Origin: Falsiroseomonas frigidaquae
GTDB lineage: Bacteria; Pseudomonadota; Alphaproteobacteria; Acetobacterales; Acetobacteraceae
Length of the DNA stretch: 64,000 nucleotides
Assembly: GCF_012163145.1 (NCBI RefSeq)
Contig: NZ_JAAVTX010000002.1
Location: 310,001-374,000 of the forward strand
Reading direction: 5' to 3'
A program made the position numbers and the translations under genes. The stretch's first letter is position 1; every line of letters starts with the position of its first letter. The notes beneath the pieces were generated by a model, which saw only the letters and a list, made by a program, of their open reading frames with translations, made no database searches and had not been told where the DNA came from. Of the stretch, positions 1 through 64,000 are shown piece by piece.

Positions 1-1149
1 GCCGTCCTGCTTGTTGCGGAAGATATTGTACATCTCCGGTCCATCCTGCAGCCCCACGGTGTGGGTGATGACGAAGGACGGATCGATCTGGCCTTCCTCG
101 ATGCGGCGCAGCAGGTCCTCCGTCCATCGCTTCACATGCGTCTGGCCGGTACGGATGGTCAGTCCCTTGTTCATCACCAGGCCCATCGGCAGCTTGTCCA
201 CCAGTCCGGAATAGACACCGGGGACGGAGAGGATGCCGGCGGGGCGGCAGACATAGATCATCTCCCGCAGCACATGCGGGCGGTCATTCTCCAGCATCAC
301 CACCTGCTTGGCGCGGTCCAGCAGCGTGTCCGGCTGGCCGATGCCGACATGACTTTCCATGCCGACGGCATCGATGCATTTATCCGGCCCCTTGCCGCCG
401 GTCAGCTCATTCAGCCGCTCGATCACGCTTTCTTCTTCGAAGTTGATCGTGATGGCGCCGCCGGCGGCGGCCATGCCGAGCCGTTCGGGCAAGCGGTCGA
501 TGGCGATGACCTGCTTCGCGCCGAGCAGCACGGCGCTGCGGATCGCCATCTGCCCGACCGGGCCGCAACCCCAGATCGCCACCGTGTCGTCCGGCTTGAT
601 GTCGCATTGCACCGCGGCCTGCCAGCCGGTCGGCAGGATGTCGGACAGGAACAGCACCTGTTCGTCCGTCAGCCCGTCCGGCACCTTGATATGCGTCTGG
701 TCGGCATAGGGCACGCGCAGATATTCGGCCTGGCCGCCGGGATAGCCGCCGGTCAGGCCGCTATAGCCGAACAGGCCGGCGCCGGCATGGCCGAAGACCT
801 TGTCCGCCATCTCCTTGTTGCGGTTGGTGGTCTCGCAGACCGACCAGTTGCCGCGCCTGCACTGCTCGCAGGTTCCGCAGGTGATGGTGAAGGGCACCAC
901 GATGCGGTCGCCCTTTTTCAGGCTGCCCTTCGCGGCGGAACCGACCTCCACCACCTCGCCCATCGTCTCATGGCCCATGATGTCGCCGGGCTTCATGGCG
1001 GGGATCAGGTTGTGGAACAGGTGCAGGTCCGATCCGCAGATCGCGCAGCTCGTCACCTTGATGATGGCGTCGCGCGGATCCTCGATGGTGGGATCGCTGA
1101 CCGTGTCGCAGCGAATGTCTTCCTTGCCGTGCCAGACCAGCGCCCGCAT
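1..1149 (-). CDS. Zinc-dependent alcohol/formaldehyde dehydrogenase family protein, C-terminus cut by window edge
   Basis: Reading the minus strand from the ATG at 1149 gives 383 codons with no stop before the window edge, so only the last few residues should be missing. The N-terminus carries the catalytic zinc region (CAICGSDLH, then GHETMGE), followed by a four-cysteine structural zinc lobe ([15 protein letters not shown]) and a Rossmann NAD site ([12 protein letters not shown]). This is the medium-chain dehydrogenase group that includes glutathione-independent formaldehyde dehydrogenase. It would oxidise a small alcohol or aldehyde with NAD; the substrate cannot be read from sequence. It lies 119 bp downstream of ndh on the same strand. 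Confidence 0.85.
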
Positions 1150-1244
1150 CCGCGTCACCCCTTCAAGATGTGGCTTGAATGCGGGATGGGGTTGCGGGTT
1201 CGGCACCGCCGCGGTCACGCTGCCGCGCTTTCGGCCACGCAATC

Positions 1245-1283
1245 ACACGGGTGCGTCACACGGGCGCATCACACGGGCGCATC
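1245..1283. repeat. 13 bp tandem repeat x3 spanning the ndh stop codon
   Basis: Three consecutive 13-mers occur. The two nearer ndh are identical (acacgggcgcatc) and the outer one differs at two bases (acacgggtgcgtc). On the minus strand the unit encodes the last residues of the NADH dehydrogenase (DAPV) and its TGA, so the 3' end of the gene has been duplicated into the downstream spacer. Confidence 0.8.
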
Positions 1284-2549
1284 GCTGGGCGGACGGCGGG
1301 AGGGGGCGGTGATGAGCCGCGCGCCGCGCTGGAAGGTCAGGTAGCTCCACAGCCATTCGAAGGAGACGACGACGCGGCTGCGGAAGCCGACCAGGAAATA
1401 GACATGCGCGATGCCCCAGAACCACCAGCCGATCAGGCCGGTGAGCCTGAAGCGCCCCAGCGCCACCACGGCGGAGCGCCGGCCGATCGTCGCCAGCTCC
1501 CCCTGGTGGCGGTAGCGGAAGGCGCCGGGTGCCGTACGGCCCGCGGCGCGCGCGGCCAGCAGGCGGCCGACATGGCGGCCCATCTGCTTGGCGGCCGGCG
1601 CGGTGCCCGGCACCGGCTTGCCCTCCGCATCCTTGGCCTGCACCAGGTCGCCCACGGCGAAGACCTCCGGCAGGCCTGGCAGGGACAAATCCGGCCCGAC
1701 CTCAAGCCGCCCTGCCCGGCCCGGCTGCACGCCCAGCCACTGCGCGGCCGGGGAGGCGACGACTCCCGCGGCCCAGACCACGGTGCTGGCGGGGAAGCGA
1801 TCCTCGCCGCAGGTGACGCCGGCCTCGTCGCAGAGCGTGACCTTGCGGCCGGTCAGCACCTGAACGCCCTTGGCTTCCAGCGACCGCCGCGCGGTCTCGC
1901 CCAGATCCTCGGGGAAGGTGGACAGCACGCGCTCGCCGGCTTCCAGCAGGATGATGCGCGCCATCTCCGGCCTGATGCGGCGGAATTCGCGGGACATCGC
2001 ATCGCGCGCCAGCTCCGCCATGGCGCCGGCCAGCTCCACACCGGTGGGGCCGGCGCCGATGACGATGAAGGTCAGCAGGCGCTGGCGCTCGGTGGCGTCC
2101 ATGGTCAGCTCGGCCTGCTCGAAGGCCACCAGCAGGCGGCGGCGCAGCGCGGTGGCGTCGTCCAGCGTCTTCAGGCCGGGTGCCACGCCCGCCCATTCGT
2201 CATGGCCGAAATAGGAATGGGTGGCGCCGGTGGCGACCACCAGCGCGTCATAGGGCAGGCGCAGGCCGTCCTGCGTCCGCACCTGGCGGGCGGCGGTGTC
2301 GATGCCCGAGACCTCCGCCATCAGCACCGTCACATTGGGCTGGCGACGGAAGATGGCGCGGATCGGCCAGGCGATGTCGCCGGGCGACAGCGCCGCGGTC
2401 GCAACCTGGTACAGCAGCGGCTGGAACAGGTGGTGGTTGTGGCGGTCGACCAGCGTGACCTCCACCGGCGCATGGCGCAGTGCGCGTGCCGCCTCCATCC
2501 CGCCGAAGCCGGCGCCGAGGATCACCACGCGGAAGGGCGCCGCCGCCAT
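1269..2549 (-). CDS. ndh: Type II NADH dehydrogenase (NAD(P)/FAD-dependent oxidoreductase)
   Basis: This 426-residue protein has the two-dinucleotide-fold plan of NDH-2 enzymes, which pass electrons from NADH to quinone at the inner membrane face without pumping protons. The FAD fold is at the N-terminus (ILGAGFGGMEAARAL, about residues 9-23), the NADH fold is central (VIGAGPTGVELAGAM), and a second FAD motif follows (VFAVGDLVQ). The C-terminus is amphipathic and aromatic-rich (YFLVGFRSRVVVSFEWLWSY), as expected for membrane attachment. It starts 2 bp after the stop of the alpha/beta hydrolase gene and is probably cotranscribed with it. Its last codons lie in a 13 bp tandem repeat. Confidence 0.88.
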   Translation of the reverse strand: MAAAPFRVVILGAGFGGMEAARALRHAPVEVTLVDRHNHHLFQPLLYQVATAALSPGDIAWPIRAIFRRQPNVTVLMAEVSGIDTAARQVRTQDGLRLPYDALVVATGATHSYFGHDEWAGVAPGLKTLDDATALRRRLLVAFEQAELTMDATERQRLLTFIVIGAGPTGVELAGAMAELARDAMSREFRRIRPEMARIILLEAGERVLSTFPEDLGETARRSLEAKGVQVLTGRKVTLCDEAGVTCGEDRFPASTVVWAAGVVASPAAQWLGVQPGRAGRLEVGPDLSLPGLPEVFAVGDLVQAKDAEGKPVPGTAPAAKQMGRHVGRLLAARAAGRTAPGAFRYRHQGELATIGRRSAVVALGRFRLTGLIGWWFWGIAHVYFLVGFRSRVVVSFEWLWSYLTFQRGARLITAPSRRPPSDAPV

Positions 2550-2551
2550 GG

Positions 2552-3520
2552 CTAGTCGCGCGCCCTTTCGTCACGCACCCGGTCGGCAGCATCGCGGATC
2601 GCCTGCACCACCGCCTCCGGCGCCGCATGGTGGATCATGTGGCCGGCGCCGGGCACCAGGCGCAGCTCGCTGCCCGGAATGTCCCGGTGCAGGCGGGCGG
2701 ATTGCCGGCCGACATCGGCGATCTGGTCATCCGCACCGGCCAGGATCAGCACCGGCATCCGCACCTCCCCATGCCGGTTCCGCGTGGCTGCCGCACCCGG
2801 GATCATCAGCGCGGTATCGGCGGCGGCGGCGCGCAGCTGGGATGGGCGCAGCGCCAGGCCGGTGGGGAAGCCTTCGGCGAAATGCGCCGGCACCGGGCCC
2901 GGGGAGAAGATGCGGCGGAACAGCAGCGGCGTGATCGCCCACGCGATCAGTGGGGAGATGGTGTAGCGCATCACATCGCCGAGGATCGGGATGGCGGGGC
3001 CGGAGAAGGCAGGCACGTCCATCCTCAGCGTCGGCGTGAAGTAGCCCGACATCAGCACCAGCGCCGCCACCTGGTCCGGCCGCTGCAACGCCATCTCCAG
3101 CGCCACCAGCGTACCCCAGCTATGCCCGGCCACCACCGAGCGCTGGATGCCCATGCGCCGCAGCGCATGGCGCAGCAGCCTGGCCTGCGCGGCGGCGGTC
3201 CAGATGTGGCGGCGCGGCCGGTCGCTGTAGCCGAAGCCGGGGCGGTCGAAGGCGATCACGTGATGGTGGCGCGCCAACTCGTCCAGGATACCGCTGAGCG
3301 CGAAATCCTCCGCCATCGCGCCATTGCCGTGCAGCAGCACGACGGTCGGCCCGGCCTGCGCCGCGCCCCGTTCCAGGAAGTGCAGCCGCACGCCATCCAC
3401 GGTCAGGAAGCGGCCGCGTGGCGGGTGGCGTGCCTCGTTGCGGCGCGCGACGAGGTCGTTGGCCAGCACGGCGCCGCCAAGGGCCACCGCCGCGCCGGCA
3501 ATCCAGTTTGCTGCTTTCAT
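2552..3520 (-). CDS. Alpha/beta fold hydrolase with N-terminal membrane anchor
   Basis: The 322-residue protein opens with a hydrophobic segment (residues 5-20) that could be an anchor or signal sequence. An alpha/beta hydrolase domain follows, with an oxyanion region (VVLLHGNGAMAEDF), nucleophile elbow GHSWGT, a likely acidic residue in LILAGADDQIA and a likely catalytic histidine in GAGHMIHH. It resembles epoxide hydrolase/lactonase-type and general esterase enzymes; the substrate is not predictable. The ATG at 3520 is the only early in-frame start. It immediately precedes ndh, suggesting a two-gene operon without an obvious functional link. Confidence 0.82.
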   Translation of the reverse strand: MKAANWIAGAAVALGGAVLANDLVARRNEARHPPRGRFLTVDGVRLHFLERGAAQAGPTVVLLHGNGAMAEDFALSGILDELARHHHVIAFDRPGFGYSDRPRRHIWTAAAQARLLRHALRRMGIQRSVVAGHSWGTLVALEMALQRPDQVAALVLMSGYFTPTLRMDVPAFSGPAIPILGDVMRYTISPLIAWAITPLLFRRIFSPGPVPAHFAEGFPTGLALRPSQLRAAAADTALMIPGAAATRNRHGEVRMPVLILAGADDQIADVGRQSARLHRDIPGSELRLVPGAGHMIHHAAPEAVVQAIRDAADRVRDERARD

Positions 3521-3557
3521 GCGGCGCCAACGTGCTGCGCCGCAGCAGGTTGCCGCG

Positions 3558-4694
3558 CTACAGCGCCGGCAGCGGGGTCTCGAACAGCCGCACGAACAGG
3601 CGGGTGCGCGCCACCAGGCAGCCGATCTCGATATGCTCGGCGAAACTGTGTGGCCCGCCGCCGATCACGCCGAGGCCATCCAGCGTCGGCACGCCCAGCG
3701 CGCCGGTGAAATTGCCGTCCGAGCCGCCGCCGGCGATGCGTTCTCCCGCCACCGGAAAGTCGCCATCCGCCGCCAGCGCCTTCGCATGGTCGTACAGCGC
3801 CTGGATGGCCGGCGACTTGCCGAAGGGCGGGCGGGACAGGCCGGGCACCACCTCCAGCGTCACATCCGGGTCATGCGGCCGCAACGCGAAGAGCGCATTG
3901 TGCAATTCGCGCGCCTCCGCCGCCGTGGGCACCAGCGCGTAGCAGATCGCGCGGCATTCGGCGGGCACCATGTTCTCATGCGTGCCGCCGGAGATGGTGC
4001 CGATATTGACGTAGAAGTTGCGCGGGTAGTCGGTCAGCGCCTCGATCGCCAGCACCTGCCGCGCCATCTCCCGGATCGCGCTGCGGCCCTCGGCATGGGT
4101 GGCGCCGGCATGGGCGGGGCGGCCGATGGTGCGCAGATGGTAGCGCGCGATGCCGTGGCGGCCGACGGTGAGCCGCCCGCCCTCTCCCGAGGGTTCCGGC
4201 ACCAGCACCGCGGCATGGCGCCGCGCCTCCGCCTCGATGGCGGGGCGGGAGGAGGGGCTGCCCGCCTCCTCGTCCGGGATCATCATGAAGCTGACCGGCA
4301 GCAGCGGGCGGCGGCCCTGTGCGTGCAGATGCTCCAGCGCGGCCAGCGCCATGGCATTGCCGCCCTTCATGTCATAGATGCCGGGGCCATAGGCGCGGCT
4401 GCCCTCCACCCGGAACGGCAGCTTCCCGGCCAGGGTGCCGACCGGATGCACGGTGTCGATATGGCCGAGCAGCAGCAGGCCGGGGCCGGGCTGTTCACCT
4501 TCGACTCGGCCGATCAGGATGTCGGCGAAGCCGTCCCGGCCGGGAATGCGCTCGATCCGCGCGCCGATCGCCCGCAGCTTCGCCTCCACATGGTCCGCCA
4601 TGCGGTTCACCGCGGCGACATCCTGCGTCGGGCTTTCGATCTCGACCCAGCCCTGCAACGCCGCCAGCAGGCCCTCCGCCGTCAACTCCCGCAT
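3558..4694 (-). CDS. M20 family metallopeptidase, glutamate carboxypeptidase (CPG2) type
   Basis: Starting at the ATG at 4694 gives 378 residues. The longer open frame upstream runs through the opposite-strand glycine riboswitch and is not credible coding sequence. M20 metal-binding landmarks are in order: GHIDTVHP, the bridging aspartate in DMKGG, the catalytic pair in PDEEAGS, VPEPSGEGG and the late HSFAEHIE. A central dimerisation domain contains the conserved GRPAHAG. Such enzymes remove C-terminal glutamate or hydrolyse acyl-amino acids using a di-zinc centre. It is divergent from the gcv operon, sharing a 400 bp intergenic region. No signal peptide is evident. Confidence 0.87.
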   Translation of the reverse strand: MRELTAEGLLAALQGWVEIESPTQDVAAVNRMADHVEAKLRAIGARIERIPGRDGFADILIGRVEGEQPGPGLLLLGHIDTVHPVGTLAGKLPFRVEGSRAYGPGIYDMKGGNAMALAALEHLHAQGRRPLLPVSFMMIPDEEAGSPSSRPAIEAEARRHAAVLVPEPSGEGGRLTVGRHGIARYHLRTIGRPAHAGATHAEGRSAIREMARQVLAIEALTDYPRNFYVNIGTISGGTHENMVPAECRAICYALVPTAAEARELHNALFALRPHDPDVTLEVVPGLSRPPFGKSPAIQALYDHAKALAADGDFPVAGERIAGGGSDGNFTGALGVPTLDGLGVIGGGPHSFAEHIEIGCLVARTRLFVRLFETPLPAL

Positions 4695-4778
4695 CGCCTG
4701 CCGTCCCTCGCTTTGTTGCGCCGGCAGGAAACCACCCGTCCGGCAGGGGTGGAACCCTCGCCCGGCCGAAAAGCGCCG

Positions 4779-4807
4779 TTGCACCCTGTCCCGGCCTCGG
4801 GCATACC
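4779..4807 (+). promoter_or_regulatory. Probable sigma-70 promoter of the gcvTHP operon
   Basis: A -35 box ttgcac (4779-4784) and a -10 box catacc (4802-4807) are separated by 17 bp. Transcription would begin about 4814, just before the first paired stem of the glycine riboswitch. The -10 box is weak, so the assignment rests on spacing and position. Confidence 0.4.
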
Positions 4808-4822
4808 CGCCGCTCCCGTGGA

Positions 4823-5045
4823 CCGCGCGGGAGAGAGTGGCGAGGGGCCTTTTCGGGTTCCGAAACCGCCGCCGAAGGCGCAACCGGCCCCCGGAAACGC
4901 TCAGGCAGAAGGGCCGCGCGGGCAGGAGCCGAAGGGCTCGGCGGGACTCTGGAAAGCTCGCGCTCCGAACGGGGCGCGGCACCGACGGAGTAAGGCAGCG
5001 CCGGGAGGCGGGCCGAATCTCTCAGGTCACCGGACAGAGGGGGGT
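4823..5045 (+). promoter_or_regulatory. Tandem glycine riboswitch upstream of gcvT
   Basis: Two consecutive glycine aptamers are visible. Aptamer 1 is closed by a P1 helix of ccgcgcgg at 4823-4830 and 4914-4921 and contains the core strings gggagag, gccgaaggcgcaacc and aacgctcaggca. Aptamer 2 (about 4944-5045) contains gccgaatctctcaggtcacc and ggacag, the most conserved 3' part of the family. The short linker between them is typical of cooperative tandem glycine switches, which turn on glycine cleavage genes when glycine is abundant. The expression platform probably acts on the roughly 50 nt before the gcvT GTG, including its tttggggg ribosome binding site. Confidence 0.93.
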
Positions 5046-5094
5046 CACGGAACACCCGACGCCATTTCGGCGATGGGAAGCCTTTGGGGGCACC

Positions 5095-6195
5095 GTGGCC
5101 GATACCGATTTGCTCGAGACACCACTCGCATCGCTGCATCGGGAGCTGGGCGGGCGCATGGTGCCCTTCGCCGGCTATGCCATGCCGGTGCAATACCCGG
5201 CCGGCATCATGGCGGAACACCTGCATACGCGCGCCAGCGCCGGGCTGTTCGACGTCTCCCATATGGGCCAGGCCGAACTCATCGGCGAAGGCGCCGCCGC
5301 GGCGCTGGAAAAGCTGACGCCAGCGGATGTGCAGATCCTCAAGCCCGGCCGGCAGCGCTACGGCGTGCTGATGACCGAGACGGGCGGCATCCTCGACGAC
5401 TTCATGGTCGCCAATCGCGGCGACCGGCTGTTCCTGGTGCTCAACGCCTCCCGCAAGCATCTCGACATCCCGGCCATCGAGGCGGTGCTGCCGGCGGGCG
5501 TCACGCTGCGGCCGCTGCCGGACCGCGCGCTGGTGGCGCTGCAGGGGCCGGGCGCCGTCCCCGCCCTGGCCACCCTGGCGCCGGGCATCGCCGCCATGAA
5601 GTTCATGGACTTTTCCGAATTCGAGATCGCCGGCGTGCCCTGCCTGGTCAGCCGCAGCGGCTATACCGGCGAGGATGGCGTGGAGATTTCCATCCCGGCC
5701 GAGCAGGCGGAGGCGGTGGCCAAGGCCCTGCTGGCGCTGCCGGGCGTGATGCCGGCTGGCCTCGGCGCGCGGGATTCACTGCGGCTGGAGGCCGGCCTCT
5801 GCCTCTACGGCAACGACCTCGACGAGACGACCAGCCCGGTGGAAGCCAATCTGGTCTGGACCATGGGCAAGCGCCGCCGCACGGCCTGGGATTTCCGCGG
5901 CGCCGAGCGCTGCCGCGACGAGTTGGACAATGGCGCGAAGCGTTTGCGCGTCGGCATCCAGCCGGAAGGGCGCCAGCCGGCCCGCGGCCACACGCCGGTG
6001 CAGGTTTCCGGCGAGGTGGTCGGCGAAATCACCTCCGGCGGCTTCGGCCCCTCCGTCAACGCGCCCGTGGCCATGGGTTATGTCGCGCGCGGCGCGGCGG
6101 CCGATGGCACGGCCCTCGAACTGATGGTGCGCGGCAAGGCGCTGCCCGCCCGCATCTGCCCCCTGCCCTTCGCTCCCCACCGCTACGCTCGCTGA
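5095..6195 (+). CDS. gcvT: Glycine cleavage system T protein (aminomethyltransferase)
   Basis: The chosen GTG at 5095 follows a good Shine-Dalgarno (tttggggg, 5-6 nt away) and gives 366 residues, the usual length for GcvT. The open frame continues upstream through the riboswitch, so longer starts are rejected. GcvT takes the aminomethyl group from lipoyl-GcvH and transfers it to tetrahydrofolate, releasing ammonia and 5,10-methylene-THF in the cytoplasm. Family signatures include VPFAGYAMPVQY near the N-terminus, ASAGLFDVSHMGQ, RSGYTGEDGVEI and GARDSLRLEAGLCLYGNDLD. It is followed 15 bp later by gcvH. Glycine riboswitch control is expected. Confidence 0.96.
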   Translation: MADTDLLETPLASLHRELGGRMVPFAGYAMPVQYPAGIMAEHLHTRASAGLFDVSHMGQAELIGEGAAAALEKLTPADVQILKPGRQRYGVLMTETGGILDDFMVANRGDRLFLVLNASRKHLDIPAIEAVLPAGVTLRPLPDRALVALQGPGAVPALATLAPGIAAMKFMDFSEFEIAGVPCLVSRSGYTGEDGVEISIPAEQAEAVAKALLALPGVMPAGLGARDSLRLEAGLCLYGNDLDETTSPVEANLVWTMGKRRRTAWDFRGAERCRDELDNGAKRLRVGIQPEGRQPARGHTPVQVSGEVVGEITSGGFGPSVNAPVAMGYVARGAAADGTALELMVRGKALPARICPLPFAPHRYAR

Positions 6196-6210
6196 AAAGG
6201 TTCCCGGACA

Positions 6211-6588
6211 ATGGCCGAACTGCGCTTCACCAAAGACCATGAGTGGATCCGGCTGGATGGCGACGTCGCCACCATCGGCATCACCGACCACGCCCAGAAC
6301 GCGCTGGGCGACGTGGTCTTCGTCGACCTGCCGGAGCCGGGCCGCGAGGTCACGGAAGGCGAGGCCTGCGCCGTGGTCGAGAGCGTGAAGGCGGCGTCGG
6401 ACGTCTATGCCCCGGTCGCCGGCAAGGTGGTGGAGACCAACGCCGCGCTGGTCGAAAACCCGGCGCTGATCAACAGCGCGCCGACCGGCGAGGGCTGGTT
6501 CTTCAAGATCGGCGGCGTCGAGGCCGCGACGGTCGATGCGCTGATGGATGAGGCCGCCTACGCCGCCTTCGTGGACAGCCTCGCATGA
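6211..6588 (+). CDS. gcvH: Glycine cleavage system H protein (lipoyl carrier)
   Basis: This 125-residue protein is full length for GcvH, the lipoylated shuttle of the glycine cleavage complex. The lipoylation motif [13 protein letters not shown] contains the modifiable lysine, and the flanking hammerhead fold segments ([20 protein letters not shown] and GEGWFFKI) are intact. It lies between gcvT and gcvP, overlaps gcvP by 4 bp (ATGA), and is therefore translationally coupled to it. Confidence 0.97.
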
Positions 6589-9491
6589 ACGCCATTGCCC
6601 AGCTGAGCGCGCTTGAGGACAAGGGCGAGTTCGCCCGTCGCCATATCGGCCCTTCGGAGGCGGAGGTTGCCGCCATGCTGAAGGTGGTCGGCGCCGAGAG
6701 CCTGGAGGCGCTGGCCGCCCGCACCGTGCCCGCCGATATCCGCAGCAACGCGCCCCTGCCCCTGCCGCCGGCAGCGACCGAGGCCGAGGCGATCGCGGAG
6801 TTGCGCGCGCTGGCAGGGAAGAACCGCGCCGACATCAAGTCGCTGATCGGCATCGGCTACCACGGCACGCTGACGCCGCCCGTCATCCTGCGCAACGTGC
6901 TGGAGAATCCGGGCTGGTACACCGCCTACACGCCATACCAGGCGGAACTCGCCCAGGGCCGGCTTGAGGCGCTGCTGAATTTCCAGACCATGGTGACGGA
7001 CCTCGCCGGCCTGCCCGTGGCGAATGCGTCCCTGCTCGATGAGGCGACGGCGGCGGCGGAAGCCATGGCGCTGGCGCATGCCGCGACGCGCGGCAAGTCG
7101 GACGCCATCGTCATCGCCTCGGACGTGCACCCGCAGACCCGCGCCGTGGTCGCCGGCCGCGCGGAGCCGCTGGGCTTCCGGGTGCTGATCGCGAAGCCCT
7201 CCGAGATCGTCGCGACCGTGACCGCGGAAAAGCCTTTCGCGCTGCTGCTGCAGTATCCGGGCACGACCGGCGAAGTGCGCGACCTGACGAAGGAGATCGC
7301 CTCGGTGCACGGCGCCGGCGGCCTCGCCATCGTCGCCGCCGATCCGCTGTCGCTGGTGCTGCTGAAGCCGCCGGGGGAGATGGGCGCGGACGTCGTCGTC
7401 GGCTCCACCCAGCGTTTCGGCGTGCCGATGGGCTATGGCGGGCCGCATGCCGGCTACATGGCGGTGAAGGATGCCCACAAGCGGCTGATGCCGGGGCGCC
7501 TGGTTGGCGTCTCGCTGGATGCCGCGGGCCAGCCCGCCATGCGCCTGGCGCTGCAGACGCGCGAACAGCATATCCGGCGCGAGAAGGCGACGAGCAATAT
7601 CTGCACCGCGCAGGTGCTGCTGGCCGTGATGGCCAGCATGTACGCCGTGTGGCACGGGCCGGAGGGGCTGACCCGCATCGCCCAGCGCGTCGCCTTGCAG
7701 GCACGTCTGCTGGCCGGTGCCGCCAGGCGCGCCGGCTTCGCCCTGCGCCATCGCGACATCTTCGACACCATCTGCATCGAGGCCGGCAGCAAGGCGGAGG
7801 CGCTGATCGCCGGCGCCCTGAAGCGCGGCTTCAACCTGGCGCGTCACGAAGGCGGCGGCGTCGGCATCGCGCTCGATGAGACGGTGACCCGTGCGGATCT
7901 TCTGGCGCTGCTGGATGCGATCGCGGAGGCCGCCGGCCAGGCGGCGCCGCAGCTCGACGGCATCGACCCGGAAGGCGGCATCCCCGCCTCCCTCACCCGC
8001 GCCAGCACCTTCCTGACGGCGGAGGTCTTCCGCAGCCATCACGCCGAACACGCGATGCTGCGCTACCTGAAGAAGCTGGAGGACAAGGACGTCGCGCTGA
8101 ACCGCAGCATGATCCCGCTGGGGTCCTGCACGATGAAGCTGAACGCGACGGCCGAGATGATCCCCGTGACCTTCCCGGGTTTCGGCAACATCCACCCCTT
8201 CGCCCCGGTGGACCAGGCGACCGGCTATATCGAGATGATCCGGCGCCTGGAAGGCTGGCTCTGCGCGGTTACCGGCTTCGCCGCCGTGTCGTTGCAGCCG
8301 AATGCGGGCAGCGCCGGCGAATATGCCGGGCTGCTGGCGATCCGTGGCTGGCATCGCGCGCGCGGCGACCTTGCGCGCGATATCTGCCTGATCCCCTCCT
8401 CCGCCCACGGCACCAACCCGGCCTCCGCCGTGATGGCCGGCATGAAGGTGGTGGTGGTGGGCTGCGACCGCGACGGCAACGTGGATCTGGACGATCTGCG
8501 CGCCAAGGCGGACCAGTATGCGGATCGCCTCGCCGCGCTGATGGTCACCTACCCGTCCACGCATGGCGTGTTCGAGGAAGCCATCCGCGAAATCTGCGCC
8601 CTGATCCATGCGAAGGGCGGCCAGGTCTATATGGACGGCGCCAACATGAACGCGCAGGTCGGGCTCACCAGCCCGGCCGCGATCGGCGCCGATGTGTGCC
8701 ACCTGAACCTGCACAAGACCTTCTGCATCCCGCATGGCGGCGGCGGGCCGGGTGTCGGCCCGATCGGCGTCGCGGCGCATCTGGCGCCCTATCTGCCGGC
8801 GCATCCGATGCTGGCGGAAGCCGGCCCGCAGGCGACCAGCCACGGGCCGGTGGCGGCAGCCCCCTTCGGCAGCGCCTCCATCCTGCCGATCTCTTACGCC
8901 TATATCCGCATGATGGGGCCGGAGGGGCTGAAGCGCGCGACGGAGGTGGCGATCCTCAACGCCAACTACATGGCGGTGAAGCTGTCCGAACATTTCCCGG
9001 TGCTGTATCGCGGCCGCCAGGGCATGGTGGCCCATGAATGCATCCTGGATTGCCGCGGCTTCCAGCAGAATGGCGGCGCCTCGGTCGAGGACATCGCCAA
9101 GCGCCTGCAGGATTACGGCTTCCACGCGCCCACCATGTCCTGGCCGGTGACCGGCACGCTGATGGTGGAGCCCACCGAATCCGAGACGATGGGTGAGTTG
9201 GATCGCTTCATCGCGGCCATGGTCTCGATCCGCGGCGAAATCCGCGCCATCGAGCAGGGCCGCATGGACCGCGCCGACAACCCGCTGAAGAACGCGCCCC
9301 ACACGGCGGCGGAGGTGATGGCCAGCGACTGGTCGCACCCCTACACCCGCGAACAGGCCGCCTTCCCGCTGCCCTATGTGGCGCGCCAGAAGTACTGGCC
9401 GCCGGTGAAGCGGGTGGACAATGTGCATGGCGACCGCAACCTGGTCTGCACCTGCGCGCCGCTGGAAGCCTACGCCCAGGCGGCGGAGTAG
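6585..9491 (+). CDS. gcvP: Glycine dehydrogenase (decarboxylating), single-chain P protein
   Basis: The 968-residue protein is the fused, homodimer-type P protein rather than the split GcvPA/GcvPB form. It decarboxylates glycine using pyridoxal phosphate and loads the aminomethyl group onto GcvH. The N-terminal half has the FxxRHIG start ([17 protein letters not shown]) and the C-terminal half has the PLP-lysine motif [18 protein letters not shown]. The glycine-rich loop and [10 protein letters not shown] are also conserved. It ends the riboswitch-controlled operon and is followed by several GC-rich hairpins. The large open frames opposite this gene are codon-composition shadows. Confidence 0.97.
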
Positions 9492-9494
9492 ATG

Positions 9495-9575
9495 CGGCCG
9501 GCATCTTCCGCCGGCCGAGCGGCCGGATGGCCGCCGCGGCTTACGCCGCGTAGCCAAGGGCCGCGGATGCGGCCC
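9495..9575. repeat. Cluster of three GC-rich hairpins after gcvP
   Basis: Three perfect inverted repeats follow the gcvP stop: cggccggc with a 7-nt loop (9495-9517), cgcggc-ttac-gccgcg (9535-9550) and gggccgc-ggat-gcggccc (9558-9575). There is no U-tract, so intrinsic termination is uncertain. The last resembles the GCGGCC/GGCCGC hairpins found after groES and before phaR in this window. Confidence 0.6.
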
Positions 9576-9623
9576 GCCCGTCACGCCACAGGCGTGCCTA
9601 CGGCACGATTGAGGGTCGCATAG

Positions 9624-10109
9624 ATGCAGGACCTTTTCGCCAAGGGTGAGGCTGTCGGCGCGCTGTTGAAGGCGCGCCGCGAAACCGTGGCCGTGGCGGA
9701 ATCCTCGGCCGGCGGGCTGGTCTCGGCCAGCCTGCTCGCGGTGCCCGGGGCGAGCGCCTATTTCCTGGGCGGCGCGGTGGTCTACACCGCCACCGCGCGG
9801 GAACAGCTTCTGGGGATCACCGCCGCCGACATGGCGGGGATGCGCTCCTCCTCCGAACCCTATGCCATGCTGCTGGCGCGCACCCTGCGGGCGCGCTTCG
9901 GCACGACATGGGGCATCGCGGAGACCGGCGCCTCCGGCCCCACCGGCAATCGCTATGGCGATGCGGCGGGGCATAGCTGCCTGGCCGTCTCCGGCCCACT
10001 GGAGCGCGTGGTGACGCTCGAAACCGGGCATGGCGACCGCGCCGCCAATATGCAGGAATTCAGCCTGGCGCTGCTCGGTCTGTTCGAAAAGACACTTGCC
10101 GAGGCATAG
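9624..10109 (+). CDS. CinA C-terminal domain protein, nicotinamide-nucleotide amidohydrolase type
   Basis: The 161-residue protein consists of the CinA C-terminal (PncC) domain alone. Hallmarks are the N-terminal AVAESSAGGLVSASLLAVPGA with the catalytic serine region, the YTATAREQLLGI segment and the glycine-rich ETGASGPTGNRYGDAAG. PncC enzymes deamidate nicotinamide mononucleotide to nicotinate mononucleotide for pyridine-nucleotide recycling. Some short relatives have lost or changed activity, so the reaction is inferred from family. The gene stands alone after gcvP and may be separately transcribed. Confidence 0.82.
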   Translation: MQDLFAKGEAVGALLKARRETVAVAESSAGGLVSASLLAVPGASAYFLGGAVVYTATAREQLLGITAADMAGMRSSSEPYAMLLARTLRARFGTTWGIAETGASGPTGNRYGDAAGHSCLAVSGPLERVVTLETGHGDRAANMQEFSLALLGLFEKTLAEA

Positions 10110-10176
10110 GCGCGACGGCGTCCTGCATCGTAGGATATTCCCCAGCCGGGCGAGGTTCCGGGCGAGGGGAAATGTC

Positions 10177-11190
10177 ATGGTGAAATGGGGTGCCGCGCTC
10201 GTCGCGGCCTGTATCGCTGGTGCCGCCCAGGCGCAGCCGATCACGCTGGAGCGCTTCGGCTCCTTCCATGTCGGCGGACGCCAGGTCGAGCTGTCCGACC
10301 GCCCGGTGCGGGAATACCTGCCGACCGTGGGCAGCGCGCCGCTGCGCATCGACCCGAACGGCGTCCACATGGTGGGCCAGATGTATGCCCGCTTCATGGT
10401 GCCCGCGCCGCAGCGCGGCACCGCCCCGCTGATGCTGTGGCACGGCGCCTACCTCACCGGCGTCACCTGGGAGACCACGCCGGATGGCCGCCCGGGCTGG
10501 GACGAGTTCTTCCTGCGCCGCGGCTGGGCCACCTATGTGACGGATGCGGTGGAGCGCGGCCGCAGCGGCGCCGCCATGGTGCCCGACATCTACGCCCCGC
10601 CGCTGCACCTGCCGGCGCAGAACCCGTGGGAGCGGTTCCGGATCGGCACGGGCGCCGGGTCCTACGCCACGCGTCAGGTGCTGCCGGGCAACCAGTTCCC
10701 CACGGCGCCGGAGCATTACGAAGCCTTTATGCGCCAGGTGGTGGCCCGCTACCTCGGCACCGATTCCGACGTGATCGCGGCCTATATCGCGCTGCTGGAG
10801 CGGGTCGGCCCTTCCGTGGTCATCGCGCATAGCCAGGGCGGCGCCTTCGCCTGGCAGGTGGCGCAGCGCCGGCCGGATCTGTTCCGCGCCCTGGTGCTGA
10901 TCGAGCCCGCCGGCACCGGCGCGGTGGCGGAGGCCGCGAAGCTGAAGGATGTGCCGCAATTGCTGGTCTATGGCGACTATGTCGACCAGGACCCGCGCTG
11001 GTCCGTCATCCGCCGCAACGCCCGCGCCTTCGCCGCGGCGATCCAGGCGGCCGGCGGCACGGTGGAGGATGTGGACCTGCCAAGCCGCGGCATCCCGGGC
11101 AACAGCCACATGTTGATGATGGACCGCAACAGCGACCAGGTCGCGGCGCTGGTGCAGGATTGGCTGGCGGCGAAGGGGCTCTGGCGGTAG
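10177..11190 (+). CDS. Exported alpha/beta hydrolase, esterase 713-like
   Basis: The ATG at 10177 is preceded by gcgagggga and begins a clear signal peptide (MVKWGAALVAACIAGAAQAQ), giving 337 residues and a mature periplasmic or secreted enzyme. The nucleophile elbow is AHSQGG. The segments LMLWHGAYLTGVTW and RRGWATYVTDAVERGRSG match the pattern of the esterase 713 subgroup; I recognise this from motif memory rather than alignment. The likely catalytic histidine is in the C-terminal GNSHMLMMD. Substrate unknown. The gene ends 14 bp before the convergent lpxK stop. Confidence 0.72.
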   Translation: MVKWGAALVAACIAGAAQAQPITLERFGSFHVGGRQVELSDRPVREYLPTVGSAPLRIDPNGVHMVGQMYARFMVPAPQRGTAPLMLWHGAYLTGVTWETTPDGRPGWDEFFLRRGWATYVTDAVERGRSGAAMVPDIYAPPLHLPAQNPWERFRIGTGAGSYATRQVLPGNQFPTAPEHYEAFMRQVVARYLGTDSDVIAAYIALLERVGPSVVIAHSQGGAFAWQVAQRRPDLFRALVLIEPAGTGAVAEAAKLKDVPQLLVYGDYVDQDPRWSVIRRNARAFAAAIQAAGGTVEDVDLPSRGIPGNSHMLMMDRNSDQVAALVQDWLAAKGLWR

Positions 11191-11204
11191 CGCTGCCCCC
11201 CCCC

Positions 11205-12191
11205 TCAGGCCGGGATCGGCACGCGCCCGGCCAAGGGGTCCAGCAGGCTCTCGATCTGCGCCGACTCGGCCCATTCCAGCCCCACCGTCACCACCGTGAC
11301 GCGGGACCGGAACTGGGCCGGGATGCGGACGAAGTCCTTCTTGGTGGTGACAAGCTGGGCGCGGGCGGCATCCGCCTGCGCCAGCAATTCCTGGATCTCG
11401 TCGGCATCGTATTGGTAGTGGTCGCCGAAGGCTTCCCGCCCCGCCAGCACGGCGCCGGCTTCCTGCAGGGTGGCGAAGAACTTGCGCGGGTTGGCGATGC
11501 CGCAGAAGGCATAGACCGGCTGGCCGCGCAGCATCGCCGCCTCCGGCCCCGGCACCAGCCGGGCGCGCAGCACGCGCAGGCCAGGGGGCAGCAGGTCCAA
11601 CGCGCCGGTTTCATCCTCGCCGATCAGCACGGCGGCCTGGCAGCGTGAGGCGGCGGCGGCCACCGGTTCGCGCAGCGGGCCGGCCGGGATGACTCGGTTA
11701 TTGCCGAAGCCGAAGCTGCCATCGATCACCAGCAGCGACAGATCCTTGATCAGGCCCGGATTCTGCAGCCCGTCATCCATGACGATGGCGCGCGCATTGC
11801 CCGCCACGGCGGCCTGCGCGCCGGCTGCGCGGTCGGCGCAGACCCAGGTAGGGCGCACCTCGGCCAGCAGCAGCGCCTCGTCGCCCACCATGGTGCTGTC
11901 ATGCGTGGCGGGATCGACCCGCACCGGCCCCTTCAGCGTGCCGCCATAGCCGCGCAGCAGGAAATGCGCCGCGACGCCACGGTCTGCCAGGCGCCGGCCG
12001 AGATCCATGGCGACAGTGGTCTTGCCGGCACCGCCGGCGGTGGCGTTGCCGCAGCAGATCACCGGCACCGGCGCCTGCCAGCCCGGCCGCGTCATGCGGC
12101 GCGCGGTGGCCTGCGCATAGAGCGCGGAAAAGGGGGCCAGCAGCAGCGGCATCACGCCACCACTGCCCGCCCAGAAGGCGGGTGCTCGCAT
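11205..12191 (-). CDS. lpxK: Tetraacyldisaccharide 4'-kinase
   Basis: LpxK phosphorylates the 4' position of tetraacyldisaccharide-1-phosphate to make lipid IVA at the inner membrane. The 328-residue protein has the expected short hydrophobic N-terminus (about residues 13-25), then the P-loop variant GNATAGGAGKTT and the conserved DDGLQNPGL. The C-terminal half carries YAFCGIANPRKFF, also typical. It is the last gene of a minus-strand lipid A/Kdo run, downstream of waaA, from which it is separated by 86 bp containing a strong hairpin. Confidence 0.93.
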   Translation of the reverse strand: MRAPAFWAGSGGVMPLLLAPFSALYAQATARRMTRPGWQAPVPVICCGNATAGGAGKTTVAMDLGRRLADRGVAAHFLLRGYGGTLKGPVRVDPATHDSTMVGDEALLLAEVRPTWVCADRAAGAQAAVAGNARAIVMDDGLQNPGLIKDLSLLVIDGSFGFGNNRVIPAGPLREPVAAAASRCQAAVLIGEDETGALDLLPPGLRVLRARLVPGPEAAMLRGQPVYAFCGIANPRKFFATLQEAGAVLAGREAFGDHYQYDADEIQELLAQADAARAQLVTTKKDFVRIPAQFRSRVTVVTVGLEWAESAQIESLLDPLAGRVPIPA

Positions 12192-12225
12192 CAGGCCTCG
12201 ACCATCAGGTTTCGTTCACCAAACT

Positions 12226-12265
12226 GCCGCCGGGGCGGCCTTGAAGCGGGGCCGCCCCTGGCGGC
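12226..12265 (-). terminator. Strong hairpin between waaA and lpxK, possible terminator or attenuator
   Basis: A stem of gccgccggggcggcc pairs with ggccgcccctggcggc with one bulged base, over a 9-nt loop. On the transcribed minus strand it is followed by agtttgg, a weak T-tract. It could partly terminate waaA transcripts or stabilise a processed end. Confidence 0.4.
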
Positions 12266-12277
12266 CGGCCCCCTAGC

Positions 12278-13756
12278 TTATGCCCCGGTTTCACGACCCT
12301 GGCCCATAGCGGGGGCTTCGGCAGGGTCTTCGGCGGGGGCCTCGCCATCGCTGGCAGGTCCACAAAAATCCGGCAACAGGTCCAGCAGCGCCGCGGCGAC
12401 CATCCCCGGCAGGCCAGCCTGGCCTTCCGCGACAGCGGCGGCGGCGGCGGCCATGGCCTGTCGCCCAGGGGCATCGGATAGCATACCGGCAACCTCCTCC
12501 GCCAGCGCCGCGGGTTCGGGCTGCACCAGCCGGGCGCCGCCGGCCGCCAGCAGGCGCGCCACCGGTTCCTCGAAGTTGAAGGTGTGCGGGCCGAGCAGGA
12601 TCGGGCAGCCCAGCCTCGCCGCCTCCAGCGGGTTCTGCCCGCCGCGCGGCACCAGGCTGCCGCCGACCACCGCCAGGGTCGCCAGCCGATAGAACAGCCC
12701 GAGCTCGCCCAGCGTATCCGCCACATAGACCGCCACATCCGCGCCCGGCGCGCCGCCGCCGGCCCGCCGCGCCACCGCCAGCCCCTGCCGCGCCGCCAGC
12801 TCCGCCACCGCCACGCCGCGATCCGGGTGGCGTGGCACCAGCACCGTCAGCAGTTCCGGCCAGAGCGGCGCCAGCAGCGCATGGGCCGCCAGGGCCAGCG
12901 CCTCCTCCCCCGCATGGGTGGAGGCGGCGAGGAACACCGGGCGGTCGCCGAGCACGGCGCGCAGACGCTCCAGCGCCGCCGCATCCGCCGGCAGCGGTGC
13001 GGCCGCCGCCTTCAGGTCGCCCCAGCATTGGGGTTCCCCGGCTTGCGGCGCCCCGGCTTGAGGTTCCCCGGCTTGGGGTGCCCCGGCTTGGGGTGCCCCG
13101 GCTTGAGGTGCCCCGGCTTGGGGTACCCCCGCGCCCAGCGCCGCCAGCCGCGCGCGATCCCCCTCCGACCGCGCCAGCACCAGGGCGAAGCCGCCGAGGA
13201 TCTCCGCCGCGCTGCGCGGAAAGCGCCGCCAGCGGGCAAAGGAACGCGGGCTGATCCGCGCATTGACCAGCGCCATCGGGATGCCCCGGGCGCGGGCGGC
13301 GGCGATCAGGTTGGGCCACAGCTCGCTTTCCACCAGCACGCCGGCATCCGGCCGCCAGCCATCCAGGAACCGCGCCACCCAGGCCGGCACATCCAGCGGC
13401 AGGAAGCGGTGGCTCACGCGCGGGAAGCCGGAGGCGCCGGGCTGCACCAGCGCCGCGGGCAGCCGGCGCAGCAGCGCCTCCGCCCCCGTCACCGTGCCGG
13501 TGGTGACCAGCAGATGCGGCGCCGCGTCGCGCGCCAGCAGCGCCTCGATCACCGGCAGCAGCGAGACCGCCTCCCCCACGCTGGCGGCGTGCAGCCACAG
13601 CAGGCGGCCCGGCGGCCGGGTGGCGCCGAGGCCGCGGCGCTCGGCGAGCCGGGCGCGGATTTCCTTGCCGCGCCGCACGCGGCGGGCCAGGTGCCAGCGC
13701 AGCAGGGGGGCGGCCAGGGTGGTCGCCAGGCGCCAGGCCGAGATCGGCGGCGTCAC
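12278..13756 (-). CDS. waaA: 3-deoxy-D-manno-octulosonic acid (Kdo) transferase with internal pentapeptide repeat
   Basis: WaaA adds Kdo from CMP-Kdo to lipid IVA. The GTG at 13756 overlaps the upstream acyltransferase stop by 4 bp and gives 492 residues; the frame further upstream only reads antisense to that gene. The catalytic region WLHAASVGEA lies near residue 50, FLPLDVPAWVARFLDGWRPD and VESELWPNL are conserved, and the C-terminal donor domain has GGSLVPRGGQNPLEAA. Between the two Rossmann-like halves (residues about 211-241) is a run of QAGAP/QAGEP pentapeptides encoded by six 15 bp repeats, which lengthens the linker just before GDLK (normally GNLK). Confidence 0.9.
   Translation of the reverse strand: MTPPISAWRLATTLAAPLLRWHLARRVRRGKEIRARLAERRGLGATRPPGRLLWLHAASVGEAVSLLPVIEALLARDAAPHLLVTTGTVTGAEALLRRLPAALVQPGASGFPRVSHRFLPLDVPAWVARFLDGWRPDAGVLVESELWPNLIAAARARGIPMALVNARISPRSFARWRRFPRSAAEILGGFALVLARSEGDRARLAALGAGVPQAGAPQAGAPQAGAPQAGEPQAGAPQAGEPQCWGDLKAAAAPLPADAAALERLRAVLGDRPVFLAASTHAGEEALALAAHALLAPLWPELLTVLVPRHPDRGVAVAELAARQGLAVARRAGGGAPGADVAVYVADTLGELGLFYRLATLAVVGGSLVPRGGQNPLEAARLGCPILLGPHTFNFEEPVARLLAAGGARLVQPEPAALAEEVAGMLSDAPGRQAMAAAAAAVAEGQAGLPGMVAAALLDLLPDFCGPASDGEAPAEDPAEAPAMGQGRETGA
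13034..13123. repeat. 15 bp in-frame tandem repeat x6 inside waaA
   Basis: Six consecutive 15-mers of the form tgccccggcttgggg, with substitutions at the first two and the eleventh to thirteenth positions, encode PQAGA or PQAGE on the minus strand. Units 4 and 6 are identical. A unit length divisible by three means gain or loss of copies keeps the frame. Confidence 0.9.
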
Positions 13757-14481
13757 GGCCGCCGCGTCCTGTTGCGCGGCGGACGGTCCGGCACATCGGC
13801 CACGCCGCACAGCCGGTCCGCCTCGCGGCAGGCTTCGGTCAGCGCAGCGGCGATGCCGGGCAGCGCCGTCTCCGCCGCATCCCGCGCCACCGGGATCGGC
13901 GGGCCGCAGACCACGACGCCGCGGCCGAAGGGCAGCGGCAGCATCATGCGGTCCCAGGAACCGAGCCGCCAATGGGCGGTGCTGGAGGCACCCAGCGGCA
14001 CCACCGGCGCGCCGGAATGGGCGGCGACCTGGGCCACGCCCGGCGCGGCCTGGCGTCGCGGGCCGCGCGGGCCATCCGGCGTGATCAGCACCGGCTGGCC
14101 CCGGCGCAGCGTCCGCAGCAGCGCCGACATCGCGGTTGCGCCGCCGCGGCGGGAGGAGCCGTAGATCATCTCCACCCCGAAGCGCCCGACCGCGGCGCCG
14201 ATGAAGCGGCCATCCCGGTGCTGGCTGACCAGCACATGCGGCCGCACCCGCGCCGCAGCCGGTTCCTGCGCGCGCGCCAGATGGACCAGCGCCGGCATCA
14301 GCGGCAGGCGTTCATGCCAGAAGGCGAGGATCAGCGGCTGCCCCGCGGCCACCAGCGCCAGGGCTGGTTCCGCGCCCACCAGGCGCCAGCGCGTGGTTCG
14401 CACCACCAGCGCGAGGTACAGCCCGACCACCCGCGCCAGGCCCCCCTGGACCGCCGGATGCCGGATGAACCTGCGGATCAT
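13753..14481 (-). CDS. Lysophospholipid acyltransferase family protein (DUF374)
   Basis: From the ATG at 14481 the product is 242 residues. It has the short DUF374 acyltransferase layout: an N-terminal hydrophobic stretch, the acyltransferase-like LAFWHERLPLMPAL, VLVSQHRDGRFIG (the HxxxD-like box), YGSSRRGG and ITPDGPRGPRR. The family is related to membrane acyltransferases and is commonly found beside waaA and lpxK in alphaproteobacteria, suggesting a role in lipid A or phospholipid acylation; the actual substrate is not established. Its TGA overlaps the waaA GTG. An upstream GTG adding six residues (VPPSPP) is possible. Confidence 0.8.
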   Translation of the reverse strand: MIRRFIRHPAVQGGLARVVGLYLALVVRTTRWRLVGAEPALALVAAGQPLILAFWHERLPLMPALVHLARAQEPAAARVRPHVLVSQHRDGRFIGAAVGRFGVEMIYGSSRRGGATAMSALLRTLRRGQPVLITPDGPRGPRRQAAPGVAQVAAHSGAPVVPLGASSTAHWRLGSWDRMMLPLPFGRGVVVCGPPIPVARDAAETALPGIAAALTEACREADRLCGVADVPDRPPRNRTRRP

Positions 14482-14697
14482 GGGCGGGGATGGAGGCACG
14501 CCATGACAGGGCCGGTAGCATGCCCCGGCGGGGGTGGGAAATCCGGACCTGGCCCAGGGCGGCAGGAGACCGCCCGGGCGTGCCGGCCAACGGGTGCAGG
14601 CCACTGCAAGCCGCCCCCCCCCAGGCGCCGGATTCACCGATGCCGCACCGGCAGTGGTCCGGCGAAACGGCACCGGCGCGCAGCTACTCCGGATCGC

Positions 14698-15735
14698 TCA
14701 GGGGCACAGCATCAGGCTGTCGCGGAAGCGCTGCGCGCAGGCGGCCCAGGAAAACCGCGCGGCATGGGCGCGGCAGGCGGCGCGGTCGGCGTTGAGCGCG
14801 CGCAGGCAGGCGGCGCGCAGATCCTCATCCAGCGCCCCCACCGGATGCGCACCGATGATATCGAGCGGCCCGGTCACCGGAAACGCCGCCACCGGCGTGC
14901 CGCTGGCCAGCGATTCCAGCAGCACCAGCCCGAAGGTATCGGTGCGGGAGGGAAACACGAAGACATCCGCCTGCGCATAGGCCCGCGCCAGCGCCGCGCC
15001 TTCGCGCCAGCCGGTGAAATGCGCGGCGGGGAAGCGGCGGGACAGGGCGGCACGCTGCGGGCCATCGCCGACCACCACCTTGCTGCCCGGCAGGTCCAGC
15101 GCCAGGAAGGCCTCCAGGTTCTTCTCCACCGCCACACGGCCGGCGCAAAGGAAGATCGGTCGCGGCAGCGATTCCCACGCCTCCGCGGCCCCCTGCCGCG
15201 CCGCATCCGGATGGAAGCCCGCCAGATCCACACCGCGCGACCAGGGCACCACATCGGCGAAGCCGCGCGCCGCGAGTTCCGCCGCCAGCGTCGGCGTGGC
15301 GCAGAGCGTACCGGCCCCGGCGGCGTGGAAGTGCCGCATCAGCGCCCAGGACCAGGACTTCGGAATGCGCGTGCGGGCGTGCAGGTAGTCCGGGAATTTG
15401 GTGTGGAAGGATGTGGTGAAGCGCCAGCCCCGCGCCTGGCAGATCGCCCGCATGGCCCAGCCGAGCGGGCCCTCCGTCGCGACATGCACGGCGTTCGGCC
15501 GGAACGCATCCACCATCCGGGCCAGGCGGCGCTTCGGCGCCAGGGCCAGGCGGATCTCAGCGTAGCCGGGTGTCGGCAGCGTCGGGAAGCGGTCCGGCCC
15601 GATCACCTCCACCACATCGCCCAGCCGCGCCAGTTCCGCCACCACGGTCGCCATGGTGCGGACCACGCCATTCACCTGCGGGATCCAGGCGTCCGACACG
15701 ACGAGGATGCGAAGCGGCCCGACGGCGGCGGTCAT
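14698..15735 (-). CDS. Glycosyltransferase family 4 (GT-B fold)
   Basis: The ATG at 15735 follows ggagcccacgcag and gives 345 residues; an in-frame ATG at 15783 would add 16 residues without a better ribosome site. The N-terminal GT4 region has VSDAWIPQVNGVVRTM and the C-terminal donor-binding half has VFPSRTDTFGLVLLESLASG, the E-x7-E nucleotide-sugar motif. The HVATEGPLGWAMR and SFHTKFPDYLHAR strings are typical of the alpha-mannosyl/glucosyl MgtA-like subgroup, which glycosylates membrane lipids. It sits between the LpxH-like gene and the acyltransferase, so a glycolipid or LPS role is likely. Sugar and acceptor cannot be read. Confidence 0.83.
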   Translation of the reverse strand: MTAAVGPLRILVVSDAWIPQVNGVVRTMATVVAELARLGDVVEVIGPDRFPTLPTPGYAEIRLALAPKRRLARMVDAFRPNAVHVATEGPLGWAMRAICQARGWRFTTSFHTKFPDYLHARTRIPKSWSWALMRHFHAAGAGTLCATPTLAAELAARGFADVVPWSRGVDLAGFHPDAARQGAAEAWESLPRPIFLCAGRVAVEKNLEAFLALDLPGSKVVVGDGPQRAALSRRFPAAHFTGWREGAALARAYAQADVFVFPSRTDTFGLVLLESLASGTPVAAFPVTGPLDIIGAHPVGALDEDLRAACLRALNADRAACRAHAARFSWAACAQRFRDSLMLCP

Positions 15736-15888
15736 CTGCGTGGGCTCCAGCGCACCCATCCCCCAAGGGGCGATCTCGTCCAACCCGTTCCTCTCGCCTC
15801 AAGCCTCTGCGGCGGCGCCTGTGGTGCCCGAGAACGCCGCGTCGGGGAAGTGGCGAAAGACGCGCTGTGGCTGCGCATGAAGCCGGCG

Positions 15889-16731
15889 CTAGGCCGCCTC
15901 CGACACGCGGGTGGGGGGGGAGGTCCCGGTGGCGGGCGCGGCGCGGAAGAAGCTGAGCTGGTTCTCGCGCGCCCAATCCACCAGCTCGAAGCGGCCATCG
16001 GCATGCTCGACCAGGGCGGTGCAGCTTTCCACCCAATCGCCGTCGTTCATGTAGAGCACGCCCTGCACGTCGCGCATCTCGGCGTGGTGGATATGGCCGC
16101 AGACCACGCCGTCCAGCCCGCGCCGGCGGGCTTCCTGGGCGAGCGCCGTCTCGAAGCGGTCGATCGCCTTGACCGCTTCCTTGACCTGCCGCTTCAGCCA
16201 TTGCGAGAGCGACCAGTAGGGGTAGCCGAAGCGCCGGCGCAGCGCGTTGAACCAGCGGTTGGCGACCAGCGCGCTGTCATAGGCCCAGTCGCCCAGATGG
16301 GCGAGGAACTTGGCATAGCGCACCACGCTGTCGAATTCGTCGCCGTGGATCACCAGGAAGCGGCGGCCATCGGCGGCGCTGTGCACCGCCTCCTTCGCCA
16401 GGCGGACGCCGGCGATTTCCAGGCCGAGCCAGTCGCGCAGCATCTCGTCGTGGTTGCCGGGGATGTAGGTGACCTGCGTGCCGTTGCGCGCCATCTTCAG
16501 CACCAGGCGGATCGCCTCGTCATGGTCGGCGTCCCAGTACCAGGATTTGCGCAGCCGCCAGCCATCGACGATGTCGCCGACCAGATAGAGCTGCTCGCAT
16601 TCCGTGCGGCGCAGGAAATCCACCAGGAAATCGGCGCGGCAGCCGCGCGTCCCGAGGTGCAGGTCGGACAGGAACACCGTCCGGTAGCGCCGCCGGGGTT
16701 CTGCTCCGAGCGTGCCTGCCATGCCGTCCAT
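15889..16731 (-). CDS. UDP-2,3-diacylglucosamine diphosphatase-like metallophosphoesterase
   Basis: All metal-binding motifs of the calcineurin-like fold are present in order: SDLHLG, GDIVDGW, GNHDE, HGDEFD and GHIHHAE. The pattern, especially YLVGDIVDGWRLR and NDGDWVESCTAL, fits the LpxH-related group used by many alphaproteobacteria in lipid A synthesis, which hydrolyses UDP-diacylglucosamine to lipid X and UMP. The ATG at 16731 gives 280 residues; a TTG at 16758 would add nine. It heads a minus-strand run with the glycosyltransferase, DUF374 acyltransferase, waaA and lpxK, which supports the role. A separate function of this subfamily cannot be excluded. Confidence 0.82.
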   Translation of the reverse strand: MDGMAGTLGAEPRRRYRTVFLSDLHLGTRGCRADFLVDFLRRTECEQLYLVGDIVDGWRLRKSWYWDADHDEAIRLVLKMARNGTQVTYIPGNHDEMLRDWLGLEIAGVRLAKEAVHSAADGRRFLVIHGDEFDSVVRYAKFLAHLGDWAYDSALVANRWFNALRRRFGYPYWSLSQWLKRQVKEAVKAIDRFETALAQEARRRGLDGVVCGHIHHAEMRDVQGVLYMNDGDWVESCTALVEHADGRFELVDWARENQLSFFRAAPATGTSPPTRVSEAA

Positions 16732-17005
16732 GCCTGCGCCCTGCCCTTGCTTCGCCAAGCGGAACGCACCGCAGCCGCCACCGTTGCGCCACGCGCCCGG
16801 AGCTGCCCGCCGATCGGCCCGGCTTCCTGACCAACTTGCCGGCCATCAGGTGAGTCTCGCTGACCTGCTGGCGACGAGCGGGCCTCTACCCTGCCGCGCG
16901 TCCCGGCGACGTGAATCTTGCATGAAGGCAATCATGGCCCCGGCGTTATCGGTTCCTTCAGCGCCCGCAATCAGAATGCGAGGCATCCAGGGACGGGATG
17001 AGAGA

Positions 17006-17641
17006 ATGGGCCGCGAACCCGAACCCTCTGTCGGAGCCGGCGTCGAAGCCGGCCTCGAGTCGGGCGTCCAGCCGGGCGTCCAGTCGGGCGTCCAGCCGGG
17101 CGCCGAAGCCGCCGTCGAGGCCGCCATGGCATTCGCGCGGCGGCAGGCGGAAGCCGGGGCACGGCAGGAGGTCCGGCGCCTGGCCGCCCTGGCAGGGGTG
17201 GCCGTGCTGGACACGCCGCCGGAGCCGCATTTCGACGCGCTGGTGATTCAGGCCGCCAGCCGCTTCGCCACGCCCTTTGCCGCGATCAGCCTGGTGGATG
17301 CGGAGCGGCAGTGGTTCAAGGCGGCCGTCGGGCTGCCGGCGGGCGAGATCAGCACCCGCGACCACGCGCTGTGCAACCGCGCGATCCGCCAGGCGGAGGT
17401 GCTGGTGGTGCCCGATGCGACGGCCGATCCGCGCTTCGCCGACAGCCCGCTGGTCACCGGCGCGCCGCATATCCGCTTCTATGCCGGCGCCCCCCTGACG
17501 CTGCCCGAGGGCGAGCGCCTCGGCACCCTCTGCGTGATCGATACCGTCCCCCGCGCGGATTTCGGCGCCGCCGAGCGCAGCGCGCTGCGGGCCCTGGCGC
17601 AGGAGGCCACCACCGCCCTGCTCGCCCGCCGCGCCGCCTGA
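17006..17641 (+). CDS. GAF domain-containing protein
   Basis: The ATG at 17006, preceded by gggatgagaga, gives 211 residues. After a low-complexity leader with GVQP/GVQS repeats (about residues 15-30), a single GAF domain fills residues 55-205: LAGVAVLDTPPEPHFD, AISLVDAERQWFKAAVG, HALCNRAIRQAEVLVVPDATADPRF and FYAGAPLTLPEGERLGTLCVID. Such stand-alone GAF proteins resemble the sensory module of diguanylate cyclases and histidine kinases, but no output domain follows. Ligand and role are unknown. It is followed 8 bp later by an unknown 140-residue protein, probably cotranscribed. Confidence 0.8.
   Translation: MGREPEPSVGAGVEAGLESGVQPGVQSGVQPGAEAAVEAAMAFARRQAEAGARQEVRRLAALAGVAVLDTPPEPHFDALVIQAASRFATPFAAISLVDAERQWFKAAVGLPAGEISTRDHALCNRAIRQAEVLVVPDATADPRFADSPLVTGAPHIRFYAGAPLTLPEGERLGTLCVIDTVPRADFGAAERSALRALAQEATTALLARRAA
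17061..17096. repeat. 12 bp in-frame tandem repeat x3 in the GAF protein leader
   Basis: Three 12-mers cgggcgtccag(c/t) encode GVQP, GVQS and GVQP. The same 12-mer with one base changed (cgggcgaccagc) is tandemly repeated inside the PhaE-like gene at 56586. Confidence 0.75.
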
Positions 17642-17649
17642 AGGCCGCC

Positions 17650-18072
17650 ATGCCGAAGGAAGTGCGCTACATCCTGTTCTCGCCGGAGGAGGTGCTGGAT
17701 GCGCTGGTCGCCGGCATGATGCTGGCCCAGCCCGGCTGGCGGAATACGGCCGGCCCGGTGCGGCTGGACATGGCGACCGCGCCCTCGGGCGAGGTGATCG
17801 CCCGCCTGGTGCCGCAGAAGCCGCGGCCGGGTCCGCGCGCCCATTGGTCCTTCACGGCCGGGGACATCCTGGCGATCCTTCTGCAGACCTGCCGCCGCAA
17901 CCGCATCCCGCTGCCCCTGCGCGGCCACAAGCAACTGGAGCTGATGGGCACCTGCCTCTGCCTCACCATCATGATGGGGGACGCCGAGACGGTACCCGAG
18001 GTGAGGCTGCAACAGATCCGCTACGTCGACCCGGCGCTGGGGCCGCTGCTCGCCCGCGGCGGGCGTGGCTGA
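17650..18072 (+). CDS. Hypothetical protein, 140 residues
   Basis: I do not recognise a family. The ATG at 17650 lies 8 bp after the GAF gene stop. The product is soluble, starting MPKEVRYILFSPEEVLDAL, with no signal peptide or membrane helix, and ends in a basic, glycine-rich tail. A central FTAGDILAILLQTCRRN followed by LPLRGHKQLEL suggests helical packing and a basic surface. It may be a small regulatory partner of the GAF protein, judging only from adjacency. Confidence 0.62.
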   Translation: MPKEVRYILFSPEEVLDALVAGMMLAQPGWRNTAGPVRLDMATAPSGEVIARLVPQKPRPGPRAHWSFTAGDILAILLQTCRRNRIPLPLRGHKQLELMGTCLCLTIMMGDAETVPEVRLQQIRYVDPALGPLLARGGRG

Positions 18073-18121
18073 ACGGTCGCCCGAGGGCTGCCTGCCGGTC
18101 GCTACATAACCGGCTGGGACT

Positions 18122-18319
18122 TCAGCTTGCGCGGGTGCGCTGCTGGCCCAGGGCGAGCGCCCCGGCGGCCACCCCGGCGACCAGCGAGACGAGGCTGAAG
18201 CCAGCGGCTGCCGTCAGCCCCGCCAGGCCCAGGCCCATGGCCGGTACCAGGGTGGCCGCCACGCTGACCATGCCGAGCAGCGCCGTGGCTCCAGCCAGGA
18301 TGCAGAGGATGAGCAACAT
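18122..18319 (-). CDS. Small hypothetical membrane protein, 65 residues
   Basis: The ATG at 18319 is preceded by cagggatcccgc, an acceptable ribosome site. The product is almost entirely hydrophobic and alanine/glycine-rich, with two likely membrane helices (about residues 1-25 and 29-56) and a short polar tail QQRTRAS. It is divergent from the ABC transporter operon across a 265 bp gap. No function can be assigned. Such small two-helix proteins can also be chance frames in GC-rich DNA. Confidence 0.45.
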   Translation of the reverse strand: MLLILCILAGATALLGMVSVAATLVPAMGLGLAGLTAAAGFSLVSLVAGVAAGALALGQQRTRAS

Positions 18320-18584
18320 GCGGGATCCCTGGAAGTTGGCGAGATAAAGATCTCTGCGCCATTATTCGGCCACGATCCACCCACGAAAAAGCGAGTTCGC
18401 GCCCGGATCCATCCGGCTTGGCCGCGGAGGCAACTGCCACGGTAGGAAGCAGTGCGGCCAGGGCTTTGGGCATTCCGGTGATGCCGGCGCAGCAAGACAT
18501 GCGCCGCGCACCCTGAAACCGGCTGGACCGCCGCCCAACCGCGGTGGAGGATGCGCCCCGACAGGCAAATGGGGATCCTTTGCG

Positions 18585-19808
18585 ATGGCTGGCTTCACCT
18601 TTTCCCGCCGCAGCGCGCTCGCGGCTGGCACCGGCATCCTGGCGGGGCTGCGCCCCGGCCACGCCCCGGCCCAGGGCGCCCCCATCAAGGTGGGGGAGCT
18701 GAATTCCTACGCCCGCATGGCCGCCTTCGCGATGCCCTACCGCAACGCCATCCAGCTGGCGGTGGACCAGATCAACCAGGCCGGCGGCGTAATGGGCGGG
18801 CGACCGCTGGAATTCGTCTTCCGCGACGACGGCTCCACCCCCGGCGACGCGGTGCGCGTGGCGGAGGACCTGCTGACGCGCGAAGGCTGCGCCTTCCTGG
18901 CTGGCACCTTCCTGTCCAATGTCGGCCTGGCGGTGTCCGACCTCGCGAACCAGCGCAAGAAGCTGTTCCTGGCGACGGAGCCGCTGACCGATGCGCTGAC
19001 CATGGCGCAGGGCAATCGCTACACCTGGCGCCTGCGCCCCGGCACCTACATGCAGACGCGCATGGTGGTGGAGGCCGCGCGCGGCAAGACGGCGAAGCGC
19101 TGGGCGATCGTGGCGCCGAACTACGAATACGGCCAATCCGCCGCCGCCAACTTCAAGAAGCTGATCGGCTCCGCCATCCCGGGCGCCGAGATCGTGGCGG
19201 AGCAATACCCGGCGCTCGGCCGTGTGGACGCCGGCGCCACGGTGGGCGCGCTGGCGCAGGCGCGGCCGGACGGTATCTTCAACGTGCTGTTCGGACCGGA
19301 CCTGACCGCCTTCGTGCGGGAGGGCAATACCCGCGGGCTGTTCGAGCGTCGCCTGGTGCTGTCGCTGCTGACCGGCGAGCCGGAATACATGCTGCCGCTG
19401 GGCGATGAATGCCCGGATGGCTGGATCGTCACCGGCTACCCCTGGGAACAGGTGCAGGACGCCCCGCACAAGGCCTTCATCGAGGCCTATCGCGCCCGCT
19501 TCAACGACACGCCGCGCAAGGGCAGCGTGCTCGGCTATGTCACCGCGCAGGTGGTGGCCAGCATGCTGAACAAGGCGAATTCGACGGAGACGGAGGCGAT
19601 GGTGGATGCGCTGGCCGACCTGCCGACGCAGACCATCGTCGGCAATGTCACCATGCGCGCGCTGGACCACCAGGGCACCATGGGCACCTGGGTGGGGGAG
19701 ACGGTGCTGCGCGGCCGTACCGGCACCATGCGCAATGCGCGCTACGCCGATGGCGCCAACTACCTGTTCCCCGAGGACGAGGTGCGCGCCGCGCGCCCGC
19801 GGAGCTGA
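18585..19808 (+). CDS. ABC transporter substrate-binding protein, branched-chain amino acid/amide type
   Basis: The 407-residue protein starts with a twin-arginine-like signal (FSRRSALAAGTGILAGL) and an AQG cleavage region, placing it in the periplasm. The mature part is a type-1 periplasmic binding fold of the LivK/AmiC/urea-binding kind: KVGELNSYARMAAF, YRNAIQLAVDQINQAGGVMG and the PNYEYGQSAAANFKKL segment are typical. It captures a small amide, amino acid or related solute and hands it to the fused permease encoded 9 bp downstream. It is the first gene of an eleven-gene operon; the 265 bp upstream shows no confident promoter. Confidence 0.88.
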   Translation: MAGFTFSRRSALAAGTGILAGLRPGHAPAQGAPIKVGELNSYARMAAFAMPYRNAIQLAVDQINQAGGVMGGRPLEFVFRDDGSTPGDAVRVAEDLLTREGCAFLAGTFLSNVGLAVSDLANQRKKLFLATEPLTDALTMAQGNRYTWRLRPGTYMQTRMVVEAARGKTAKRWAIVAPNYEYGQSAAANFKKLIGSAIPGAEIVAEQYPALGRVDAGATVGALAQARPDGIFNVLFGPDLTAFVREGNTRGLFERRLVLSLLTGEPEYMLPLGDECPDGWIVTGYPWEQVQDAPHKAFIEAYRARFNDTPRKGSVLGYVTAQVVASMLNKANSTETEAMVDALADLPTQTIVGNVTMRALDHQGTMGTWVGETVLRGRTGTMRNARYADGANYLFPEDEVRAARPRS

Positions 19809-19817
19809 CCGCGGCGC

Positions 19818-21671
19818 ATGGATTTCGGATTCCTGGTGGTCCAGTCCCTTTCGGGACTGGCCAGCGCCTCCTCGCTTTTCGTCATCGCGTCGGGGCTGAC
19901 GCTGGTCTTCGGCGTCACCCGCATCGTCAATTTCGCGCATGGCAGCTTCTACATGCTCGGCGCCTATATGGCGGTGACGGTGGTGCCCTGGCTGCTGGAT
20001 TTCGACCGGTCGCCGCTGCTGTTCTTCACGGGGGTGCTGGTCTCGGCCGCCGTGGTGGGCGTGCTCGGCGTGGTGATGGAGGTTCTGCTGCTGCGGCGGC
20101 TCTACAAAGTACCAGAACTGTTCCAGCTGCTGGCCACATTCGGCGTGGTGCTGATGGTGCAGGATGCGGTGCTGTGGATCTGGGGGCCGGTGGAAATCCC
20201 CGGGCCGCGCGCGCCCGGCTTGCGCCATGGCGTGGAGATCCTCGGCCAGCGCTTCCCGGCCTATGAGCTGTTCCTGATCTGCGTCGGGCCGGCCGTGCTC
20301 GGCCTGCTGTGGCTGCTGATGCACAGGACGCGCTTCGGCATCCTGATCCGCGCGGCAACGCGGGACCGGGAGATGGTGGGGGCGCTCGGCGTGAACCAGG
20401 CGCTGCTGTTCACCGGCACTCTGTTCCTCGGCGCCTTCCTGGCGGGGCTGGGCGGCGCGCTGCAGATTCCGCGTGTCTCCGCGAATTCGCAGATGGACCT
20501 GTCGATCATCACGGAGGCTTTCGTCGTCACCGTGATCGGCGGCATGGGGTCCGTGCCCGGCGCCTTCCTGGCCGCGGTGATCATCGGGCAGTTGAATTCC
20601 TTCGGCGTGCTGATCTTCCCGAAGATCACGCTGGTGCTGGTCTTCCTGCTGATGGCGGTGGTGCTGGTGGTGAAGCCCTGGGGGCTGCTCGGCCGACCCG
20701 AACCGGCAGCGGGCCGCGCGGCGCTGCCGGAAGGCATCCTGGCCACCCCGCGCTTCGGGCTGTGGGAGAAGGTGATCCTGGCCGTGGTGCTGGCGGCGAC
20801 GCTCGCCGTGCCGGTCTTCGGCGACGCCTATACGGTGAAAGTGGCGACGGAGGTGCTGATCTTCGCGCTCGCCGCCTTCTCGCTGAATTTTCTCGTCGGC
20901 AATGGCGGCATCGTCTCCTTCGGCCATGCCGCCTATTTCGGCCTCGGCGCCTATGCGGCCGGGCTGCTGGTGACGAAGGGCGGCTTCGCGATGGAACCGG
21001 CGCTGATCGCCGCCCCGCTGGCCGGCGCCGCCTTCGCAGCGCTGTTCGGCTTCTTCGTAGTCCGGCTGACCGGCATCTACCTGGCGATGCTGACGCTGGC
21101 CTTTGCGCAGATCGCCTATGCGGTCTGCTTCCAATGGGTGGAGGTGACCGGCGGCGACAATGGCGTGGTCGGCGTCTGGCCCTCCGCCTGGGCGCGGTCG
21201 CGGGAGGTGTTTCATTATCTCGTCGCCGGCTGCTGCATCCTCGGCATCGCGGCGCTGCGGCACGTGATCTACGCGCCCTTCGGCGCCACGCTGCGGGCGG
21301 CACGGGATTCGGAACAGCGGGCGGATGCCATCGGCATTGATGTGCGGATGCATCGCTGGCTGGCCTTCACCCTGGCGGGCGCGGCGGCGGGGCTGGCGGG
21401 CGGGCTCTATGCCTTCTCCAAGGGCTCGATCGACCCGACGCTGCTGGCGATCCCGATGTCCATCGACTTCCTGGCGATGCTGCTGCTGGGCGGCATGCAG
21501 ACGGTGATGGGCGCGGTCGCCGGCGCCGCGGCCTTCCACACCATCAAGGACTTCTTCATGCCGCTGACGGACCATTGGCGGTTCTTCCTCGGCGCCTCCA
21601 TCATCGCCCTGGTGCTGATTTTTCCGCGCGGCCTGTCCGGTGCCTATGGCGCTCTGCGGAGGCGCGCATGA
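19818..21671 (+). CDS. Fused LivH-LivM ABC transporter permease
   Basis: One 617-residue chain contains both permease halves normally made as separate LivH and LivM proteins. Residues 1-290 are LivH-like (LTLVFGVTRIVNFAHGSFYMLGAYMAV and GGMGSVPGAFLAAVIIG motifs) and residues about 310-617 are LivM-like (NFLVGNGGIVSFGHAAYFGLGAY, ARDSEQRADAIGID, LLGGMQTVMGAVAGA). The linker is around residues 285-305 (GLLGRPEPAAGRAALPEG). Multiple membrane helices are evident in both halves. It forms the inner-membrane channel of the importer. Its TGA overlaps the following ATPase start. Confidence 0.9.
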   Translation: MDFGFLVVQSLSGLASASSLFVIASGLTLVFGVTRIVNFAHGSFYMLGAYMAVTVVPWLLDFDRSPLLFFTGVLVSAAVVGVLGVVMEVLLLRRLYKVPELFQLLATFGVVLMVQDAVLWIWGPVEIPGPRAPGLRHGVEILGQRFPAYELFLICVGPAVLGLLWLLMHRTRFGILIRAATRDREMVGALGVNQALLFTGTLFLGAFLAGLGGALQIPRVSANSQMDLSIITEAFVVTVIGGMGSVPGAFLAAVIIGQLNSFGVLIFPKITLVLVFLLMAVVLVVKPWGLLGRPEPAAGRAALPEGILATPRFGLWEKVILAVVLAATLAVPVFGDAYTVKVATEVLIFALAAFSLNFLVGNGGIVSFGHAAYFGLGAYAAGLLVTKGGFAMEPALIAAPLAGAAFAALFGFFVVRLTGIYLAMLTLAFAQIAYAVCFQWVEVTGGDNGVVGVWPSAWARSREVFHYLVAGCCILGIAALRHVIYAPFGATLRAARDSEQRADAIGIDVRMHRWLAFTLAGAAAGLAGGLYAFSKGSIDPTLLAIPMSIDFLAMLLLGGMQTVMGAVAGAAAFHTIKDFFMPLTDHWRFFLGASIIALVLIFPRGLSGAYGALRRRA

Positions 21672-22450
21672 CGCTGCTGGCGGCGGAGGGGCTGAACAAG
21701 CGCTTCGGCGGCGTCGTCGCGGCGAAGGACGTCTCCTTCGCCCTGGCGGCGGGCGAGATGCTGGCGATCATCGGCCCGAATGGCGCCGGCAAATCCACCA
21801 CCTTCAACATGGTGGGCGGGCAGTTGGCGCCGAGCTCCGGCCGCGTGCTGCTGGCGGGCCGGGACATCACCGGCCTGCCGCCGCGCGAGGTGTGCCGGCT
21901 CGGCGTCGGCCGCACCTTCCAGGTGGCGCAGACTTTTCTTTCGATGTCGGTCGCCGGCAATGTGCAGATGGCGCTGATCGCGCATCACGGCCGCACGCGG
22001 GATGTGGTGGCGGATGCGGCGTCGCTCTATCGGGCGGAGGCGCTGGCCCTGCTGGCGCAGGTCGGCATGGCGGAGGCGGCGGACCGTCCGATCGGGGAGC
22101 TGGCCTATGGCGATGTGAAGCGCGTGGAGCTCGCCATCGCGCTCGCCGCCGCACCGAAACTGCTACTGATGGATGAGCCCACCGCCGGCATGGCGCCGCG
22201 CGAACGCGCCGCGCTGATGCAACTCACGGCCGGCATCGCGCGTGGAAAAGGCATCGGCGTGCTGTTCACGGAGCACGACATGGACGCGGTCTTCGCCCAT
22301 GCCGACCGCATCCTGGTGCTGGTCCGCGGCGAGGTGATCGCGGAGGGTTCTCCTGAATCAGTTCGTGCCAATCCCGAGGTGCAGCGCGTCTATCTCGGCC
22401 AGTCCGGCCACAAGGCGGCGCTGCGGGCGCGGCGAGGCGCGCATGGCTGA
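21668..22450 (+). CDS. ABC transporter ATP-binding protein, LivG type
   Basis: The ATG at 21668 overlaps the permease stop by 4 bp and gives 260 residues. Walker A is GPNGAGKSTT, Walker B is KLLLMDEPTAGM, and the H-loop is LFTEHDMD. The signature is the LivG-type variant ELAYGDVKRVELAIALA instead of LSGGQ, which is normal for this subfamily. It energises uptake together with the LivF-type partner that follows with an 8 bp overlap. Confidence 0.92.
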   Translation: MTLLAAEGLNKRFGGVVAAKDVSFALAAGEMLAIIGPNGAGKSTTFNMVGGQLAPSSGRVLLAGRDITGLPPREVCRLGVGRTFQVAQTFLSMSVAGNVQMALIAHHGRTRDVVADAASLYRAEALALLAQVGMAEAADRPIGELAYGDVKRVELAIALAAAPKLLLMDEPTAGMAPRERAALMQLTAGIARGKGIGVLFTEHDMDAVFAHADRILVLVRGEVIAEGSPESVRANPEVQRVYLGQSGHKAALRARRGAHG

Positions 22451-23156
22451 GGCCGTTCTCGAGGTTTCGGGCGTGACCGCCGGCTATGGCCCGGCGGAGG
22501 TGCTGTTCGGCGTGGACCTCACGCTGGAACGCGGCGAGGTGGCGGCGCTGATGGGCCGTAACGGCGCCGGCAAATCCACCACCATGAAGGCCATCATGGG
22601 CATGCTGCCGCCCCGCGCCGGCCAGGTGCGCTTCGCCGGCCAGGACATCACCGGCTGGGCCCCGTACCGGATCGCGCGCGCCGGCCTCGGCTATGTGCCG
22701 GAGGACCGGCGCATTTTTACGGATCTCACCGTGGCGGAAAATCTGGAAGTCGGCCGCCGCCCCGCGCAGGGCGCGCGCGCCGCCTGGACCGTCGAGCGTC
22801 TGTACGAAATCTTCCCAAACCTGGCCGAGATGCGTGGACGGCGTGCTGCCGCCATGTCGGGCGGAGAGCAGCAGATGCTGACCATAGCCCGCACGCTGAT
22901 GGGCAACCCCGAAGCCGTGCTGCTCGACGAACCCTCGGAGGGCCTGGCGCCGGTGATCGTGGAGCTGATGGCGGAGGCCGTGCTGCGCATGAAGGCGGAG
23001 GGGCTGGCCGTGCTTCTCTCCGAACAGAGCCTGGATTTCGCCGCCGCCGTCTCCGACCGCGCCTATGTCATCGAGAAGGGCAGCATCCGCTTCGCCGGCA
23101 CCATGGCGGCGCTGGAAGCCGACGACCATATCCGCACCACCTATCTGACGGTCTGA
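22443..23156 (+). CDS. ABC transporter ATP-binding protein, LivF type
   Basis: The ATG at 22443 overlaps the previous gene by 8 bp and gives 237 residues. Walker A is GRNGAGKSTT, the signature is AAMSGGEQQMLTIARTL, Walker B is EAVLLDEPSEGLAP, and VPEDRRIFTDLTVAENL is the classic LivF loop. It is the second nucleotide-binding subunit of the importer. The hydantoinase A gene begins 3 bp after its stop, tying transport to catabolism. Confidence 0.92.
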   Translation: MAEAVLEVSGVTAGYGPAEVLFGVDLTLERGEVAALMGRNGAGKSTTMKAIMGMLPPRAGQVRFAGQDITGWAPYRIARAGLGYVPEDRRIFTDLTVAENLEVGRRPAQGARAAWTVERLYEIFPNLAEMRGRRAAAMSGGEQQMLTIARTLMGNPEAVLLDEPSEGLAPVIVELMAEAVLRMKAEGLAVLLSEQSLDFAAAVSDRAYVIEKGSIRFAGTMAALEADDHIRTTYLTV

Positions 23157-23159
23157 CGC

Positions 23160-25190
23160 ATGTCCCGCATCACGGCCGGCATCGATGTCGGCGGCACCTT
23201 CACGGACCTGCTGCTGCAGGACGCCGATGGCCGCGTGCGGCTCGCCAAGGTGCCGACCACCACCGCGAACCAGGCGGATGGCGTGCTGGCGGCGATCGCG
23301 GCAGCAGGCAGTTCCCCGGCCGCGCTCGACCTCATCATCCACGGCACCACCGCGACGACCAATGCCGTGCTGGAGCGCAAGCTTGCCAAGGTCGGGCTGA
23401 TCACCACCGCGGGCTTCCGGGACGTGCTGGAGCTCGGCCGCCGCACGCGCCCGAATCCCTATGGGCTGAAGGGCACATTCGAACCGCTGGTACCGCGCGA
23501 ATGGCGCCGCGAAGTGGCGGAGCGGATGGATGCGCGCGGCGCCGTGGTGATACCGCTGGACGAGGATGCGGTGGCGCGCGAGGTGCGCGCACTGCTGGCC
23601 GAGGGCTGCGAGGCGCTCGTCGTGCATTTCCTGCACGCCTATGCCAACCCGGCGCATGAACGGCGCGCCGGAGAGATCGCGCGCAGCCTCTGGCCGAACG
23701 ACTACGTCACGCTGGGCCACGAACTGCTCTCGGAATTCCGCGAATACGAACGCGGCACCACGGCCGCGGTGAATGCCGCCGTGCAGCCGGTGCTGGACCG
23801 CTACATCACGCGGCTGCAATCGCAACTCGCCGCGCAGGGCCACCGGCGCGAGCTGCTGGTGATGAACGGCAATGGCGGCACCGTGCCCGCCAGGCTGGTG
23901 GCGCGGCAGGCGGCGAAGACCGTCATGTCCGGCCCCGCCTCCGGCGTCATGGCCGCGGCGGCGACGCTGGCCCAGAGCGGGCTGCGCAACGCCATCACCT
24001 ATGACATGGGCGGCACCTCCACCGATGTCGCGCTGATCGCGGGCGGCGTTCCGGAGGTTTCGGCGGAACTCTCCATCGCCTACGGCCTGCCGATCCACCT
24101 GCCGATGGTCGATGTGCGCACGGTCGGCGCCGGCGGCGGCTCCATCGCCGGCATCGACCGCGCCGGCATGTTTCGCGTCGGGCCGGAAAGCGCGGGCAGC
24201 CTGCCCGGGCCGATCTGCTTTGGCCGCGGCGGCACGCGGCCCACCATCACCGATGCGAACCTGGTGCTCGGCCGGCTCGACCCCGCGCGGCTGCTGGCGG
24301 TGCGCGACGCGGTGCCGATGGAGACGGTGCGCGCGGCCTTCGCAGCGCAGATTGGCGCCCCCCTCGGCATGAGCTTGGAACAGGCGGCGGAGGCGACGCT
24401 GCGGCTCGCCAATGTGCATATGAGCGGCGCCATCCGCATGGTCTCCCTCTCCCGCGGCCATGATCCGCGCGATTTCTGCCTGTTTGCCTTCGGCGGCGCC
24501 GGGCCGCTGCATGCGGTGGCGCTGGCGCGGGAGATCGGCATTCCGATGGTGCTGGTGCCCGCGCGGCCGGGCCTGACCAATGCGCTGGGCTGTCTGGTGG
24601 CGGATCTGCGGCAGGATGCGGTGAACACGCTGAATCGCGGCCTGGACGATATCTCCGCCGAGGAGATCACGCAGACGCTGGCGGCGCAGCGCGACCGCGC
24701 TTTGGCCGTCGTCACCGCCGATAGCGCGGAGGTCGAGCGGACCGATGTGCTGCACGCCGCGGATATGCAGTTCCGCGGCCAGACGCATCTGATCCGCGTC
24801 GCCCTGCCGCGCATCGACATGACCCGCGCCGAAATCCAGGCCGCCTTCGAGTCCGCCTACTTTGCCCGCTTCCAGGTCCAGCTTCCCGAAATCCGCGCAG
24901 TGCTGGTGAACCTGACCACCACCGTCATCGGCCGCCGCCGCGCCTTCCCCCTCTCCGCCCTGCTCGACCCCGCCGCGCGCGTGGGTGAGGCGCGGGTCGG
25001 GGAGCGCGATCTCTACGCCGAGGGCGCCTGGCACCGCGCCACCGTGTGGCAGCGGGAAAGGCTGGCGGGGGGCGCGCGCATCGCCGGCCCCGCCATCATC
25101 CAGCAGGCGGATGCGACGACGGTGCTGGAGCCGCGATCCGAAGCCGTGGTAGATGCCATCGGCAATCTCCGCATCACGGTGCAGCCATGA
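23160..25190 (+). CDS. hyuA: Hydantoinase/oxoprolinase family protein, A subunit
   Basis: The 676-residue protein is a full-length HyuA/OplA-type subunit with an acetate kinase/Hsp70-like ATPase fold: GIDVGGTFTD at residues 7-16, STAPIHGTTATTNA-like IHGTTATTNAVLERK, and the second phosphate motif YDMGGTSTDVALI near residue 280. In N-methylhydantoinases, 5-oxoprolinases and acetone carboxylases this subunit binds ATP and activates a cyclic amide or ketone. Its partner HyuB overlaps by 4 bp. In this operon it could open a lactam ring after reduction by the Hnr-like protein; the substrate is inference. Confidence 0.9.
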   Translation: MSRITAGIDVGGTFTDLLLQDADGRVRLAKVPTTTANQADGVLAAIAAAGSSPAALDLIIHGTTATTNAVLERKLAKVGLITTAGFRDVLELGRRTRPNPYGLKGTFEPLVPREWRREVAERMDARGAVVIPLDEDAVAREVRALLAEGCEALVVHFLHAYANPAHERRAGEIARSLWPNDYVTLGHELLSEFREYERGTTAAVNAAVQPVLDRYITRLQSQLAAQGHRRELLVMNGNGGTVPARLVARQAAKTVMSGPASGVMAAAATLAQSGLRNAITYDMGGTSTDVALIAGGVPEVSAELSIAYGLPIHLPMVDVRTVGAGGGSIAGIDRAGMFRVGPESAGSLPGPICFGRGGTRPTITDANLVLGRLDPARLLAVRDAVPMETVRAAFAAQIGAPLGMSLEQAAEATLRLANVHMSGAIRMVSLSRGHDPRDFCLFAFGGAGPLHAVALAREIGIPMVLVPARPGLTNALGCLVADLRQDAVNTLNRGLDDISAEEITQTLAAQRDRALAVVTADSAEVERTDVLHAADMQFRGQTHLIRVALPRIDMTRAEIQAAFESAYFARFQVQLPEIRAVLVNLTTTVIGRRRAFPLSALLDPAARVGEARVGERDLYAEGAWHRATVWQRERLAGGARIAGPAIIQQADATTVLEPRSEAVVDAIGNLRITVQP

Positions 25191-26860
25191 TCGATGCCCT
25201 GACGCTCGCCGTGATCCAGGCCGGGTTGCAGCAGGTCTGCAACGAGATGGACATCACCTTCTCCCGCGCTGCCTTCTCGCCGGTGATTGCGGAAGCCGAT
25301 GACCGCTCGGACGGCATCTATGCGGCGGAGGATGGCGCCCTGATCGCACAGGGCGAACTCGGCCTGCCGGTCTTTGTCGGCACCATGGCGCATTCCGCCG
25401 CGCATCTGGTGCGGCTGATCGGCGAGGGCGCGGTGGCGGCACCGGAGCCGGGCGACATCTACATCGTCAACGACCCCTATCTCGGCGGCACGCATCTGAT
25501 GGATGTGCGCTTCTGCCGGCCCTTCTTCGTGGAGGGCGAGCTGTTCTGCTGGCTGCAGAACACCGGCCACTGGCCGGATATCGGCGGCATGGTGCCCGGC
25601 GGCTTCTCCGCGCATGCGACGGAAGTCGAACAGGAAGGCCTGCGCCTGCCGCCCGTGAAACTGTTCAAGAAGGGCGTGCTGGACCGGGAAATCCTGTCGA
25701 TCATCCAGTCCAATATCCGCGTCGCGGACCAGCGCATCGGCGACATCAAGGCGCAGGCGGCGGCGCTGCTGGTGGGTGAGGCGCGGCTTTCCGAAATGGT
25801 GTCGCGATATGGCCTGGCGACACTGCGCGAGGCCATCGCCGGCATCCGCGCACGCGCCGCGGAACGCATGCTGGCCGAGATCCGGCGCATCCCCGATGGC
25901 GTCTATGTTTCGGAAACTTTCGTGGATTCGGATGGCGTGGTGGATGCGCCGCTGCGCATCGCGCTGACCGTCACGCGCCAGGGCGATGAGCTGGTCTTCG
26001 ATCTGGGTGATTCCTCGCCGCCCTGCCAGGGGCCGATGAATTCCGTCTGGGCCACCACCTGTTCCGCCGTCTATCTCGCGATGAAGCACATCTTCCCCGA
26101 TGTGCCGATCAATGCCGGCACCTTCGCGCCGCTGCGCGTGATCCGGCCGGAGGGCACCTTCCTCGATGCGCGCTATCCGCGCCCGGTCTCCGGCTGTGCG
26201 GCGGAGGTCTCGCAGCGGATTGCGGAGGCGGTGTTCCTCGCCGTCGCGCAGGCGCTGCCGGCGGAGGTCTGGGCGGCGCCTGCCGGCACCTCCGGCAATT
26301 TCGCGCTCGGCGGCTTCGATCCGGCGCGCAAGGCCGGCTATGTGATGTACCAGATCACCGGCGGCGGCTATGGCGGCACTGCCGAAGCCGATGGCCTGAC
26401 CAATGGCTGCTCCACCATCGGCATCAGCAAGACTGCGCCGGTGGAGGTGATGGAACAGTACTACCCCGTCCTGTTCAGGCGTTTCGCGATCCATGAGGGC
26501 TCCGGCGGCGCCGGCGCGCAGCGCGGCGGCTTCGGCGTGCATTACGAGGTGGAGCTGCTGCGCGGCGAGGCCAAGGCCAGCTTCGTAATGGACCACGGCC
26601 GCTTCGGCCCGCCCGGCGTGCTCGGCGGCGGCGAGGGCGGGAAAAACATCGTAAAACTGCACCGCAATGGCAGCACCACCATCCCGCTGCATCTGTCGAA
26701 GGACCAGGGTTTGCAACTGCGCGCGGGCGACCGGGTGGAGGTGATGACGCCGGGCGGCGGTGGCTATGGAAATCCGCGCGACCGCGACCCGGCGCTGGTC
26801 GCGCGGGATGTGCGGCGCGGCTACTACACGCCGGATCAGGCGAAGGCGCTGTGGGGATGA
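25187..26860 (+). CDS. hyuB: Hydantoinase B/oxoprolinase family protein, B subunit
   Basis: The ATG at 25187 (ATGA overlap with hyuA) gives 557 residues, the usual length. Conserved HyuB features are the N-terminal LTLAVIQAGLQQVCNEMDITF, NDPYLGGTHLMDVRF, QNTGHWPDIGGMVPGG, FAPLRVIRPEGTFLDARYPRPVSG and the C-terminal MTPGGGGYGNPRDRDP. HyuB binds the cyclic substrate and completes hydrolysis with HyuA-generated phosphorylated intermediate. The gene is coupled by ATGA overlap to the downstream FAD subunit. Confidence 0.92.
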   Translation: MIDALTLAVIQAGLQQVCNEMDITFSRAAFSPVIAEADDRSDGIYAAEDGALIAQGELGLPVFVGTMAHSAAHLVRLIGEGAVAAPEPGDIYIVNDPYLGGTHLMDVRFCRPFFVEGELFCWLQNTGHWPDIGGMVPGGFSAHATEVEQEGLRLPPVKLFKKGVLDREILSIIQSNIRVADQRIGDIKAQAAALLVGEARLSEMVSRYGLATLREAIAGIRARAAERMLAEIRRIPDGVYVSETFVDSDGVVDAPLRIALTVTRQGDELVFDLGDSSPPCQGPMNSVWATTCSAVYLAMKHIFPDVPINAGTFAPLRVIRPEGTFLDARYPRPVSGCAAEVSQRIAEAVFLAVAQALPAEVWAAPAGTSGNFALGGFDPARKAGYVMYQITGGGYGGTAEADGLTNGCSTIGISKTAPVEVMEQYYPVLFRRFAIHEGSGGAGAQRGGFGVHYEVELLRGEAKASFVMDHGRFGPPGVLGGGEGGKNIVKLHRNGSTTIPLHLSKDQGLQLRAGDRVEVMTPGGGGYGNPRDRDPALVARDVRRGYYTPDQAKALWG

Positions 26861-27699
26861 TCGCCTATCATCGCCCCACCACCCTGGCCGACGCGCTGAC
26901 CATCCGCGCGGCCTTCGAGGTTGCGGTGCTGGCCGGCGGCACGGATGTCTTCCCCGCCCGCACGGCGCGCGCCGCCTGGGGCGACCCGACGCACAAGGAT
27001 GTGCTCGACCTCAGCGCCATTCCCGACCTGCGCGACATCGAGGAGACCGCGGAGGGCTGGCGCATCGGCTGCCTGGTCACCTGGTCCGCGCTGATCGCGG
27101 CCAGGCTTCCGCCGATCTTCGAAGGGTTGAAGGCGGCCGCGCGCGAAGTCGGCGGGCGGCAGGTGCAGAATCGCGCGACGCTGGTGGGCAACCTGGTTAC
27201 GGCCTCGCCGGCCGGCGATGGCATCCCGAACCTGCTGGCCCTGGATGCCTCGGTGGAAATCGCGGGGCCGCGCGGCACGCGGCGGCTGCCGGCGGCGGCA
27301 TTCCTCACCGGCTATCGCGCCACGGCACTGGCGGCAGATGAGCTGGTGCTGGCGCTGCATGTGCCGCGGCTGGAAGGCGCGCAGGGCGGCTTCCGCAAGC
27401 TGGGCGCGCGGCACTATCTGGTGATCTCCATCGCCATGGCGGCCGGCGTGATCGCGACTGATGGGGCGGGACGCATCACCACGGCGCGCATCGCGCTCGG
27501 CGCCTGTTCGGCGGTGGCGCAGCGGCTGCCGGGGCTGGAGGCGGCGCTGCTCAGCGCGCCGCGTGCGGAGGCTGCACGCCTGGTGCGGAAGCAGCATCTG
27601 GAATCGCTGAGCCCGATCGACGACATCCGCGCCAGCGCCGCCTATCGCCGCGACGCCGCGCTGGTGCTGTTGCAGGACCTGCTGGAGGCGCGCGCATGA
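26857..27699 (+). CDS. FAD-binding subunit of a xanthine dehydrogenase-family molybdenum hydroxylase
   Basis: The ATG at 26857 overlaps the hyuB stop; a GTG at 26851 would add two residues. The 280-residue product matches CoxM/XdhB-type flavin subunits: the FAD motif AVLAGGTDVFP (the usual AGGTD), then the second motif REVGGRQVQNRATLVGNLVTASPAGD, and a C-terminal CO-dehydrogenase flavoprotein domain. It passes electrons from the iron-sulfur domain of the next protein to an acceptor. The following gene overlaps by 4 bp. Confidence 0.92.
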   Translation: MIAYHRPTTLADALTIRAAFEVAVLAGGTDVFPARTARAAWGDPTHKDVLDLSAIPDLRDIEETAEGWRIGCLVTWSALIAARLPPIFEGLKAAAREVGGRQVQNRATLVGNLVTASPAGDGIPNLLALDASVEIAGPRGTRRLPAAAFLTGYRATALAADELVLALHVPRLEGAQGGFRKLGARHYLVISIAMAAGVIATDGAGRITTARIALGACSAVAQRLPGLEAALLSAPRAEAARLVRKQHLESLSPIDDIRASAAYRRDAALVLLQDLLEARA

Positions 27700-30383
27700 T
27701 CGAGATCGCCTTCACCCTGAACGACAGCCCCTGCACCGTCTCCGCGCCGCCCTTCGCGCCGCTGTCGGATACGCTGCGCGAAAGGCTCGGCCTGACCGGC
27801 ACGAAGGAGGGCTGCAATGCCGGCGATTGCGGCGCCTGCACCGTGCTGGTGGATGGCGCCCAGGCCTGCGCCTGCCTGATCCCCTCCGCCCAGGCGGAGG
27901 GCGCGCGGGTGGAGACGGTGGAGGCGGTTCACGGCGAGTTGGGCGCCGTGCTGGCACGGCTGCGCGCCGCCTTCCTGGCACATGGCGCGGCGCAATGCGG
28001 CATCTGCTCGCCGGGCATGCTGATGGCGGCGGCGGATCTGCTGCTGCGCGACGCGGCGCCGGATCGCGCGGCGGTGCGGGACGCGCTGGGCGGCGTGCTC
28101 TGCCGCTGCACCGGCTATGCGAAGATCCTGGACGCCGTGCTGGATGCGGCACCGCGGGCCGTGGCGTCCCCGCCGGCGGGCGAGGCGGTCGGCGCCGGCA
28201 TCGCGCGGCTGGATGGCGTGGCGAAGCTGGACGGCACGGATCGCTTCGGCGCGGATGAGGCGCCGGCCGATGCGCTGTGGCTGCGCGTGGTACGATCGCC
28301 GCATGCCAGCGCGCGTTTTTCCCTCGGCGATCTGGAAGCCGCACGGCGGGAGCTGGGGCTGGAGGCCATCCTCACCGCCGCCGATGTACCGGGCGTGAAC
28401 GGCTTCGGCATCATGCCGAATCTGAAGGACCAGCCCGTGCTGGCCGATGGCCTGGTGCGCTTCCGGGGCGAGGCGGTGCTCGGCCTGGTGGGCAGTCGGG
28501 AGGCCGTGATGGCCGTGCGCGATGCGGCGCTGCCGCTCACCTGGCACCCCCTGCCCGCGCTGCATGGCGCCGCCGCCGCCAGCGCGGTGGATGCACCGCA
28601 GCTGCACGCGCATGCGCCCGGCAATCTGCTGATCGAGGGCAAGCTGAATCGCGGCACGCCGCTACGCGATGTCGCTTATTCGGAAGGCCGCTTCACCACC
28701 GGCTTCGTCGAGCACGCCTATATCGAACCCGAGGCCGGCTACGCGCAGCCCGCACCGGACGGCATCGGCATGGAGGTCTTCGCCTGCACCCAGGCGCCCT
28801 ATATGGACCGCGAGGAAACCGCGCGCGTGCTCGGCGTGGCGGAGGAGGCGGTGCGCATCCGGCCCAGCGCCTGCGGTGGTGGTTTTGGCGGCAAGCTGGA
28901 TGTCTCGGTGCAGCCGCTGCTGGCGGTGGCCGCGCGCAAGCTGGGCCGGCCGGTGCGCATCGTCTATTCCCGCGCCGAAAGCATGGCCAGCACCACCAAA
29001 CGCCACCCGGCCAGCATCACCGCGCGCATGTCGGCCGATGCGGAGGGGCGCTTCACCAGCTACGAATTTGACGCGGATTTCAACACCGGCGCCTATGCGA
29101 GCTGGGGCGCCACGGTCGCCAATCGCGTGCCCGTGCATGCCGGCGGTCCCTACCGCATCCCGAACCTCCGCAACCGCGCGCGTGCCATCTACACCAACGA
29201 CACGCCCGCCGGCGCCTTTCGTGGCTTCGGTGTGCCGCAGGCGGCGATCGCGACGGAATCGCTGGTGGATGATCTGGCGGAACAGCTCGGCCTGGATCGC
29301 TGGGAAATCCGGCGCCGCAATGCCATCGGCCGCGGCGACACGACGCATAGCGGCCAGGTGCTGCATGCCTCGGCCGGGCTGCCGGAATGCCTGGATGCGC
29401 TGAAGCCGGAATGGGATGCGATGCTGGCGCAGGTCGCGGCGCATAATGCGACGGCACCGCGCGTGAAGCTCGGCGCCGGCATTGCCTGCATGTGGTATGG
29501 CTGCGGCAATACCAGCATGTCCAACCCGTCCCGCATGAAGCTCACCCTTGCACGCGATGGCACGCTGACCTTGTTCAACGGCGCGGTCGATATCGGCCAG
29601 GGCAGCACCACCGTCATGGCCCAGATCTGCGCCGATGCGCTGGGGCTGCCGCTGGAAAACTTTCGCTTCGTGCTGGGCGATACGGCGCGCACCTACGACG
29701 CGGGCAAGACCAGCGCCTCCCGCCAGACCTTTGTCAGTGGCCGCGCGGCGATGGAGACCGGGCTGGCGCTGCGGCGGCGGATTCTTGCGCTGGCCAATGC
29801 GGGGGAGGATGCGGCGCTGGCGCTGGAGGGCACGCAGCTGCGTGTCGGCAGCGCGCGGGTGATCGACCTGGCGACGCTCGACGCAGACCTCGAAGCCGAA
29901 GGCCGCTACGACCCGCCGACGACGGCGCTCGACGAGAATGGCCAGGGTACGCCCTACGCCACCTATGGCTTCGCCGCGCAGATCGCGCTGGTCGCGGTGG
30001 ATACCGCGCTCGGCACCGTGAAGGTGCGGCGCATCGTCGCCGCGCAGGATGTCGGGCGCGCGGTGAATCCCACGCTGGTGCTCGGCCAGATCCATGGCGG
30101 CATCGCACAAGGCCTCGGCCTGGCGCTGATGGAGGAATTTCTGCCAGGCCGCACGGAAAACCTGCACGACTACCTGATCCCGACCGTGGGCGACGTGCCG
30201 GAGATCGAGGTGCATCTGATCGAGGACCCGGAGCCCGAAGGCCCCTATGGTGCCAAGGGTGTTGGTGAGCCGGCGCTGGTGCCGACCGCGCCGGCCATCC
30301 TCTCCGCGATCCGCCACGCCACCGGCATCACCATGCGCCAGGTGCCCGTGCTGCCGCACCGCCTGTGGGAGCAGATGCGATGA
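27696..30383 (+). CDS. Fused [2Fe-2S]/molybdopterin hydroxylase subunit (xanthine dehydrogenase family)
   Basis: The 895-residue protein joins two subunits usually encoded separately. Residues 1-150 hold a plant-type [2Fe-2S] site (KEGCNAGDCGACTVLVDG...C) and a second [2Fe-2S] site (AQCGICSPGM...CRCTGY). From about residue 165 there is an aldehyde oxidase/xanthine dehydrogenase molybdenum domain with PSACGGGFGGKLDV, GAFRGFGVPQ, DIGQGSTTVMAQI and the catalytic-glutamate segment GAKGVGEPAL. Family members hydroxylate N-heterocycles or aldehydes using water. With the FAD subunit it makes a complete enzyme; nicotinate-, pyrimidine- or purine-like substrates are plausible. No dedicated maturation factor is in the window. 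Confidence 0.9.
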   Translation: MIEIAFTLNDSPCTVSAPPFAPLSDTLRERLGLTGTKEGCNAGDCGACTVLVDGAQACACLIPSAQAEGARVETVEAVHGELGAVLARLRAAFLAHGAAQCGICSPGMLMAAADLLLRDAAPDRAAVRDALGGVLCRCTGYAKILDAVLDAAPRAVASPPAGEAVGAGIARLDGVAKLDGTDRFGADEAPADALWLRVVRSPHASARFSLGDLEAARRELGLEAILTAADVPGVNGFGIMPNLKDQPVLADGLVRFRGEAVLGLVGSREAVMAVRDAALPLTWHPLPALHGAAAASAVDAPQLHAHAPGNLLIEGKLNRGTPLRDVAYSEGRFTTGFVEHAYIEPEAGYAQPAPDGIGMEVFACTQAPYMDREETARVLGVAEEAVRIRPSACGGGFGGKLDVSVQPLLAVAARKLGRPVRIVYSRAESMASTTKRHPASITARMSADAEGRFTSYEFDADFNTGAYASWGATVANRVPVHAGGPYRIPNLRNRARAIYTNDTPAGAFRGFGVPQAAIATESLVDDLAEQLGLDRWEIRRRNAIGRGDTTHSGQVLHASAGLPECLDALKPEWDAMLAQVAAHNATAPRVKLGAGIACMWYGCGNTSMSNPSRMKLTLARDGTLTLFNGAVDIGQGSTTVMAQICADALGLPLENFRFVLGDTARTYDAGKTSASRQTFVSGRAAMETGLALRRRILALANAGEDAALALEGTQLRVGSARVIDLATLDADLEAEGRYDPPTTALDENGQGTPYATYGFAAQIALVAVDTALGTVKVRRIVAAQDVGRAVNPTLVLGQIHGGIAQGLGLALMEEFLPGRTENLHDYLIPTVGDVPEIEVHLIEDPEPEGPYGAKGVGEPALVPTAPAILSAIRHATGITMRQVPVLPHRLWEQMR

Positions 30384-31876
30384 GCGACCATGGCAGCCTC
30401 GCCGCACGTTCCCAGAAATTCGGCGCGGCGGAGGGCGACCAGGGCATCGTGCGCTGCGATGCCTGCCCCGTGCTCTGCCGCATCCGCCCCGGCCGCAGCG
30501 GCGCCTGTTCGCGCTATGCCAATGACAATGGGCAGCTTGTCCGCACCGATCCGGCGGTGACGCTGGCGCGCGCCGTCGAAGCGGGTGGGCCTGTCGTCGC
30601 TTTCGCCGAGGGTGGATGGGACGGGCAGCTGCTCGATCCGTCGCGCGCCTTCGTCACCGGCATCGGCGCCGGCACCACCTATCCGGACTACAAGCCCGCC
30701 CCCTTCATCGTCGGCGCGCAGCATGCGGGGGTGGATACCGTCACCATCGTGACGGAGGGAATCTTCAGCTATTGCGGCGTGAAGGTGAAGATCGACACGG
30801 ACCGGCACCTGGGCGCCGAAGCCGCCGCCGTGCGCGCGAATGGCGAGCAGGTGGGCCATGTGACCACGGCCGAATATGGCAGCCAGATGCTCTCCCTCGG
30901 GGGCGTGCGGCATCTTACCGGCGGCAGCAAGAAGGAAGGCACCACCACCTGCGACACGCTGCTGAAGCTGTGTGCCGGCGAGGCGGTGGAGCTCACCATC
31001 GATGGCGGCCACGCCGTGCGCGTGCAGGCCGGCCAGGCGCCGTTGGTGGATGGCAAGGCGGAGGCGCGCATGCGCGTCGGCTGCGGCAGCGCCACCATCG
31101 GCATCTTCGCGCAGCAATGGCTTGGGCAGGTGGATGAGGTGATCGTGGTGGATGACCACATCACCGGCCTGCTCTCCGAACACCAGGCGGGCAAGGTGCT
31201 GGGCATGCAGCCCACCGGCATCCGCCTGCGCGGGCGGCGCTCCACGCCCGGGCGCTATTTCCAGGTGGCGAATCCGGGCCTCGGCTGGGGCGGGACGGAT
31301 ATCAGCGACCCGCTTTCCATCATCGAGAGCATCGACCCCAAGACCGCCTGGCCCGGCCTGCGCCTGCTGCTGACCTCCACCACCGGCGAGGATGCGCTGT
31401 GGTGCGTGCTGGATGATGCGCTGCGCCCGGTGCCGGCAGAGATGCCGCCCGGCGTCGCCAAGGTGGTGGAGCGGATCGGGGAGAATTGCGAACCCTCGCT
31501 CTGCAGCGTCATCTTCATGGCGGGCGCCGGTGGGTCGCTGCGCGCGGGCGTCACGGAGAATCCCGTGCTGCTGACGCGCAGCGTGGCCTCCGGCGAGACG
31601 CGCGTGACGATGGGCGGCGCGCCCGTCTATCTCTGGCCCGGCGGCGGCATCACGGTGATGGCGGATGTGCTGCGCTTGCCGAAGAACGCGTTCGGCTATG
31701 TGCCGACGCCGGCCCTGGTCGCGCCCATCGAATTCACCCTGCCGCGTGCGCTGTATGAGCGCCTCGGCGGGCATGTTTCGGAAATCGTGCCGGTGCAGGA
31801 TCTGCTGCGCGATCTCGGCCCCGCCTTGCGCATCGAAGACTGGCAGGCGGGCAATCCCTGGCCCTTCGCCGGCTGA
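30380..31876 (+). CDS. 6-hydroxynicotinate reductase-like iron-sulfur protein
   Basis: From the ATG at 30380 (ATGA overlap) the product is 498 residues. The N-terminus has a four-cysteine cluster motif, CDACPVLCRIRPGRSGAC (C-x2-C-x3-C-x9-C), suited to an iron-sulfur centre; more cysteines occur in FSYCGVK, CDTLLKLCAG and MRVGCGS. I associate the whole-length pattern with proteins annotated as 6-hydroxynicotinate reductase, the enzyme of Eubacterium barkeri nicotinate fermentation that carries covalent flavin and Fe-S clusters. That recognition is from memory, not alignment. The UPF0280 gene follows after 1 bp. A role in reducing a hydroxylated N-heterocycle is the favoured inference. Confidence 0.65.
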   Translation: MSDHGSLAARSQKFGAAEGDQGIVRCDACPVLCRIRPGRSGACSRYANDNGQLVRTDPAVTLARAVEAGGPVVAFAEGGWDGQLLDPSRAFVTGIGAGTTYPDYKPAPFIVGAQHAGVDTVTIVTEGIFSYCGVKVKIDTDRHLGAEAAAVRANGEQVGHVTTAEYGSQMLSLGGVRHLTGGSKKEGTTTCDTLLKLCAGEAVELTIDGGHAVRVQAGQAPLVDGKAEARMRVGCGSATIGIFAQQWLGQVDEVIVVDDHITGLLSEHQAGKVLGMQPTGIRLRGRRSTPGRYFQVANPGLGWGGTDISDPLSIIESIDPKTAWPGLRLLLTSTTGEDALWCVLDDALRPVPAEMPPGVAKVVERIGENCEPSLCSVIFMAGAGGSLRAGVTENPVLLTRSVASGETRVTMGGAPVYLWPGGGITVMADVLRLPKNAFGYVPTPALVAPIEFTLPRALYERLGGHVSEIVPVQDLLRDLGPALRIEDWQAGNPWPFAG

Positions 31877-31877
31877 G

Positions 31878-32729
31878 ATGCCGCAGGTGCAGCGCCTGAC
31901 GCAGGACCGGCTGCATCTGCAGCACGGCCCCATCGATGTGGTGCTGCGCGCCTGGGGGCCGCCCGCCTCCGTCGCCGCGGCGGAGGCGGCGGCGGTCGCG
32001 CGGTTCGATCGCGTGCTGCCCGACCTCGTCGCCGAATTGCCGCTGCTGCGCCGCGCGGCCGATCCCGCCGCGCCACCGCAGGGCGAGATCGCGCGGGCGA
32101 TGCATGCCGCCTGCCTGCCCTATGCCGCGCGCGGGTTTTTCGTCACGCCGATGGCGGCCGTCGCCGGCGCGGTGGCGGATGCGCTGCTGGCGGCCATGCG
32201 CGCCGCCGCGCCGGACCTGGCGCGCGCCTTCGTCAATGATGGCGGGGATATCGCCGTGCTGCCCGGCGACGGGCTGGATATCGGCCTGGCGGTGGACCCG
32301 CGCGGCGGCTTCGATGGCGCGCTGCATCTGCGCGCGGCGGATGGCATCGGAGGCATCGCCACCTCCGGCCGGCATGGCCGGTCCTTCTCCCTCGGCATCG
32401 CCGATGCCGTCACCGTGCTGGCCGGCACGGCGGCCGCGGCGGATGTGGCGGCGACGCTGATCGCCAATGCGGTGGATGTGGCGAGCCCCGCCATCACCCG
32501 TCGCCCCGCCTCCGCGCTCGATCCCGACAGCGACCTGGGCGAGCGCCTGGTGACGGTGGCGGTCGGCCCGCTGACCCAGGCGGAGGTCGAGACCGCGCTG
32601 GACTCCGGCACGGCCTTCGCGAACACCTGCTGCCAGGCCGGGCTGATCCGTGCCGCCGCGCTGCGCCTCGGCGGCGGCATCCGCCTCGCCGGCGCCTCCT
32701 CCCTTCTGCTGAAGGCCCCAAGCCCATGA
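31878..32729 (+). CDS. UPF0280 family protein (ApbE-like fold)
   Basis: The ATG at 31878 gives 283 residues. Recognisable UPF0280 segments are the GPIDVVLRAWG opening, FFVTPMAAVAGAVADALLAAM, the NDGGDIAVLPGDG loop and GGIATSGRHGRSFSLGIADAVTVLA. The family is structurally related to ApbE, the FMN transferase that flavinylates proteins, but its own activity is not established. Position directly after the Hnr-like gene, and overlap with the next gene by 4 bp, suggest it serves that enzyme, perhaps in covalent flavin attachment. No signal peptide is present, unlike periplasmic ApbE. Confidence 0.82.
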   Translation: MPQVQRLTQDRLHLQHGPIDVVLRAWGPPASVAAAEAAAVARFDRVLPDLVAELPLLRRAADPAAPPQGEIARAMHAACLPYAARGFFVTPMAAVAGAVADALLAAMRAAAPDLARAFVNDGGDIAVLPGDGLDIGLAVDPRGGFDGALHLRAADGIGGIATSGRHGRSFSLGIADAVTVLAGTAAAADVAATLIANAVDVASPAITRRPASALDPDSDLGERLVTVAVGPLTQAEVETALDSGTAFANTCCQAGLIRAAALRLGGGIRLAGASSLLLKAPSP

Positions 32730-33313
32730 CCCAGACGCTCGACATCCGGAAGACCGTGCTCTGCGTGGAGGAGATCAACCACGATGGCGGCCCACGCCTC
32801 GCCACCCCTCTGCTCAAGGGCTGGTGCGCCGTGATCCTCCGCAACCCCTTCGCCGGGCGCCACGAGCCGGAGCTGATGTGGATGATGGAGGCGATGAAGC
32901 CGATCGGCCTGATGGTGGCGGAGAAGCTGCTCGCCGGCCTCGGCGGCGACTCCGCCAGGATCGAGGCCTACGGCAAGGGCGGCCTGGTCGGTGCGGCCGG
33001 GGAGTTGGAGCATGGCGCGCTGTGGCATGTCGCCGGCGGCTATGCGATGCGGGGGCTGCTGGGCCAGGCGCTGTCCATCGTGCCGTCGATGACCAAGGTC
33101 GGGCCGATGGGCGCCGTGCTGGACCTGCCGATCCACCACCGCAACGCCGCCTATGTCCGCAGCCATTTCGACGGCATCACCGCAACCGTGCCGGACGCGC
33201 CGCGGCCGGACGAAATCCTGTTCGCGCTGGCGATGACCACCGGCGGCCGCCCGCATGCCCGCGTCGGCGGGCTGGTGCAGGATGCGATCAGCGCCTGGGA
33301 CGGGCAGCGCTGA
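32726..33313 (+). CDS. AA_synth (DUF1185) family protein
   Basis: The 195-residue protein matches the amino acid synthesis family (Pfam AA_synth), with the typical [13 protein letters not shown] opening, [42 protein letters not shown] and the C-terminal [14 protein letters not shown]. The biochemical function of the family is not known; genomic context elsewhere links it to catabolic and hydantoinase-like genes. Here it is the last gene of the eleven-gene operon, overlapping the UPF0280 gene by 4 bp. Confidence 0.85.
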
Positions 33314-33389
33314 GAGGCAACCCGCCCCCGCATGCCGCGTCATTCGTGGCAGAATGTGGATCAGCAGGGTCCAGGCGAAGGAATTGACG

Positions 33390-34334
33390 ATGCAACTCCA
33401 CGGAATCCACCACCTGACCGCGGTCTCGGCCGATGCGCCGGGCAACCATGATTTCTACACCCGCATCCTCGGCATGCGGCTGGTGAAGAAGACGGTGAAT
33501 CAGGACGACGTCAGCGCCTATCACCTGTTCTACGCCGATGGCGCCGCCAGCCCGGGCACCGACCTCACCTTCTTCGACTGGCCGGTGGGGCCGGAACAGC
33601 GCGGCACGCATGCCATCACCGGCACGGCGCTGCGCGTCGCGGGGGACGGGACGCTCGCCTGGTGGGCGGCGCGCTTCGCGGAACATGGCGTGAAGCACGG
33701 CCAGGTGCATGAACTGGCGGGCCGCCAGGTGCTGGATTTCGAGGATCCGGAGGGCCAGCGCCTGACCCTGCTGGATGATGGCGGCACCGGCCCCTTCCAC
33801 CCCTGGGACCGCAGCACGGTGCCGGCCGAGCGGCAGATCCGCGGCCTCGGCCCCATCACCATCAGCGTGCCGGACCTCGGCCCCACCGCACTGTTCCTGA
33901 CGCATGTGATGGCGATGCGCCCGGCCGGCGAGCACGCCGCGCCGGATGATGCACGCAGCCGCATCCACATCTTCGAGATGGGCGAGGGCGGCCCGGCGGC
34001 GGAGCTGCATGTGCGGGTCGAACCCCACCTGCCGCAGGCCCAGCCGGGCGCCGGCGGCGTGCACCATGTCGCCTTCCGGGTGCGGGATGAGGAGTATGAG
34101 GGCTGGGTGGAGCGGCTGCAGCGCCTGCGCATCCCCTCCTCCGGCCCGGTCGATCGCTTCTACTTCCGCAGCCTCTACACGCGGGAGCCGAACGGCATCC
34201 TCTACGAGATCGCCACCGATGGCCCCGGCTTCGCGACCGATGAGCCGATGGAGAGCCTGGGCGAGCGCCTGGCCCTGCCGCCCTTCCTGGAGCCGCGCCG
34301 CGCCGAGATCGAGCGCGGGCTGAAGCCGCTATAG
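33390..34334 (+). CDS. Ring-cleaving dioxygenase of the VOC superfamily (MhqO-like)
   Basis: The ATG at 33390, preceded by aaggaattgacg, gives 314 residues made of two vicinal-oxygen-chelate modules. The first begins [20 protein letters not shown] and the second holds [19 protein letters not shown] and [14 protein letters not shown], giving the two histidines and the glutamate expected for metal binding. [10 protein letters not shown] and TFFDWP are typical of the hydroquinone/catechol dioxygenase group used in quinone detoxification. It begins 76 bp after the operon and may be separate. The exact aromatic substrate is unknown. Confidence 0.83.
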
Positions 34335-34348
34335 GCGCGATGCCCGGT

Positions 34349-35416
34349 TCAGGGGCCTTTCCCCGCCCGCGCCGCGCGTCCCGCCCCGCCCCGGTCCAGG
34401 CGTGGCGGGCGGCCGAAGCGCGCGGCATAGGCGCGGGAGAAATGCGCCGCGCTGACGAAGCCGCTGGCCATCGCCACCTCCAGCACCGAAAGCGCAGTCT
34501 GTTGCAGCAGCCGCCTGGCATGGTCCAGCCGCAGGCCGAGGTAATGCGCCCCGATGGTTCGACCGAGATGGCTGCGGAACAGCCGTTCCAGCTGCCGCAC
34601 CGAAAGCCCGGCGCGTTCCGCCAGCGCGTCGCGCGGCAGCGGGTCCTCGATGGCGCGCTCCATCTGCTCCAGCACCGCCAGCAGGCTGGGGTGGCCGGTG
34701 TCGTAGCGCTCCCGCAGGCTCATCCGCTGCGGCTCATCCCCCGCGCGCGGCCTGGTGTGCAGGAACCAGTCGGCGACCGCGCGGGCCAGGGCACGGCCAT
34801 GCGCGGCCTCGATCAGCGCCACCATCATATCGAGCGCCGCGGTGCCGCCGGAGGAGGTGCAGCGGTCCCGGTCCACCTCATACAGCGACCGGGTCAGGGT
34901 CAGGCTGGGGAAGCGTTCCGCCATCGCCGGAATGTATTCCCAGTGCGCGGTGCAGCGATACCCGGCCAGCAGCCCGGCGCGAGCCAGGATGTAGGGACCG
35001 CCGGAGACACCGCCGACGCGGATGCCGCGCGCCGCCTCGGCGCGCAGCCAGGCGAGGGTGGCGGGATCCTCGAAGGCAGCCGGGTTGCCGCCGGCGCAGA
35101 TGAACAGGGCGTCCACCTCGCCGGGCCGGTCCGTGCCCTGTTCCGCCACGATCGACACGCCGTTGGAAGCCCGCACCGGCAGGCCATCGGGCGAGATGTG
35201 CACCCAGCGGTAAAGCGTCACCCCGGCCAGGTCGTTGGCGGCCCGGAAGGGCTCAACCGAACAGGCATAGGTCAGCATCGGAAATCCGGCTATCAGGACG
35301 AAGCCGATCCGCAGCGGTGCCGCGGCGGGCCGCAATCCCAGACCGTCACGCGCCACCGGCCCGCGTGGGTCTGGCGGTCCGGAGGTGGGGAAGCGGCTGG
35401 TTGGCGTGCTTGTCAT
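34349..35416 (-). CDS. GlxA family AraC-type transcriptional regulator
   Basis: This 355-residue regulator has an N-terminal DJ-1/PfpI-like amidotransferase fold (LRIGFVLIAGFPMLTYACSVEPFRAAN, ALFICAGGNPAAF, RVGGVSGGPYILARAGLL) and a C-terminal AraC helix-turn-helix pair (LAERAGLSVRQLERLFRSHLG and ALSVLEVAMASGFVSAAHFSRAYAARFG). GlxA/GbdR/CdhR relatives control choline, betaine, carnitine or amino acid catabolism. Targets here are unknown; it converges on the VOC dioxygenase and is divergent from the transglutaminase gene, either of which could be regulated. Confidence 0.88.
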   Translation of the reverse strand: MTSTPTSRFPTSGPPDPRGPVARDGLGLRPAAAPLRIGFVLIAGFPMLTYACSVEPFRAANDLAGVTLYRWVHISPDGLPVRASNGVSIVAEQGTDRPGEVDALFICAGGNPAAFEDPATLAWLRAEAARGIRVGGVSGGPYILARAGLLAGYRCTAHWEYIPAMAERFPSLTLTRSLYEVDRDRCTSSGGTAALDMMVALIEAAHGRALARAVADWFLHTRPRAGDEPQRMSLRERYDTGHPSLLAVLEQMERAIEDPLPRDALAERAGLSVRQLERLFRSHLGRTIGAHYLGLRLDHARRLLQQTALSVLEVAMASGFVSAAHFSRAYAARFGRPPRLDRGGAGRAARAGKGP

Positions 35417-35574
35417 CGGGACACGCCATGGTGGCGGCCCGCCCTTTCCGTGTCCACCAACGGCTGCGCCCGAAACCCGGGAACCCGCACGAATTCATTC
35501 CGTTCACGTCATTGCGTCTCGACCCTCGCGGCTTCGAGTCCCCGCCCTTGAAGCCACCCGCCTTCCAGACCCGG

Positions 35575-35626
35575 CCTTTCAGATCCAGCCTTTCAGATCC
35601 AGCCTTTCAGATCCAGCCTTTCAGAT
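35575..35626. repeat. 14 bp tandem repeat directly before the transglutaminase ribosome site
   Basis: Three perfect copies of cctttcagatccag begin at 35575, 35589 and 35603, and a fourth copy at 35617 keeps the first 10 bp before running into the Shine-Dalgarno ataaggag at about 35625-35632. The repeat ends about a dozen bases before the ATG at 35639. Confidence 0.9.
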
Positions 35627-35638
35627 AAGGAGTTCGCC

Positions 35639-36448
35639 ATGCGCATCAGCGCCGGCTGCCAGATCACCTACGAATGCCCACAGCCGACCCCGATGCTGCT
35701 GATGATCAGCCCCCATCCCTCCCGCACCCCGGACCTGATCGGGCCGCATCAGGTCAACTTCGAGCCGGCGATCCCGGCCCGGCATTACCGGGACGGCTTC
35801 GGGAACACCTGCACGCGCATCGTCGCCCCCACCGGGCGGCTGGTGATCTCGACCAAGCTGCTGGTGCAGGACACCGGGCGGCCGGACCCGCTGCTGCCCT
35901 ATGCGCGCCAGCACAAGGTGGAGGACCTGCCGGATGACGCGCTGGTCTACCTGCTGGGCAGCCGCTACTGCGACACGGACAAGCTGGGCGATTTCGCCTG
36001 GGCGCAGTTCGGCCAGGGACCGGAAGGCTGGGCGCGGGTGCAGGCCATCTGCGACTACGCGCACAACCACATCAAATTCGACTACATGAAGGCCAGCGCC
36101 ACCCGCAGCGCGCATGACGCACATCGCGAACAGGTCGGCGTCTGCCGGGACTTCGCGCATCTGGCCGTCACGCTGTGCCGCTGCGTCAATATTCCGGCGC
36201 GCTACTGCACCGGCTATCTCGGCGACATCGGCATGCCGCCGCCCTATGGCCCGATGGATTTCGCCGCCTGGTTCGAGGTGTATCTGGACGGCGCGTGGCA
36301 CACCTTCGATGCGCGCAACAACACCCCGCGCATCGGCCGCATCCTGATGGCGCGCGGCCGGGATGCGACGGATGTCGCCATCACCACCACCTTCGGCCAA
36401 TGCACCATGACCGACTTCCAGGTCTTCACGGATGAGGTGCCGGCTTGA
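35639..36448 (+). CDS. Transglutaminase-like cysteine protease family protein
   Basis: The ATG at 35639 has a strong Shine-Dalgarno (aaggag, 6 nt spacing) and gives 269 residues. The bacterial transglutaminase core is present: catalytic cysteine in GVCRDFAHLAVTLCR, histidine in DGAWHTFDARNN and the aspartate just after it. The N-terminal portion is a beta-rich domain typical of this family (CQITYECPQPTPMLLMI). Such proteins may act as proteases or amidases on peptides; substrates are rarely known. The stop overlaps the TTG start of the N-formylglutamate amidohydrolase. A 14 bp repeat array precedes the ribosome site. Confidence 0.87.
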   Translation: MRISAGCQITYECPQPTPMLLMISPHPSRTPDLIGPHQVNFEPAIPARHYRDGFGNTCTRIVAPTGRLVISTKLLVQDTGRPDPLLPYARQHKVEDLPDDALVYLLGSRYCDTDKLGDFAWAQFGQGPEGWARVQAICDYAHNHIKFDYMKASATRSAHDAHREQVGVCRDFAHLAVTLCRCVNIPARYCTGYLGDIGMPPPYGPMDFAAWFEVYLDGAWHTFDARNNTPRIGRILMARGRDATDVAITTTFGQCTMTDFQVFTDEVPA

Positions 36449-37170
36449 GTGACCCGCCCGCCGTCAGCGTCGTGAACGACGGCGGCACGTCCCCCCTGGT
36501 GCTGGTGTGCGAGCACGCCAGCAACCACATCCCGGCGCGGTACAACGCGCTGGGCCTGCCACCCGAGGAATTGCGTCGCCACATCGCCTGGGACATCGGC
36601 GCGGCGGCGCTGGCCGGGCGTCTTGCGGCGCTGCTGGATGCGCCGCTGTTCCTGTCCGGCTATTCGCGACTTCTGATCGACTGCAACCGCCCGCCCGGCG
36701 TGCCCAGCAGCATCCCGCTCCGCAGCGAGGCGACGGACATCCCGGGCAACCACGGCCTGACCGCGGCAGAGGTGGCGCAGCGCCAGGATGACTATTTCTG
36801 GCCCTTCCAGCATCGCATCGCGCGTTTCCTGGATGCGCGCCCGACACGCTTCCTGCTCGGCGTGCACAGCTTCACCCCGGTCTTCCGCGGCGTGCCGCGC
36901 CCCTGGCAGGCCGGCGTGCTGTATGGCGAGGCCACCGGCTTCGGCGCCGCGCTGATCGCGGGCCTGCGCCAGGACCCGGCGCTGACGGTGGGCGACAACG
37001 AGCCCTACAGGATCGAGCTGGCCGAGGACTACACCGTGCCGGTGCATGGCGATGCCCGCGGCATCCCGGCCGCATTGCTTGAGGTACGGCAGGACCTGCT
37101 GGCCGATCCGGCCGGGATCGAGGCCTGGGCGCGGCGCCTGGCGCCCATCCTGGACGCCGCGATCGGCTGA
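36445..37170 (+). CDS. N-formylglutamate amidohydrolase family protein
   Basis: The 241-residue frame begins at a TTG at 36445 that overlaps the upstream TGA (TTGAG), a translationally coupled, weak start. Family strings are [16 protein letters not shown] near the N-terminus, [35 protein letters not shown] and [18 protein letters not shown]-formylglutamate amidohydrolase (HutG-like) releases formate from N-formyl-L-glutamate in histidine breakdown, but no other hut genes are nearby and many stand-alone members act on other formyl or acyl substrates. Pairing with a transglutaminase-like protein is seen in the sequence; the joint role is unknown. Confidence 0.85.
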
Positions 37171-37193
37171 AACCGTCCGCCCGGACGGTTTGG
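37171..37193 (+). terminator. Intrinsic terminator after the N-formylglutamate amidohydrolase gene
   Basis: A perfect 9 bp stem aaccgtccg/cggacggtt with a 2-nt loop (cc) begins at the stop codon and is followed by a short T-run (ttt in ggtttgg). The tiny loop and short tail make it modest, but it lies exactly between an operon end and the groESL promoter. Confidence 0.6.
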
Positions 37194-37195
37194 CC

Positions 37196-37224
37196 TTGCA
37201 CCAAACCTCCGGCGGGCCGATATC
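37196..37224 (+). promoter_or_regulatory. Probable groESL promoter
   Basis: A -35 box ttgcac (37196-37201) and a -10 box gatatc (37219-37224) are 17 bp apart and immediately precede the CIRCE inverted repeat, so repressor bound there would cover the start site. Confidence 0.5.
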
Positions 37225-37225
37225 A

Positions 37226-37252
37226 CTGGCACTCCTCGGGGCCGAGTGCCAG
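37226..37252 (+). promoter_or_regulatory. CIRCE operator (HrcA-binding inverted repeat)
   Basis: The inverted repeat ctggcactc-N9-gagtgccag is the CIRCE element with its invariant core GCACTC-N9-GAGTGC and exact 9 bp spacer. HrcA repressor binds it to silence groESL without heat stress. It sits about 50 bp upstream of groES. No hrcA gene is in the window. Confidence 0.92.
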
Positions 37253-37304
37253 CCCGCGCGGCTGCCCCGATACGGGGCGCGACATCCCCCGAAAGAGCCC
37301 CATC

Positions 37305-37594
37305 ATGAGCTTCCGCCTCCTGCAGGACCGCGTCCTGCTGCGCCGCGTCGCGGCCGAGGAAAAGACCGCCGGCGGGATCATCATTCCCGACACCGCCCAG
37401 GAGAAGCCGCAGGAAGGCGAGATCGTCGCCGCCGGCCCGGGCGCGATCCACGCCAATGGCCACCTGGTGCCGCTCGACGTGAAGGCCGGCGACCGCGTGC
37501 TGTTCGGCAAATGGTCCGGCACCGAGGTCAAGATCGACGGGGAAGACCTGTTGATCCTGAAGGAATCAGACCTGCTGGGCGTCCTGAAGGCGTG

Positions 37595-37595
<1 letters not shown>
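37305..37595 (+). CDS. groES: Co-chaperonin GroES
   Basis: The 96-residue protein is full length. GroES is the heptameric lid of the GroEL folding chamber. Diagnostic segments are [10 protein letters not shown] at the N-terminus, the mobile loop [28 protein letters not shown] and [30 protein letters not shown] at the C-terminus. It is under CIRCE control and is followed by groEL after an unusually repeat-rich 153 bp spacer. Confidence 0.97.
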
Positions 37596-39350
<1,755 letters not shown>

Positions 39351-39355
39351 GGCAT

Positions 39356-39391
39356 CGGCCGCGCGGCGGGGGCGACCCCCTCGCGCGGCCG
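39356..39391 (+). terminator. Hairpin terminator after groEL
   Basis: Outer stem cggccgcg/cgcggccg and inner stem ggggg/ccccc around a 3-nt loop form a very stable hairpin just after the groEL stop. There is no U-tract, so termination may be assisted or the hairpin may protect the transcript end. Confidence 0.55.
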
Positions 39392-39543
39392 AAACGCTGA
39401 GGGCCATGCCGCCGGCCCGGGATCTCCCCCGGTGCCGGCACATGGCTTGCTGGCTGGCTGGACCATGAGCCATCCTCTATCGCTGAGGATGACACGGAAG
39501 CGCCCGACCGCAATCTCGAGCTGAGCTCGGCGGGACGAGTGGC

Positions 39544-40452
39544 TCACAGCCCCTCTGCCAGCAGCGCCCGCAGCCGCGGCGTGCAGAAATCCAGGAAGGC
39601 GGCGATGCGGCGCGGCGTGCGCTGACGGCCGAGATAAAGGGCGTGGAAGGCCTCGCTGTCCACCACCGCCTCGTCCAGCACGGTAACCAGCCGCCCGGCA
39701 CGGACATCGGCCCGCACGTGATACTCGGCAAGCCTTGCCAGGCCGAGGCCCAGCAAGGCGAGGTGCCGGACCGTCTCGCCATTATTGGCGAGGATCGGTC
39801 CCTGCACCTCCCGGTCCGTCAACCGGCCACCGGAGCGCAGCGGCCAGACGGCGGCAGCGCGGCGGAAGTTGAAGCCGAGGCAGTCATGCCGCGCCAGGTC
39901 GCCCGCCGCCAGCGGCACGCCGCGCGCCGCCAGGTAGGCGGGGGAGGCGACGATGCGACGGCGGACATCGCCCAGCTTCACCGCCAGCAGGCTCGAATCC
40001 CCCAGCGCCCCGGCGCGGAAAGCGATGTCGGCCTGCGCGGCATAAAGGTCCACGACCTCATCCGTCAGCGTCAGGTCGAGCCGGATGCGCGGGAAGGCCC
40101 GGGTGAAATCCGGCAGCAGCGGCAACAGCAGGTGCCGGCCGAAGGGAACCGAGACATTGATGCGGATGCTGCCGCTCGGCGCCGCCGCACCGCCGGCGAG
40201 TTCCGCATCCAGCGCCTCCAGCTCCCCCACCAGCGCTTCCGCCCGCTCCCGGTATAATTCGCCCTCCGGCGTCAGCCGCAACCGGCGGGTTGAGCGTTCG
40301 ACCAGGCGGATGCCGAGCCGCTGCTCGATGCGGGTGATCAGCTTGGCGGTGGAGGAGGCGGTGAGGCTCAGCTCGCGCCCCGCAGCGCTGAAGCTGCCGG
40401 TGGCGGCGACGCGCAGGAAGACCCGCATTTCCCAGGCCCGGTTGTCGCTCAT
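39544..40452 (-). CDS. LysR family transcriptional regulator
   Basis: The ATG at 40452 gives 302 residues. The N-terminal winged helix is clear (FLRVAATGSFSAAGRELSLTASSTAKLITRIEQRLGIRLVERSTRRLRLTPEG spans residues about 10-62), followed by a periplasmic-binding-like effector domain. An upstream ATG at 40560 would add 36 residues overlapping the divergent promoter region and is less likely. It is divergent from an MFS exporter gene across about 110 bp, the standard arrangement in which a LysR protein controls its neighbour and itself. The effector is unknown. Confidence 0.9.
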   Translation of the reverse strand: MSDNRAWEMRVFLRVAATGSFSAAGRELSLTASSTAKLITRIEQRLGIRLVERSTRRLRLTPEGELYRERAEALVGELEALDAELAGGAAAPSGSIRINVSVPFGRHLLLPLLPDFTRAFPRIRLDLTLTDEVVDLYAAQADIAFRAGALGDSSLLAVKLGDVRRRIVASPAYLAARGVPLAAGDLARHDCLGFNFRRAAAVWPLRSGGRLTDREVQGPILANNGETVRHLALLGLGLARLAEYHVRADVRAGRLVTVLDEAVVDSEAFHALYLGRQRTPRRIAAFLDFCTPRLRALLAEGL

Positions 40453-40562
40453 CCGCCGTACCTTGTCATTCAGGGACAGGATGATGCGACCGGCCGGCGT
40501 ATTCCGGAAGTCCGACGAGGGGCGCATCTGCCGCGCAACCTTTTTTCGCGGAGCTTCCACCC

Positions 40563-41765
40563 ATGTCGTCCTCCTCTTCCGTGTTGCCGGCGTGGCAAGC
40601 CATGCCCTTGGCGCTCTGGGCGCTGGCGATCAGCGCTTATGCCATCGGCACCACCGAATTCGTCATCGTCGGGCTGCTTCCCACCGTGGCCGCGGACCTC
40701 GCCGTGAGCCTGCCGGCGGCCGGTCTGATCGTCAGCGTCTATGCGCTGGGCGTCACCTTCGGCGCGCCGGTACTGACCGCGCTGGCCGGGCGGCTGCCGC
40801 GCAAGGCGCTGCTGCTCGGGCTGATGGGGCTGTTCGTCGCCGGCAACCTGGCCGCCGGGCTGAGCCCGACCTACGAGGCCCTGCTGGTCGCCCGCGTGCT
40901 GTCCGCCTTCGCGCATGGCGTGTTCTTCTCGGTCGGCGCGATCATCGCGGCGGATCTGGTGGCGCCGGACCGGCGGGCCTCGGCAATCGCCATGATGTTC
41001 TCGGGGCTGACCATCGCGCTGGTCACCGGCGTGCCGCTGGGCACCTGGATCGGCCAGCATTTCGGCTGGCGGGCGACCTTCCTGGCGGTGGCGCTACTCG
41101 GCGTGGTCGGCGCGGCGGGCATCGCGCTGCTGCTGCCGCGCAACATCGCGACGAAGCCGGCGGCGGGGCTCTGGGACCAGGCCAAGGTGCTGGCGCAGCC
41201 GCGGCTGCTGCTGGCCTTCGCCATCACCGCGCTGGGCTATGGCGGCACCTTCGTCGCCTTCACCTTCCTGTCGCCGATCCTGCAGGACATCACCGGCTTC
41301 GGGGAAGGCGCGGTCAGCCTGATCCTGGTGCTGTACGGGCTGGCCATCGCGGTGGGCAATGTGGTCGGCGGGCGCATGGCGAACCGCAACCCGATCGTCA
41401 CGCTGGCCTGGCTGTTCGGGCTGCAGGCGCTGGTGCTGCTGGCCTTCGCCTTCACCGCGCCGTTCCAGGTGCCGGCGCTGGTGACGCTGGCCGGCATGGG
41501 CGCGCTGGCCTTCGCCAATGTGCCGGGGCTGCAGCTCTACGTGGTGCAGCTGGCGCAGCGCCATGCGCCGGGGGCGGTGGATGTCGCCTCCGCGCTCAAC
41601 ATCGCGGCCTTCAACCTGGGGATCGCCATCGGCGCCTGGGCCGGCGGGCAGGTGGTGGCCTCCGCGCTCGGCCTGGGCGCCACGCCCTGGGTCGGCTCCA
41701 TCTTCGTCGCCGGCGCGCTGGGGCTGACGCTGGTGAGCGGCGCGCTGGACCGGCGCGCCGCCTGA
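40563..41765 (+). CDS. MFS transporter, DHA1/AraJ-like efflux family
   Basis: The 400-residue protein shows twelve probable membrane helices and the drug:H+ antiporter-1 pattern (LALWALAISAYAIGTTEFVIVGLLPTVA spans helix 1; motif A-like LAGRLPRKALL lies in the loop between helices 2 and 3). It resembles AraJ/YdhP-type exporters of sugars, arabinose derivatives or drugs. Divergent orientation from the LysR gene suggests inducible expression. Ligand cannot be inferred. A 9 bp-stem hairpin lies between its stop and the convergent ugd stop. Confidence 0.88.
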   Translation: MSSSSSVLPAWQAMPLALWALAISAYAIGTTEFVIVGLLPTVAADLAVSLPAAGLIVSVYALGVTFGAPVLTALAGRLPRKALLLGLMGLFVAGNLAAGLSPTYEALLVARVLSAFAHGVFFSVGAIIAADLVAPDRRASAIAMMFSGLTIALVTGVPLGTWIGQHFGWRATFLAVALLGVVGAAGIALLLPRNIATKPAAGLWDQAKVLAQPRLLLAFAITALGYGGTFVAFTFLSPILQDITGFGEGAVSLILVLYGLAIAVGNVVGGRMANRNPIVTLAWLFGLQALVLLAFAFTAPFQVPALVTLAGMGALAFANVPGLQLYVVQLAQRHAPGAVDVASALNIAAFNLGIAIGAWAGGQVVASALGLGATPWVGSIFVAGALGLTLVSGALDRRAA

Positions 41766-41776
41766 TGGATAGCCCG

Positions 41777-41802
41777 CGGCCGGCCTCGACTATGGCCGGC
41801 CG
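41777..41802. terminator. Bidirectional hairpin between convergent MFS and ugd genes
   Basis: A perfect 9 bp stem, cggccggcc with ggccggccg, closes an 8-nt loop. It overlaps the ugd stop codon and lies 11 bp after the MFS stop, a sensible place for a shared terminator, although flanking T-runs are absent. Confidence 0.5.
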
Positions 41803-43109
41803 ATGGACCGGTAGCTGAACCCGGCCTCGCGCATCGTCTGCGGCTCATAGACGTTGCGGAGATCCTCCAGCACCGTGCCGCGCATCGCCTTCTTCAGGGT
41901 CTGCGGCGACAGGGCGCGGAACTCGTTCCACTCCGTCAGCACCACCAGCGCATCGGCGCCGGCGGCCGCATCCAGCGCGCCGGTGGCATAGATCACGCCC
42001 TCCGGCAGCATGGCCTTGGCGTGGTCCATCGCCACCGGGTCATAGGCGCGCACCGTGGCGCCGGCCTCCACCAGCCGCGGCACCACCACCAGCGACGGCG
42101 CATCGCGCATGTCGTCGGTCTCCGGCTTGAAGGCCAGGCCGAGCACGGCGATGGTCTTGCCGGCGATGCTGCCGCCACAGGCCGCGATGATGCGGTCCGC
42201 CATCTGGCCCTTGCGGGCATCGTTGATGGCGATGGTCGTCTCGATCAGCGTCAGCGGGCTGTCGTAGTCGCGCGCCGTGCGGGCCACCGCCAGGGTGTCC
42301 TTCGGGAAGCAGGACCCGCCATAGCCTGGGCCGGGGTGCAGGAACTTGCGGCCGATGCGGCCATCCAGCCCGACGCCGCGGGCCACGTCATGCACATCGG
42401 CGCCGACCCGCTCACAGAGATCCGCGATCTCGTTGATGAAGGAGATCTTCATCGCCAGGAAGGCGTTCGCCGCATACTTCGTCAGCTCCGCCGTCTCCAG
42501 CGAGGTGTTGACGATCGGCGTCTCCATCAGGAACAGCGGGCGGTAGATCCGGCGCAGCAGCTCCCGCGCGCGTTCCCCCACCGGGCCGTCCTCGGTGCCG
42601 ACGACGACGCGGTCCGGCCGCATGAAGTCGCCGATGGCATTGCCCTCGCGCAGGAATTCCGGGTTCGAGGCGACCGAGATCTCCAGGTCCGGACGGATGC
42701 GGGAGACGATCTCCTTGATCTTGCGGCCGGTGCCGACCGGCACGGTGGATTTGGTCACCAGCACGATCGGCGCCTTGGCCGCACGCGCCACCTGCTCCGC
42801 GGCGGCAAAGACGTAGGACAGGTCCGCATGCCCGTCGCCGCGGCGGGAGGGGGTGCCAACGGCGAGGAACACCGCATCGGCGCCCTCCATCGCGGCATCC
42901 AGGCTGGTGCCGAATTCCAGGCGGCCGTCGCGGACATTATCCGCCACCAGCGCATCCAGCCCCGGCTCGTAGATCGGGATCCGGCCTTCCTTCAATGCCG
43001 TGATCTTGCTCGGCTCGGCATCGACCACATGAACCTGCATGCCGAATTCGGCGAAGCAGGCGCCAGACACCAGGCCGACATAGCCGGCCCCGATCATCGC
43101 AATCCGCAC
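41790..43109 (-). CDS. ugd: UDP-glucose 6-dehydrogenase
   Basis: The GTG at 43109, 6 nt after ggagt, gives 439 residues; the frame extends upstream but without a ribosome site. It oxidises UDP-glucose to UDP-glucuronate with two NAD. Motifs are the NAD fold MIGAGYVGLVSGACFAE, KYAANAFLAMKISFINE with the catalytic lysines, and the active-site cysteine in PGYGGSCFPKDT. UDP-glucuronate feeds exopolysaccharide, capsule or LPS sugars, but no other polysaccharide genes are adjacent. It is divergent from metW. Confidence 0.95.
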   Translation of the reverse strand: MRIAMIGAGYVGLVSGACFAEFGMQVHVVDAEPSKITALKEGRIPIYEPGLDALVADNVRDGRLEFGTSLDAAMEGADAVFLAVGTPSRRGDGHADLSYVFAAAEQVARAAKAPIVLVTKSTVPVGTGRKIKEIVSRIRPDLEISVASNPEFLREGNAIGDFMRPDRVVVGTEDGPVGERARELLRRIYRPLFLMETPIVNTSLETAELTKYAANAFLAMKISFINEIADLCERVGADVHDVARGVGLDGRIGRKFLHPGPGYGGSCFPKDTLAVARTARDYDSPLTLIETTIAINDARKGQMADRIIAACGGSIAGKTIAVLGLAFKPETDDMRDAPSLVVVPRLVEAGATVRAYDPVAMDHAKAMLPEGVIYATGALDAAAGADALVVLTEWNEFRALSPQTLKKAMRGTVLEDLRNVYEPQTMREAGFSYRSIGRP

Positions 43110-43269
43110 GCGCCACTCCGTTGCGTTGGGGAAGTGTCGTTTACCCGGTGCTCCCCCCTTGATCAAACCCTGCTGCGGCGCAGCATTGCGTGATGTCGCG
43201 GAGACCCCGGGGCAGCACATGCTGGACGTGGCGGCGCCCGGCGGCTAGACCGCCGCCGCCAGCCAACCG

Positions 43270-43920
43270 ATGGGGGTGCGCGTGCCGGACGCGGTGGAAG
43301 TGCGCTTCGTCGCCAAGAACATGCGGCTCGACCTCCGCCTGATCGCGGAGATGGTGCAGCCGGGCGCCCGGGTGCTCGATATCGGCTGCGGCGACGGCCT
43401 GCTGATCGATTACCTGACGCGCGAGAAGCGCGCCGATGCGCGCGGCATCGAGATCGACATGGCCGAGGCGACGGAGGCGGTGGCCGCCGGCCTGCCCGTG
43501 ATTCATGGCGACGCCGACAGCGACCTGGAATTCTACCCGGACGGCGCCTTCGACTACGTGGTGCTGTCGCGCACCCTGCAGGCCGTGGAGCGGCCGCGCG
43601 AAGTGCTGCGCCAGATGCTGCGGATCGGCGGACGCGCCATCGTCTCCTTCCCCAATTTCGGCCATTGGCAGCTGCGCATGCGCCTGCTGCTGTCCGGCCG
43701 GATGCCGGACAACGAGACCTGGGACCGCCCCTGGTACGAGACACCGAACATCCACCCCTGCACCATCCGGGACTTCTTCGAGTTGTGCCGGATGGAGGGG
43801 TATGTGGTGGAACGGTGGCTTGCGGTGGATGAGAAGGGGCTGCGCTCGCCCTGGAAGCGCTCGCCCTGGCTGGCCAATCTGTTCGGCGAACAGGCGCTGT
43901 TCCTGCTTCGCCGGCGCTGA
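43270..43920 (+). CDS. metW: Methionine biosynthesis protein MetW
   Basis: The 216-residue protein has a class I SAM-methyltransferase-like fold with RVLDIGCGDGLLIDYL as motif I, LSRTLQAVERPREVLRQMLRIG, FPNFGHWQLRMRLLLSGRMP and the MetW-typical ETPNIHPCTIRDFFELC. MetW works with the homoserine O-acetyl/succinyltransferase MetX in methionine synthesis. metX normally precedes metW, but here the upstream neighbour is ugd on the opposite strand, so metW is separated from it in this window. Confidence 0.93.
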   Translation: MGVRVPDAVEVRFVAKNMRLDLRLIAEMVQPGARVLDIGCGDGLLIDYLTREKRADARGIEIDMAEATEAVAAGLPVIHGDADSDLEFYPDGAFDYVVLSRTLQAVERPREVLRQMLRIGGRAIVSFPNFGHWQLRMRLLLSGRMPDNETWDRPWYETPNIHPCTIRDFFELCRMEGYVVERWLAVDEKGLRSPWKRSPWLANLFGEQALFLLRRR

Positions 43921-43972
43921 GGCCGCCTTACCCGGCGGCGTTTGCGCAGTATTCCGGCGCGCGGCCCACGCG

Positions 43973-44170
43973 TCAGTTCAGGCGCGTGCCCGCGGGCGCG
44001 CAGCTACCCGGCATCATCGCCGCGGCCAGCGCGGCATGGCGGGCCGCCGCATCCGCACCCAGGCGGCGACATTCGGCCTCGACATATTCCAGGATCAGTA
44101 CCAGGGCGCTGCGGTCCGTTGCTTCGGCATCGGCAGGCTTTTGCGTCGTGTCGGGCATTGGGGTGAACAT
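43973..44170 (-). CDS. Small hypothetical protein, 65 residues
   Basis: I do not recognise it. The ATG at 44170 has an excellent Shine-Dalgarno (ccggaggaccc, 4 nt spacing), unusual for a chance frame. The product is alanine-rich and helical (SALVLILEYVEAECRRLGADAAARHAALAAAM), with no signal sequence. It is convergent with metW and divergent from phaB. Confidence 0.45.
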   Translation of the reverse strand: MFTPMPDTTQKPADAEATDRSALVLILEYVEAECRRLGADAAARHAALAAAMMPGSCAPAGTRLN

Positions 44171-44462
44171 GGGTCCTCCGGCGGGCAGATCTTCTGGCCA
44201 GGCATCCAGTGGCGGGTATGCCTTAGGATCACGGGTGCGTGAAGTCTGAAAAAAGCACCTTGTAGTTCAACCCAAGGTAATGGCCGGCCACCCCGCGCAC
44301 CGGCCAGCGACGGGAATTGCACAGCCTCGCCCGGCGGGCGAGGATGAGGTCCGCGCCGGGCTGTGCGCGGCCCGCGCGGTCTCCCCGTTCGGTCCGGATT
44401 CAGCCGGTGCGGCAAGCGGCCGGGCGCATGATTCCGGCGCGGCGAACAGGAAGGAGTCCGGC

Positions 44463-45185
44463 ATGGCACGGGTGGCTTTGGTGACGGGTGGGCAGCGCGG
44501 CATCGGCGCGGCGATCAGCGAGGCCTTGCAGGCGGCGGGCCGGAAGGTCGTCGCCTCCTACGCAGGCAACGACGCCGCGGCGCAGGCCTTCACGGAACGG
44601 ACCGGCATCGCCTGCTACAAATTCGACGTCGGCGATTTCGAGGCCTGCGTCGCCTCGATCGCGAAGATCGAGGCGGATGTCGGCCCGATCGAGATCCTGG
44701 TGAACAATGCCGGCATCACCCGCGACGCCATGATGCGGAAGCTGACGCGGCAGATGTGGGACGAGGTGATCGATACCAACCTCGGCTCCTGCTACAACAT
44801 GTGCAAGGCGGTCTGGGACGGCATGTCGGCCCGGAAGTTCGGCCGCATCGTCAATATCGGCTCGATCAACGGCCAGGCTGGGCAGCTTGGCCAGGTGAAT
44901 TACGCCGCCGCCAAATCCGGCATCCACGGCTTCACCAAGGCCCTGGCGCTGGAAGGCGCCCGCAACCAGATCACGGTGAATGCGGTAGCGCCCGGCTATG
45001 TGGACACGGAGATGGTGCGCGCCGTGCCGCCGGACGTGCTGGAGAAGATCATCGCCCGCATTCCGCGCGGCCGCCTCGGCACCGCACAGGACATCGCCCG
45101 CGGCGTCGCCTTCCTCACCGCCGATGATGCGGATTTCGTCACCGGCTCGACGCTGTCCATCAATGGCGGCCAGCATATGTACTGA
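44463..45185 (+). CDS. phaB: Acetoacetyl-CoA reductase
   Basis: The ATG at 44463, after aggaaggag, gives 240 residues, the length of PhaB. It is a short-chain dehydrogenase with NADPH site GGQRGIGAAI, NNAGITRDAMMRKL, active-site NIGSINGQAGQLGQ and YAAAK, and the PHB-reductase-typical VAPGYVDTEMVRAVP. It reduces acetoacetyl-CoA to (R)-3-hydroxybutyryl-CoA, the monomer for polyhydroxybutyrate. It is about 9 kb away from phaA and phaC rather than in one operon with them. Confidence 0.93.
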   Translation: MARVALVTGGQRGIGAAISEALQAAGRKVVASYAGNDAAAQAFTERTGIACYKFDVGDFEACVASIAKIEADVGPIEILVNNAGITRDAMMRKLTRQMWDEVIDTNLGSCYNMCKAVWDGMSARKFGRIVNIGSINGQAGQLGQVNYAAAKSGIHGFTKALALEGARNQITVNAVAPGYVDTEMVRAVPPDVLEKIIARIPRGRLGTAQDIARGVAFLTADDADFVTGSTLSINGGQHMY

Positions 45186-45214
45186 CGGGATCGGAAGCAG
45201 GAGGAACGGGCGAC

Positions 45215-45853
45215 ATGACCACCGCGATCATCGCCTTCGACGGCACCGACCCGGACGCCCCGGCGCGCCGGGCGGCGGCGCGGGACGCGCATGTCGCCTT
45301 CATCTCGGCGGAGGCGGCCGCCGGCCGCCTGCTGCTCGGCCTGCCGCTGCATGACGAATCCGGGCGCAGCCTGGGTTCGCTGATGCTGGTGGCGGGCGAG
45401 GCGGCGGAGCGCGACGCCTATCTGGCGGCCGAGCCCTTCGCCACCAACGGCGTCTGGCAGCGCGTCGAGCCGCACCCCTTCCGCATTGCCGCCCTGCCCT
45501 ACCAGCCCTGGCCGGCGCCGGACCAGCCACCCCCCACCGGCCGCACCCACACGGTGCTGGTCGGCTGGGACGGTACCGATGCCGGGGCGGCGGATCGCCG
45601 GATGGCCGCCCGTCCGGCGCATTTCGCCCGGGTCCGGCCGATGGCCGAGGATGGCACGCTGCTGTTCGGCGGCGCGCTGCTGGACGAGGCCGGGCGCATG
45701 ACCGGGTCGCTGGCCGCGACCTGCCACACCAGCCACGCCGCGGCGCGCGCCTGGCTGGCGGAAGACCCCTATTCGACCGGTGATGTCTGGCGCGACATCA
45801 GCCTCTACGCCACCGCCTTCCGCGCCCTGCCCTACCCGCCCCTGCCACGCTGA
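45215..45853 (+). CDS. Tandem YciI-like domain protein
   Basis: The 212-residue protein holds two similar halves (about residues 3-95 and 112-205). Each has an R-x6-H-x10-GxLLxGxxLxDExGRxxGSL pattern and a later DPY/AEPF-type segment (AYLAAEPFATNGVW; AWLAEDPYSTGDVW) characteristic of YciI/YCII dimeric proteins. YciI domains are ferredoxin-like folds with a conserved histidine-aspartate pair suspected of enzymatic activity, function unknown. The internal duplication would let one chain form the usual dimer. It follows phaB by 29 bp with a strong Shine-Dalgarno (caggaggaac). Confidence 0.78.
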   Translation: MTTAIIAFDGTDPDAPARRAAARDAHVAFISAEAAAGRLLLGLPLHDESGRSLGSLMLVAGEAAERDAYLAAEPFATNGVWQRVEPHPFRIAALPYQPWPAPDQPPPTGRTHTVLVGWDGTDAGAADRRMAARPAHFARVRPMAEDGTLLFGGALLDEAGRMTGSLAATCHTSHAAARAWLAEDPYSTGDVWRDISLYATAFRALPYPPLPR

Positions 45854-45930
45854 CGTGCGGTCGCAGGCCGCCGGGGAACAGGGCGCGCCGCCAATCGTTG
45901 AGTCTGTCCTGGCAGAAGGGAGACCAGCGC

Positions 45931-46173
45931 ATGACCAGCAGCAAGCATCCGAAGAACGACGCGGAATGGGCCAAGGGCCCCGGCAAGGACGTGCCGCGGC
46001 CGCCCTCCGACCTCTCCGACAATCCGGGCATCGGCCAGTCCAAGGGCATCTACGGCCGCGGCACCAACCCGGAGGCGATCCGCGGCGAGACCACCTTCGA
46101 GGGTGACGTGATGAACGACACCAGCAGCACCGGCGCCGTCCCGCCCAGCCGGCAGGGCCGCACCAACCGCTGA
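45931..46173 (+). CDS. Small hypothetical hydrophilic protein, 80 residues
   Basis: The ATG at 45931 follows agaagggaga. The product is polar, probably disordered, rich in Gly, Pro, Asn and Ser (KGPGKDVPRPPSDLSDNPGI), with no membrane or signal segment. I do not recognise a family. It lies between the YciI-like gene and the EamA exporter on the same strand. Confidence 0.6.
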   Translation: MTSSKHPKNDAEWAKGPGKDVPRPPSDLSDNPGIGQSKGIYGRGTNPEAIRGETTFEGDVMNDTSSTGAVPPSRQGRTNR

Positions 46174-46215
46174 GGCACATCTAGGCTGTGGCGGGGGATG
46201 CTGTAGAAGCGCCCC

Positions 46216-47061
46216 ATGTCCCCTGCCACCATGGCCGGCTGCGGCGCGCTGGCGCTTTGGGCCTTCCTCGCCCTGTTCAGCAGGCTCGCCGCCGGCATCC
46301 CGCCGCTGCAGCTCACCGCGATGGGTTTCGCGGTGGGCGGGACGGTGGGGCTTGCGGTGGTGGCCGCCACCGGGCGGCTTGGCCTGCTGCGCCAGCCGCC
46401 GCTCGCTTGGCTGCACGGCGTTGGCGGGCTGTTCGGCTACCACGCCCTGTACTTCCTGGCCCTGGCGCTGGCGCCGGCGGTCGAGGCGAACCTGCTCAAC
46501 TACCTCTGGCCGCTGCTGATCGTGCTGCTCTCGGCACCGCTTCGCGGGCTGCGGCTCGGCCCGGCCCGGCTGTCCGGGGTGGCACTGGGCTTCGCGGGCT
46601 GCGCCCTGCTGGTCGGTACCGGGGCGTCCTTCCCGCCCGGCGCGGCGCCGGGCCTGCTCGCGGCCGTGGGCGCGGCGGTCGTGTGGTCGGTCTATTCTGT
46701 CACCGCCGGCACGCCGCGCCTGGTGCGGGTGCCAACCGAGGCGGTCGCCGGCTTCTGCCTCGGTACGGCGGTGCTGGCCACGGCGGCGCATCTGGCCTTC
46801 GAGACGACGGTGCTGCCGAATGCCGGGGAGGCGCTGGCAGTACTGGGGCTCGGCCTCGGCCCGGTCGGGGCGTCCTTCTTCCTGTGGGACATCGGCATGA
46901 AGCGCGGCGACCCGCGGCTGCTCGGCACGCTGGCCTATGCGGTGCCTGTCGCCTCCACGCTGCTGCTGATCCTGGCCGGGCACGGCGAGTTCAGTGCCAA
47001 GGTGGTGCTGGCGACGCTGATGGTCACGGGCGGGGGCTTCGTCGCGGCGAAGGCGCGCTAA
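46216..47061 (+). CDS. DMT superfamily transporter, EamA family
   Basis: The 281-residue protein has about ten membrane helices in two EamA repeats. GYHALYFLALALAPAVEANLLNYLWPLLIVLL and the second-repeat FFLWDIGMKRGDPRLLGTLAYAVPVASTLLLI are typical of the YddG-like subgroup, which exports aromatic amino acids or similar solutes; substrate is unproven. Its last codons (VAAKAR and stop) are duplicated just downstream. It is convergent with the methyltransferase gene. Confidence 0.85.
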   Translation: MSPATMAGCGALALWAFLALFSRLAAGIPPLQLTAMGFAVGGTVGLAVVAATGRLGLLRQPPLAWLHGVGGLFGYHALYFLALALAPAVEANLLNYLWPLLIVLLSAPLRGLRLGPARLSGVALGFAGCALLVGTGASFPPGAAPGLLAAVGAAVVWSVYSVTAGTPRLVRVPTEAVAGFCLGTAVLATAAHLAFETTVLPNAGEALAVLGLGLGPVGASFFLWDIGMKRGDPRLLGTLAYAVPVASTLLLILAGHGEFSAKVVLATLMVTGGGFVAAKAR

Positions 47062-47086
47062 TCACCGTCGCGGCGAAGGCGCGCTA
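47040..47086. repeat. 21 bp duplication of the EamA transporter 3' end
   Basis: The 21-mer ending the gene (47040-47060) recurs exactly at 47066-47086 with 5 bp between. The first copy runs into TAA and the second into TAG, so the duplicated segment carries a second stop for the same C-terminal codons. Confidence 0.9.
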
Positions 47087-47108
47087 GTCCTGGCTAAGGC
47101 GTGCCGGT

Positions 47109-47717
47109 TCAGCCCGGCTTCCGCAGCAGCGCCCGCACCACCTCGGCGTGGCCCTGGTGGCGTGGGCCTTCATCCAGCGCCACGGTACCTTCCAGCAGCT
47201 CCAGCACCTCCAGCCCGCCGAACAGTTCCTCGACGATGGCGCGGGACCAGAGCAGCTCCGGCATCTTCGGCCCGCCGCTGCGGCGGCCCTGCTGCGCCGG
47301 GGTGAAGCACTCCAGCGCCAGCAGCCCGCCCGGCGCCAGGGCGCGCAAGGCCCCCGCCGCCGCCGCCGCGCGGTCCGCCGGCGGCAGGTGCAGGTAGATC
47401 CAGGCCACCAGATCGAAGCCGGCTTCGGGATAATCCCAGGCGGCGGCATCCGCCGTCACCGTCGCCAGCGCCACGCCCCGCGACACGGCCAGCGCGGCCG
47501 CCTTGGTGGAGCCGACCGGCGACCAGTCCAGCGAGGTCGTCGCCAGCCCCTGTCCCGCCAGCCAGACGCCGTTGCGCCCTTCCCCATCGCCCAGCGCCAG
47601 CGCCCGCATCCCCGGCCGCAGCCAGGGGCGCAGGCTCTCCAGGTAGCGGTTCGGCGCCTCCCCGAACTGGAAGCCGCCGCCCTGGTAGCGTTCATCCCAG
47701 GCGAGGGAGGTGCTCAT
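47109..47717 (-). CDS. Class I SAM-dependent methyltransferase
   Basis: The ATG at 47717 overlaps the stop of the upstream cupin gene by 4 bp and gives 202 residues. It has the TehB/thiopurine-type layout: WDERYQGGGFQFGEAPNRYL at the N-terminus, RALALGDGEGRNGVWLAGQG as SAM motif I, FDLVAWIYLHLPP and LAPGGLLALECFTPAQQGR. The longer frame upstream is antisense to other coding sequence and rejected. It may methylate a small molecule. It ends a three-gene minus-strand unit with the cupin and GST genes. Confidence 0.83.
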   Translation of the reverse strand: MSTSLAWDERYQGGGFQFGEAPNRYLESLRPWLRPGMRALALGDGEGRNGVWLAGQGLATTSLDWSPVGSTKAAALAVSRGVALATVTADAAAWDYPEAGFDLVAWIYLHLPPADRAAAAAGALRALAPGGLLALECFTPAQQGRRSGGPKMPELLWSRAIVEELFGGLEVLELLEGTVALDEGPRHQGHAEVVRALLRKPG

Positions 47718-48163
47718 GAACCCGGTTCCCAACCTGGCGGCGCCAGCTCGAAGCCGGCGAAGTGGAAGGCCGGGGAGACGGTGCAGGAGACCAGGCTCCA
47801 GCGATCCGCGACCGGCCAGGCGGCCTGCCACCAGCCCGGTGGCACCACGCCCATCAGTTCGTGCCCCGCCCCCAACCCCGGTCCGAGCAGAATCTCCCGG
47901 TCCACCGCCGTGCCGTCCCGCGACAGCGCCAGCAGCAACGGCCCGCCGCCCTGCCAGAGCCAGCATTCGGCGGCGTCCACACGGTGCCAATGGCTGCGCG
48001 CGCCGGCCTCCAGCAGGAAATGGATCGCCGTACCGGCGCCACGCCCGTCGCCTTCGGGCTGGTCGCGCCAGACCTCGCGGTAATGGCCGCCCTCCGGATG
48101 CGGCGCCAGGCGCAGCGCGGCCACCACCTCCGCCGCGCCCAGTTCCGGATCATCAAGTCGCAT
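47714..48163 (-). CDS. Cupin domain protein (DUF985)
   Basis: From the ATG at 48163 the product is 149 residues. It matches the cupin_5/DUF985 family: LRLAPHPEGGHYREVWRD, AIHFLLEAGARSHWHRVDAAECWLWQGG, LMGVVPPGWWQAAWPV and LVSCTVSPAFHFAGFEL. The HWHRVDAAE segment holds probable metal ligands in a beta-barrel. Function is unknown for the family; some members are linked to sugar or stress metabolism. It is coupled to the downstream methyltransferase and 13 bp after the GST gene. Confidence 0.85.
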   Translation of the reverse strand: MRLDDPELGAAEVVAALRLAPHPEGGHYREVWRDQPEGDGRGAGTAIHFLLEAGARSHWHRVDAAECWLWQGGGPLLLALSRDGTAVDREILLGPGLGAGHELMGVVPPGWWQAAWPVADRWSLVSCTVSPAFHFAGFELAPPGWEPGS

Positions 48164-48176
48164 CAGCGGGCGCCCT

Positions 48177-48794
48177 TCAGCCTGGCGGCGCCGTGCGCGC
48201 CAGCGCCGGCAGGCGGGAAACCTCGGCGAACCAGTCGGCCAGCCGCGGATGCTGGGCGCGCCAGGGCTCGTCGGCGAAGCGGAAATCCAGGTAGCCGAGG
48301 GCGCAGGCCGCCGCGACCTCGCCGATATCGGCGAGCCCCCCTTTCTCGGCGAAACCGGTCGGCGGGTCCTGCTCCAGCACCGCCAGGCCGCGTTGCACCG
48401 CCGCCTTCTGGCGGGCGATGAAGGCCAGTCGGGTGTCGTCCATCGGCTTGCCGAAGCGCATCCGCCGCGCCACCGCCGCATCCATGATGCCATCCGCCAG
48501 CGCGTGCCGTACCTGCGCGCCGATCCGCGCCTCGCTGCCGGTCGGCGGGAACAGCGGCGGGGCCTCGCCCAGATTGTCGAGGTATTCGCAGATCACCCGG
48601 CTGTCGAAGACCGCGCGGCCGTCATCCGTCACCAGCGCCGGCACCTTCGACAGCGGATTGTCCTGCAGCAGGCTGTCCGGGGAGGCGTGCGGGTCGGTGA
48701 CCATGATCTCGATGCGCCCCTCGATCCCGCGCAGGATGGCGCAGGCCATGACCTTTCGGGCGAAGGGGCTGGCATGGGCGTGATGCAGTTTCAT
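48177..48794 (-). CDS. Glutathione S-transferase family protein
   Basis: The 205-residue protein has the thioredoxin-like N-terminal domain (HHAHASPFARKVMACA, NPLSKVPALVTDDGRAVFDSRVICEYLD) with the SPFARKV active-site region and a helical C-terminal domain. It likely conjugates glutathione or acts in detoxification or reduction. First gene of the GST-cupin-methyltransferase unit. Confidence 0.9.
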   Translation of the reverse strand: MKLHHAHASPFARKVMACAILRGIEGRIEIMVTDPHASPDSLLQDNPLSKVPALVTDDGRAVFDSRVICEYLDNLGEAPPLFPPTGSEARIGAQVRHALADGIMDAAVARRMRFGKPMDDTRLAFIARQKAAVQRGLAVLEQDPPTGFAEKGGLADIGEVAAACALGYLDFRFADEPWRAQHPRLADWFAEVSRLPALARTAPPG

Positions 48795-48925
48795 CGGGCA
48801 ATCCCTGGTGACGGCGCACCGGACCGATCCTTGGCCCGCTGCTTGCGGTGCAGCATGCCAAGGATCGGCGCCCAGCGGAATGAAAGCTTCGCGGCGGCCC
48901 AGCCCCCCGGAATAGGCCCGCGGAA

Positions 48926-49663
48926 TCAGCCCCGGAAGTGGTTCTTCGCCTCCCGCCGCGCGGTGAACTCGGCCAGGTCGCGGGCGCGGAAATAGGGGTT
49001 GGCCACCAATTCCTGCGCCAGCGTGGTCGGCACCGTCGGGCGGCCCGCGGCACGCAGCGCGCTGGCCGCCTCGGCTTCCGCGCGCAGCGCCTTGTTGCCG
49101 GGCTCGATGGTCAGGGCGAAGCGGGCATTCGCCTCGGTGTATTCATGGCCGCAGCAGAAGCGCGTATCCGGCGGCAGCTTGGCCAGGCGCTGGAAGGATT
49201 TGAACAGCGCCTCCATGCCGCCCGGCTCCAGCGGCCGGCCGCAGCCCAGCGCGAAGACCACGTCGCCGCACAGCAGGAAGTGGTCGGCGGCGAAGTGGAA
49301 GGCGATGTGGCCGGTGGTGTGGCCGGGCAGGTGCATCACCTTGGCCTCCGCGGCGCCGAAATGCACCGTGTCGCCCTCATCCACCGCCAGGTCCAGCTTC
49401 GGCAGCCGGTGCGCGTCCGGCTTGCCGCCAATGATGCGGGCCTCCGGGAAGCGCGCCTTCAGCTCCGCCACGCCATCGATGTGGTCGCCATGGTGGTGCG
49501 TCAGCAGGATGGCATCCAGCTTGCCGCCGGCGGCCTCAACCGCCGCGATGGCAGGCGCCGCCTCGCCGGGGTCGCAGATCGCCACCGCGCCGGTGGGTCC
49601 GTCCCGCAGCAGCCACAGGTAATTGTCCTCGAGGCAGGGAACCGCCTCCACCTTTACCGCCAT
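48926..49663 (-). CDS. gloB: Hydroxyacylglutathione hydrolase (glyoxalase II)
   Basis: The ATG at 49663, after gggaaggtgagcg, gives 245 residues; the much longer open frame upstream is a shadow. Metallo-beta-lactamase-fold motifs are complete: THHHGDHIDG, LPGHTTGH, LCGDVVFALGCGR and the C-terminal CCGHEYTEANARFA substrate-binding helix. It hydrolyses S-lactoylglutathione to lactate and glutathione in methylglyoxal detoxification. It is divergent from a methyltransferase gene. Confidence 0.93.
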   Translation of the reverse strand: MAVKVEAVPCLEDNYLWLLRDGPTGAVAICDPGEAAPAIAAVEAAGGKLDAILLTHHHGDHIDGVAELKARFPEARIIGGKPDAHRLPKLDLAVDEGDTVHFGAAEAKVMHLPGHTTGHIAFHFAADHFLLCGDVVFALGCGRPLEPGGMEALFKSFQRLAKLPPDTRFCCGHEYTEANARFALTIEPGNKALRAEAEAASALRAAGRPTVPTTLAQELVANPYFRARDLAEFTARREAKNHFRG

Positions 49664-49725
49664 CGCGCTCACCTTCCCATGCTGCCCCGGTCCAAACAGG
49701 GACCATTCCCTCCTATATCCCCGGC

Positions 49726-50463
49726 ATGACGACCGAGGTCCATGGTTTGCTGGGGTTCTACCGATCCCCGGGCGGCGCGGTGGCGGCCAGGCTGGTGCGG
49801 GACCGGCTGGCGGCGCTGTGGCCGATGCTGCCGGGCCAGGCGCTGCTCGGCATCGGCCATGCCGCCCCCTACCTGGATTTGTGGCAGCGGGAGGCGGAGC
49901 GCTGCATCGCCCTGACCCCCGCGCATGGCACCCTCGCCCCATGGCCGCCCGCCACGGCTGAGGGACAGGCCCGCAGCGCCAGCCTGCTGGCGGAGGAGGA
50001 GGCATTGCCCTTCGCCGATTCCAGCTTCGACCGCGTGCTGCTGGTGCACGGGCTGGAAGCCGCGGAGCACGCCCGGCGCATGCTGCGGGAGGTCTGGCGC
50101 GTATTGCGTGACGACGGCCGGCTGATCGTGGTGGTGCCCAACCGCCTCGGCATCTGGGCGCAGCTGGAACGCACTCCCTTCGGCCATGGCCAACCCTATT
50201 CGGCCGGCCAGCTGTCCCGCCTGCTGGCCCGGCACCTGTTCCGGGAACGGCAGCGGGAGGCGGCGCTGTTCCTGCCGCCGATCGGCCTGCGCATCCTGTC
50301 CCCCATCGCCACCCCCTGCGAGGTCTTCGGCCGCGCCATCCTGCCGCGGCTGGCCGGCGTGGTGCTGCTGGAGGCGGAGAAGGACCTGCTGGCGGCGATG
50401 CCGGCCGGCGCCCCGGCCAAGCGGCGGCGCGTGGTGATGCCGGCCCAGGCCTCGCCGGCCTGA
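49726..50463 (+). CDS. Class I SAM-dependent methyltransferase, gloB-divergent
   Basis: The 245-residue protein has a methyltransferase-11-like core: LLGIGHAAPYLDLW is a degenerate motif I, EEEALPFADSSFDRVLLVHGLE is the post-motif acidic loop, and MLREVWRVLRDDGRLIVVVPNRLGIWA is typical of the family. This subgroup is often found opposite gloB in alphaproteobacteria, but its substrate is unknown. Motif I has GIGHA instead of the usual GxGxG, so SAM binding needs testing. Confidence 0.8.
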   Translation: MTTEVHGLLGFYRSPGGAVAARLVRDRLAALWPMLPGQALLGIGHAAPYLDLWQREAERCIALTPAHGTLAPWPPATAEGQARSASLLAEEEALPFADSSFDRVLLVHGLEAAEHARRMLREVWRVLRDDGRLIVVVPNRLGIWAQLERTPFGHGQPYSAGQLSRLLARHLFRERQREAALFLPPIGLRILSPIATPCEVFGRAILPRLAGVVLLEAEKDLLAAMPAGAPAKRRRVVMPAQASPA

Positions 50464-50591
50464 CCGGGATCGGCCCGCCGCGCCCGCGGAAACGCATTCT
50501 TCACCCACCACTGCCACACTGCACCTCCCCGCGCGGCGACCAGATTGCACGCGGTAGCCCCGGCCACGGGCCGCCACGGAGATGCCAGCAC

Positions 50592-51203
50592 ATGTCAGTG
50601 ACGACCGAATCGACTGAGCAGTTTCGCGACGCGGTGCGGGCCGAACTGCACCCGGCGCTGGCCGACCTGCAGCGCTTCATGGATCGCCGCATCGCCGAAC
50701 TCAGCGCCGAGCTGCATGCCAGCGTCGAGATCGCCGACATGGGCGAGGAGCAGATGAAGACGGAGCTGGCGCGGATCCACGACCAGATCGGCCAGCTCGT
50801 CGCCATGCCGGCCGCAGCCACCCGCAACAGCGGGCTGGAGCTGGAGGCGGTGGTGCAGGCCACGGAAGCCGCCGCCAACACCATCATGGAAGCGGCGGAG
50901 GCGATCCAGGTCTGGGTGGCCGGCGGGGCCCAGGACAAGGATGCGGTGGCCGCCATCGCCGCCCGGGTGAATTCCATCTTCGAGGCCTGCAGCTTTCAGG
51001 ACGTGACCGGCCAGCGCATCCGCCGGGCCATCCAGCACCTGCAACAGGTGGAGAACATGCTGGAGACGATGATCCCGGACGGCACCCGCCCGGAAGTGCC
51101 GCGCCAGCAGGTGGAGGTGAAGACCGCCATCCGCACCGTCGAAACCCCCACCGGCGGCGACCTTGGCCAAGCCGCGATCGACGCCCTGCTCGACGATTTC
51201 TGA
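50592..51203 (+). CDS. cheZ: Protein phosphatase CheZ
   Basis: The 203-residue protein is mostly helical with the CheZ catalytic stretch CSFQDVTGQRIRRA (the glutamine acts on phospho-CheY) near residue 140 and a C-terminal CheY-binding tail AAIDALLDDF. CheZ dephosphorylates CheY-P to reset flagellar or chemotaxis signalling. No cheA, cheY, mcp or flagellar gene is visible nearby. It is convergent with the RTX protein gene, 6 bp apart. Confidence 0.85.
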   Translation: MSVTTESTEQFRDAVRAELHPALADLQRFMDRRIAELSAELHASVEIADMGEEQMKTELARIHDQIGQLVAMPAAATRNSGLELEAVVQATEAAANTIMEAAEAIQVWVAGGAQDKDAVAAIAARVNSIFEACSFQDVTGQRIRRAIQHLQQVENMLETMIPDGTRPEVPRQQVEVKTAIRTVETPTGGDLGQAAIDALLDDF

Positions 51204-51209
51204 GCCGCG

Positions 51210-53723
51210 CTACAGGATGAAGTCGTCCGCCGTCAGCACTGTCGGCGCGGCGAAGTTCAGGCTGATGCCGGTGCCGCCGGAGGTGGTGACCACCACATAG
51301 GGGTATTCGTAGCCCGGCGGGCTGCTGGCGATGTCGAGTGCGGCGAAATCGGCATAGCCGAAGGCGCTGAGGTCGATCAGGTCCTCGCCCTGCTGGAAAT
51401 CCTGGATGCTGTCCTGGCCGTGGCCGGGGGCGAAGACGAAGATGTCCCCGCCGCCCGCGCCGGCATAGACCTGCTCCGCCGCCCCATCGATGAACATGTC
51501 GCCCTGGCTGGTGCCGACGAAGCTCTCGAAGCGCGCGATGGTGGCGCCCGCCTGGCCGGCCAGGCTCAGCAGCCCGGCCGCCACATCCACCACCGCGCCG
51601 GACATCGGCACCCCTGACAGCGCCACGCCGGCCAGGTCCAGCGTGTCCTGCCCCGCCTCGCCATCGAAGCGGTTGCCGGCGAAATCCAGCTCGGTCGCGG
51701 CCCCTTCCATCTCGAGCGAAAGCTCCAGCAGGTCGTCACCCCCGCCCAGGGCGATCAGATTGTCGCGCAGGATGATCCGCGCAGTGCCGCCCGCGCCATC
51801 CGCCCCCGCCGCGCCATCCTGGCCGGGATGCACGGTGAGGAGGATGCCGGTCTCCTCGAACTGGCCGGTCTCCACATCCACCCCGGCCGGGCCACCGGCG
51901 CCGCCGCGGCCGCCCGCTCCGGCAAAGGCCGATGCCTCCAGCCGCACGGTGGTCACCGCCAGCCCCGCCGCTTCGACCCGGTTGCCGCTGAGCTCCGCCA
52001 CCGCGTCGCCACCGGCGCCACCGGCCCCGCCAGCACCCCCGATATCCCAGCGCTCATCACGAAAGCCGCTCAGCATGCCGTCGAATTCCTCGGCGTTGCC
52101 GGTGCTGCCGAAGCCGGCTGCGCCGCCATCGCCGCCCACCCCGCCATCGCCGCCGATCGCCTCGGCCGCCAGGTCGAGCTCGGCGATCTCGGAGGTTGCG
52201 ACAAGGAATCTGATCCGCGCGGCCGCGTCGCCGCCGGCACCGCCCACGCCGCCCGCGCCGCCTTCGCCGCCATCCGGCCCATCCGCCAGATCCGGATCGA
52301 AGATGCCATCGCCACCGGCACCGCCCGCGCCGCCGCTGCCACCCGCACCGCCCAGGGCGAAGGTGCCCAGCCACATCACCGCCCCCGGCGCGCGATCGGC
52401 GACGAAATCGAGGAGGCTGGCCAGCGCATCGCCAGCATCGCCGCCGGCCCCGCCAGCACCGCCGGAGCCACCCGGACTGGCCGTGTCGATCAGGCCGGAA
52501 ACCGGCTGGCCCTCCAGATCCAGCACCACGCTGCTGGCCTGCGCCGCGGAATCGCCGCCGCTGCCGCCCGCCCCGCCCTGGCCGCCATCGCCGCCGGTCG
52601 CATCGAGTTCGAGCAGCGAATCATCCAGCCCCACCACCGCGCCGAGCAGCCGCGCGCCGGCCGCCTCGGACCGCGCCGCGGCGTCGCCACCGGCGCCCCC
52701 CGCCTCGCCAGCCGCGCCATCCCCGCCGCGTGGGGTGGTGCGGACGTTCTGCGGCTCCCGGAACAGCAGGGTGGGCTCGGCATCCAGGCCGGCCGTGCCA
52801 TCCGCCCCCGCGCCACCCGCGCCGGCTTCCACCACGCCGCTACGCTCCAGGCGGTCGCTGCCCAGGCTGCCGGTCAGCAGGTCCGCGGCGCCGAACAGCA
52901 GGGCGTCGATCGATTCGCCCGCGGCGCCGGCGGCGCCCTCCACGCCGAGGCGCACCCGCTCCTCCTCCACCAGCAGCGGCTGACCGGCCGGGCCGAACAG
53001 CAGGGCGCCGCCCGCCAGATCGGACAGCGTCGTCTCGCGCAGCGTCAGGCGCAGGCCATCGAGGTCGATCCGCAGCACGCGGCCGATCTGCCGCGCGGCG
53101 TCCAGCAGCCCGGCGGCGGTCAGGCCCTCGAAGGCGGTGAAGTCCAGCAGGTCCTCGCCGGCGGTGAAATCCACCACCACCACCTCGCCTGCCTCCTGGC
53201 CGGAGAGGCGAGGATCGAAGCGGAACAAATCCGCGCCGCTGCCGCCGGTCAGCCGGTCGAAGCCGCCGCCGCCGGACAGGGTATCGGCGCCCGCCCCGCC
53301 GACGATGGTGTCACTGCCCAGGCCGCCGGCCAGCAGGTCGTCGCCGCCGCGCCCCACCAGCCGCAGCGCGGTGGTGATGCCGCCCGCCTGCACCGTCAGG
53401 TCCGCGGTGGCGATGCGCGCCAGGGTGACGGTGGCGGTGGGGCCCAGCGCGGCCTCGGCCATGGCGCCCAGCGTCAGGCTGGCGCTGTCGGAGGCGCGCA
53501 GCACCACCGTCTCGAAGCCGCGCAGCGCGGCGAAGGCGGCATCGGCCACCGCCAGCAGGCCGGGGGCCAGGATGCGCAGCGTATCGGTGCCGGCACCCGC
53601 CTGCACCGCCAGCCCGGGCGCCAGCAGCCCATCGGTGCCGAAGGTGACGAAGATGTCCGCCGCCTCGCTGCCATCCAGCAGCAGCGGCCCGCCCGTCAGC
53701 GGGTTGATCCGGAACAGCGCCAT
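51210..53723 (-). CDS. Large secreted-type RTX/glycine-rich repeat protein
   Basis: The 837-residue protein has no classical signal peptide. Residues about 125-165 carry RTX nonapeptides (GRGGDDLLAGGLGSDTIVGG, GADTLSGGGGFDRLTGGSG), which bind calcium and usually mark type I secretion. Residues about 320-640 are modules of GG(A/S)GG(A/S)GG blocks alternating with 25-40 residue hydrophobic beta-like segments (for example SSVVLDLEGQPVSGLID). The C-terminus again has RTX-like QVYAGAGGGDIFVFAPGHGQ and FQQGEDLIDLSAFG, then a strand-rich tail ending DDFIL typical of secretion signals. It is probably an extracellular or surface protein; no secretion genes adjoin. Confidence 0.85.
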   Translation of the reverse strand: MALFRINPLTGGPLLLDGSEAADIFVTFGTDGLLAPGLAVQAGAGTDTLRILAPGLLAVADAAFAALRGFETVVLRASDSASLTLGAMAEAALGPTATVTLARIATADLTVQAGGITTALRLVGRGGDDLLAGGLGSDTIVGGAGADTLSGGGGFDRLTGGSGADLFRFDPRLSGQEAGEVVVVDFTAGEDLLDFTAFEGLTAAGLLDAARQIGRVLRIDLDGLRLTLRETTLSDLAGGALLFGPAGQPLLVEEERVRLGVEGAAGAAGESIDALLFGAADLLTGSLGSDRLERSGVVEAGAGGAGADGTAGLDAEPTLLFREPQNVRTTPRGGDGAAGEAGGAGGDAAARSEAAGARLLGAVVGLDDSLLELDATGGDGGQGGAGGSGGDSAAQASSVVLDLEGQPVSGLIDTASPGGSGGAGGAGGDAGDALASLLDFVADRAPGAVMWLGTFALGGAGGSGGAGGAGGDGIFDPDLADGPDGGEGGAGGVGGAGGDAAARIRFLVATSEIAELDLAAEAIGGDGGVGGDGGAAGFGSTGNAEEFDGMLSGFRDERWDIGGAGGAGGAGGDAVAELSGNRVEAAGLAVTTVRLEASAFAGAGGRGGAGGPAGVDVETGQFEETGILLTVHPGQDGAAGADGAGGTARIILRDNLIALGGGDDLLELSLEMEGAATELDFAGNRFDGEAGQDTLDLAGVALSGVPMSGAVVDVAAGLLSLAGQAGATIARFESFVGTSQGDMFIDGAAEQVYAGAGGGDIFVFAPGHGQDSIQDFQQGEDLIDLSAFGYADFAALDIASSPPGYEYPYVVVTTSGGTGISLNFAAPTVLTADDFIL

Positions 53724-53894
53724 GATGTGTTTCCCCCGCCACGGCCGCCATTGCGCCGGAGCGGGGAAGATTAACCGCGCCGTAAGGCCGGTAAAGCGAC
53801 TAGTTGCGGCCGCGAAACACGATGTCGCGGCTGTTACCTCGGGCCATTGGCGTCACCCGCAACGCGGGGGCGTCGACGCGGCCTGAAATGCTCA

Positions 53895-54034
53895 GTCGCG
53901 TTCGACGCACATCGCGACGCCAGTCGCGTTCGACACACATCGCGACGCCAGTCGCGCTCGACGCACATCGCGACGCCAGTCGCGCTCGACGCACATCGCG
54001 ACGCTAGTCGCGCTCGACGCACATCGCGACGCCC
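53895..54034. repeat. 28 bp tandem repeat x5 covering the phaA 3' end
   Basis: Copies start at 53895, 53923, 53951, 53979 and 54007. They are nearly identical (the unit begins gtcgcg(c/t)tcgac(g/a)cacatcg). The copy at 54007 is the genuine end of phaA, encoding VAMCVERD on the minus strand; the last three bases of the copy at 53979 are cta and supply the TAG stop, whereas the others have cca (TGG). There are no spacers, so this is not a CRISPR array. Confidence 0.95.
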
Positions 54035-55191
54035 ATGCCGCCGCCGATGCACAGCGTCACCAGGCCGCGCTTCGCATCCCGCCGCGCCATCTCGAACAGC
54101 AGCGTGTTCAGCACCCGCGCGCCGGACGCGCCGATCGGATGGCCCAGCGCAATCGCGCCGCCATTCACATTGACCTTCGCCGGATCCCAGCCGAGGTCCT
54201 TGTTCACCGCGCAGGCCTGCGCCGCGAAGGCCTCATTCGCCTCGATCAGGTCGAGGGAGGCGATGTCCCACCCGGCCTTCTTCAGCGCCTTGCGGCTGGC
54301 CGGGATCGGCCCGGTGCCCATGATGGAGGGGTCGACGCCCGCCGTCGCCCAGGACACGATGCGCGCCATCGGCGTCACGCCGCGCTTCTGCGCCTCGGCG
54401 GCGGACATCACCACCACGGCGGCCGCACCGTCATTGATGCCCGACGCATTGCCGGCGGTCACCGTGCCCTCCTTGCTGAAGGCCGGGCGCAGCTTGGCCA
54501 GCACGTCGATGGTGGTCTCCGGGCGCGGATACTCGTCCTCCGTCACCACGGTGTCGCCCTTGCGGCCCTTCACGGTGACCGGGGTGATCTCGTCCTTGAA
54601 GCGGCCCGCCTTCATCGCCTCGCCGGCCTTGCGCTGGCTGGCGGCGGCGAATTCATCCTGTTCCTGGCGCGTCAGCTGGAACTTCTGCGCCACGTTCTCG
54701 GCCGTGCTGCCCATGTGGTAGCCGTGGAAGGCATCCCACAGCCCGTCCTTGATCATGGTGTCGACCATGGCGAGGTCGCCCATCTTCTGCCCGGCGCGGA
54801 GATTCGCGCAGTGCGGCGCCTGGGTCATGCTCTCCTGCCCGCCGGCCACCACGATGCTGGCGTCGCCACAGGAAATCTGCTGCGCCGCCAGCGCCACCGC
54901 CCGCAGGCCGGAGCCGCAGAGCTGGTTGATGCCGAAGGCGGTGCGCTCGACCGGGATGCCGGCGGCGATCGCCGCCTGGCGGGCCGGGTTCTGGCCGGCG
55001 CCCGCGGTCAGGATCTGGCCGAGGATGACCTCATCCACCTCCTCCGGCGCCACGCCGGCGCGTTCCAGCGCGGCCCGGATGGCAACCGTGCCCAGCACAT
55101 GCGCCGGCAGGCTGGAGAAGACGCCGTTGAAGGAGCCCACGGGCGTGCGGGCGGCGGAGGCGATGACGATATCGGATGCGCTGGCGGACAT
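54004..55191 (-). CDS. phaA: Acetyl-CoA acetyltransferase (beta-ketothiolase)
   Basis: The ATG at 55191, after aaggagccccagggccc, gives 395 residues. It condenses two acetyl-CoA to acetoacetyl-CoA for PHB synthesis. Thiolase signatures are [11 protein letters not shown] with the nucleophilic cysteine near residue 89, [19 protein letters not shown] with the histidine, and [10 protein letters not shown] with the second cysteine. The last codons and TAG stop lie in a 28 bp tandem repeat. It is 92 bp downstream of phaC. Confidence 0.95.
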
Positions 55192-55283
55192 GGGCCCTGG
55201 GGCTCCTTGGCTCGGGGACTGGTTGAACGCGAGTGTGGTGCGGCGCGGCATGATGAACAAGCGCCGCCCTCGCGAAGCGGCAG

Positions 55284-56378
55284 CTACAGGCCGCGCAGCC
55301 ATGCCAGCATCGGCCGCCACAACGCGGCCTCGGCGTTGCTGCCGGCCGCCATGCCGATATGCCCGGCCGCCGCGGGGTGGATGGCGGCGCGCGGCAGGCG
55401 GGCGGCCAGCGCCTGGGCGGAGGCCGGCGGCACGATGCGGTCCCGCGCCGGCACCGCGACGAAGGCCGGCATCGCCAATGCAGCCGGGTCCACCGCCGCG
55501 CCGGCCACCCGCCAGGCCAGGCGGTGCGGCGTATTGGCGCCGTACCAGCCGCCCAGCGCCTCCCGCGCCACGGGCGCGGCGAGCGGCACGCCGTCATTCA
55601 GCCAATCCTCCAGCGCGACGAATTGCGCGGCGCGCTCGGAAGCCGGGTCGAGCCGGGCGAAGGCGCGGAATTTCTGCGGGATGCCGAAGGGGTCGAGCCC
55701 GGCGAACAGGGTCTGGATGGCATCCACCGGCAGGGTTCCCGTGGCATTCAGCATCGGCTCCAGCCCCGGCAACAGGGCGGCGGCGGCGCGGGCGCGGGTG
55801 GCCTCCGCGGCATCGGCGTGGAAGTCCCAGGGTGTCGCCAGCAGGCCCAGGGCCGAGACGCGGTCCGGCCGCCGCAGCGCCGCGGCCAGGGCCAGCAGCC
55901 CGCCCATGCAATAGCCCACCAGCACCACCGGCCCAGGCAGTGCCGCCAGCGCGCGTTCCAGCCGGCCGGCGATGTAGTCCGTCAGGCTGAAGCGGCGCTC
56001 CGCCTCCCCCGGCCAGCCCCAGTCGAGCAGCAGCGGCCGCACCCCCTGCCCGGCCAGGAAGCGCAGCAGGGACCGCCCCGGCATCAGGTCCAGCACCTGC
56101 GCGCGGTTGACCAGGGACGGCACGAACAGCACCAGGGGCCCCGCCTCGCTTGTCGCATAGTCCAGCAACCGGGACCCGCCTTCCGCCCAGATGACCGGCG
56201 GATCGGGCAGTGTCCGGCTGTAGGGGTGGCGGCGATAGGCGGCGAGGCCGGCCAGCAGCGCCCGGTCGGCGCGCAGCAGCCGGCGGATCACCGCGGCCTG
56301 GAAGGCCTCAGCCGGCTGGTTTGCGGCGGCGACGGCGCCGGCGATCCTTTGCATCTCCGCCTGCCCCGCCAGGGACAT
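55284..56378 (-). CDS. phaC: Polyhydroxyalkanoate synthase PhaC, class III-like
   Basis: PhaC polymerises (R)-3-hydroxyacyl-CoA at the surface of PHB granules. The lipase-like box is [13 protein letters not shown] with the catalytic cysteine, the aspartate is in [10 protein letters not shown] and the histidine in [12 protein letters not shown]; the GHIGM style fits classes III/IV. Start is uncertain: ATG at 56378 (364 residues) follows gcggggatggcacga; alternatives at 56402 and 56354 give 372 or 356 residues. All overlap the end of the PhaE-like gene in another frame by 47-95 bp. Confidence 0.86.
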
Positions 56379-56946
56379 TCGTGCCATCCCCGCCCGGGAC
56401 ATGCCCGCCGGCAGGCTCCAGCCGGGCCAGCCGGCGTTCGAGTTCGGCGAGCCGGGCGACGAGGGCAGCATCCCCGCGCTCGCGATCGCCGCCATCCCGC
56501 GGCTCGCCGCCAGGATCAGGTGCAGCGGCAGTGGGCGCGGGCCGCGGCGGCGCAGCGGGGCGGTCATGCGCCGGGTTGAACCAGTCGGGCGACCAGCCGG
56601 GCGACCAGCCGGGCGACCAGCCGGGCGGGCCGCCGGAGAAGGGATGGCCGCCAGAGAAGGGATAGCCGAAGGCGTCGGGCGTGCCGAAGGGGTTCGGCCC
56701 GGCGCCCGGCGGCGGGCGTCCGAAGGGGGGCGCGGTGGCGGCGCGCAGCCAGGCGGCGCCGAGCGCCGACCAGGTCGCCGTCATCGCCGCCCAGCCTTCC
56801 GCCGCCTCCCGGTCCGCCGCCAGGCCGGCGATCTCGCTCTGCCACAACGCGATCCAATCCTCGGCCAGGGCCTCCAGTTCCGCGGCCGGATCGTCCCGGC
56901 CCTTCTTGCCCGCTTCGCGGTCGCGCGGGTCGTCGCCTTGCATCAT
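56308..56946 (-). CDS. PhaE-like PHA synthase accessory subunit
   Basis: The 212-residue protein starts MMQGDDPRDREAGKKG after gaggatgg. An N-terminal helix-rich region (residues 20-75: LEALAEDWIALWQSEIAGLAADREA, WAAMTATWSALGAAWLRA) is followed by a Pro/Gly-rich middle with PGWS repeats and a short coiled coil (ALVARLAELERRLARLEP), then a basic tail [12 protein letters not shown]. Class III synthases need PhaE beside PhaC; the position and helical N-terminus fit, but it is shorter than usual (about 350) and sequence similarity is weak to the eye. Its end overlaps phaC. Confidence 0.6.
   Translation of the reverse strand: MMQGDDPRDREAGKKGRDDPAAELEALAEDWIALWQSEIAGLAADREAAEGWAAMTATWSALGAAWLRAATAPPFGRPPPGAGPNPFGTPDAFGYPFSGGHPFSGGPPGWSPGWSPGWSPDWFNPAHDRPAAPPRPAPTAAAPDPGGEPRDGGDRERGDAALVARLAELERRLARLEPAGGHVPGGDGTNVPGGAGGDAKDRRRRRRRKPAG
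56586..56621. repeat. 12 bp in-frame tandem repeat x3 in the PhaE-like gene
   Basis: Three copies of cgggcgaccagc encode PGWS repeats on the minus strand; a partial fourth follows. The 12-mer differs by one base from the GAF-gene repeat at 17061. Confidence 0.8.
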
Positions 56947-56982
56947 CCATCCTCAAGGGCAGAAGCCCATCTCCGCTGCCCC

Positions 56983-57025
56983 GCGGCCGAAGGGCCGCGC
57001 GGATACAACGCGGCCAATGGGCCGC
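56983..57025. repeat. Two GCGGCC-N4-GGCCGC hairpins before phaR
   Basis: Perfect hairpins gcggcc-gaag-ggccgc (56983-56998) and gcggcc-aatg-ggccgc (57010-57025) have the same six-base arms as the four hairpins after groES. A degenerate third lies near 57037. Confidence 0.7.
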
Positions 57026-57078
57026 GCAGGTGAAACGCGGCAGGCAGGCCGCCTGGTTGCAGCGCAGTACGATTTTCA

Positions 57079-57092
57079 GAAACAGGTGTTTC
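57079..57092. promoter_or_regulatory. Inverted repeat between phaE-like gene and phaR, possible PhaR operator
   Basis: gaaaca-gg-tgtttc is a perfect inverted repeat, flanked by tgcagcgcagtacg (about 57058) and gcaatgcagcgcgtg (about 57098). TGC-rich sites are described for PhaR autoregulation, and this is the shared region between phaR and the divergent phaEC genes. Assignment is inference. Confidence 0.35.
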
Positions 57093-57156
57093 GCACCGCA
57101 ATGCAGCGCGTGATAGGATTATGGCAGCGGCAGGGCCGCCAGGGGAAACAAGACGC

Positions 57157-57810
57157 ATGGCGCAGGATACGATCCAGGCAGGTGCGGGCCAAGCAGGGCC
57201 CCAGGCGGGACCGGCCGACGGTCACGACGCCCCGGCCCAGCCGCCGGTTGTGGTGAAGAAATACGCCAACCGACGCCTCTACAACACAGAATCCTCCTCC
57301 TACGTCACGCTGGAGGATCTTGCCGTGATGGTCCGCCACGGCCGGCATTTCGTGGTCTATGACGCGAAATCCGGGGAGGACATCACCCGCGGCGTGCTGA
57401 CCCAGATCATCGTCGAGGAGGAGTCGAAGGGCCGCAACCTGCTGCCGACGTCCTTCCTGCGGCAGATCATCGGCTTCTACGGCGACAGCATGCAGTCGCT
57501 GGTGCCGCGCTACCTGGAATCCATGATGGGCGCCTTCTCCCGCCAGCATGACCAGGTGCGCAAGACGGTGGAGACGACCATGGGCGGCTTCATGCCGTTC
57601 CCGAACCTGGACGAGATCGGCAAGCAGAACTTGGCGATGATGGAGCGGGCGATGAGCCTGTTCGCCCCGTTCCGCCCCACCGCCGAGCAGCCCGAGCAGA
57701 CCCCGGAAGCCGCCAGGCTCGCCGCCCTGCAACAGGAACTCGAAGTGCTGCGCCAGCAGATCGAGCATTTCAAGGCAGCGGCGGCCGCCGTGCACGACGA
57801 CAAGCGCTGA
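57157..57810 (+). CDS. phaR: Polyhydroxyalkanoate synthesis repressor PhaR
   Basis: The ATG at 57157 gives 217 residues; an upstream GTG-less extension to 57121 has no ribosome site. The PHB/PHA accumulation regulator DNA-binding domain is unmistakable: VVVKKYANRRLYNTESSSYV and LEDLAVMVRHGRHFVVYDAKSGEDITR, then ILTQIIVEEE-like GVLTQIIVEEESKGRNLLP. PhaR senses PHB granules and represses phasin and its own gene. The C-terminus has a coiled coil (LAALQQELEVLRQQIEHFK). It is divergent from the phaE-like/phaC/phaA genes. Confidence 0.94.
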   Translation: MAQDTIQAGAGQAGPQAGPADGHDAPAQPPVVVKKYANRRLYNTESSSYVTLEDLAVMVRHGRHFVVYDAKSGEDITRGVLTQIIVEEESKGRNLLPTSFLRQIIGFYGDSMQSLVPRYLESMMGAFSRQHDQVRKTVETTMGGFMPFPNLDEIGKQNLAMMERAMSLFAPFRPTAEQPEQTPEAARLAALQQELEVLRQQIEHFKAAAAAVHDDKR

Positions 57811-57975
57811 CGAAAAATTACCCGATATCCTGGCGTTGAACCGTGCTTCCCGGTTGCGCCCGCGCGCCCCGAGGCGACAATCACGGCCTTGTCATGCGCG
57901 CGAGAGGCGAACGCGTGAGCATTGTCCCACCAGATGTGGCGGTGCACCACGCCACCGGCACCAGGGGTCAGGTCG

Positions 57976-58407
57976 ATGATGGAAACTGAGGATGAGGCCG
58001 GCCAGGAACTGGCCGGGGAACGGCCCGGCCAGCGCGCCAGCGCGGCGGACCGGCATGTGGGTGCGCGTATCCGCGAACGGCGCGTGATGATGGGCCTGTC
58101 GCAGCAGCAACTGGCCAAGCTGATCGGCGTGACCTACCAGCAGGCGCATAAGTATGAGCGCGGCTTGAACCGCATCTCGGCCGGGCGGTTGTTCGAGATC
58201 GGCCAGGTGCTGGGCGTTCCGGTTTCCTGGTTCTTCGAGGGACTGACCCGCGACAGCCCGGAGCCGGATGTCACCCCGCGCCAGCGCATGTGCCTGGAGC
58301 TGGCCCGCAACTTCGCGCTGATCGACAATGAGAAGCACCAGGAAGCGTTGAGCCAGATGGCCCGCGCCCTGGCGGCGCAATCCCAGGCCGAGCGCGGCGA
58401 CAGCTGA
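57976..58407 (+). CDS. XRE family helix-turn-helix regulator
   Basis: The ATG at 57976 gives 143 residues. The HTH_3 domain spans about residues 25-85: VGARIRERRVMMGLSQQQLAKLIGVTYQQAHKYERGLNRISAGRLFEIGQVLGVPVSWFFEG. This sequence type is common in alphaproteobacteria, where relatives regulate diverse genes. A possible promoter is ttgcgc (57854) and gacaat (57876) with a 16 bp spacer. Target genes are unknown. It follows phaR on the same strand by 165 bp. Confidence 0.88.
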   Translation: MMETEDEAGQELAGERPGQRASAADRHVGARIRERRVMMGLSQQQLAKLIGVTYQQAHKYERGLNRISAGRLFEIGQVLGVPVSWFFEGLTRDSPEPDVTPRQRMCLELARNFALIDNEKHQEALSQMARALAAQSQAERGDS

Positions 58408-58426
58408 ATCGGGCCGGGCCGTCGGC

Positions 58427-60136
58427 CTACCGGCCGTACCAGCCTGGCGCGAGCACCCAAAGCCCGTCGCGCTGGCCGAGCAGGTCCCGCGCCGGATCGA
58501 TGCGGGCTTCGGCCAGCCGCCGCGTCACCGCGTCCCGCAACACATACAGCGTGCCCGGCTCCCACCGCCCCGTGGTGAAATCGGCCAAAGTGCGGCGGCG
58601 CAGGGCGGCGATGGCCGCGGGATCGACGCGGGAGTGGTAGGCGGCATCGGTCGGCAGGCCGCGCGGCGCGGCAAAGCGGGCGATCGGTTCCCAATAGGTG
58701 CCGAAATTCTCCGCCGGCACGGCGCGGATGCGCCGGTAGCGGCGCCCGGCCTCGGCCCAGAACGGGTCCGGCAGCCGTTCCGCCGCCACCGCGGGCGCGG
58801 CGGCCACCAGGGCACGGAAGCGGCCCATGCCGGCCTGGATATCCACCACCTGCAAGGCCAGCAGCCCCGCCATCACCCAGCGTAGCCTGATGATGCCCGG
58901 CCGGTGGCTGCCCATCCGGTGCGACAGCCCGGCAATGGCGGCGAAGATCGCGGCATAGGCCAGCGGCCAGAAGAACCGCTCGGAGGCGCGCAGCATGTCC
59001 GCCAGCCGCAGGATCGGCGCCGGCAGGTCGAACTCCAGGACGATGCGGCCACCGATCGCGACATGGTTCGAGATGGCGAAGGCGAGCATCCCGGCCAGCG
59101 CCAGCACCAGCACCGCATGCCGCCGCAACAGCGGCCGCAGCGTGCCGCGCGGCGCCAGCACCAGCGCCAGGACCAGCAGCAGCAGCGTGCCGGCGCCGAG
59201 ATAGGACCCGCCGGCCTCCCAATGCCGCAGGCCGGGCAGGGCGGGCAGCAGCCAGCCCCATTCCACCGCATCGAAGGGCGCCGTCAGGTCGAACTGGGAA
59301 TGGCCGTAATGCACGCCCATCGGCAGCACATCCCCGCCCAGGGTGAAGTAGCCCGCCAGCCACAGCGCGCCCGCCACCACCGGCGGCACCGGCCATTGCG
59401 CCAGCAGCGGCCGCGGCGAGGCCGCCCGCAGCGCCCGGCCTAGCGCATCCGCCGCCCACAGCCCGCCGCACATCGCCATGACATAGGGGTTGAGCATCGC
59501 CACGATGCCGAGGCAGGCGGCCCATTGCAGCGCCTGGCGGCGCGGGTCCGGCCGCAGGCACAGCCACAGCGCCCAGAGCAGCGCCCATTGCGAGACCAGC
59601 GCGAAATGGCCGCCCATCCGGTTCAGCAGCAGCGGCTGCCAGGCGAACAGCAGCGCCCCCAACGCCCGCGCCACCGGGTCGGGCACCGCCAGCCCCAGCA
59701 GGCGCCAGGCCAGCCCGGCCTGCAGCGCCGCGCTCAGCACCATCCAGGGGCCCCAGTATTGCGCGATCTCCACCCAGGGCCGCAGCGCCTTAGCCAGCAT
59801 CGCCCCCAGCGGTACCGCATCGACGTAGAAGATGGCGCTGGACAGCTCCAGCCCGTAATCCGGGTTCAGCGTCGGCGGCCAGGACCAGGGCGAGCGGGCG
59901 TAGTAGGTCCAGGCCGAGAGATAGGCGACGGGATCGGGCCCCAGCGTGCCGTGCAGCAGCCAGCCAAGGTCGTTGATGTCCAGGATGCGCGGCCCGAGCG
60001 TCGCCAGCGCCGCCAGCGCTCCGCCGCATACCGCCACCAGCGCCATCACCCGCCGCAGCACCAGGCTGGCGGATGCGGAGGTGGGGGCGGGCAGCGCCAT
60101 GGCCGGCGAGGCCTCGGGAGCAGTCAGCGAAGGCAT
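58427..60136 (-). CDS. Polytopic membrane protein, possible GT-C-like glycosyltransferase
   Basis: The ATG at 60136 gives 569 residues; the frame to 60250 is open but uninterpretable. About ten to twelve membrane helices fill residues 25-430, with a soluble C-terminal portion (PDPFWAEAGRRYRRIRAV onward). The early luminal-type loop DINDLGWLLHGTLGPDPVAYLSAWTYYARSPW and the helix pattern resemble DUF6311-type membrane proteins and GT-C transferases using lipid-linked sugars. I cannot point to a certified catalytic motif. It is convergent with the XRE gene. Confidence 0.65.
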   Translation of the reverse strand: MPSLTAPEASPAMALPAPTSASASLVLRRVMALVAVCGGALAALATLGPRILDINDLGWLLHGTLGPDPVAYLSAWTYYARSPWSWPPTLNPDYGLELSSAIFYVDAVPLGAMLAKALRPWVEIAQYWGPWMVLSAALQAGLAWRLLGLAVPDPVARALGALLFAWQPLLLNRMGGHFALVSQWALLWALWLCLRPDPRRQALQWAACLGIVAMLNPYVMAMCGGLWAADALGRALRAASPRPLLAQWPVPPVVAGALWLAGYFTLGGDVLPMGVHYGHSQFDLTAPFDAVEWGWLLPALPGLRHWEAGGSYLGAGTLLLLVLALVLAPRGTLRPLLRRHAVLVLALAGMLAFAISNHVAIGGRIVLEFDLPAPILRLADMLRASERFFWPLAYAAIFAAIAGLSHRMGSHRPGIIRLRWVMAGLLALQVVDIQAGMGRFRALVAAAPAVAAERLPDPFWAEAGRRYRRIRAVPAENFGTYWEPIARFAAPRGLPTDAAYHSRVDPAAIAALRRRTLADFTTGRWEPGTLYVLRDAVTRRLAEARIDPARDLLGQRDGLWVLAPGWYGR

Positions 60137-60373
60137 TGGCGGCGCGGCATGAAAGTTCCACCCTGTCCTTCGCGGCTGGGCGCCCTTCTGGCGAGGCGCC
60201 TGCCCATCCACGATTACTGGCGGGCGGATCTGCCGCCCGCTCACCATCACGTGAGCCTAAGGGTGGCGGCGGGCCTGGGCAAGTCGGCCGTGTGAGCGGC
60301 CCTTGGCGCACGGCCGCCCCGCTCCAACCTGCCCGAGACCCATCGGCCGCACCCGGCCAGGAGGAAGCCCCAG

Positions 60374-61111
60374 ATGATATTCATGCCGCGCCGCCGCCTG
60401 CTGCAAGCCACACTTCCGGTTGCCCTGGCCACCCTCCTGCCCGGCCACGCCTGGGCCCAGGCCGCGGCGGGGGAGGCGCCCTCCGGCCCCTATACCCAGG
60501 CCGCCATGCCATACGCCTTCGGCGCCAATGAGGCGGCGATCGATGCGCGGACCATGGAGCTGCATTACCGCTTCCACCATGGCGGCCAGGTCGCCGGGCT
60601 GAACCGGGCGCTGCGCGAGCACGGCCAGCTTTCGGCCCTGCCGCTGGATGAATTGCTGGGCAAGCTGAACGAGGTGCCGGAGGCGGTCCGCAGCGCGGTC
60701 CGCAACAATGGCGGCGGCCACGCCAACCATACCATGTTCTGGGAGATCATGGGCGGCCAGGGGGGCGAACCGCAGGGCGAGCTCGCCGAGGCGATCACCC
60801 GCGACTTCACCGACTTCGCCAGCTTCCGCAATCGCTTCAACGGCGCCGCCAACGGCGTGTTCGGCAGCGGCTGGGCCTTCGTCACGGTGAACCGCGAGGG
60901 TCGCCTGGCCCTGGTCACCAAGGGTGGCCAGGACACGCCGCTGATGGATGGCCAGCGGGTGCTGATGGGCAACGACGTCTGGGAACACGCCTATTACCTG
61001 CGCTACCAGAACCGCCGCGCCGAATACACCGGCAATTGGTGGAACGTGCTGGACTGGCAGAAGATCGGCTCGCGCTACGCCGCGGCCAAGGCCGGCACGC
61101 TGCGGGTCTGA
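60374..61111 (+). CDS. Exported superoxide dismutase, Mn-type with Tyr34 replaced by Gln
   Basis: The ATG at 60374, after ggaggaagccccag, starts a twin-arginine-like signal (MPRRRLLQATLPVALATLL, cleavage near AWAQA), so the enzyme is periplasmic; 245 residues total. Metal ligands are present: His in MELHYRFHH (His26), His in GGHANHTMFW (His81), Asp and His in GNDVWEHAYYLR (Asp167, His171). GGQDTPLM gives the Mn-type glutamine 146. Position 34, nearly always Tyr in HHxxYV, is Gln here (HHGGQV). It disproportionates superoxide outside the cytoplasm. Confidence 0.9.
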   Translation: MIFMPRRRLLQATLPVALATLLPGHAWAQAAAGEAPSGPYTQAAMPYAFGANEAAIDARTMELHYRFHHGGQVAGLNRALREHGQLSALPLDELLGKLNEVPEAVRSAVRNNGGGHANHTMFWEIMGGQGGEPQGELAEAITRDFTDFASFRNRFNGAANGVFGSGWAFVTVNREGRLALVTKGGQDTPLMDGQRVLMGNDVWEHAYYLRYQNRRAEYTGNWWNVLDWQKIGSRYAAAKAGTLRV

Positions 61112-61127
61112 CGCGGAAGGTCCGGGC

Positions 61128-61152
61128 GGGCGGGGCGGCGCGCGCCCCGCCC
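61128..61152. terminator. Bidirectional hairpin between sod and NIPSNAP genes
   Basis: A perfect 9 bp stem gggcggggc/gccccgccc with a 7-nt loop lies between two convergent stop codons. T-runs are lacking, but position and stability favour a shared terminator. Confidence 0.5.
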
Positions 61153-61160
61153 TGCCCTAT

Positions 61161-61493
61161 CTACTTCTTGGCCTGGAAGGCGCTGAAGAAGCCGGTCGGC
61201 TTGATGATGCGGTTTTCCATCTTCACCAGCAGGCCGCGCGCGCCGGCCTCGGTCAGGTATTCGCCCCAGGCCGGGTCGGCCGCCATCGCGGTGCGGCGGC
61301 GCTCGCGGTCGCCCTGGTCGGCATAGCCCCACATATGCACCACGGTGTTCAGCGCGCCCTCCACCGTGGTGTACCAGCCGAGGCAATTCTCCAGGTACTT
61401 CAGCTGCAACGGCCAGGCCTTTGCCTCATACAGCGCGACGAACTCCGGCAGCTTGTTCGGCAGCGTGGTGTAGATCCGCAGGTCGACGATCAT
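61161..61493 (-). CDS. NIPSNAP family protein
   Basis: The ATG at 61493, after gaggggaccaggg, gives 110 residues; the upstream frame is spurious. The NIPSNAP ferredoxin-like fold is indicated by [23 protein letters not shown] and [26 protein letters not shown]. Such proteins act in catabolic or signalling roles that are mostly unknown. Confidence 0.85.
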
Positions 61494-61681
61494 CCCTGGT
61501 CCCCTCCTTCTGGCGCCGGCATGGCGCGGTCTTTCCGCCGCCAGCATGGCGCGCCGCGGCGGCCGCGCCCAGCCGGGGCGGGCGGCCCGGCGCGGCAAAT
61601 CCGCTGCAATCCGTTCATCATGCTGCTGTCACGGCGACGTCATGCGGTGCTTGTATAGCCCGGCTTGAGAAGGGGCATTCC

Positions 61682-62515
61682 ATGCTGGAACTGCGGGGCC
61701 TTACGCGGCGCTTCGGCGCCGTCACGGCCGTCAACGATGTGAAGCTTTTCATACCGGACGGCCAGATGGTCGGCGTGATCGGCCGCTCCGGCGCCGGCAA
61801 GTCGACCCTGCTCCGCATGATCAACCGCCTGACGGAGCCTTCCGCCGGCCAGGTGATCTATGGCGGGCGGGACATCACCGCGCTGCGCGGTGCGGAGCTG
61901 CGCCGCTGGCGCACCGACTGCGCCATGATCTTCCAGCAGTTCAACCTGGTGCAACGGCTGGACGTGCTGACCAATGTCCTGGTCGGAAGGCTGAACCACC
62001 GCCCCGGCCTGATGGGCACCGTGACCAGCCTGCTGAAGATGTTCACCGCGCGGGAGCGCGCCATGGCGCTGGCCGCGCTGGACCGCTTCGACCTGGCGGA
62101 AGTCGCGCTGCAGCGCGCGGACACACTCTCCGGCGGCCAGCAGCAGCGCGTCGCCATCTGCCGTGCCCTGTTGCAGGAACCCCGCCTGATGCTGGCGGAT
62201 GAGCCGATCGCCAGCCTGGACCCGCGCAACGCCAAGACCGTGATGGATGCGCTGCGCCAGGTGAACCGGGAAGACGGCATCACCGTGCTGACCAACCTGC
62301 ACCACCTGACCACCGCGCGGCAGTATTGTGACCGCATCGTCGCCATGCAGGCCGGCCGCGTGATGTTCGACGGCACCCCGGCGGAGCTGACCGCCGCGCG
62401 GGTGCAGGAGATCTACGGCGTCACCGAGGACGAGTTCGAGGACCAGGCGCAGGAGGCGGTGAGCCCCGCCGCGCGCCCGGGCCTCCGCACGCAGCCCGGC
62501 CTCGCCGTCGCCTGA
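61682..62515 (+). CDS. phnC: Phosphonate/phosphite-type ABC transporter ATP-binding protein
   Basis: The ATG at 61682 gives 277 residues. Walker A is GRSGAGKST, the signature [16 protein letters not shown], and Walker [38 protein letters not shown] and LNHRP are typical of PhnC. It powers uptake of phosphonate, phosphite or related phosphorus compounds with the PhnD and PhnE genes that follow. The C-terminus extends past the ABC domain by about 30 residues ([11 protein letters not shown]). A longer frame to 61421 is not supported by a ribosome site. Confidence 0.92.
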
Positions 62516-62580
62516 CGGGGCGGCGTGGTCGGCGGAATCAACCCAGCCTCCCCTGGCAAGCCTCCCCTGGAGAAACCCGC

Positions 62581-63558
62581 ATGATCACCCGTCGCCTTCT
62601 GGTTGCCGGCGCCACGCTGGCGCCCTTCGCCGCGCGCGCCCAGGGCAGCGCCCCGGCCGCCGCTCCCGCCATGCCGGCCTCCGGCCGCCGCGCCTGGGCG
62701 CAGCAGGTGCCGCAGCTGCGCCTCGGCCTGCTGGGCGGGGAGAATGAGCAGGACCGCCTGGGCCGCTACGAGGCCTATCGCGCCCTGCTGGAGACCACCT
62801 TCGGCATCCCCGTGCGCCTGTTCCCGGCCGCCGACTATGCCGGCGTGATGCAGGCCTTCAGCGCCCGGCAGATCGAGGGCGCAGCGATGGGCGCCTCCGC
62901 CTATGCCGGCGCCTGGCTCGACACCAACGGCGGCGTGGAGCCGCTGTGGGTGGCGCGGGAGGCCGATGGCGGCATCTCCTACGTCTCCGTCATGGTTGTG
63001 CGCGCCGATAGCGGCGTCACGAGCCTGGAACAGCTGCGCGGCAAGTCGCTCGCCTGGGCGGACGCCAACTCCACCTCCGGCTACCTGGTGCCGCGCTCCG
63101 AGCTGCGCGCGGCCGGCATCGGCACCGAATCCGGCCAGTACTTCTCCCGCACCGGCTTCGGCGGCGGGCATGAGCAGGCGGTGGTCGCGGTGCTGCAGCG
63201 CCAGTACGATGCGGCGGTCACCTGGGCCTCGGGCCAGGGCGAGGTCAGCCAGGGCTTCACCCGCGGCAACCTGCGCGCCATGGTGGAAAAGGGCATGCTG
63301 AACATGGCCGACCTGCGCATCATCTGGACCTCGGCGCCGATCCTGAACGGCCCGATGACGGTCCGGAAGGACCTGCCGGCGGCCTTCAAGAAGGACTTCA
63401 CCGATTTCCACCTGGCGCTCGCCACCGCCCATCCGCAGATCTACGCCCAGGTCGAGCGCGGCGGCGGCCAGGGCTATGCCCCGGTGACGCATGAGATGTT
63501 CGAGCCGATCGTGCGCCTGCGCCGCGAGGAAGCGGCCGAACGCCGCCGCCGGTCCTAA
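62581..63558 (+). CDS. phnD: Phosphonate/phosphite-type ABC transporter substrate-binding protein
   Basis: The 325-residue protein has a short export signal (MITRRLLVAGATLAPFAARA), then the PhnD/PtxB-like periplasmic binding fold: LRLGLLGGENEQDRLGRYEAYR, the IPVRLFPAADYAGVMQAF segment, SYVSVMVVRADSG, LAWADANSTSGYLVPRSEL and IIWTSAPILNGPMTVRKDL. The ADxxSTSG motif contacts the phosphonate oxygens in this family. The solute is not certain. It lies between phnC and phnE on one operon. Confidence 0.9.
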   Translation: MITRRLLVAGATLAPFAARAQGSAPAAAPAMPASGRRAWAQQVPQLRLGLLGGENEQDRLGRYEAYRALLETTFGIPVRLFPAADYAGVMQAFSARQIEGAAMGASAYAGAWLDTNGGVEPLWVAREADGGISYVSVMVVRADSGVTSLEQLRGKSLAWADANSTSGYLVPRSELRAAGIGTESGQYFSRTGFGGGHEQAVVAVLQRQYDAAVTWASGQGEVSQGFTRGNLRAMVEKGMLNMADLRIIWTSAPILNGPMTVRKDLPAAFKKDFTDFHLALATAHPQIYAQVERGGGQGYAPVTHEMFEPIVRLRREEAAERRRRS

Positions 63559-63567
63559 GCCACTTCC

Positions 63568-64000
63568 ATGGACGCCGCGCTGCCGCTGACCGCCTCCGCC
63601 CATACGGCCATTTCACGGGGGGAGGCGGCTTTCCAGGCGGCGCGGCGGCAGCGGCGGCGCGCCACCCTCGCCTATGGCGCGCTGTTGCTGGTCTGCCTGC
63701 TGGTCGCCGCGCGGCTGTCGGAGATGACGCCGCAGGCGCTGGCCGATGGCCTGCCGCGCATCGGCGAGTATTTCTGGCGCATCCTGCCTACCCTGCGGTG
63801 GGAGACGCTGTTTGCGGACTGGGAGACGGAGGGCAGCCTGGCCGGCTGGTTCTACCGCCTCGACAAATGGGCCTGGCTGATCTTCGAGACCAGCCAGATG
63901 GCGCTGCTGGGCACCTTCTTCGGCACGCTGATCGGCTTCGCGCTGTGCTTCGTCGCATCGCGCAACCTGGCGCCCACGCCCTGGGCCTTCCAGCTGGCGC
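63568..64000 (+). CDS. phnE: Phosphonate ABC transporter permease PhnE, 3' end cut by window edge
   Basis: The ATG at 63568 begins 9 bp after the phnD stop and stays open to the window end (144 codons). The visible part has a basic N-terminus (RRQRRRATLAYG), a first helix (ALLLVCLLVAARL), then the PhnE-typical WRILPTLRWETLFADWETEGSLAGWFYRLDKWAWLIFET segment and a second helix (MALLGTFFGTLIGFALCFVASRN). Partial; the EAA loop is beyond the edge. Confidence 0.85.
   Translation, partial: MDAALPLTASAHTAISRGEAAFQAARRQRRRATLAYGALLLVCLLVAARLSEMTPQALADGLPRIGEYFWRILPTLRWETLFADWETEGSLAGWFYRLDKWAWLIFETSQMALLGTFFGTLIGFALCFVASRNLAPTPWAFQLA

Follow-up and report, generated by a model that had tools for sequence, protein, structure and literature searches.

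The locus described here raises the question of which ring compound is taken up and broken down by a tightly packed set of eleven genes in Falsiroseomonas frigidaquae, and of which enzyme opens the ring. The genes lie on the plus strand between positions 18585 and 33313 of the 64,000-nucleotide stretch of DNA that was analysed (the window). The preliminary description had given them as eleven genes of one direction with gaps of at most 9 bp and mostly ATGA overlaps, and this layout could be confirmed, six of the ten junctions being 4-bp overlaps, with the start codons picked from ATGA overlaps. Such an overlap joins the permease to the first ATPase gene (21668-21671), and others join HyuA to HyuB, HyuB to the FAD subunit, the FAD subunit to the Mo protein, the Mo protein to the reductase, and UPF0280 to AA_synth; the residual junctions are a 9-bp gap between substrate-binding protein and permease, an 8-bp overlap of the two ATPase genes, a 3-bp gap ahead of HyuA, and a 1-bp gap between reductase and UPF0280. 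The family calls made earlier stood as well: Pfam and NCBIfam confirmed those of ten proteins, and the reductase, for which neither collection gave a match at E 0.001, was recognised as Hnr-like by comparison with the nicotinate locus of Eubacterium barkeri. The first four genes encode a branched-chain-type (HAAT) ABC importer, consisting of a periplasmic substrate-binding protein (18585..19808; Peripla_BP_6, E 3.4e-60), a fused LivH-LivM-like permease (19818..21671) with two BPD_transp_2 stretches and UrtB- and UrtC-like halves, and two ATPases, one LivG-like (21668..22450; ABC_tran and BCA_ABC_TP_C, start taken from the ATGA overlap) and one LivF-like (22443..23156; ABC_tran). Counting the window, 32 of the 69 reductase neighbourhoods contain a substrate-binding protein of this type. 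With regard to regulation, no local MarR/NicR regulator was matched in the window and no close NicR-like MarR regulator in the host genome, where the best matches share 25-29% identity; Rfam gave no riboswitch at the operon at gathering score, and a sigma-70 promoter scan of positions 18000-33700, uninformative at a G+C content of 70%, returned 0 sites. Two glycine aptamers at 4818-5047 are all that Rfam matched in the window.

The reductase (30380..31876) shares 39% identity with 6-hydroxynicotinate reductase (Hnr) of E. barkeri over residues 7-489, and a profile search of the PDB gave no match at E 10. In contrast to E. barkeri Hnr, it lacks the N-terminal 2[4Fe-4S] ferredoxin domain, Fer4 matching only the two Eubacterium rows of 23, and its cysteines C26, C29, C33 and C43 are conserved in 40 of 41 rows. 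The E. barkeri nicotinate cluster (Ndh, Hnr and Ena; locus L080) holds further relatives of the operon proteins, namely a UPF0280 protein directly after hnr (33% identity), an AA_synth protein directly after the enamidase (40%), and nicotinate dehydrogenase (Ndh) with its FAD, FeS and Mo components. The two loci differ in that the Mo protein is one chain fused to FeS in the window but is divided into NdhS, NdhL and NdhM in E. barkeri, that the ABC importer finds no convincing match there, and that the window operon carries HyuAB and no enamidase. Seen against a reductive nicotinate pathway via 1,4,5,6-tetrahydro-6-oxonicotinate (THON), the window thus provides the Hnr homologue, a Mo hydroxylase (by sequence), UPF0280 and AA_synth, with the enamidase missing. 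The gene set is beyond chance, because the same genes accompany the reductase repeatedly across the genomes compared. It is likely that the operon serves nicotinate uptake and degradation of the reductive type known from E. barkeri and Azorhizobium/Bradyrhizobiaceae, with HyuAB taking the place of the enamidase.

The hydroxylase consists of an NdhF-like FAD subunit (26857..27699; FAD_binding_5 and CO_deh_flav_C; 29-31% identity to NdhF of two Eubacterium loci) and a fused [2Fe-2S]/molybdopterin protein (27696..30383; Fer2, Fer2_2, MoCoBD_1 and MoCoBD_2; 36-41% identity to E. barkeri NdhL, NdhM and NdhS), and is predicted to be a nicotinate 6-hydroxylase. Among NCBIfam models, the Mo protein scores best with Se-dependent xanthine dehydrogenase, an aldehyde oxidoreductase and PucD/XdhA, in each case well below the cut-off, and these matches would be in line with a xanthine-dehydrogenase-like enzyme in an operon that degrades a purine, a pyrimidine or another non-pyridine heterocycle. 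The purine-contact residues of xanthine dehydrogenase are a Glu after GGGFGGK and an FGISFT stretch. The Mo protein, in contrast, has Leu after GGGFGGK and WYGCGNT for the KFGISFT stretch, the motifs GGGFGGKL and WYGxGNT being common to it, NdhL and NdhM; the bit scores of E. barkeri NdhL (232) and NdhM (201), when summed, exceed that of the best single chain (396); and nicotinate is indicated by the presence of reductase, UPF0280 and AA_synth alongside. A non-pyridine substrate was considered extremely improbable, and xanthine or purine was ruled out by the pocket motifs. Of the 69 reductase neighbourhoods, 50 hold a Mo subunit like that of the window and 14 a nicotinate dehydrogenase subunit of NicA type, together 64, and neither is recognisable in the other five; the NicA-type subunit stands in place of the FAD/Mo pair, and one neighbourhood (L099) unites a NicA/NicB-type dehydrogenase, the reductase and HyuAB. 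In family f159, which we tentatively take to be Bradyrhizobium, a NicA/NicB-type dehydrogenase replaces FAD/Mo in nine of nine cases, with the enamidase in 9/9 and HyuA of the window type in 0/9. A related aerobic nicotinate cluster, from Azorhizobium caulinodans and Bradyrhizobiaceae strain SG-6C, is treated in PMC3511419, which reports that a Bradyrhizobiaceae strain with the homologous cluster uses nicotinate and 6-hydroxynicotinate each as sole carbon source; the paper leaves the ring-opening enzyme unnamed, the string 'enamid' being absent from its text. Because of the E. barkeri locus, the NicA-type swaps and this growth of Bradyrhizobiaceae, the predicted substrate is nicotinate itself or else a compound closely similar to it. 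Homarine was rejected as a candidate, as the literature on homarine and operon showed, by title and opening of the abstract, no reductive route. The literature on Ruegeria pomeroyi SPO0822-0827, a structure paper and a table entry, gave no lead to a measured substrate.

In the place of the enamidase, the operon encodes HyuA (23160..25190; Hydantoinase_A, E 4e-87), the ATP-binding subunit of a predicted ATP-dependent lactamase, and HyuB (25187..26860; Hydantoinase_B, E 9.8e-158), predicted to be its metal-binding hydrolytic subunit. The HyuAB family hydrolyses lactams including delta-valerolactam, according to PMC11033972. Caprolactamase CapAB, 5-oxoprolinase OplAB and N-methylhydantoinase HyuAB have both subunits and the ATP and metal-ligand motifs in common with the window proteins. 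Of 22 co-located HyuAs, all have D[VI]GGTFTD and 20 have DMGGTS, and all 19 co-located HyuBs carry GGTHLMD and HW[PR]D, motifs equated by eye with the caprolactamase metal ligands given in PMC8453981. The nearest NCBIfam model to HyuA is caprolactamase alpha; the scores of the two subunits (499.4 and 303.7 bits) amount to half or less of the CapAB equivalog cut-offs (1000 and 1000). HyuAB of the window differs from these three systems in that it is linked to a pyridine reductase and is predicted to act on a six-membered lactam that is unsaturated. HyuAB seems to open THON with ATP in place of the enamidase. An enamidase provided by a hidden paralogue was ruled out for the host genome, none being present at E 1e-20.

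Evidence for such a replacement comes from the distribution of the two enzymes. Among 72 reductase-positive genomes, 38 have only HyuA of the window type, 31 only the enamidase, two both (G395 and G462, both of family f160) and one neither; the earlier proposal that HyuAB stands in for the enamidase passed this genome test. The corresponding counts are 26, 17, 0 and 1 in the first 44 genomes and 12, 14, 2 and 0 in a second set of 28, at identity cut-offs (55% for HyuA, 44-45% for the enamidase) chosen after gaps in the data were visible; when all enamidase matches at E 1e-20 are counted, the first 44 include two genomes with both enzymes, G104 and, by a fragment, G064. The genome with neither enzyme (G226) is 70% complete. 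The enamidase-like proteins of the clusters share 45-48% identity with the enamidase of E. barkeri, or 51% over one contig-cut piece, and in none of 69 reductase neighbourhoods do HyuA and enamidase occur together. In the class sample, the 245 reductase-negative genomes yielded HyuA of the window type in three and the enamidase in two, and HyuAs of 50-54% identity in five, in each case among the best 4 to 6 candidates per genome. Linkage to the reductase is not universal, since HyuA lies within 25 kb of it in 24 of 40 genomes (same contig in 29) and the enamidase in 26 of 33 (same contig in 27). On the Hnr tree, a quick tree with SH-aLRT support only, seven changes between the types were counted, at least three of which are forced by supported branches. 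Fisher's test over the 72 genomes (p 7e-17) overstates independence, because the well-supported branches yield five phylogenetically independent pairs, only three of which differ in both traits, each as expected (sign test p 0.25). Significance is out of reach with so few strictly independent pairs. By genome distribution, it is supported that HyuA of this type and the enamidase replace each other. Along these lines, the clustering of reductase, UPF0280, AA_synth, Mo hydroxylase and HyuAB genes that the preliminary description had asked about was found across genomes, and its route of import, hydroxylation, reduction and lactam opening gained support, in this case from genomic comparison.

The same distribution bears on an alternative, in which the HyuAB clusters degrade another pyridine, for example an N-methylated or substituted pyridinecarboxylate whose lactam is closed to the enamidase, so that HyuAB would mark a change of substrate. 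The two genomes that hold both enzymes would fit this, as would G114 and G217, where HyuAB of the window type lies beside a different Mo enzyme with no reductase, and a Rieske oxygenase, which could demethylate or hydroxylate, in 8 of 69 neighbourhoods (seven enamidase-only genomes and one HyuA-only, L078). Against it stand the reductases themselves, which across both types share 62-79% identity with that of the window (pieces included, three or four very short matches omitted), with the types interleaved on the tree, as well as the Mo sequences, 33 to 35 of 37 of which keep the pocket motifs of E. barkeri nicotinate dehydrogenase. Furthermore, the NicA-type subunit goes with enamidase genomes in 13 of its 14 neighbourhoods and with HyuAB in the remaining one. 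A change of substrate is regarded as unlikely.

For the last protein of the operon, AA_synth (DUF1185; 32726..33313; PF06684, E 1.3e-63), which matches 3byq and 2qtp in the PDB, we know of no activity. It is found near the enamidase or HyuAB in many clusters, relatives of 37-38% identity adjoin the enamidase in two loci with no reductase nearby (L129 and L134), and the protein appears to be linked to the ring-opening step. This placement could also mean that THON is opened by an enzyme not recognised as such, possibly AA_synth, and that HyuAB acts elsewhere, on a by-product lactam or in a nitrogen side reaction; the 16 HyuB copies of the host genome indicate a versatile family there. E. barkeri and numerous clusters of the enamidase type have AA_synth as well, however, so that it does not account for the missing enamidase, and the complementary pattern with the enamidase was seen for HyuA, the gene tested. 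A function of HyuAB outside ring opening was judged very improbable, the favoured assignment being that of a THON lactamase. The first AA_synth structures came with a proposal of amino-acid metabolism (PMC2954203); if the present reading holds, the nicotinate clusters would suggest another context for the protein.

The UPF0280 protein (31878..32729; PRK04334.1-2, 328 bits, above the cut-off of 290) keeps the reductase company in 68 of 69 neighbourhoods, the sole miss (L076) ending with its contig, and is predicted to be a maturation factor of the reductase, possibly by flavinylation. E. barkeri Hnr, as described by Alhapel in 2006, reportedly carries a covalently bound flavin. Profile searches of the PDB led to 2o34; with a 37-row UPF0280 profile ApbE was absent at E 10, and with a 3-row profile it appeared at E 0.07. 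Of 37 UPF0280 members, 17 were matched by PF02424 (ApbE) with E values no higher than 5, the best being 7.1e-7; the window protein was not one of them. Alignment of UPF0280 with ApbE by hhalign gave 94.8% (E 5e-8) when the ApbE side comprised pieces from 11 of 12 ApbE loci and 77.8% with a single ApbE sequence, four control pairs remaining at or below 0.7%. Judged by these comparisons, UPF0280 belongs to the superfamily of the flavin transferase ApbE (FAD:protein FMN transferase), with which it has the GGD, SG and ADxxAT region in common; the ApbE histidine motif HIxxPxxG, in contrast, is absent from 68 of 68 UPF0280 proteins. The predicted structure, for which Foldseek returned 2o34 first (E 3.3e-3), ApbE at rank 35 (E 4.4) and nothing at E 0.001, is no evidence, because it was built from 3 alignment rows and has a mean pLDDT of 49.9. 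Canonical ApbE is absent from the host and 18 others of 41 reductase-positive genomes tested. The ApbE target motif D-x-x-[ST]-G-A-[ST] is missing from 70 of 70 reductases, another attachment site being neither shown nor excluded, and the short form [ST]GA[ST] occurs in only four of 70. Flavinylation of the reductase by UPF0280 is thus attractive but unproven, since UPF0280 lacks the ApbE histidine motif and the reductases lack the full target motif. A broader proposal, put forward tentatively and rather doubtful as a whole, would credit the operon with two new enzyme functions. In it, HyuAB would be a lactamase that opens THON at the cost of ATP and that has, more than once, displaced the enamidase among aerobes degrading nicotinate (or been displaced by it), and UPF0280 would represent a novel flavin transferase class, cytosolic and reserved for the reductase, which needs no ApbE histidine and recognises a target site that differs from the ApbE motif.

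It can be envisaged that the substrate enters via the ABC importer, that the FAD subunit and the fused FeS/Mo enzyme, given its nicotinate-dehydrogenase-like pocket motifs, would hydroxylate nicotinate at C6, and that the Hnr homologue, by homology, would convert 6-hydroxynicotinate to THON. HyuA would then phosphorylate the lactam oxygen of THON with ATP, the metal site of HyuB would hydrolyse the activated ring to an enamine, and the latter would give ammonia and 2-formylglutarate, with onward degradation via glutarate. UPF0280 would probably mature the reductase, perhaps attaching flavin, and AA_synth may assist at or just after ring opening. If true, a pathway or function would be at hand for three families of hitherto vague or unassigned role, UPF0280, AA_synth and one 'hydantoinase' clade, in the vitamin B3 turnover of proteobacteria, and one step would be served by two unrelated, largely exclusive enzymes, a metal amidohydrolase without ATP and an ATP-burning lactamase; UPF0280 as a flavin-attaching enzyme becomes directly testable. 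In strain SG-6C, 6-chloronicotinate joins the same pathway, as PMC3511419 reports, and HyuAB-type strains may matter for its breakdown. Plasmid-borne copies of the reductase were found in Rhizobium, Sulfitobacter and Methylobacterium.

In the host genome (6.08 Mb in 19 contigs, G+C ≈ 70%), the window corresponds to C12:310001-374000. Gene content and named plasmid-borne relatives of the reductase suggest that the host is an alphaproteobacterium. The operon spans positions 18585-33313 on the plus strand; all eleven genes are co-directional, no gap exceeds 9 bp, and six of ten junctions are 4-bp ATGA overlaps, in line with the tight spacing claimed in the preliminary description. They encode a substrate-binding protein (SBP), a fused permease, two ABC ATPases, HyuA, HyuB, FAD and Mo subunits, the reductase, UPF0280, and AA_synth, and domain searches bore out the gene list of that description. 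Gene content, homologies, and a complementary distribution across genomes are the observations from which we infer every reaction of what is, judged from sequence, quite probably a reductive-type nicotinate operon, with HyuAB replacing enamidase as the ring-opening enzyme.

At E 0.001 neither Pfam nor NCBIfam gave a match for the reductase-like protein, and the PDB held nothing convincing, by sequence or by profile. To test the earlier name "Hnr-like" (Hnr, 6-hydroxynicotinate reductase), the nicotinate locus of Eubacterium barkeri (L080) was fetched with the FAD subunit of the solved nicotinate dehydrogenase (Ndh) as bait. Its gene order is Hnr, UPF0280, an open frame that we take to be 2-(hydroxymethyl)glutarate dehydrogenase, NdhF, NdhS, NdhL, NdhM, another frame, enamidase, and AA_synth. 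The PDB bait fixes the place of NdhF, and similarity to the window that of Hnr, UPF0280, AA_synth, and the Ndh parts. For two of the frames, the labels Hnr and enamidase follow the E. barkeri literature, with help from PMC3511419, whose text does not name enamidase, and PMC9304392. The name stands: across residues 7-489 the window protein shares 39% identity with Hnr; the corresponding values for UPF0280 and AA_synth are 33% and 40%, so that both function-unknown families also belong to the cluster of a biochemically studied pathway.

The reductase occurs in at least 45 of 289 class genomes, or 44 without G182, whose match spans 38 residues only, and in at least 35 of 398 phylum genomes, of which three have short matches only and four overlap with the class set, so that 28 were added; scoring in both searches was confined to the top few candidates per genome. 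For 69 of the 72 genomes the surroundings of the reductase were retrieved (9 to 20 kb, and 26 kb in the case of the window), G064, G071, and G087 being omitted because their contigs are short, and gene content was scored by tblastn with fixed identity cut-offs. The co-occurrence check proposed earlier gave UPF0280 in 68 of 69 neighbourhoods (the exception, L076, stops at a contig edge), Mo subunit in 50, FAD subunit in 49, AA_synth (≥45% identity) in 42, an SBP of the window's importer type in 32, HyuA in 22, enamidase in 19, and HyuA together with enamidase in none. A NicR-like MarR gene is present in 47, the window not among them. In 14 neighbourhoods the FAD/Mo pair is replaced by a NicA-like subunit, accompanied in 12, at the cut-off used, by a NicB-like one (names taken from annotated plasmid records), and five (L040, L060, L064, L067, L098) have neither Mo subunit nor NicA. 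Two adjacent AA_synth copies occur, e.g. in L061, L069, L083, and L084, the second, where compared, sharing ≈ 40% identity with its window counterpart. A conserved protein of ≈ 460-500 residues accompanies the reductase in L043, L056, L061, L069, L082, and L085; the L056 member, which by eye resembles a multi-pass membrane protein, had no Pfam or NCBIfam match.

Identity to E. barkeri enamidase is 45-48% for the amidohydrolases encoded in these clusters. With cut-offs of ≥55% identity for window-type HyuA and ≥45% for enamidase, chosen on the first 44 reductase-positive genomes once gaps were visible (next HyuA 51%, next enamidase 41%), 26 carried HyuA only, 17 enamidase only, none both, and one, 70% complete, neither. 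The 28 genomes examined afterwards with unchanged cut-offs gave 12, 14, two, and zero, respectively. Fisher p values are 2.6e-11, 6e-6, and, pooled, 7e-17, related genomes not being independent. On the reductase tree, built by a quick method, there are seven HyuA/enamidase changes, at least three on well-supported branches; among five strictly independent pairs, three differ in both traits, in each case with one enzyme gained where the other is lost (p 0.25). Genome family f104 has HyuAB in one member and enamidase in the other, and f23 and f70 are likewise mixed. If every enamidase-like match at E 1e-20 is counted, G064 (a fragment) and G104 also carry both. The distance to the reductase is at most 25 kb for HyuA in 24 of 40 genomes and for enamidase in 26 of 33. 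The complementary distribution (both enzymes in 0/44 and 2/28 genomes) is best fitted by replacement of one ring-opening enzyme by the other, as first proposed. HyuAB retains ATP and metal motifs like those described for caprolactamase (PMC8453981), and delta-valerolactam is opened by a related oxoprolinase pair from this family (PMC11033972). With 16 HyuB (Hydantoinase_B) copies, the host genome is rich in genes for ATP-dependent lactamases or carboxylases.

As a specificity control, 245 reductase-negative class genomes were searched: at least three carry window-type HyuA and at least two enamidase, with HyuAs of 50-54% in at least five more and a 43% enamidase-like protein in at least one. 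In G127 (74% complete) HyuA adjoins an operon-type importer, the remaining operon genes probably missing owing to assembly. In G114 and G217, window-type HyuAB stands beside a different Mo hydroxylase with no reductase nearby, and its substrate there is possibly a lactam arising from hydroxylation alone. G082 has enamidase alone, and in G060 and G202 (the 43% case) AA_synth directly precedes the enamidase-like gene, and the surroundings contain no reductase.

The Mo protein scored 232 bits with E. barkeri NdhL and 201 with NdhM; the highest-scoring single chain in the PDB, from an aldehyde oxidoreductase, reached 396. It has leucine after GGGFGGK, where xanthine dehydrogenase has glutamate, and WYGCGNT in place of the FGISFT stretch; E. 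barkeri has GGGFGGKL in NdhL and WYGIGNT in NdhM. Of the 37 Mo proteins from the first neighbourhood set, 35 contain GGFG[GS]K[LI] and 33 contain WYGxGNT. These pocket motifs speak for nicotinate or a near relative, rather than a purine, as the likely substrate. E. barkeri Hnr has an additional N-terminal domain carrying two CxxCxxCxxxC motifs, and of 23 reductases in the alignment only the Eubacterium pair matches Fer4 models; the window-type reductase is thus without the ferredoxin domain. In keeping with this, ferredoxin-NADP reductase (gene in 11/69 neighbourhoods) and 2-oxoacid:ferredoxin oxidoreductase (4/69) are plausible electron sources; neither was matched in the window at the limits applied. 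In L077 and L125 the reductase match is split into two pieces, through a broken gene or an assembly error.

For UPF0280 the sole significant solved relative is 2o34. The Pfam ApbE model is matched by 17 of 37 UPF0280 proteins (E up to 5, best 7.1e-7), the window protein not included, and profile-profile comparison with ApbE gave 94.8% (E 5e-8; four control pairs ≤0.7%). GGD is found in 67 and ADx[AC]AT in all 68 UPF0280 proteins. E. barkeri Hnr reportedly carries a covalent flavin (Alhapel 2006). This, the likeness to ApbE, and the failure to find canonical ApbE in the host and in 18 others among 41 genomes with the reductase make flavin attachment a fair hypothesis for UPF0280. But the HIxxPxxG pattern occurs in none of the 68 proteins, and the missing histidine argues against an ApbE mechanism; likewise, the full ApbE target motif is found in 0/70 reductases, the short [ST]GA[ST] form in four only. 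Neither "UPF0280" nor "nicotinate" appears in the main text of an ApbE review (PMC12052999) or of a flavinylation survey (PMC8238504).

In open-licence literature no mention of "UPF0280" was found, nor the combination of nicotinate, hydantoinase, and 6-hydroxynicotin-. Nicotinate-type and hydantoinase-type terms came together, among the matches listed, only in PMC6346535, a fungal nicotine transcriptome whose 5-oxoprolinase belongs to glutathione metabolism. The pathway is thus known, and no description of the HyuAB variant turned up in these open-licence papers. Elsewhere in the window, a tandem pair of glycine riboswitch aptamers (59.5 and 48.6 bits) lies on the plus strand at 4818-5047. A 15/45-bp tandem repeat at 12998-13129 encodes an APQAG/EPQAG repeat within the minus-strand frame 12278-13972, which looks like a Kdo-transferase gene. 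Further tandem arrays are located at 35560-35626 (14 bp), 37594-37698 (26 bp), and 53893-54033 (28 bp, five copies, 95% matches).
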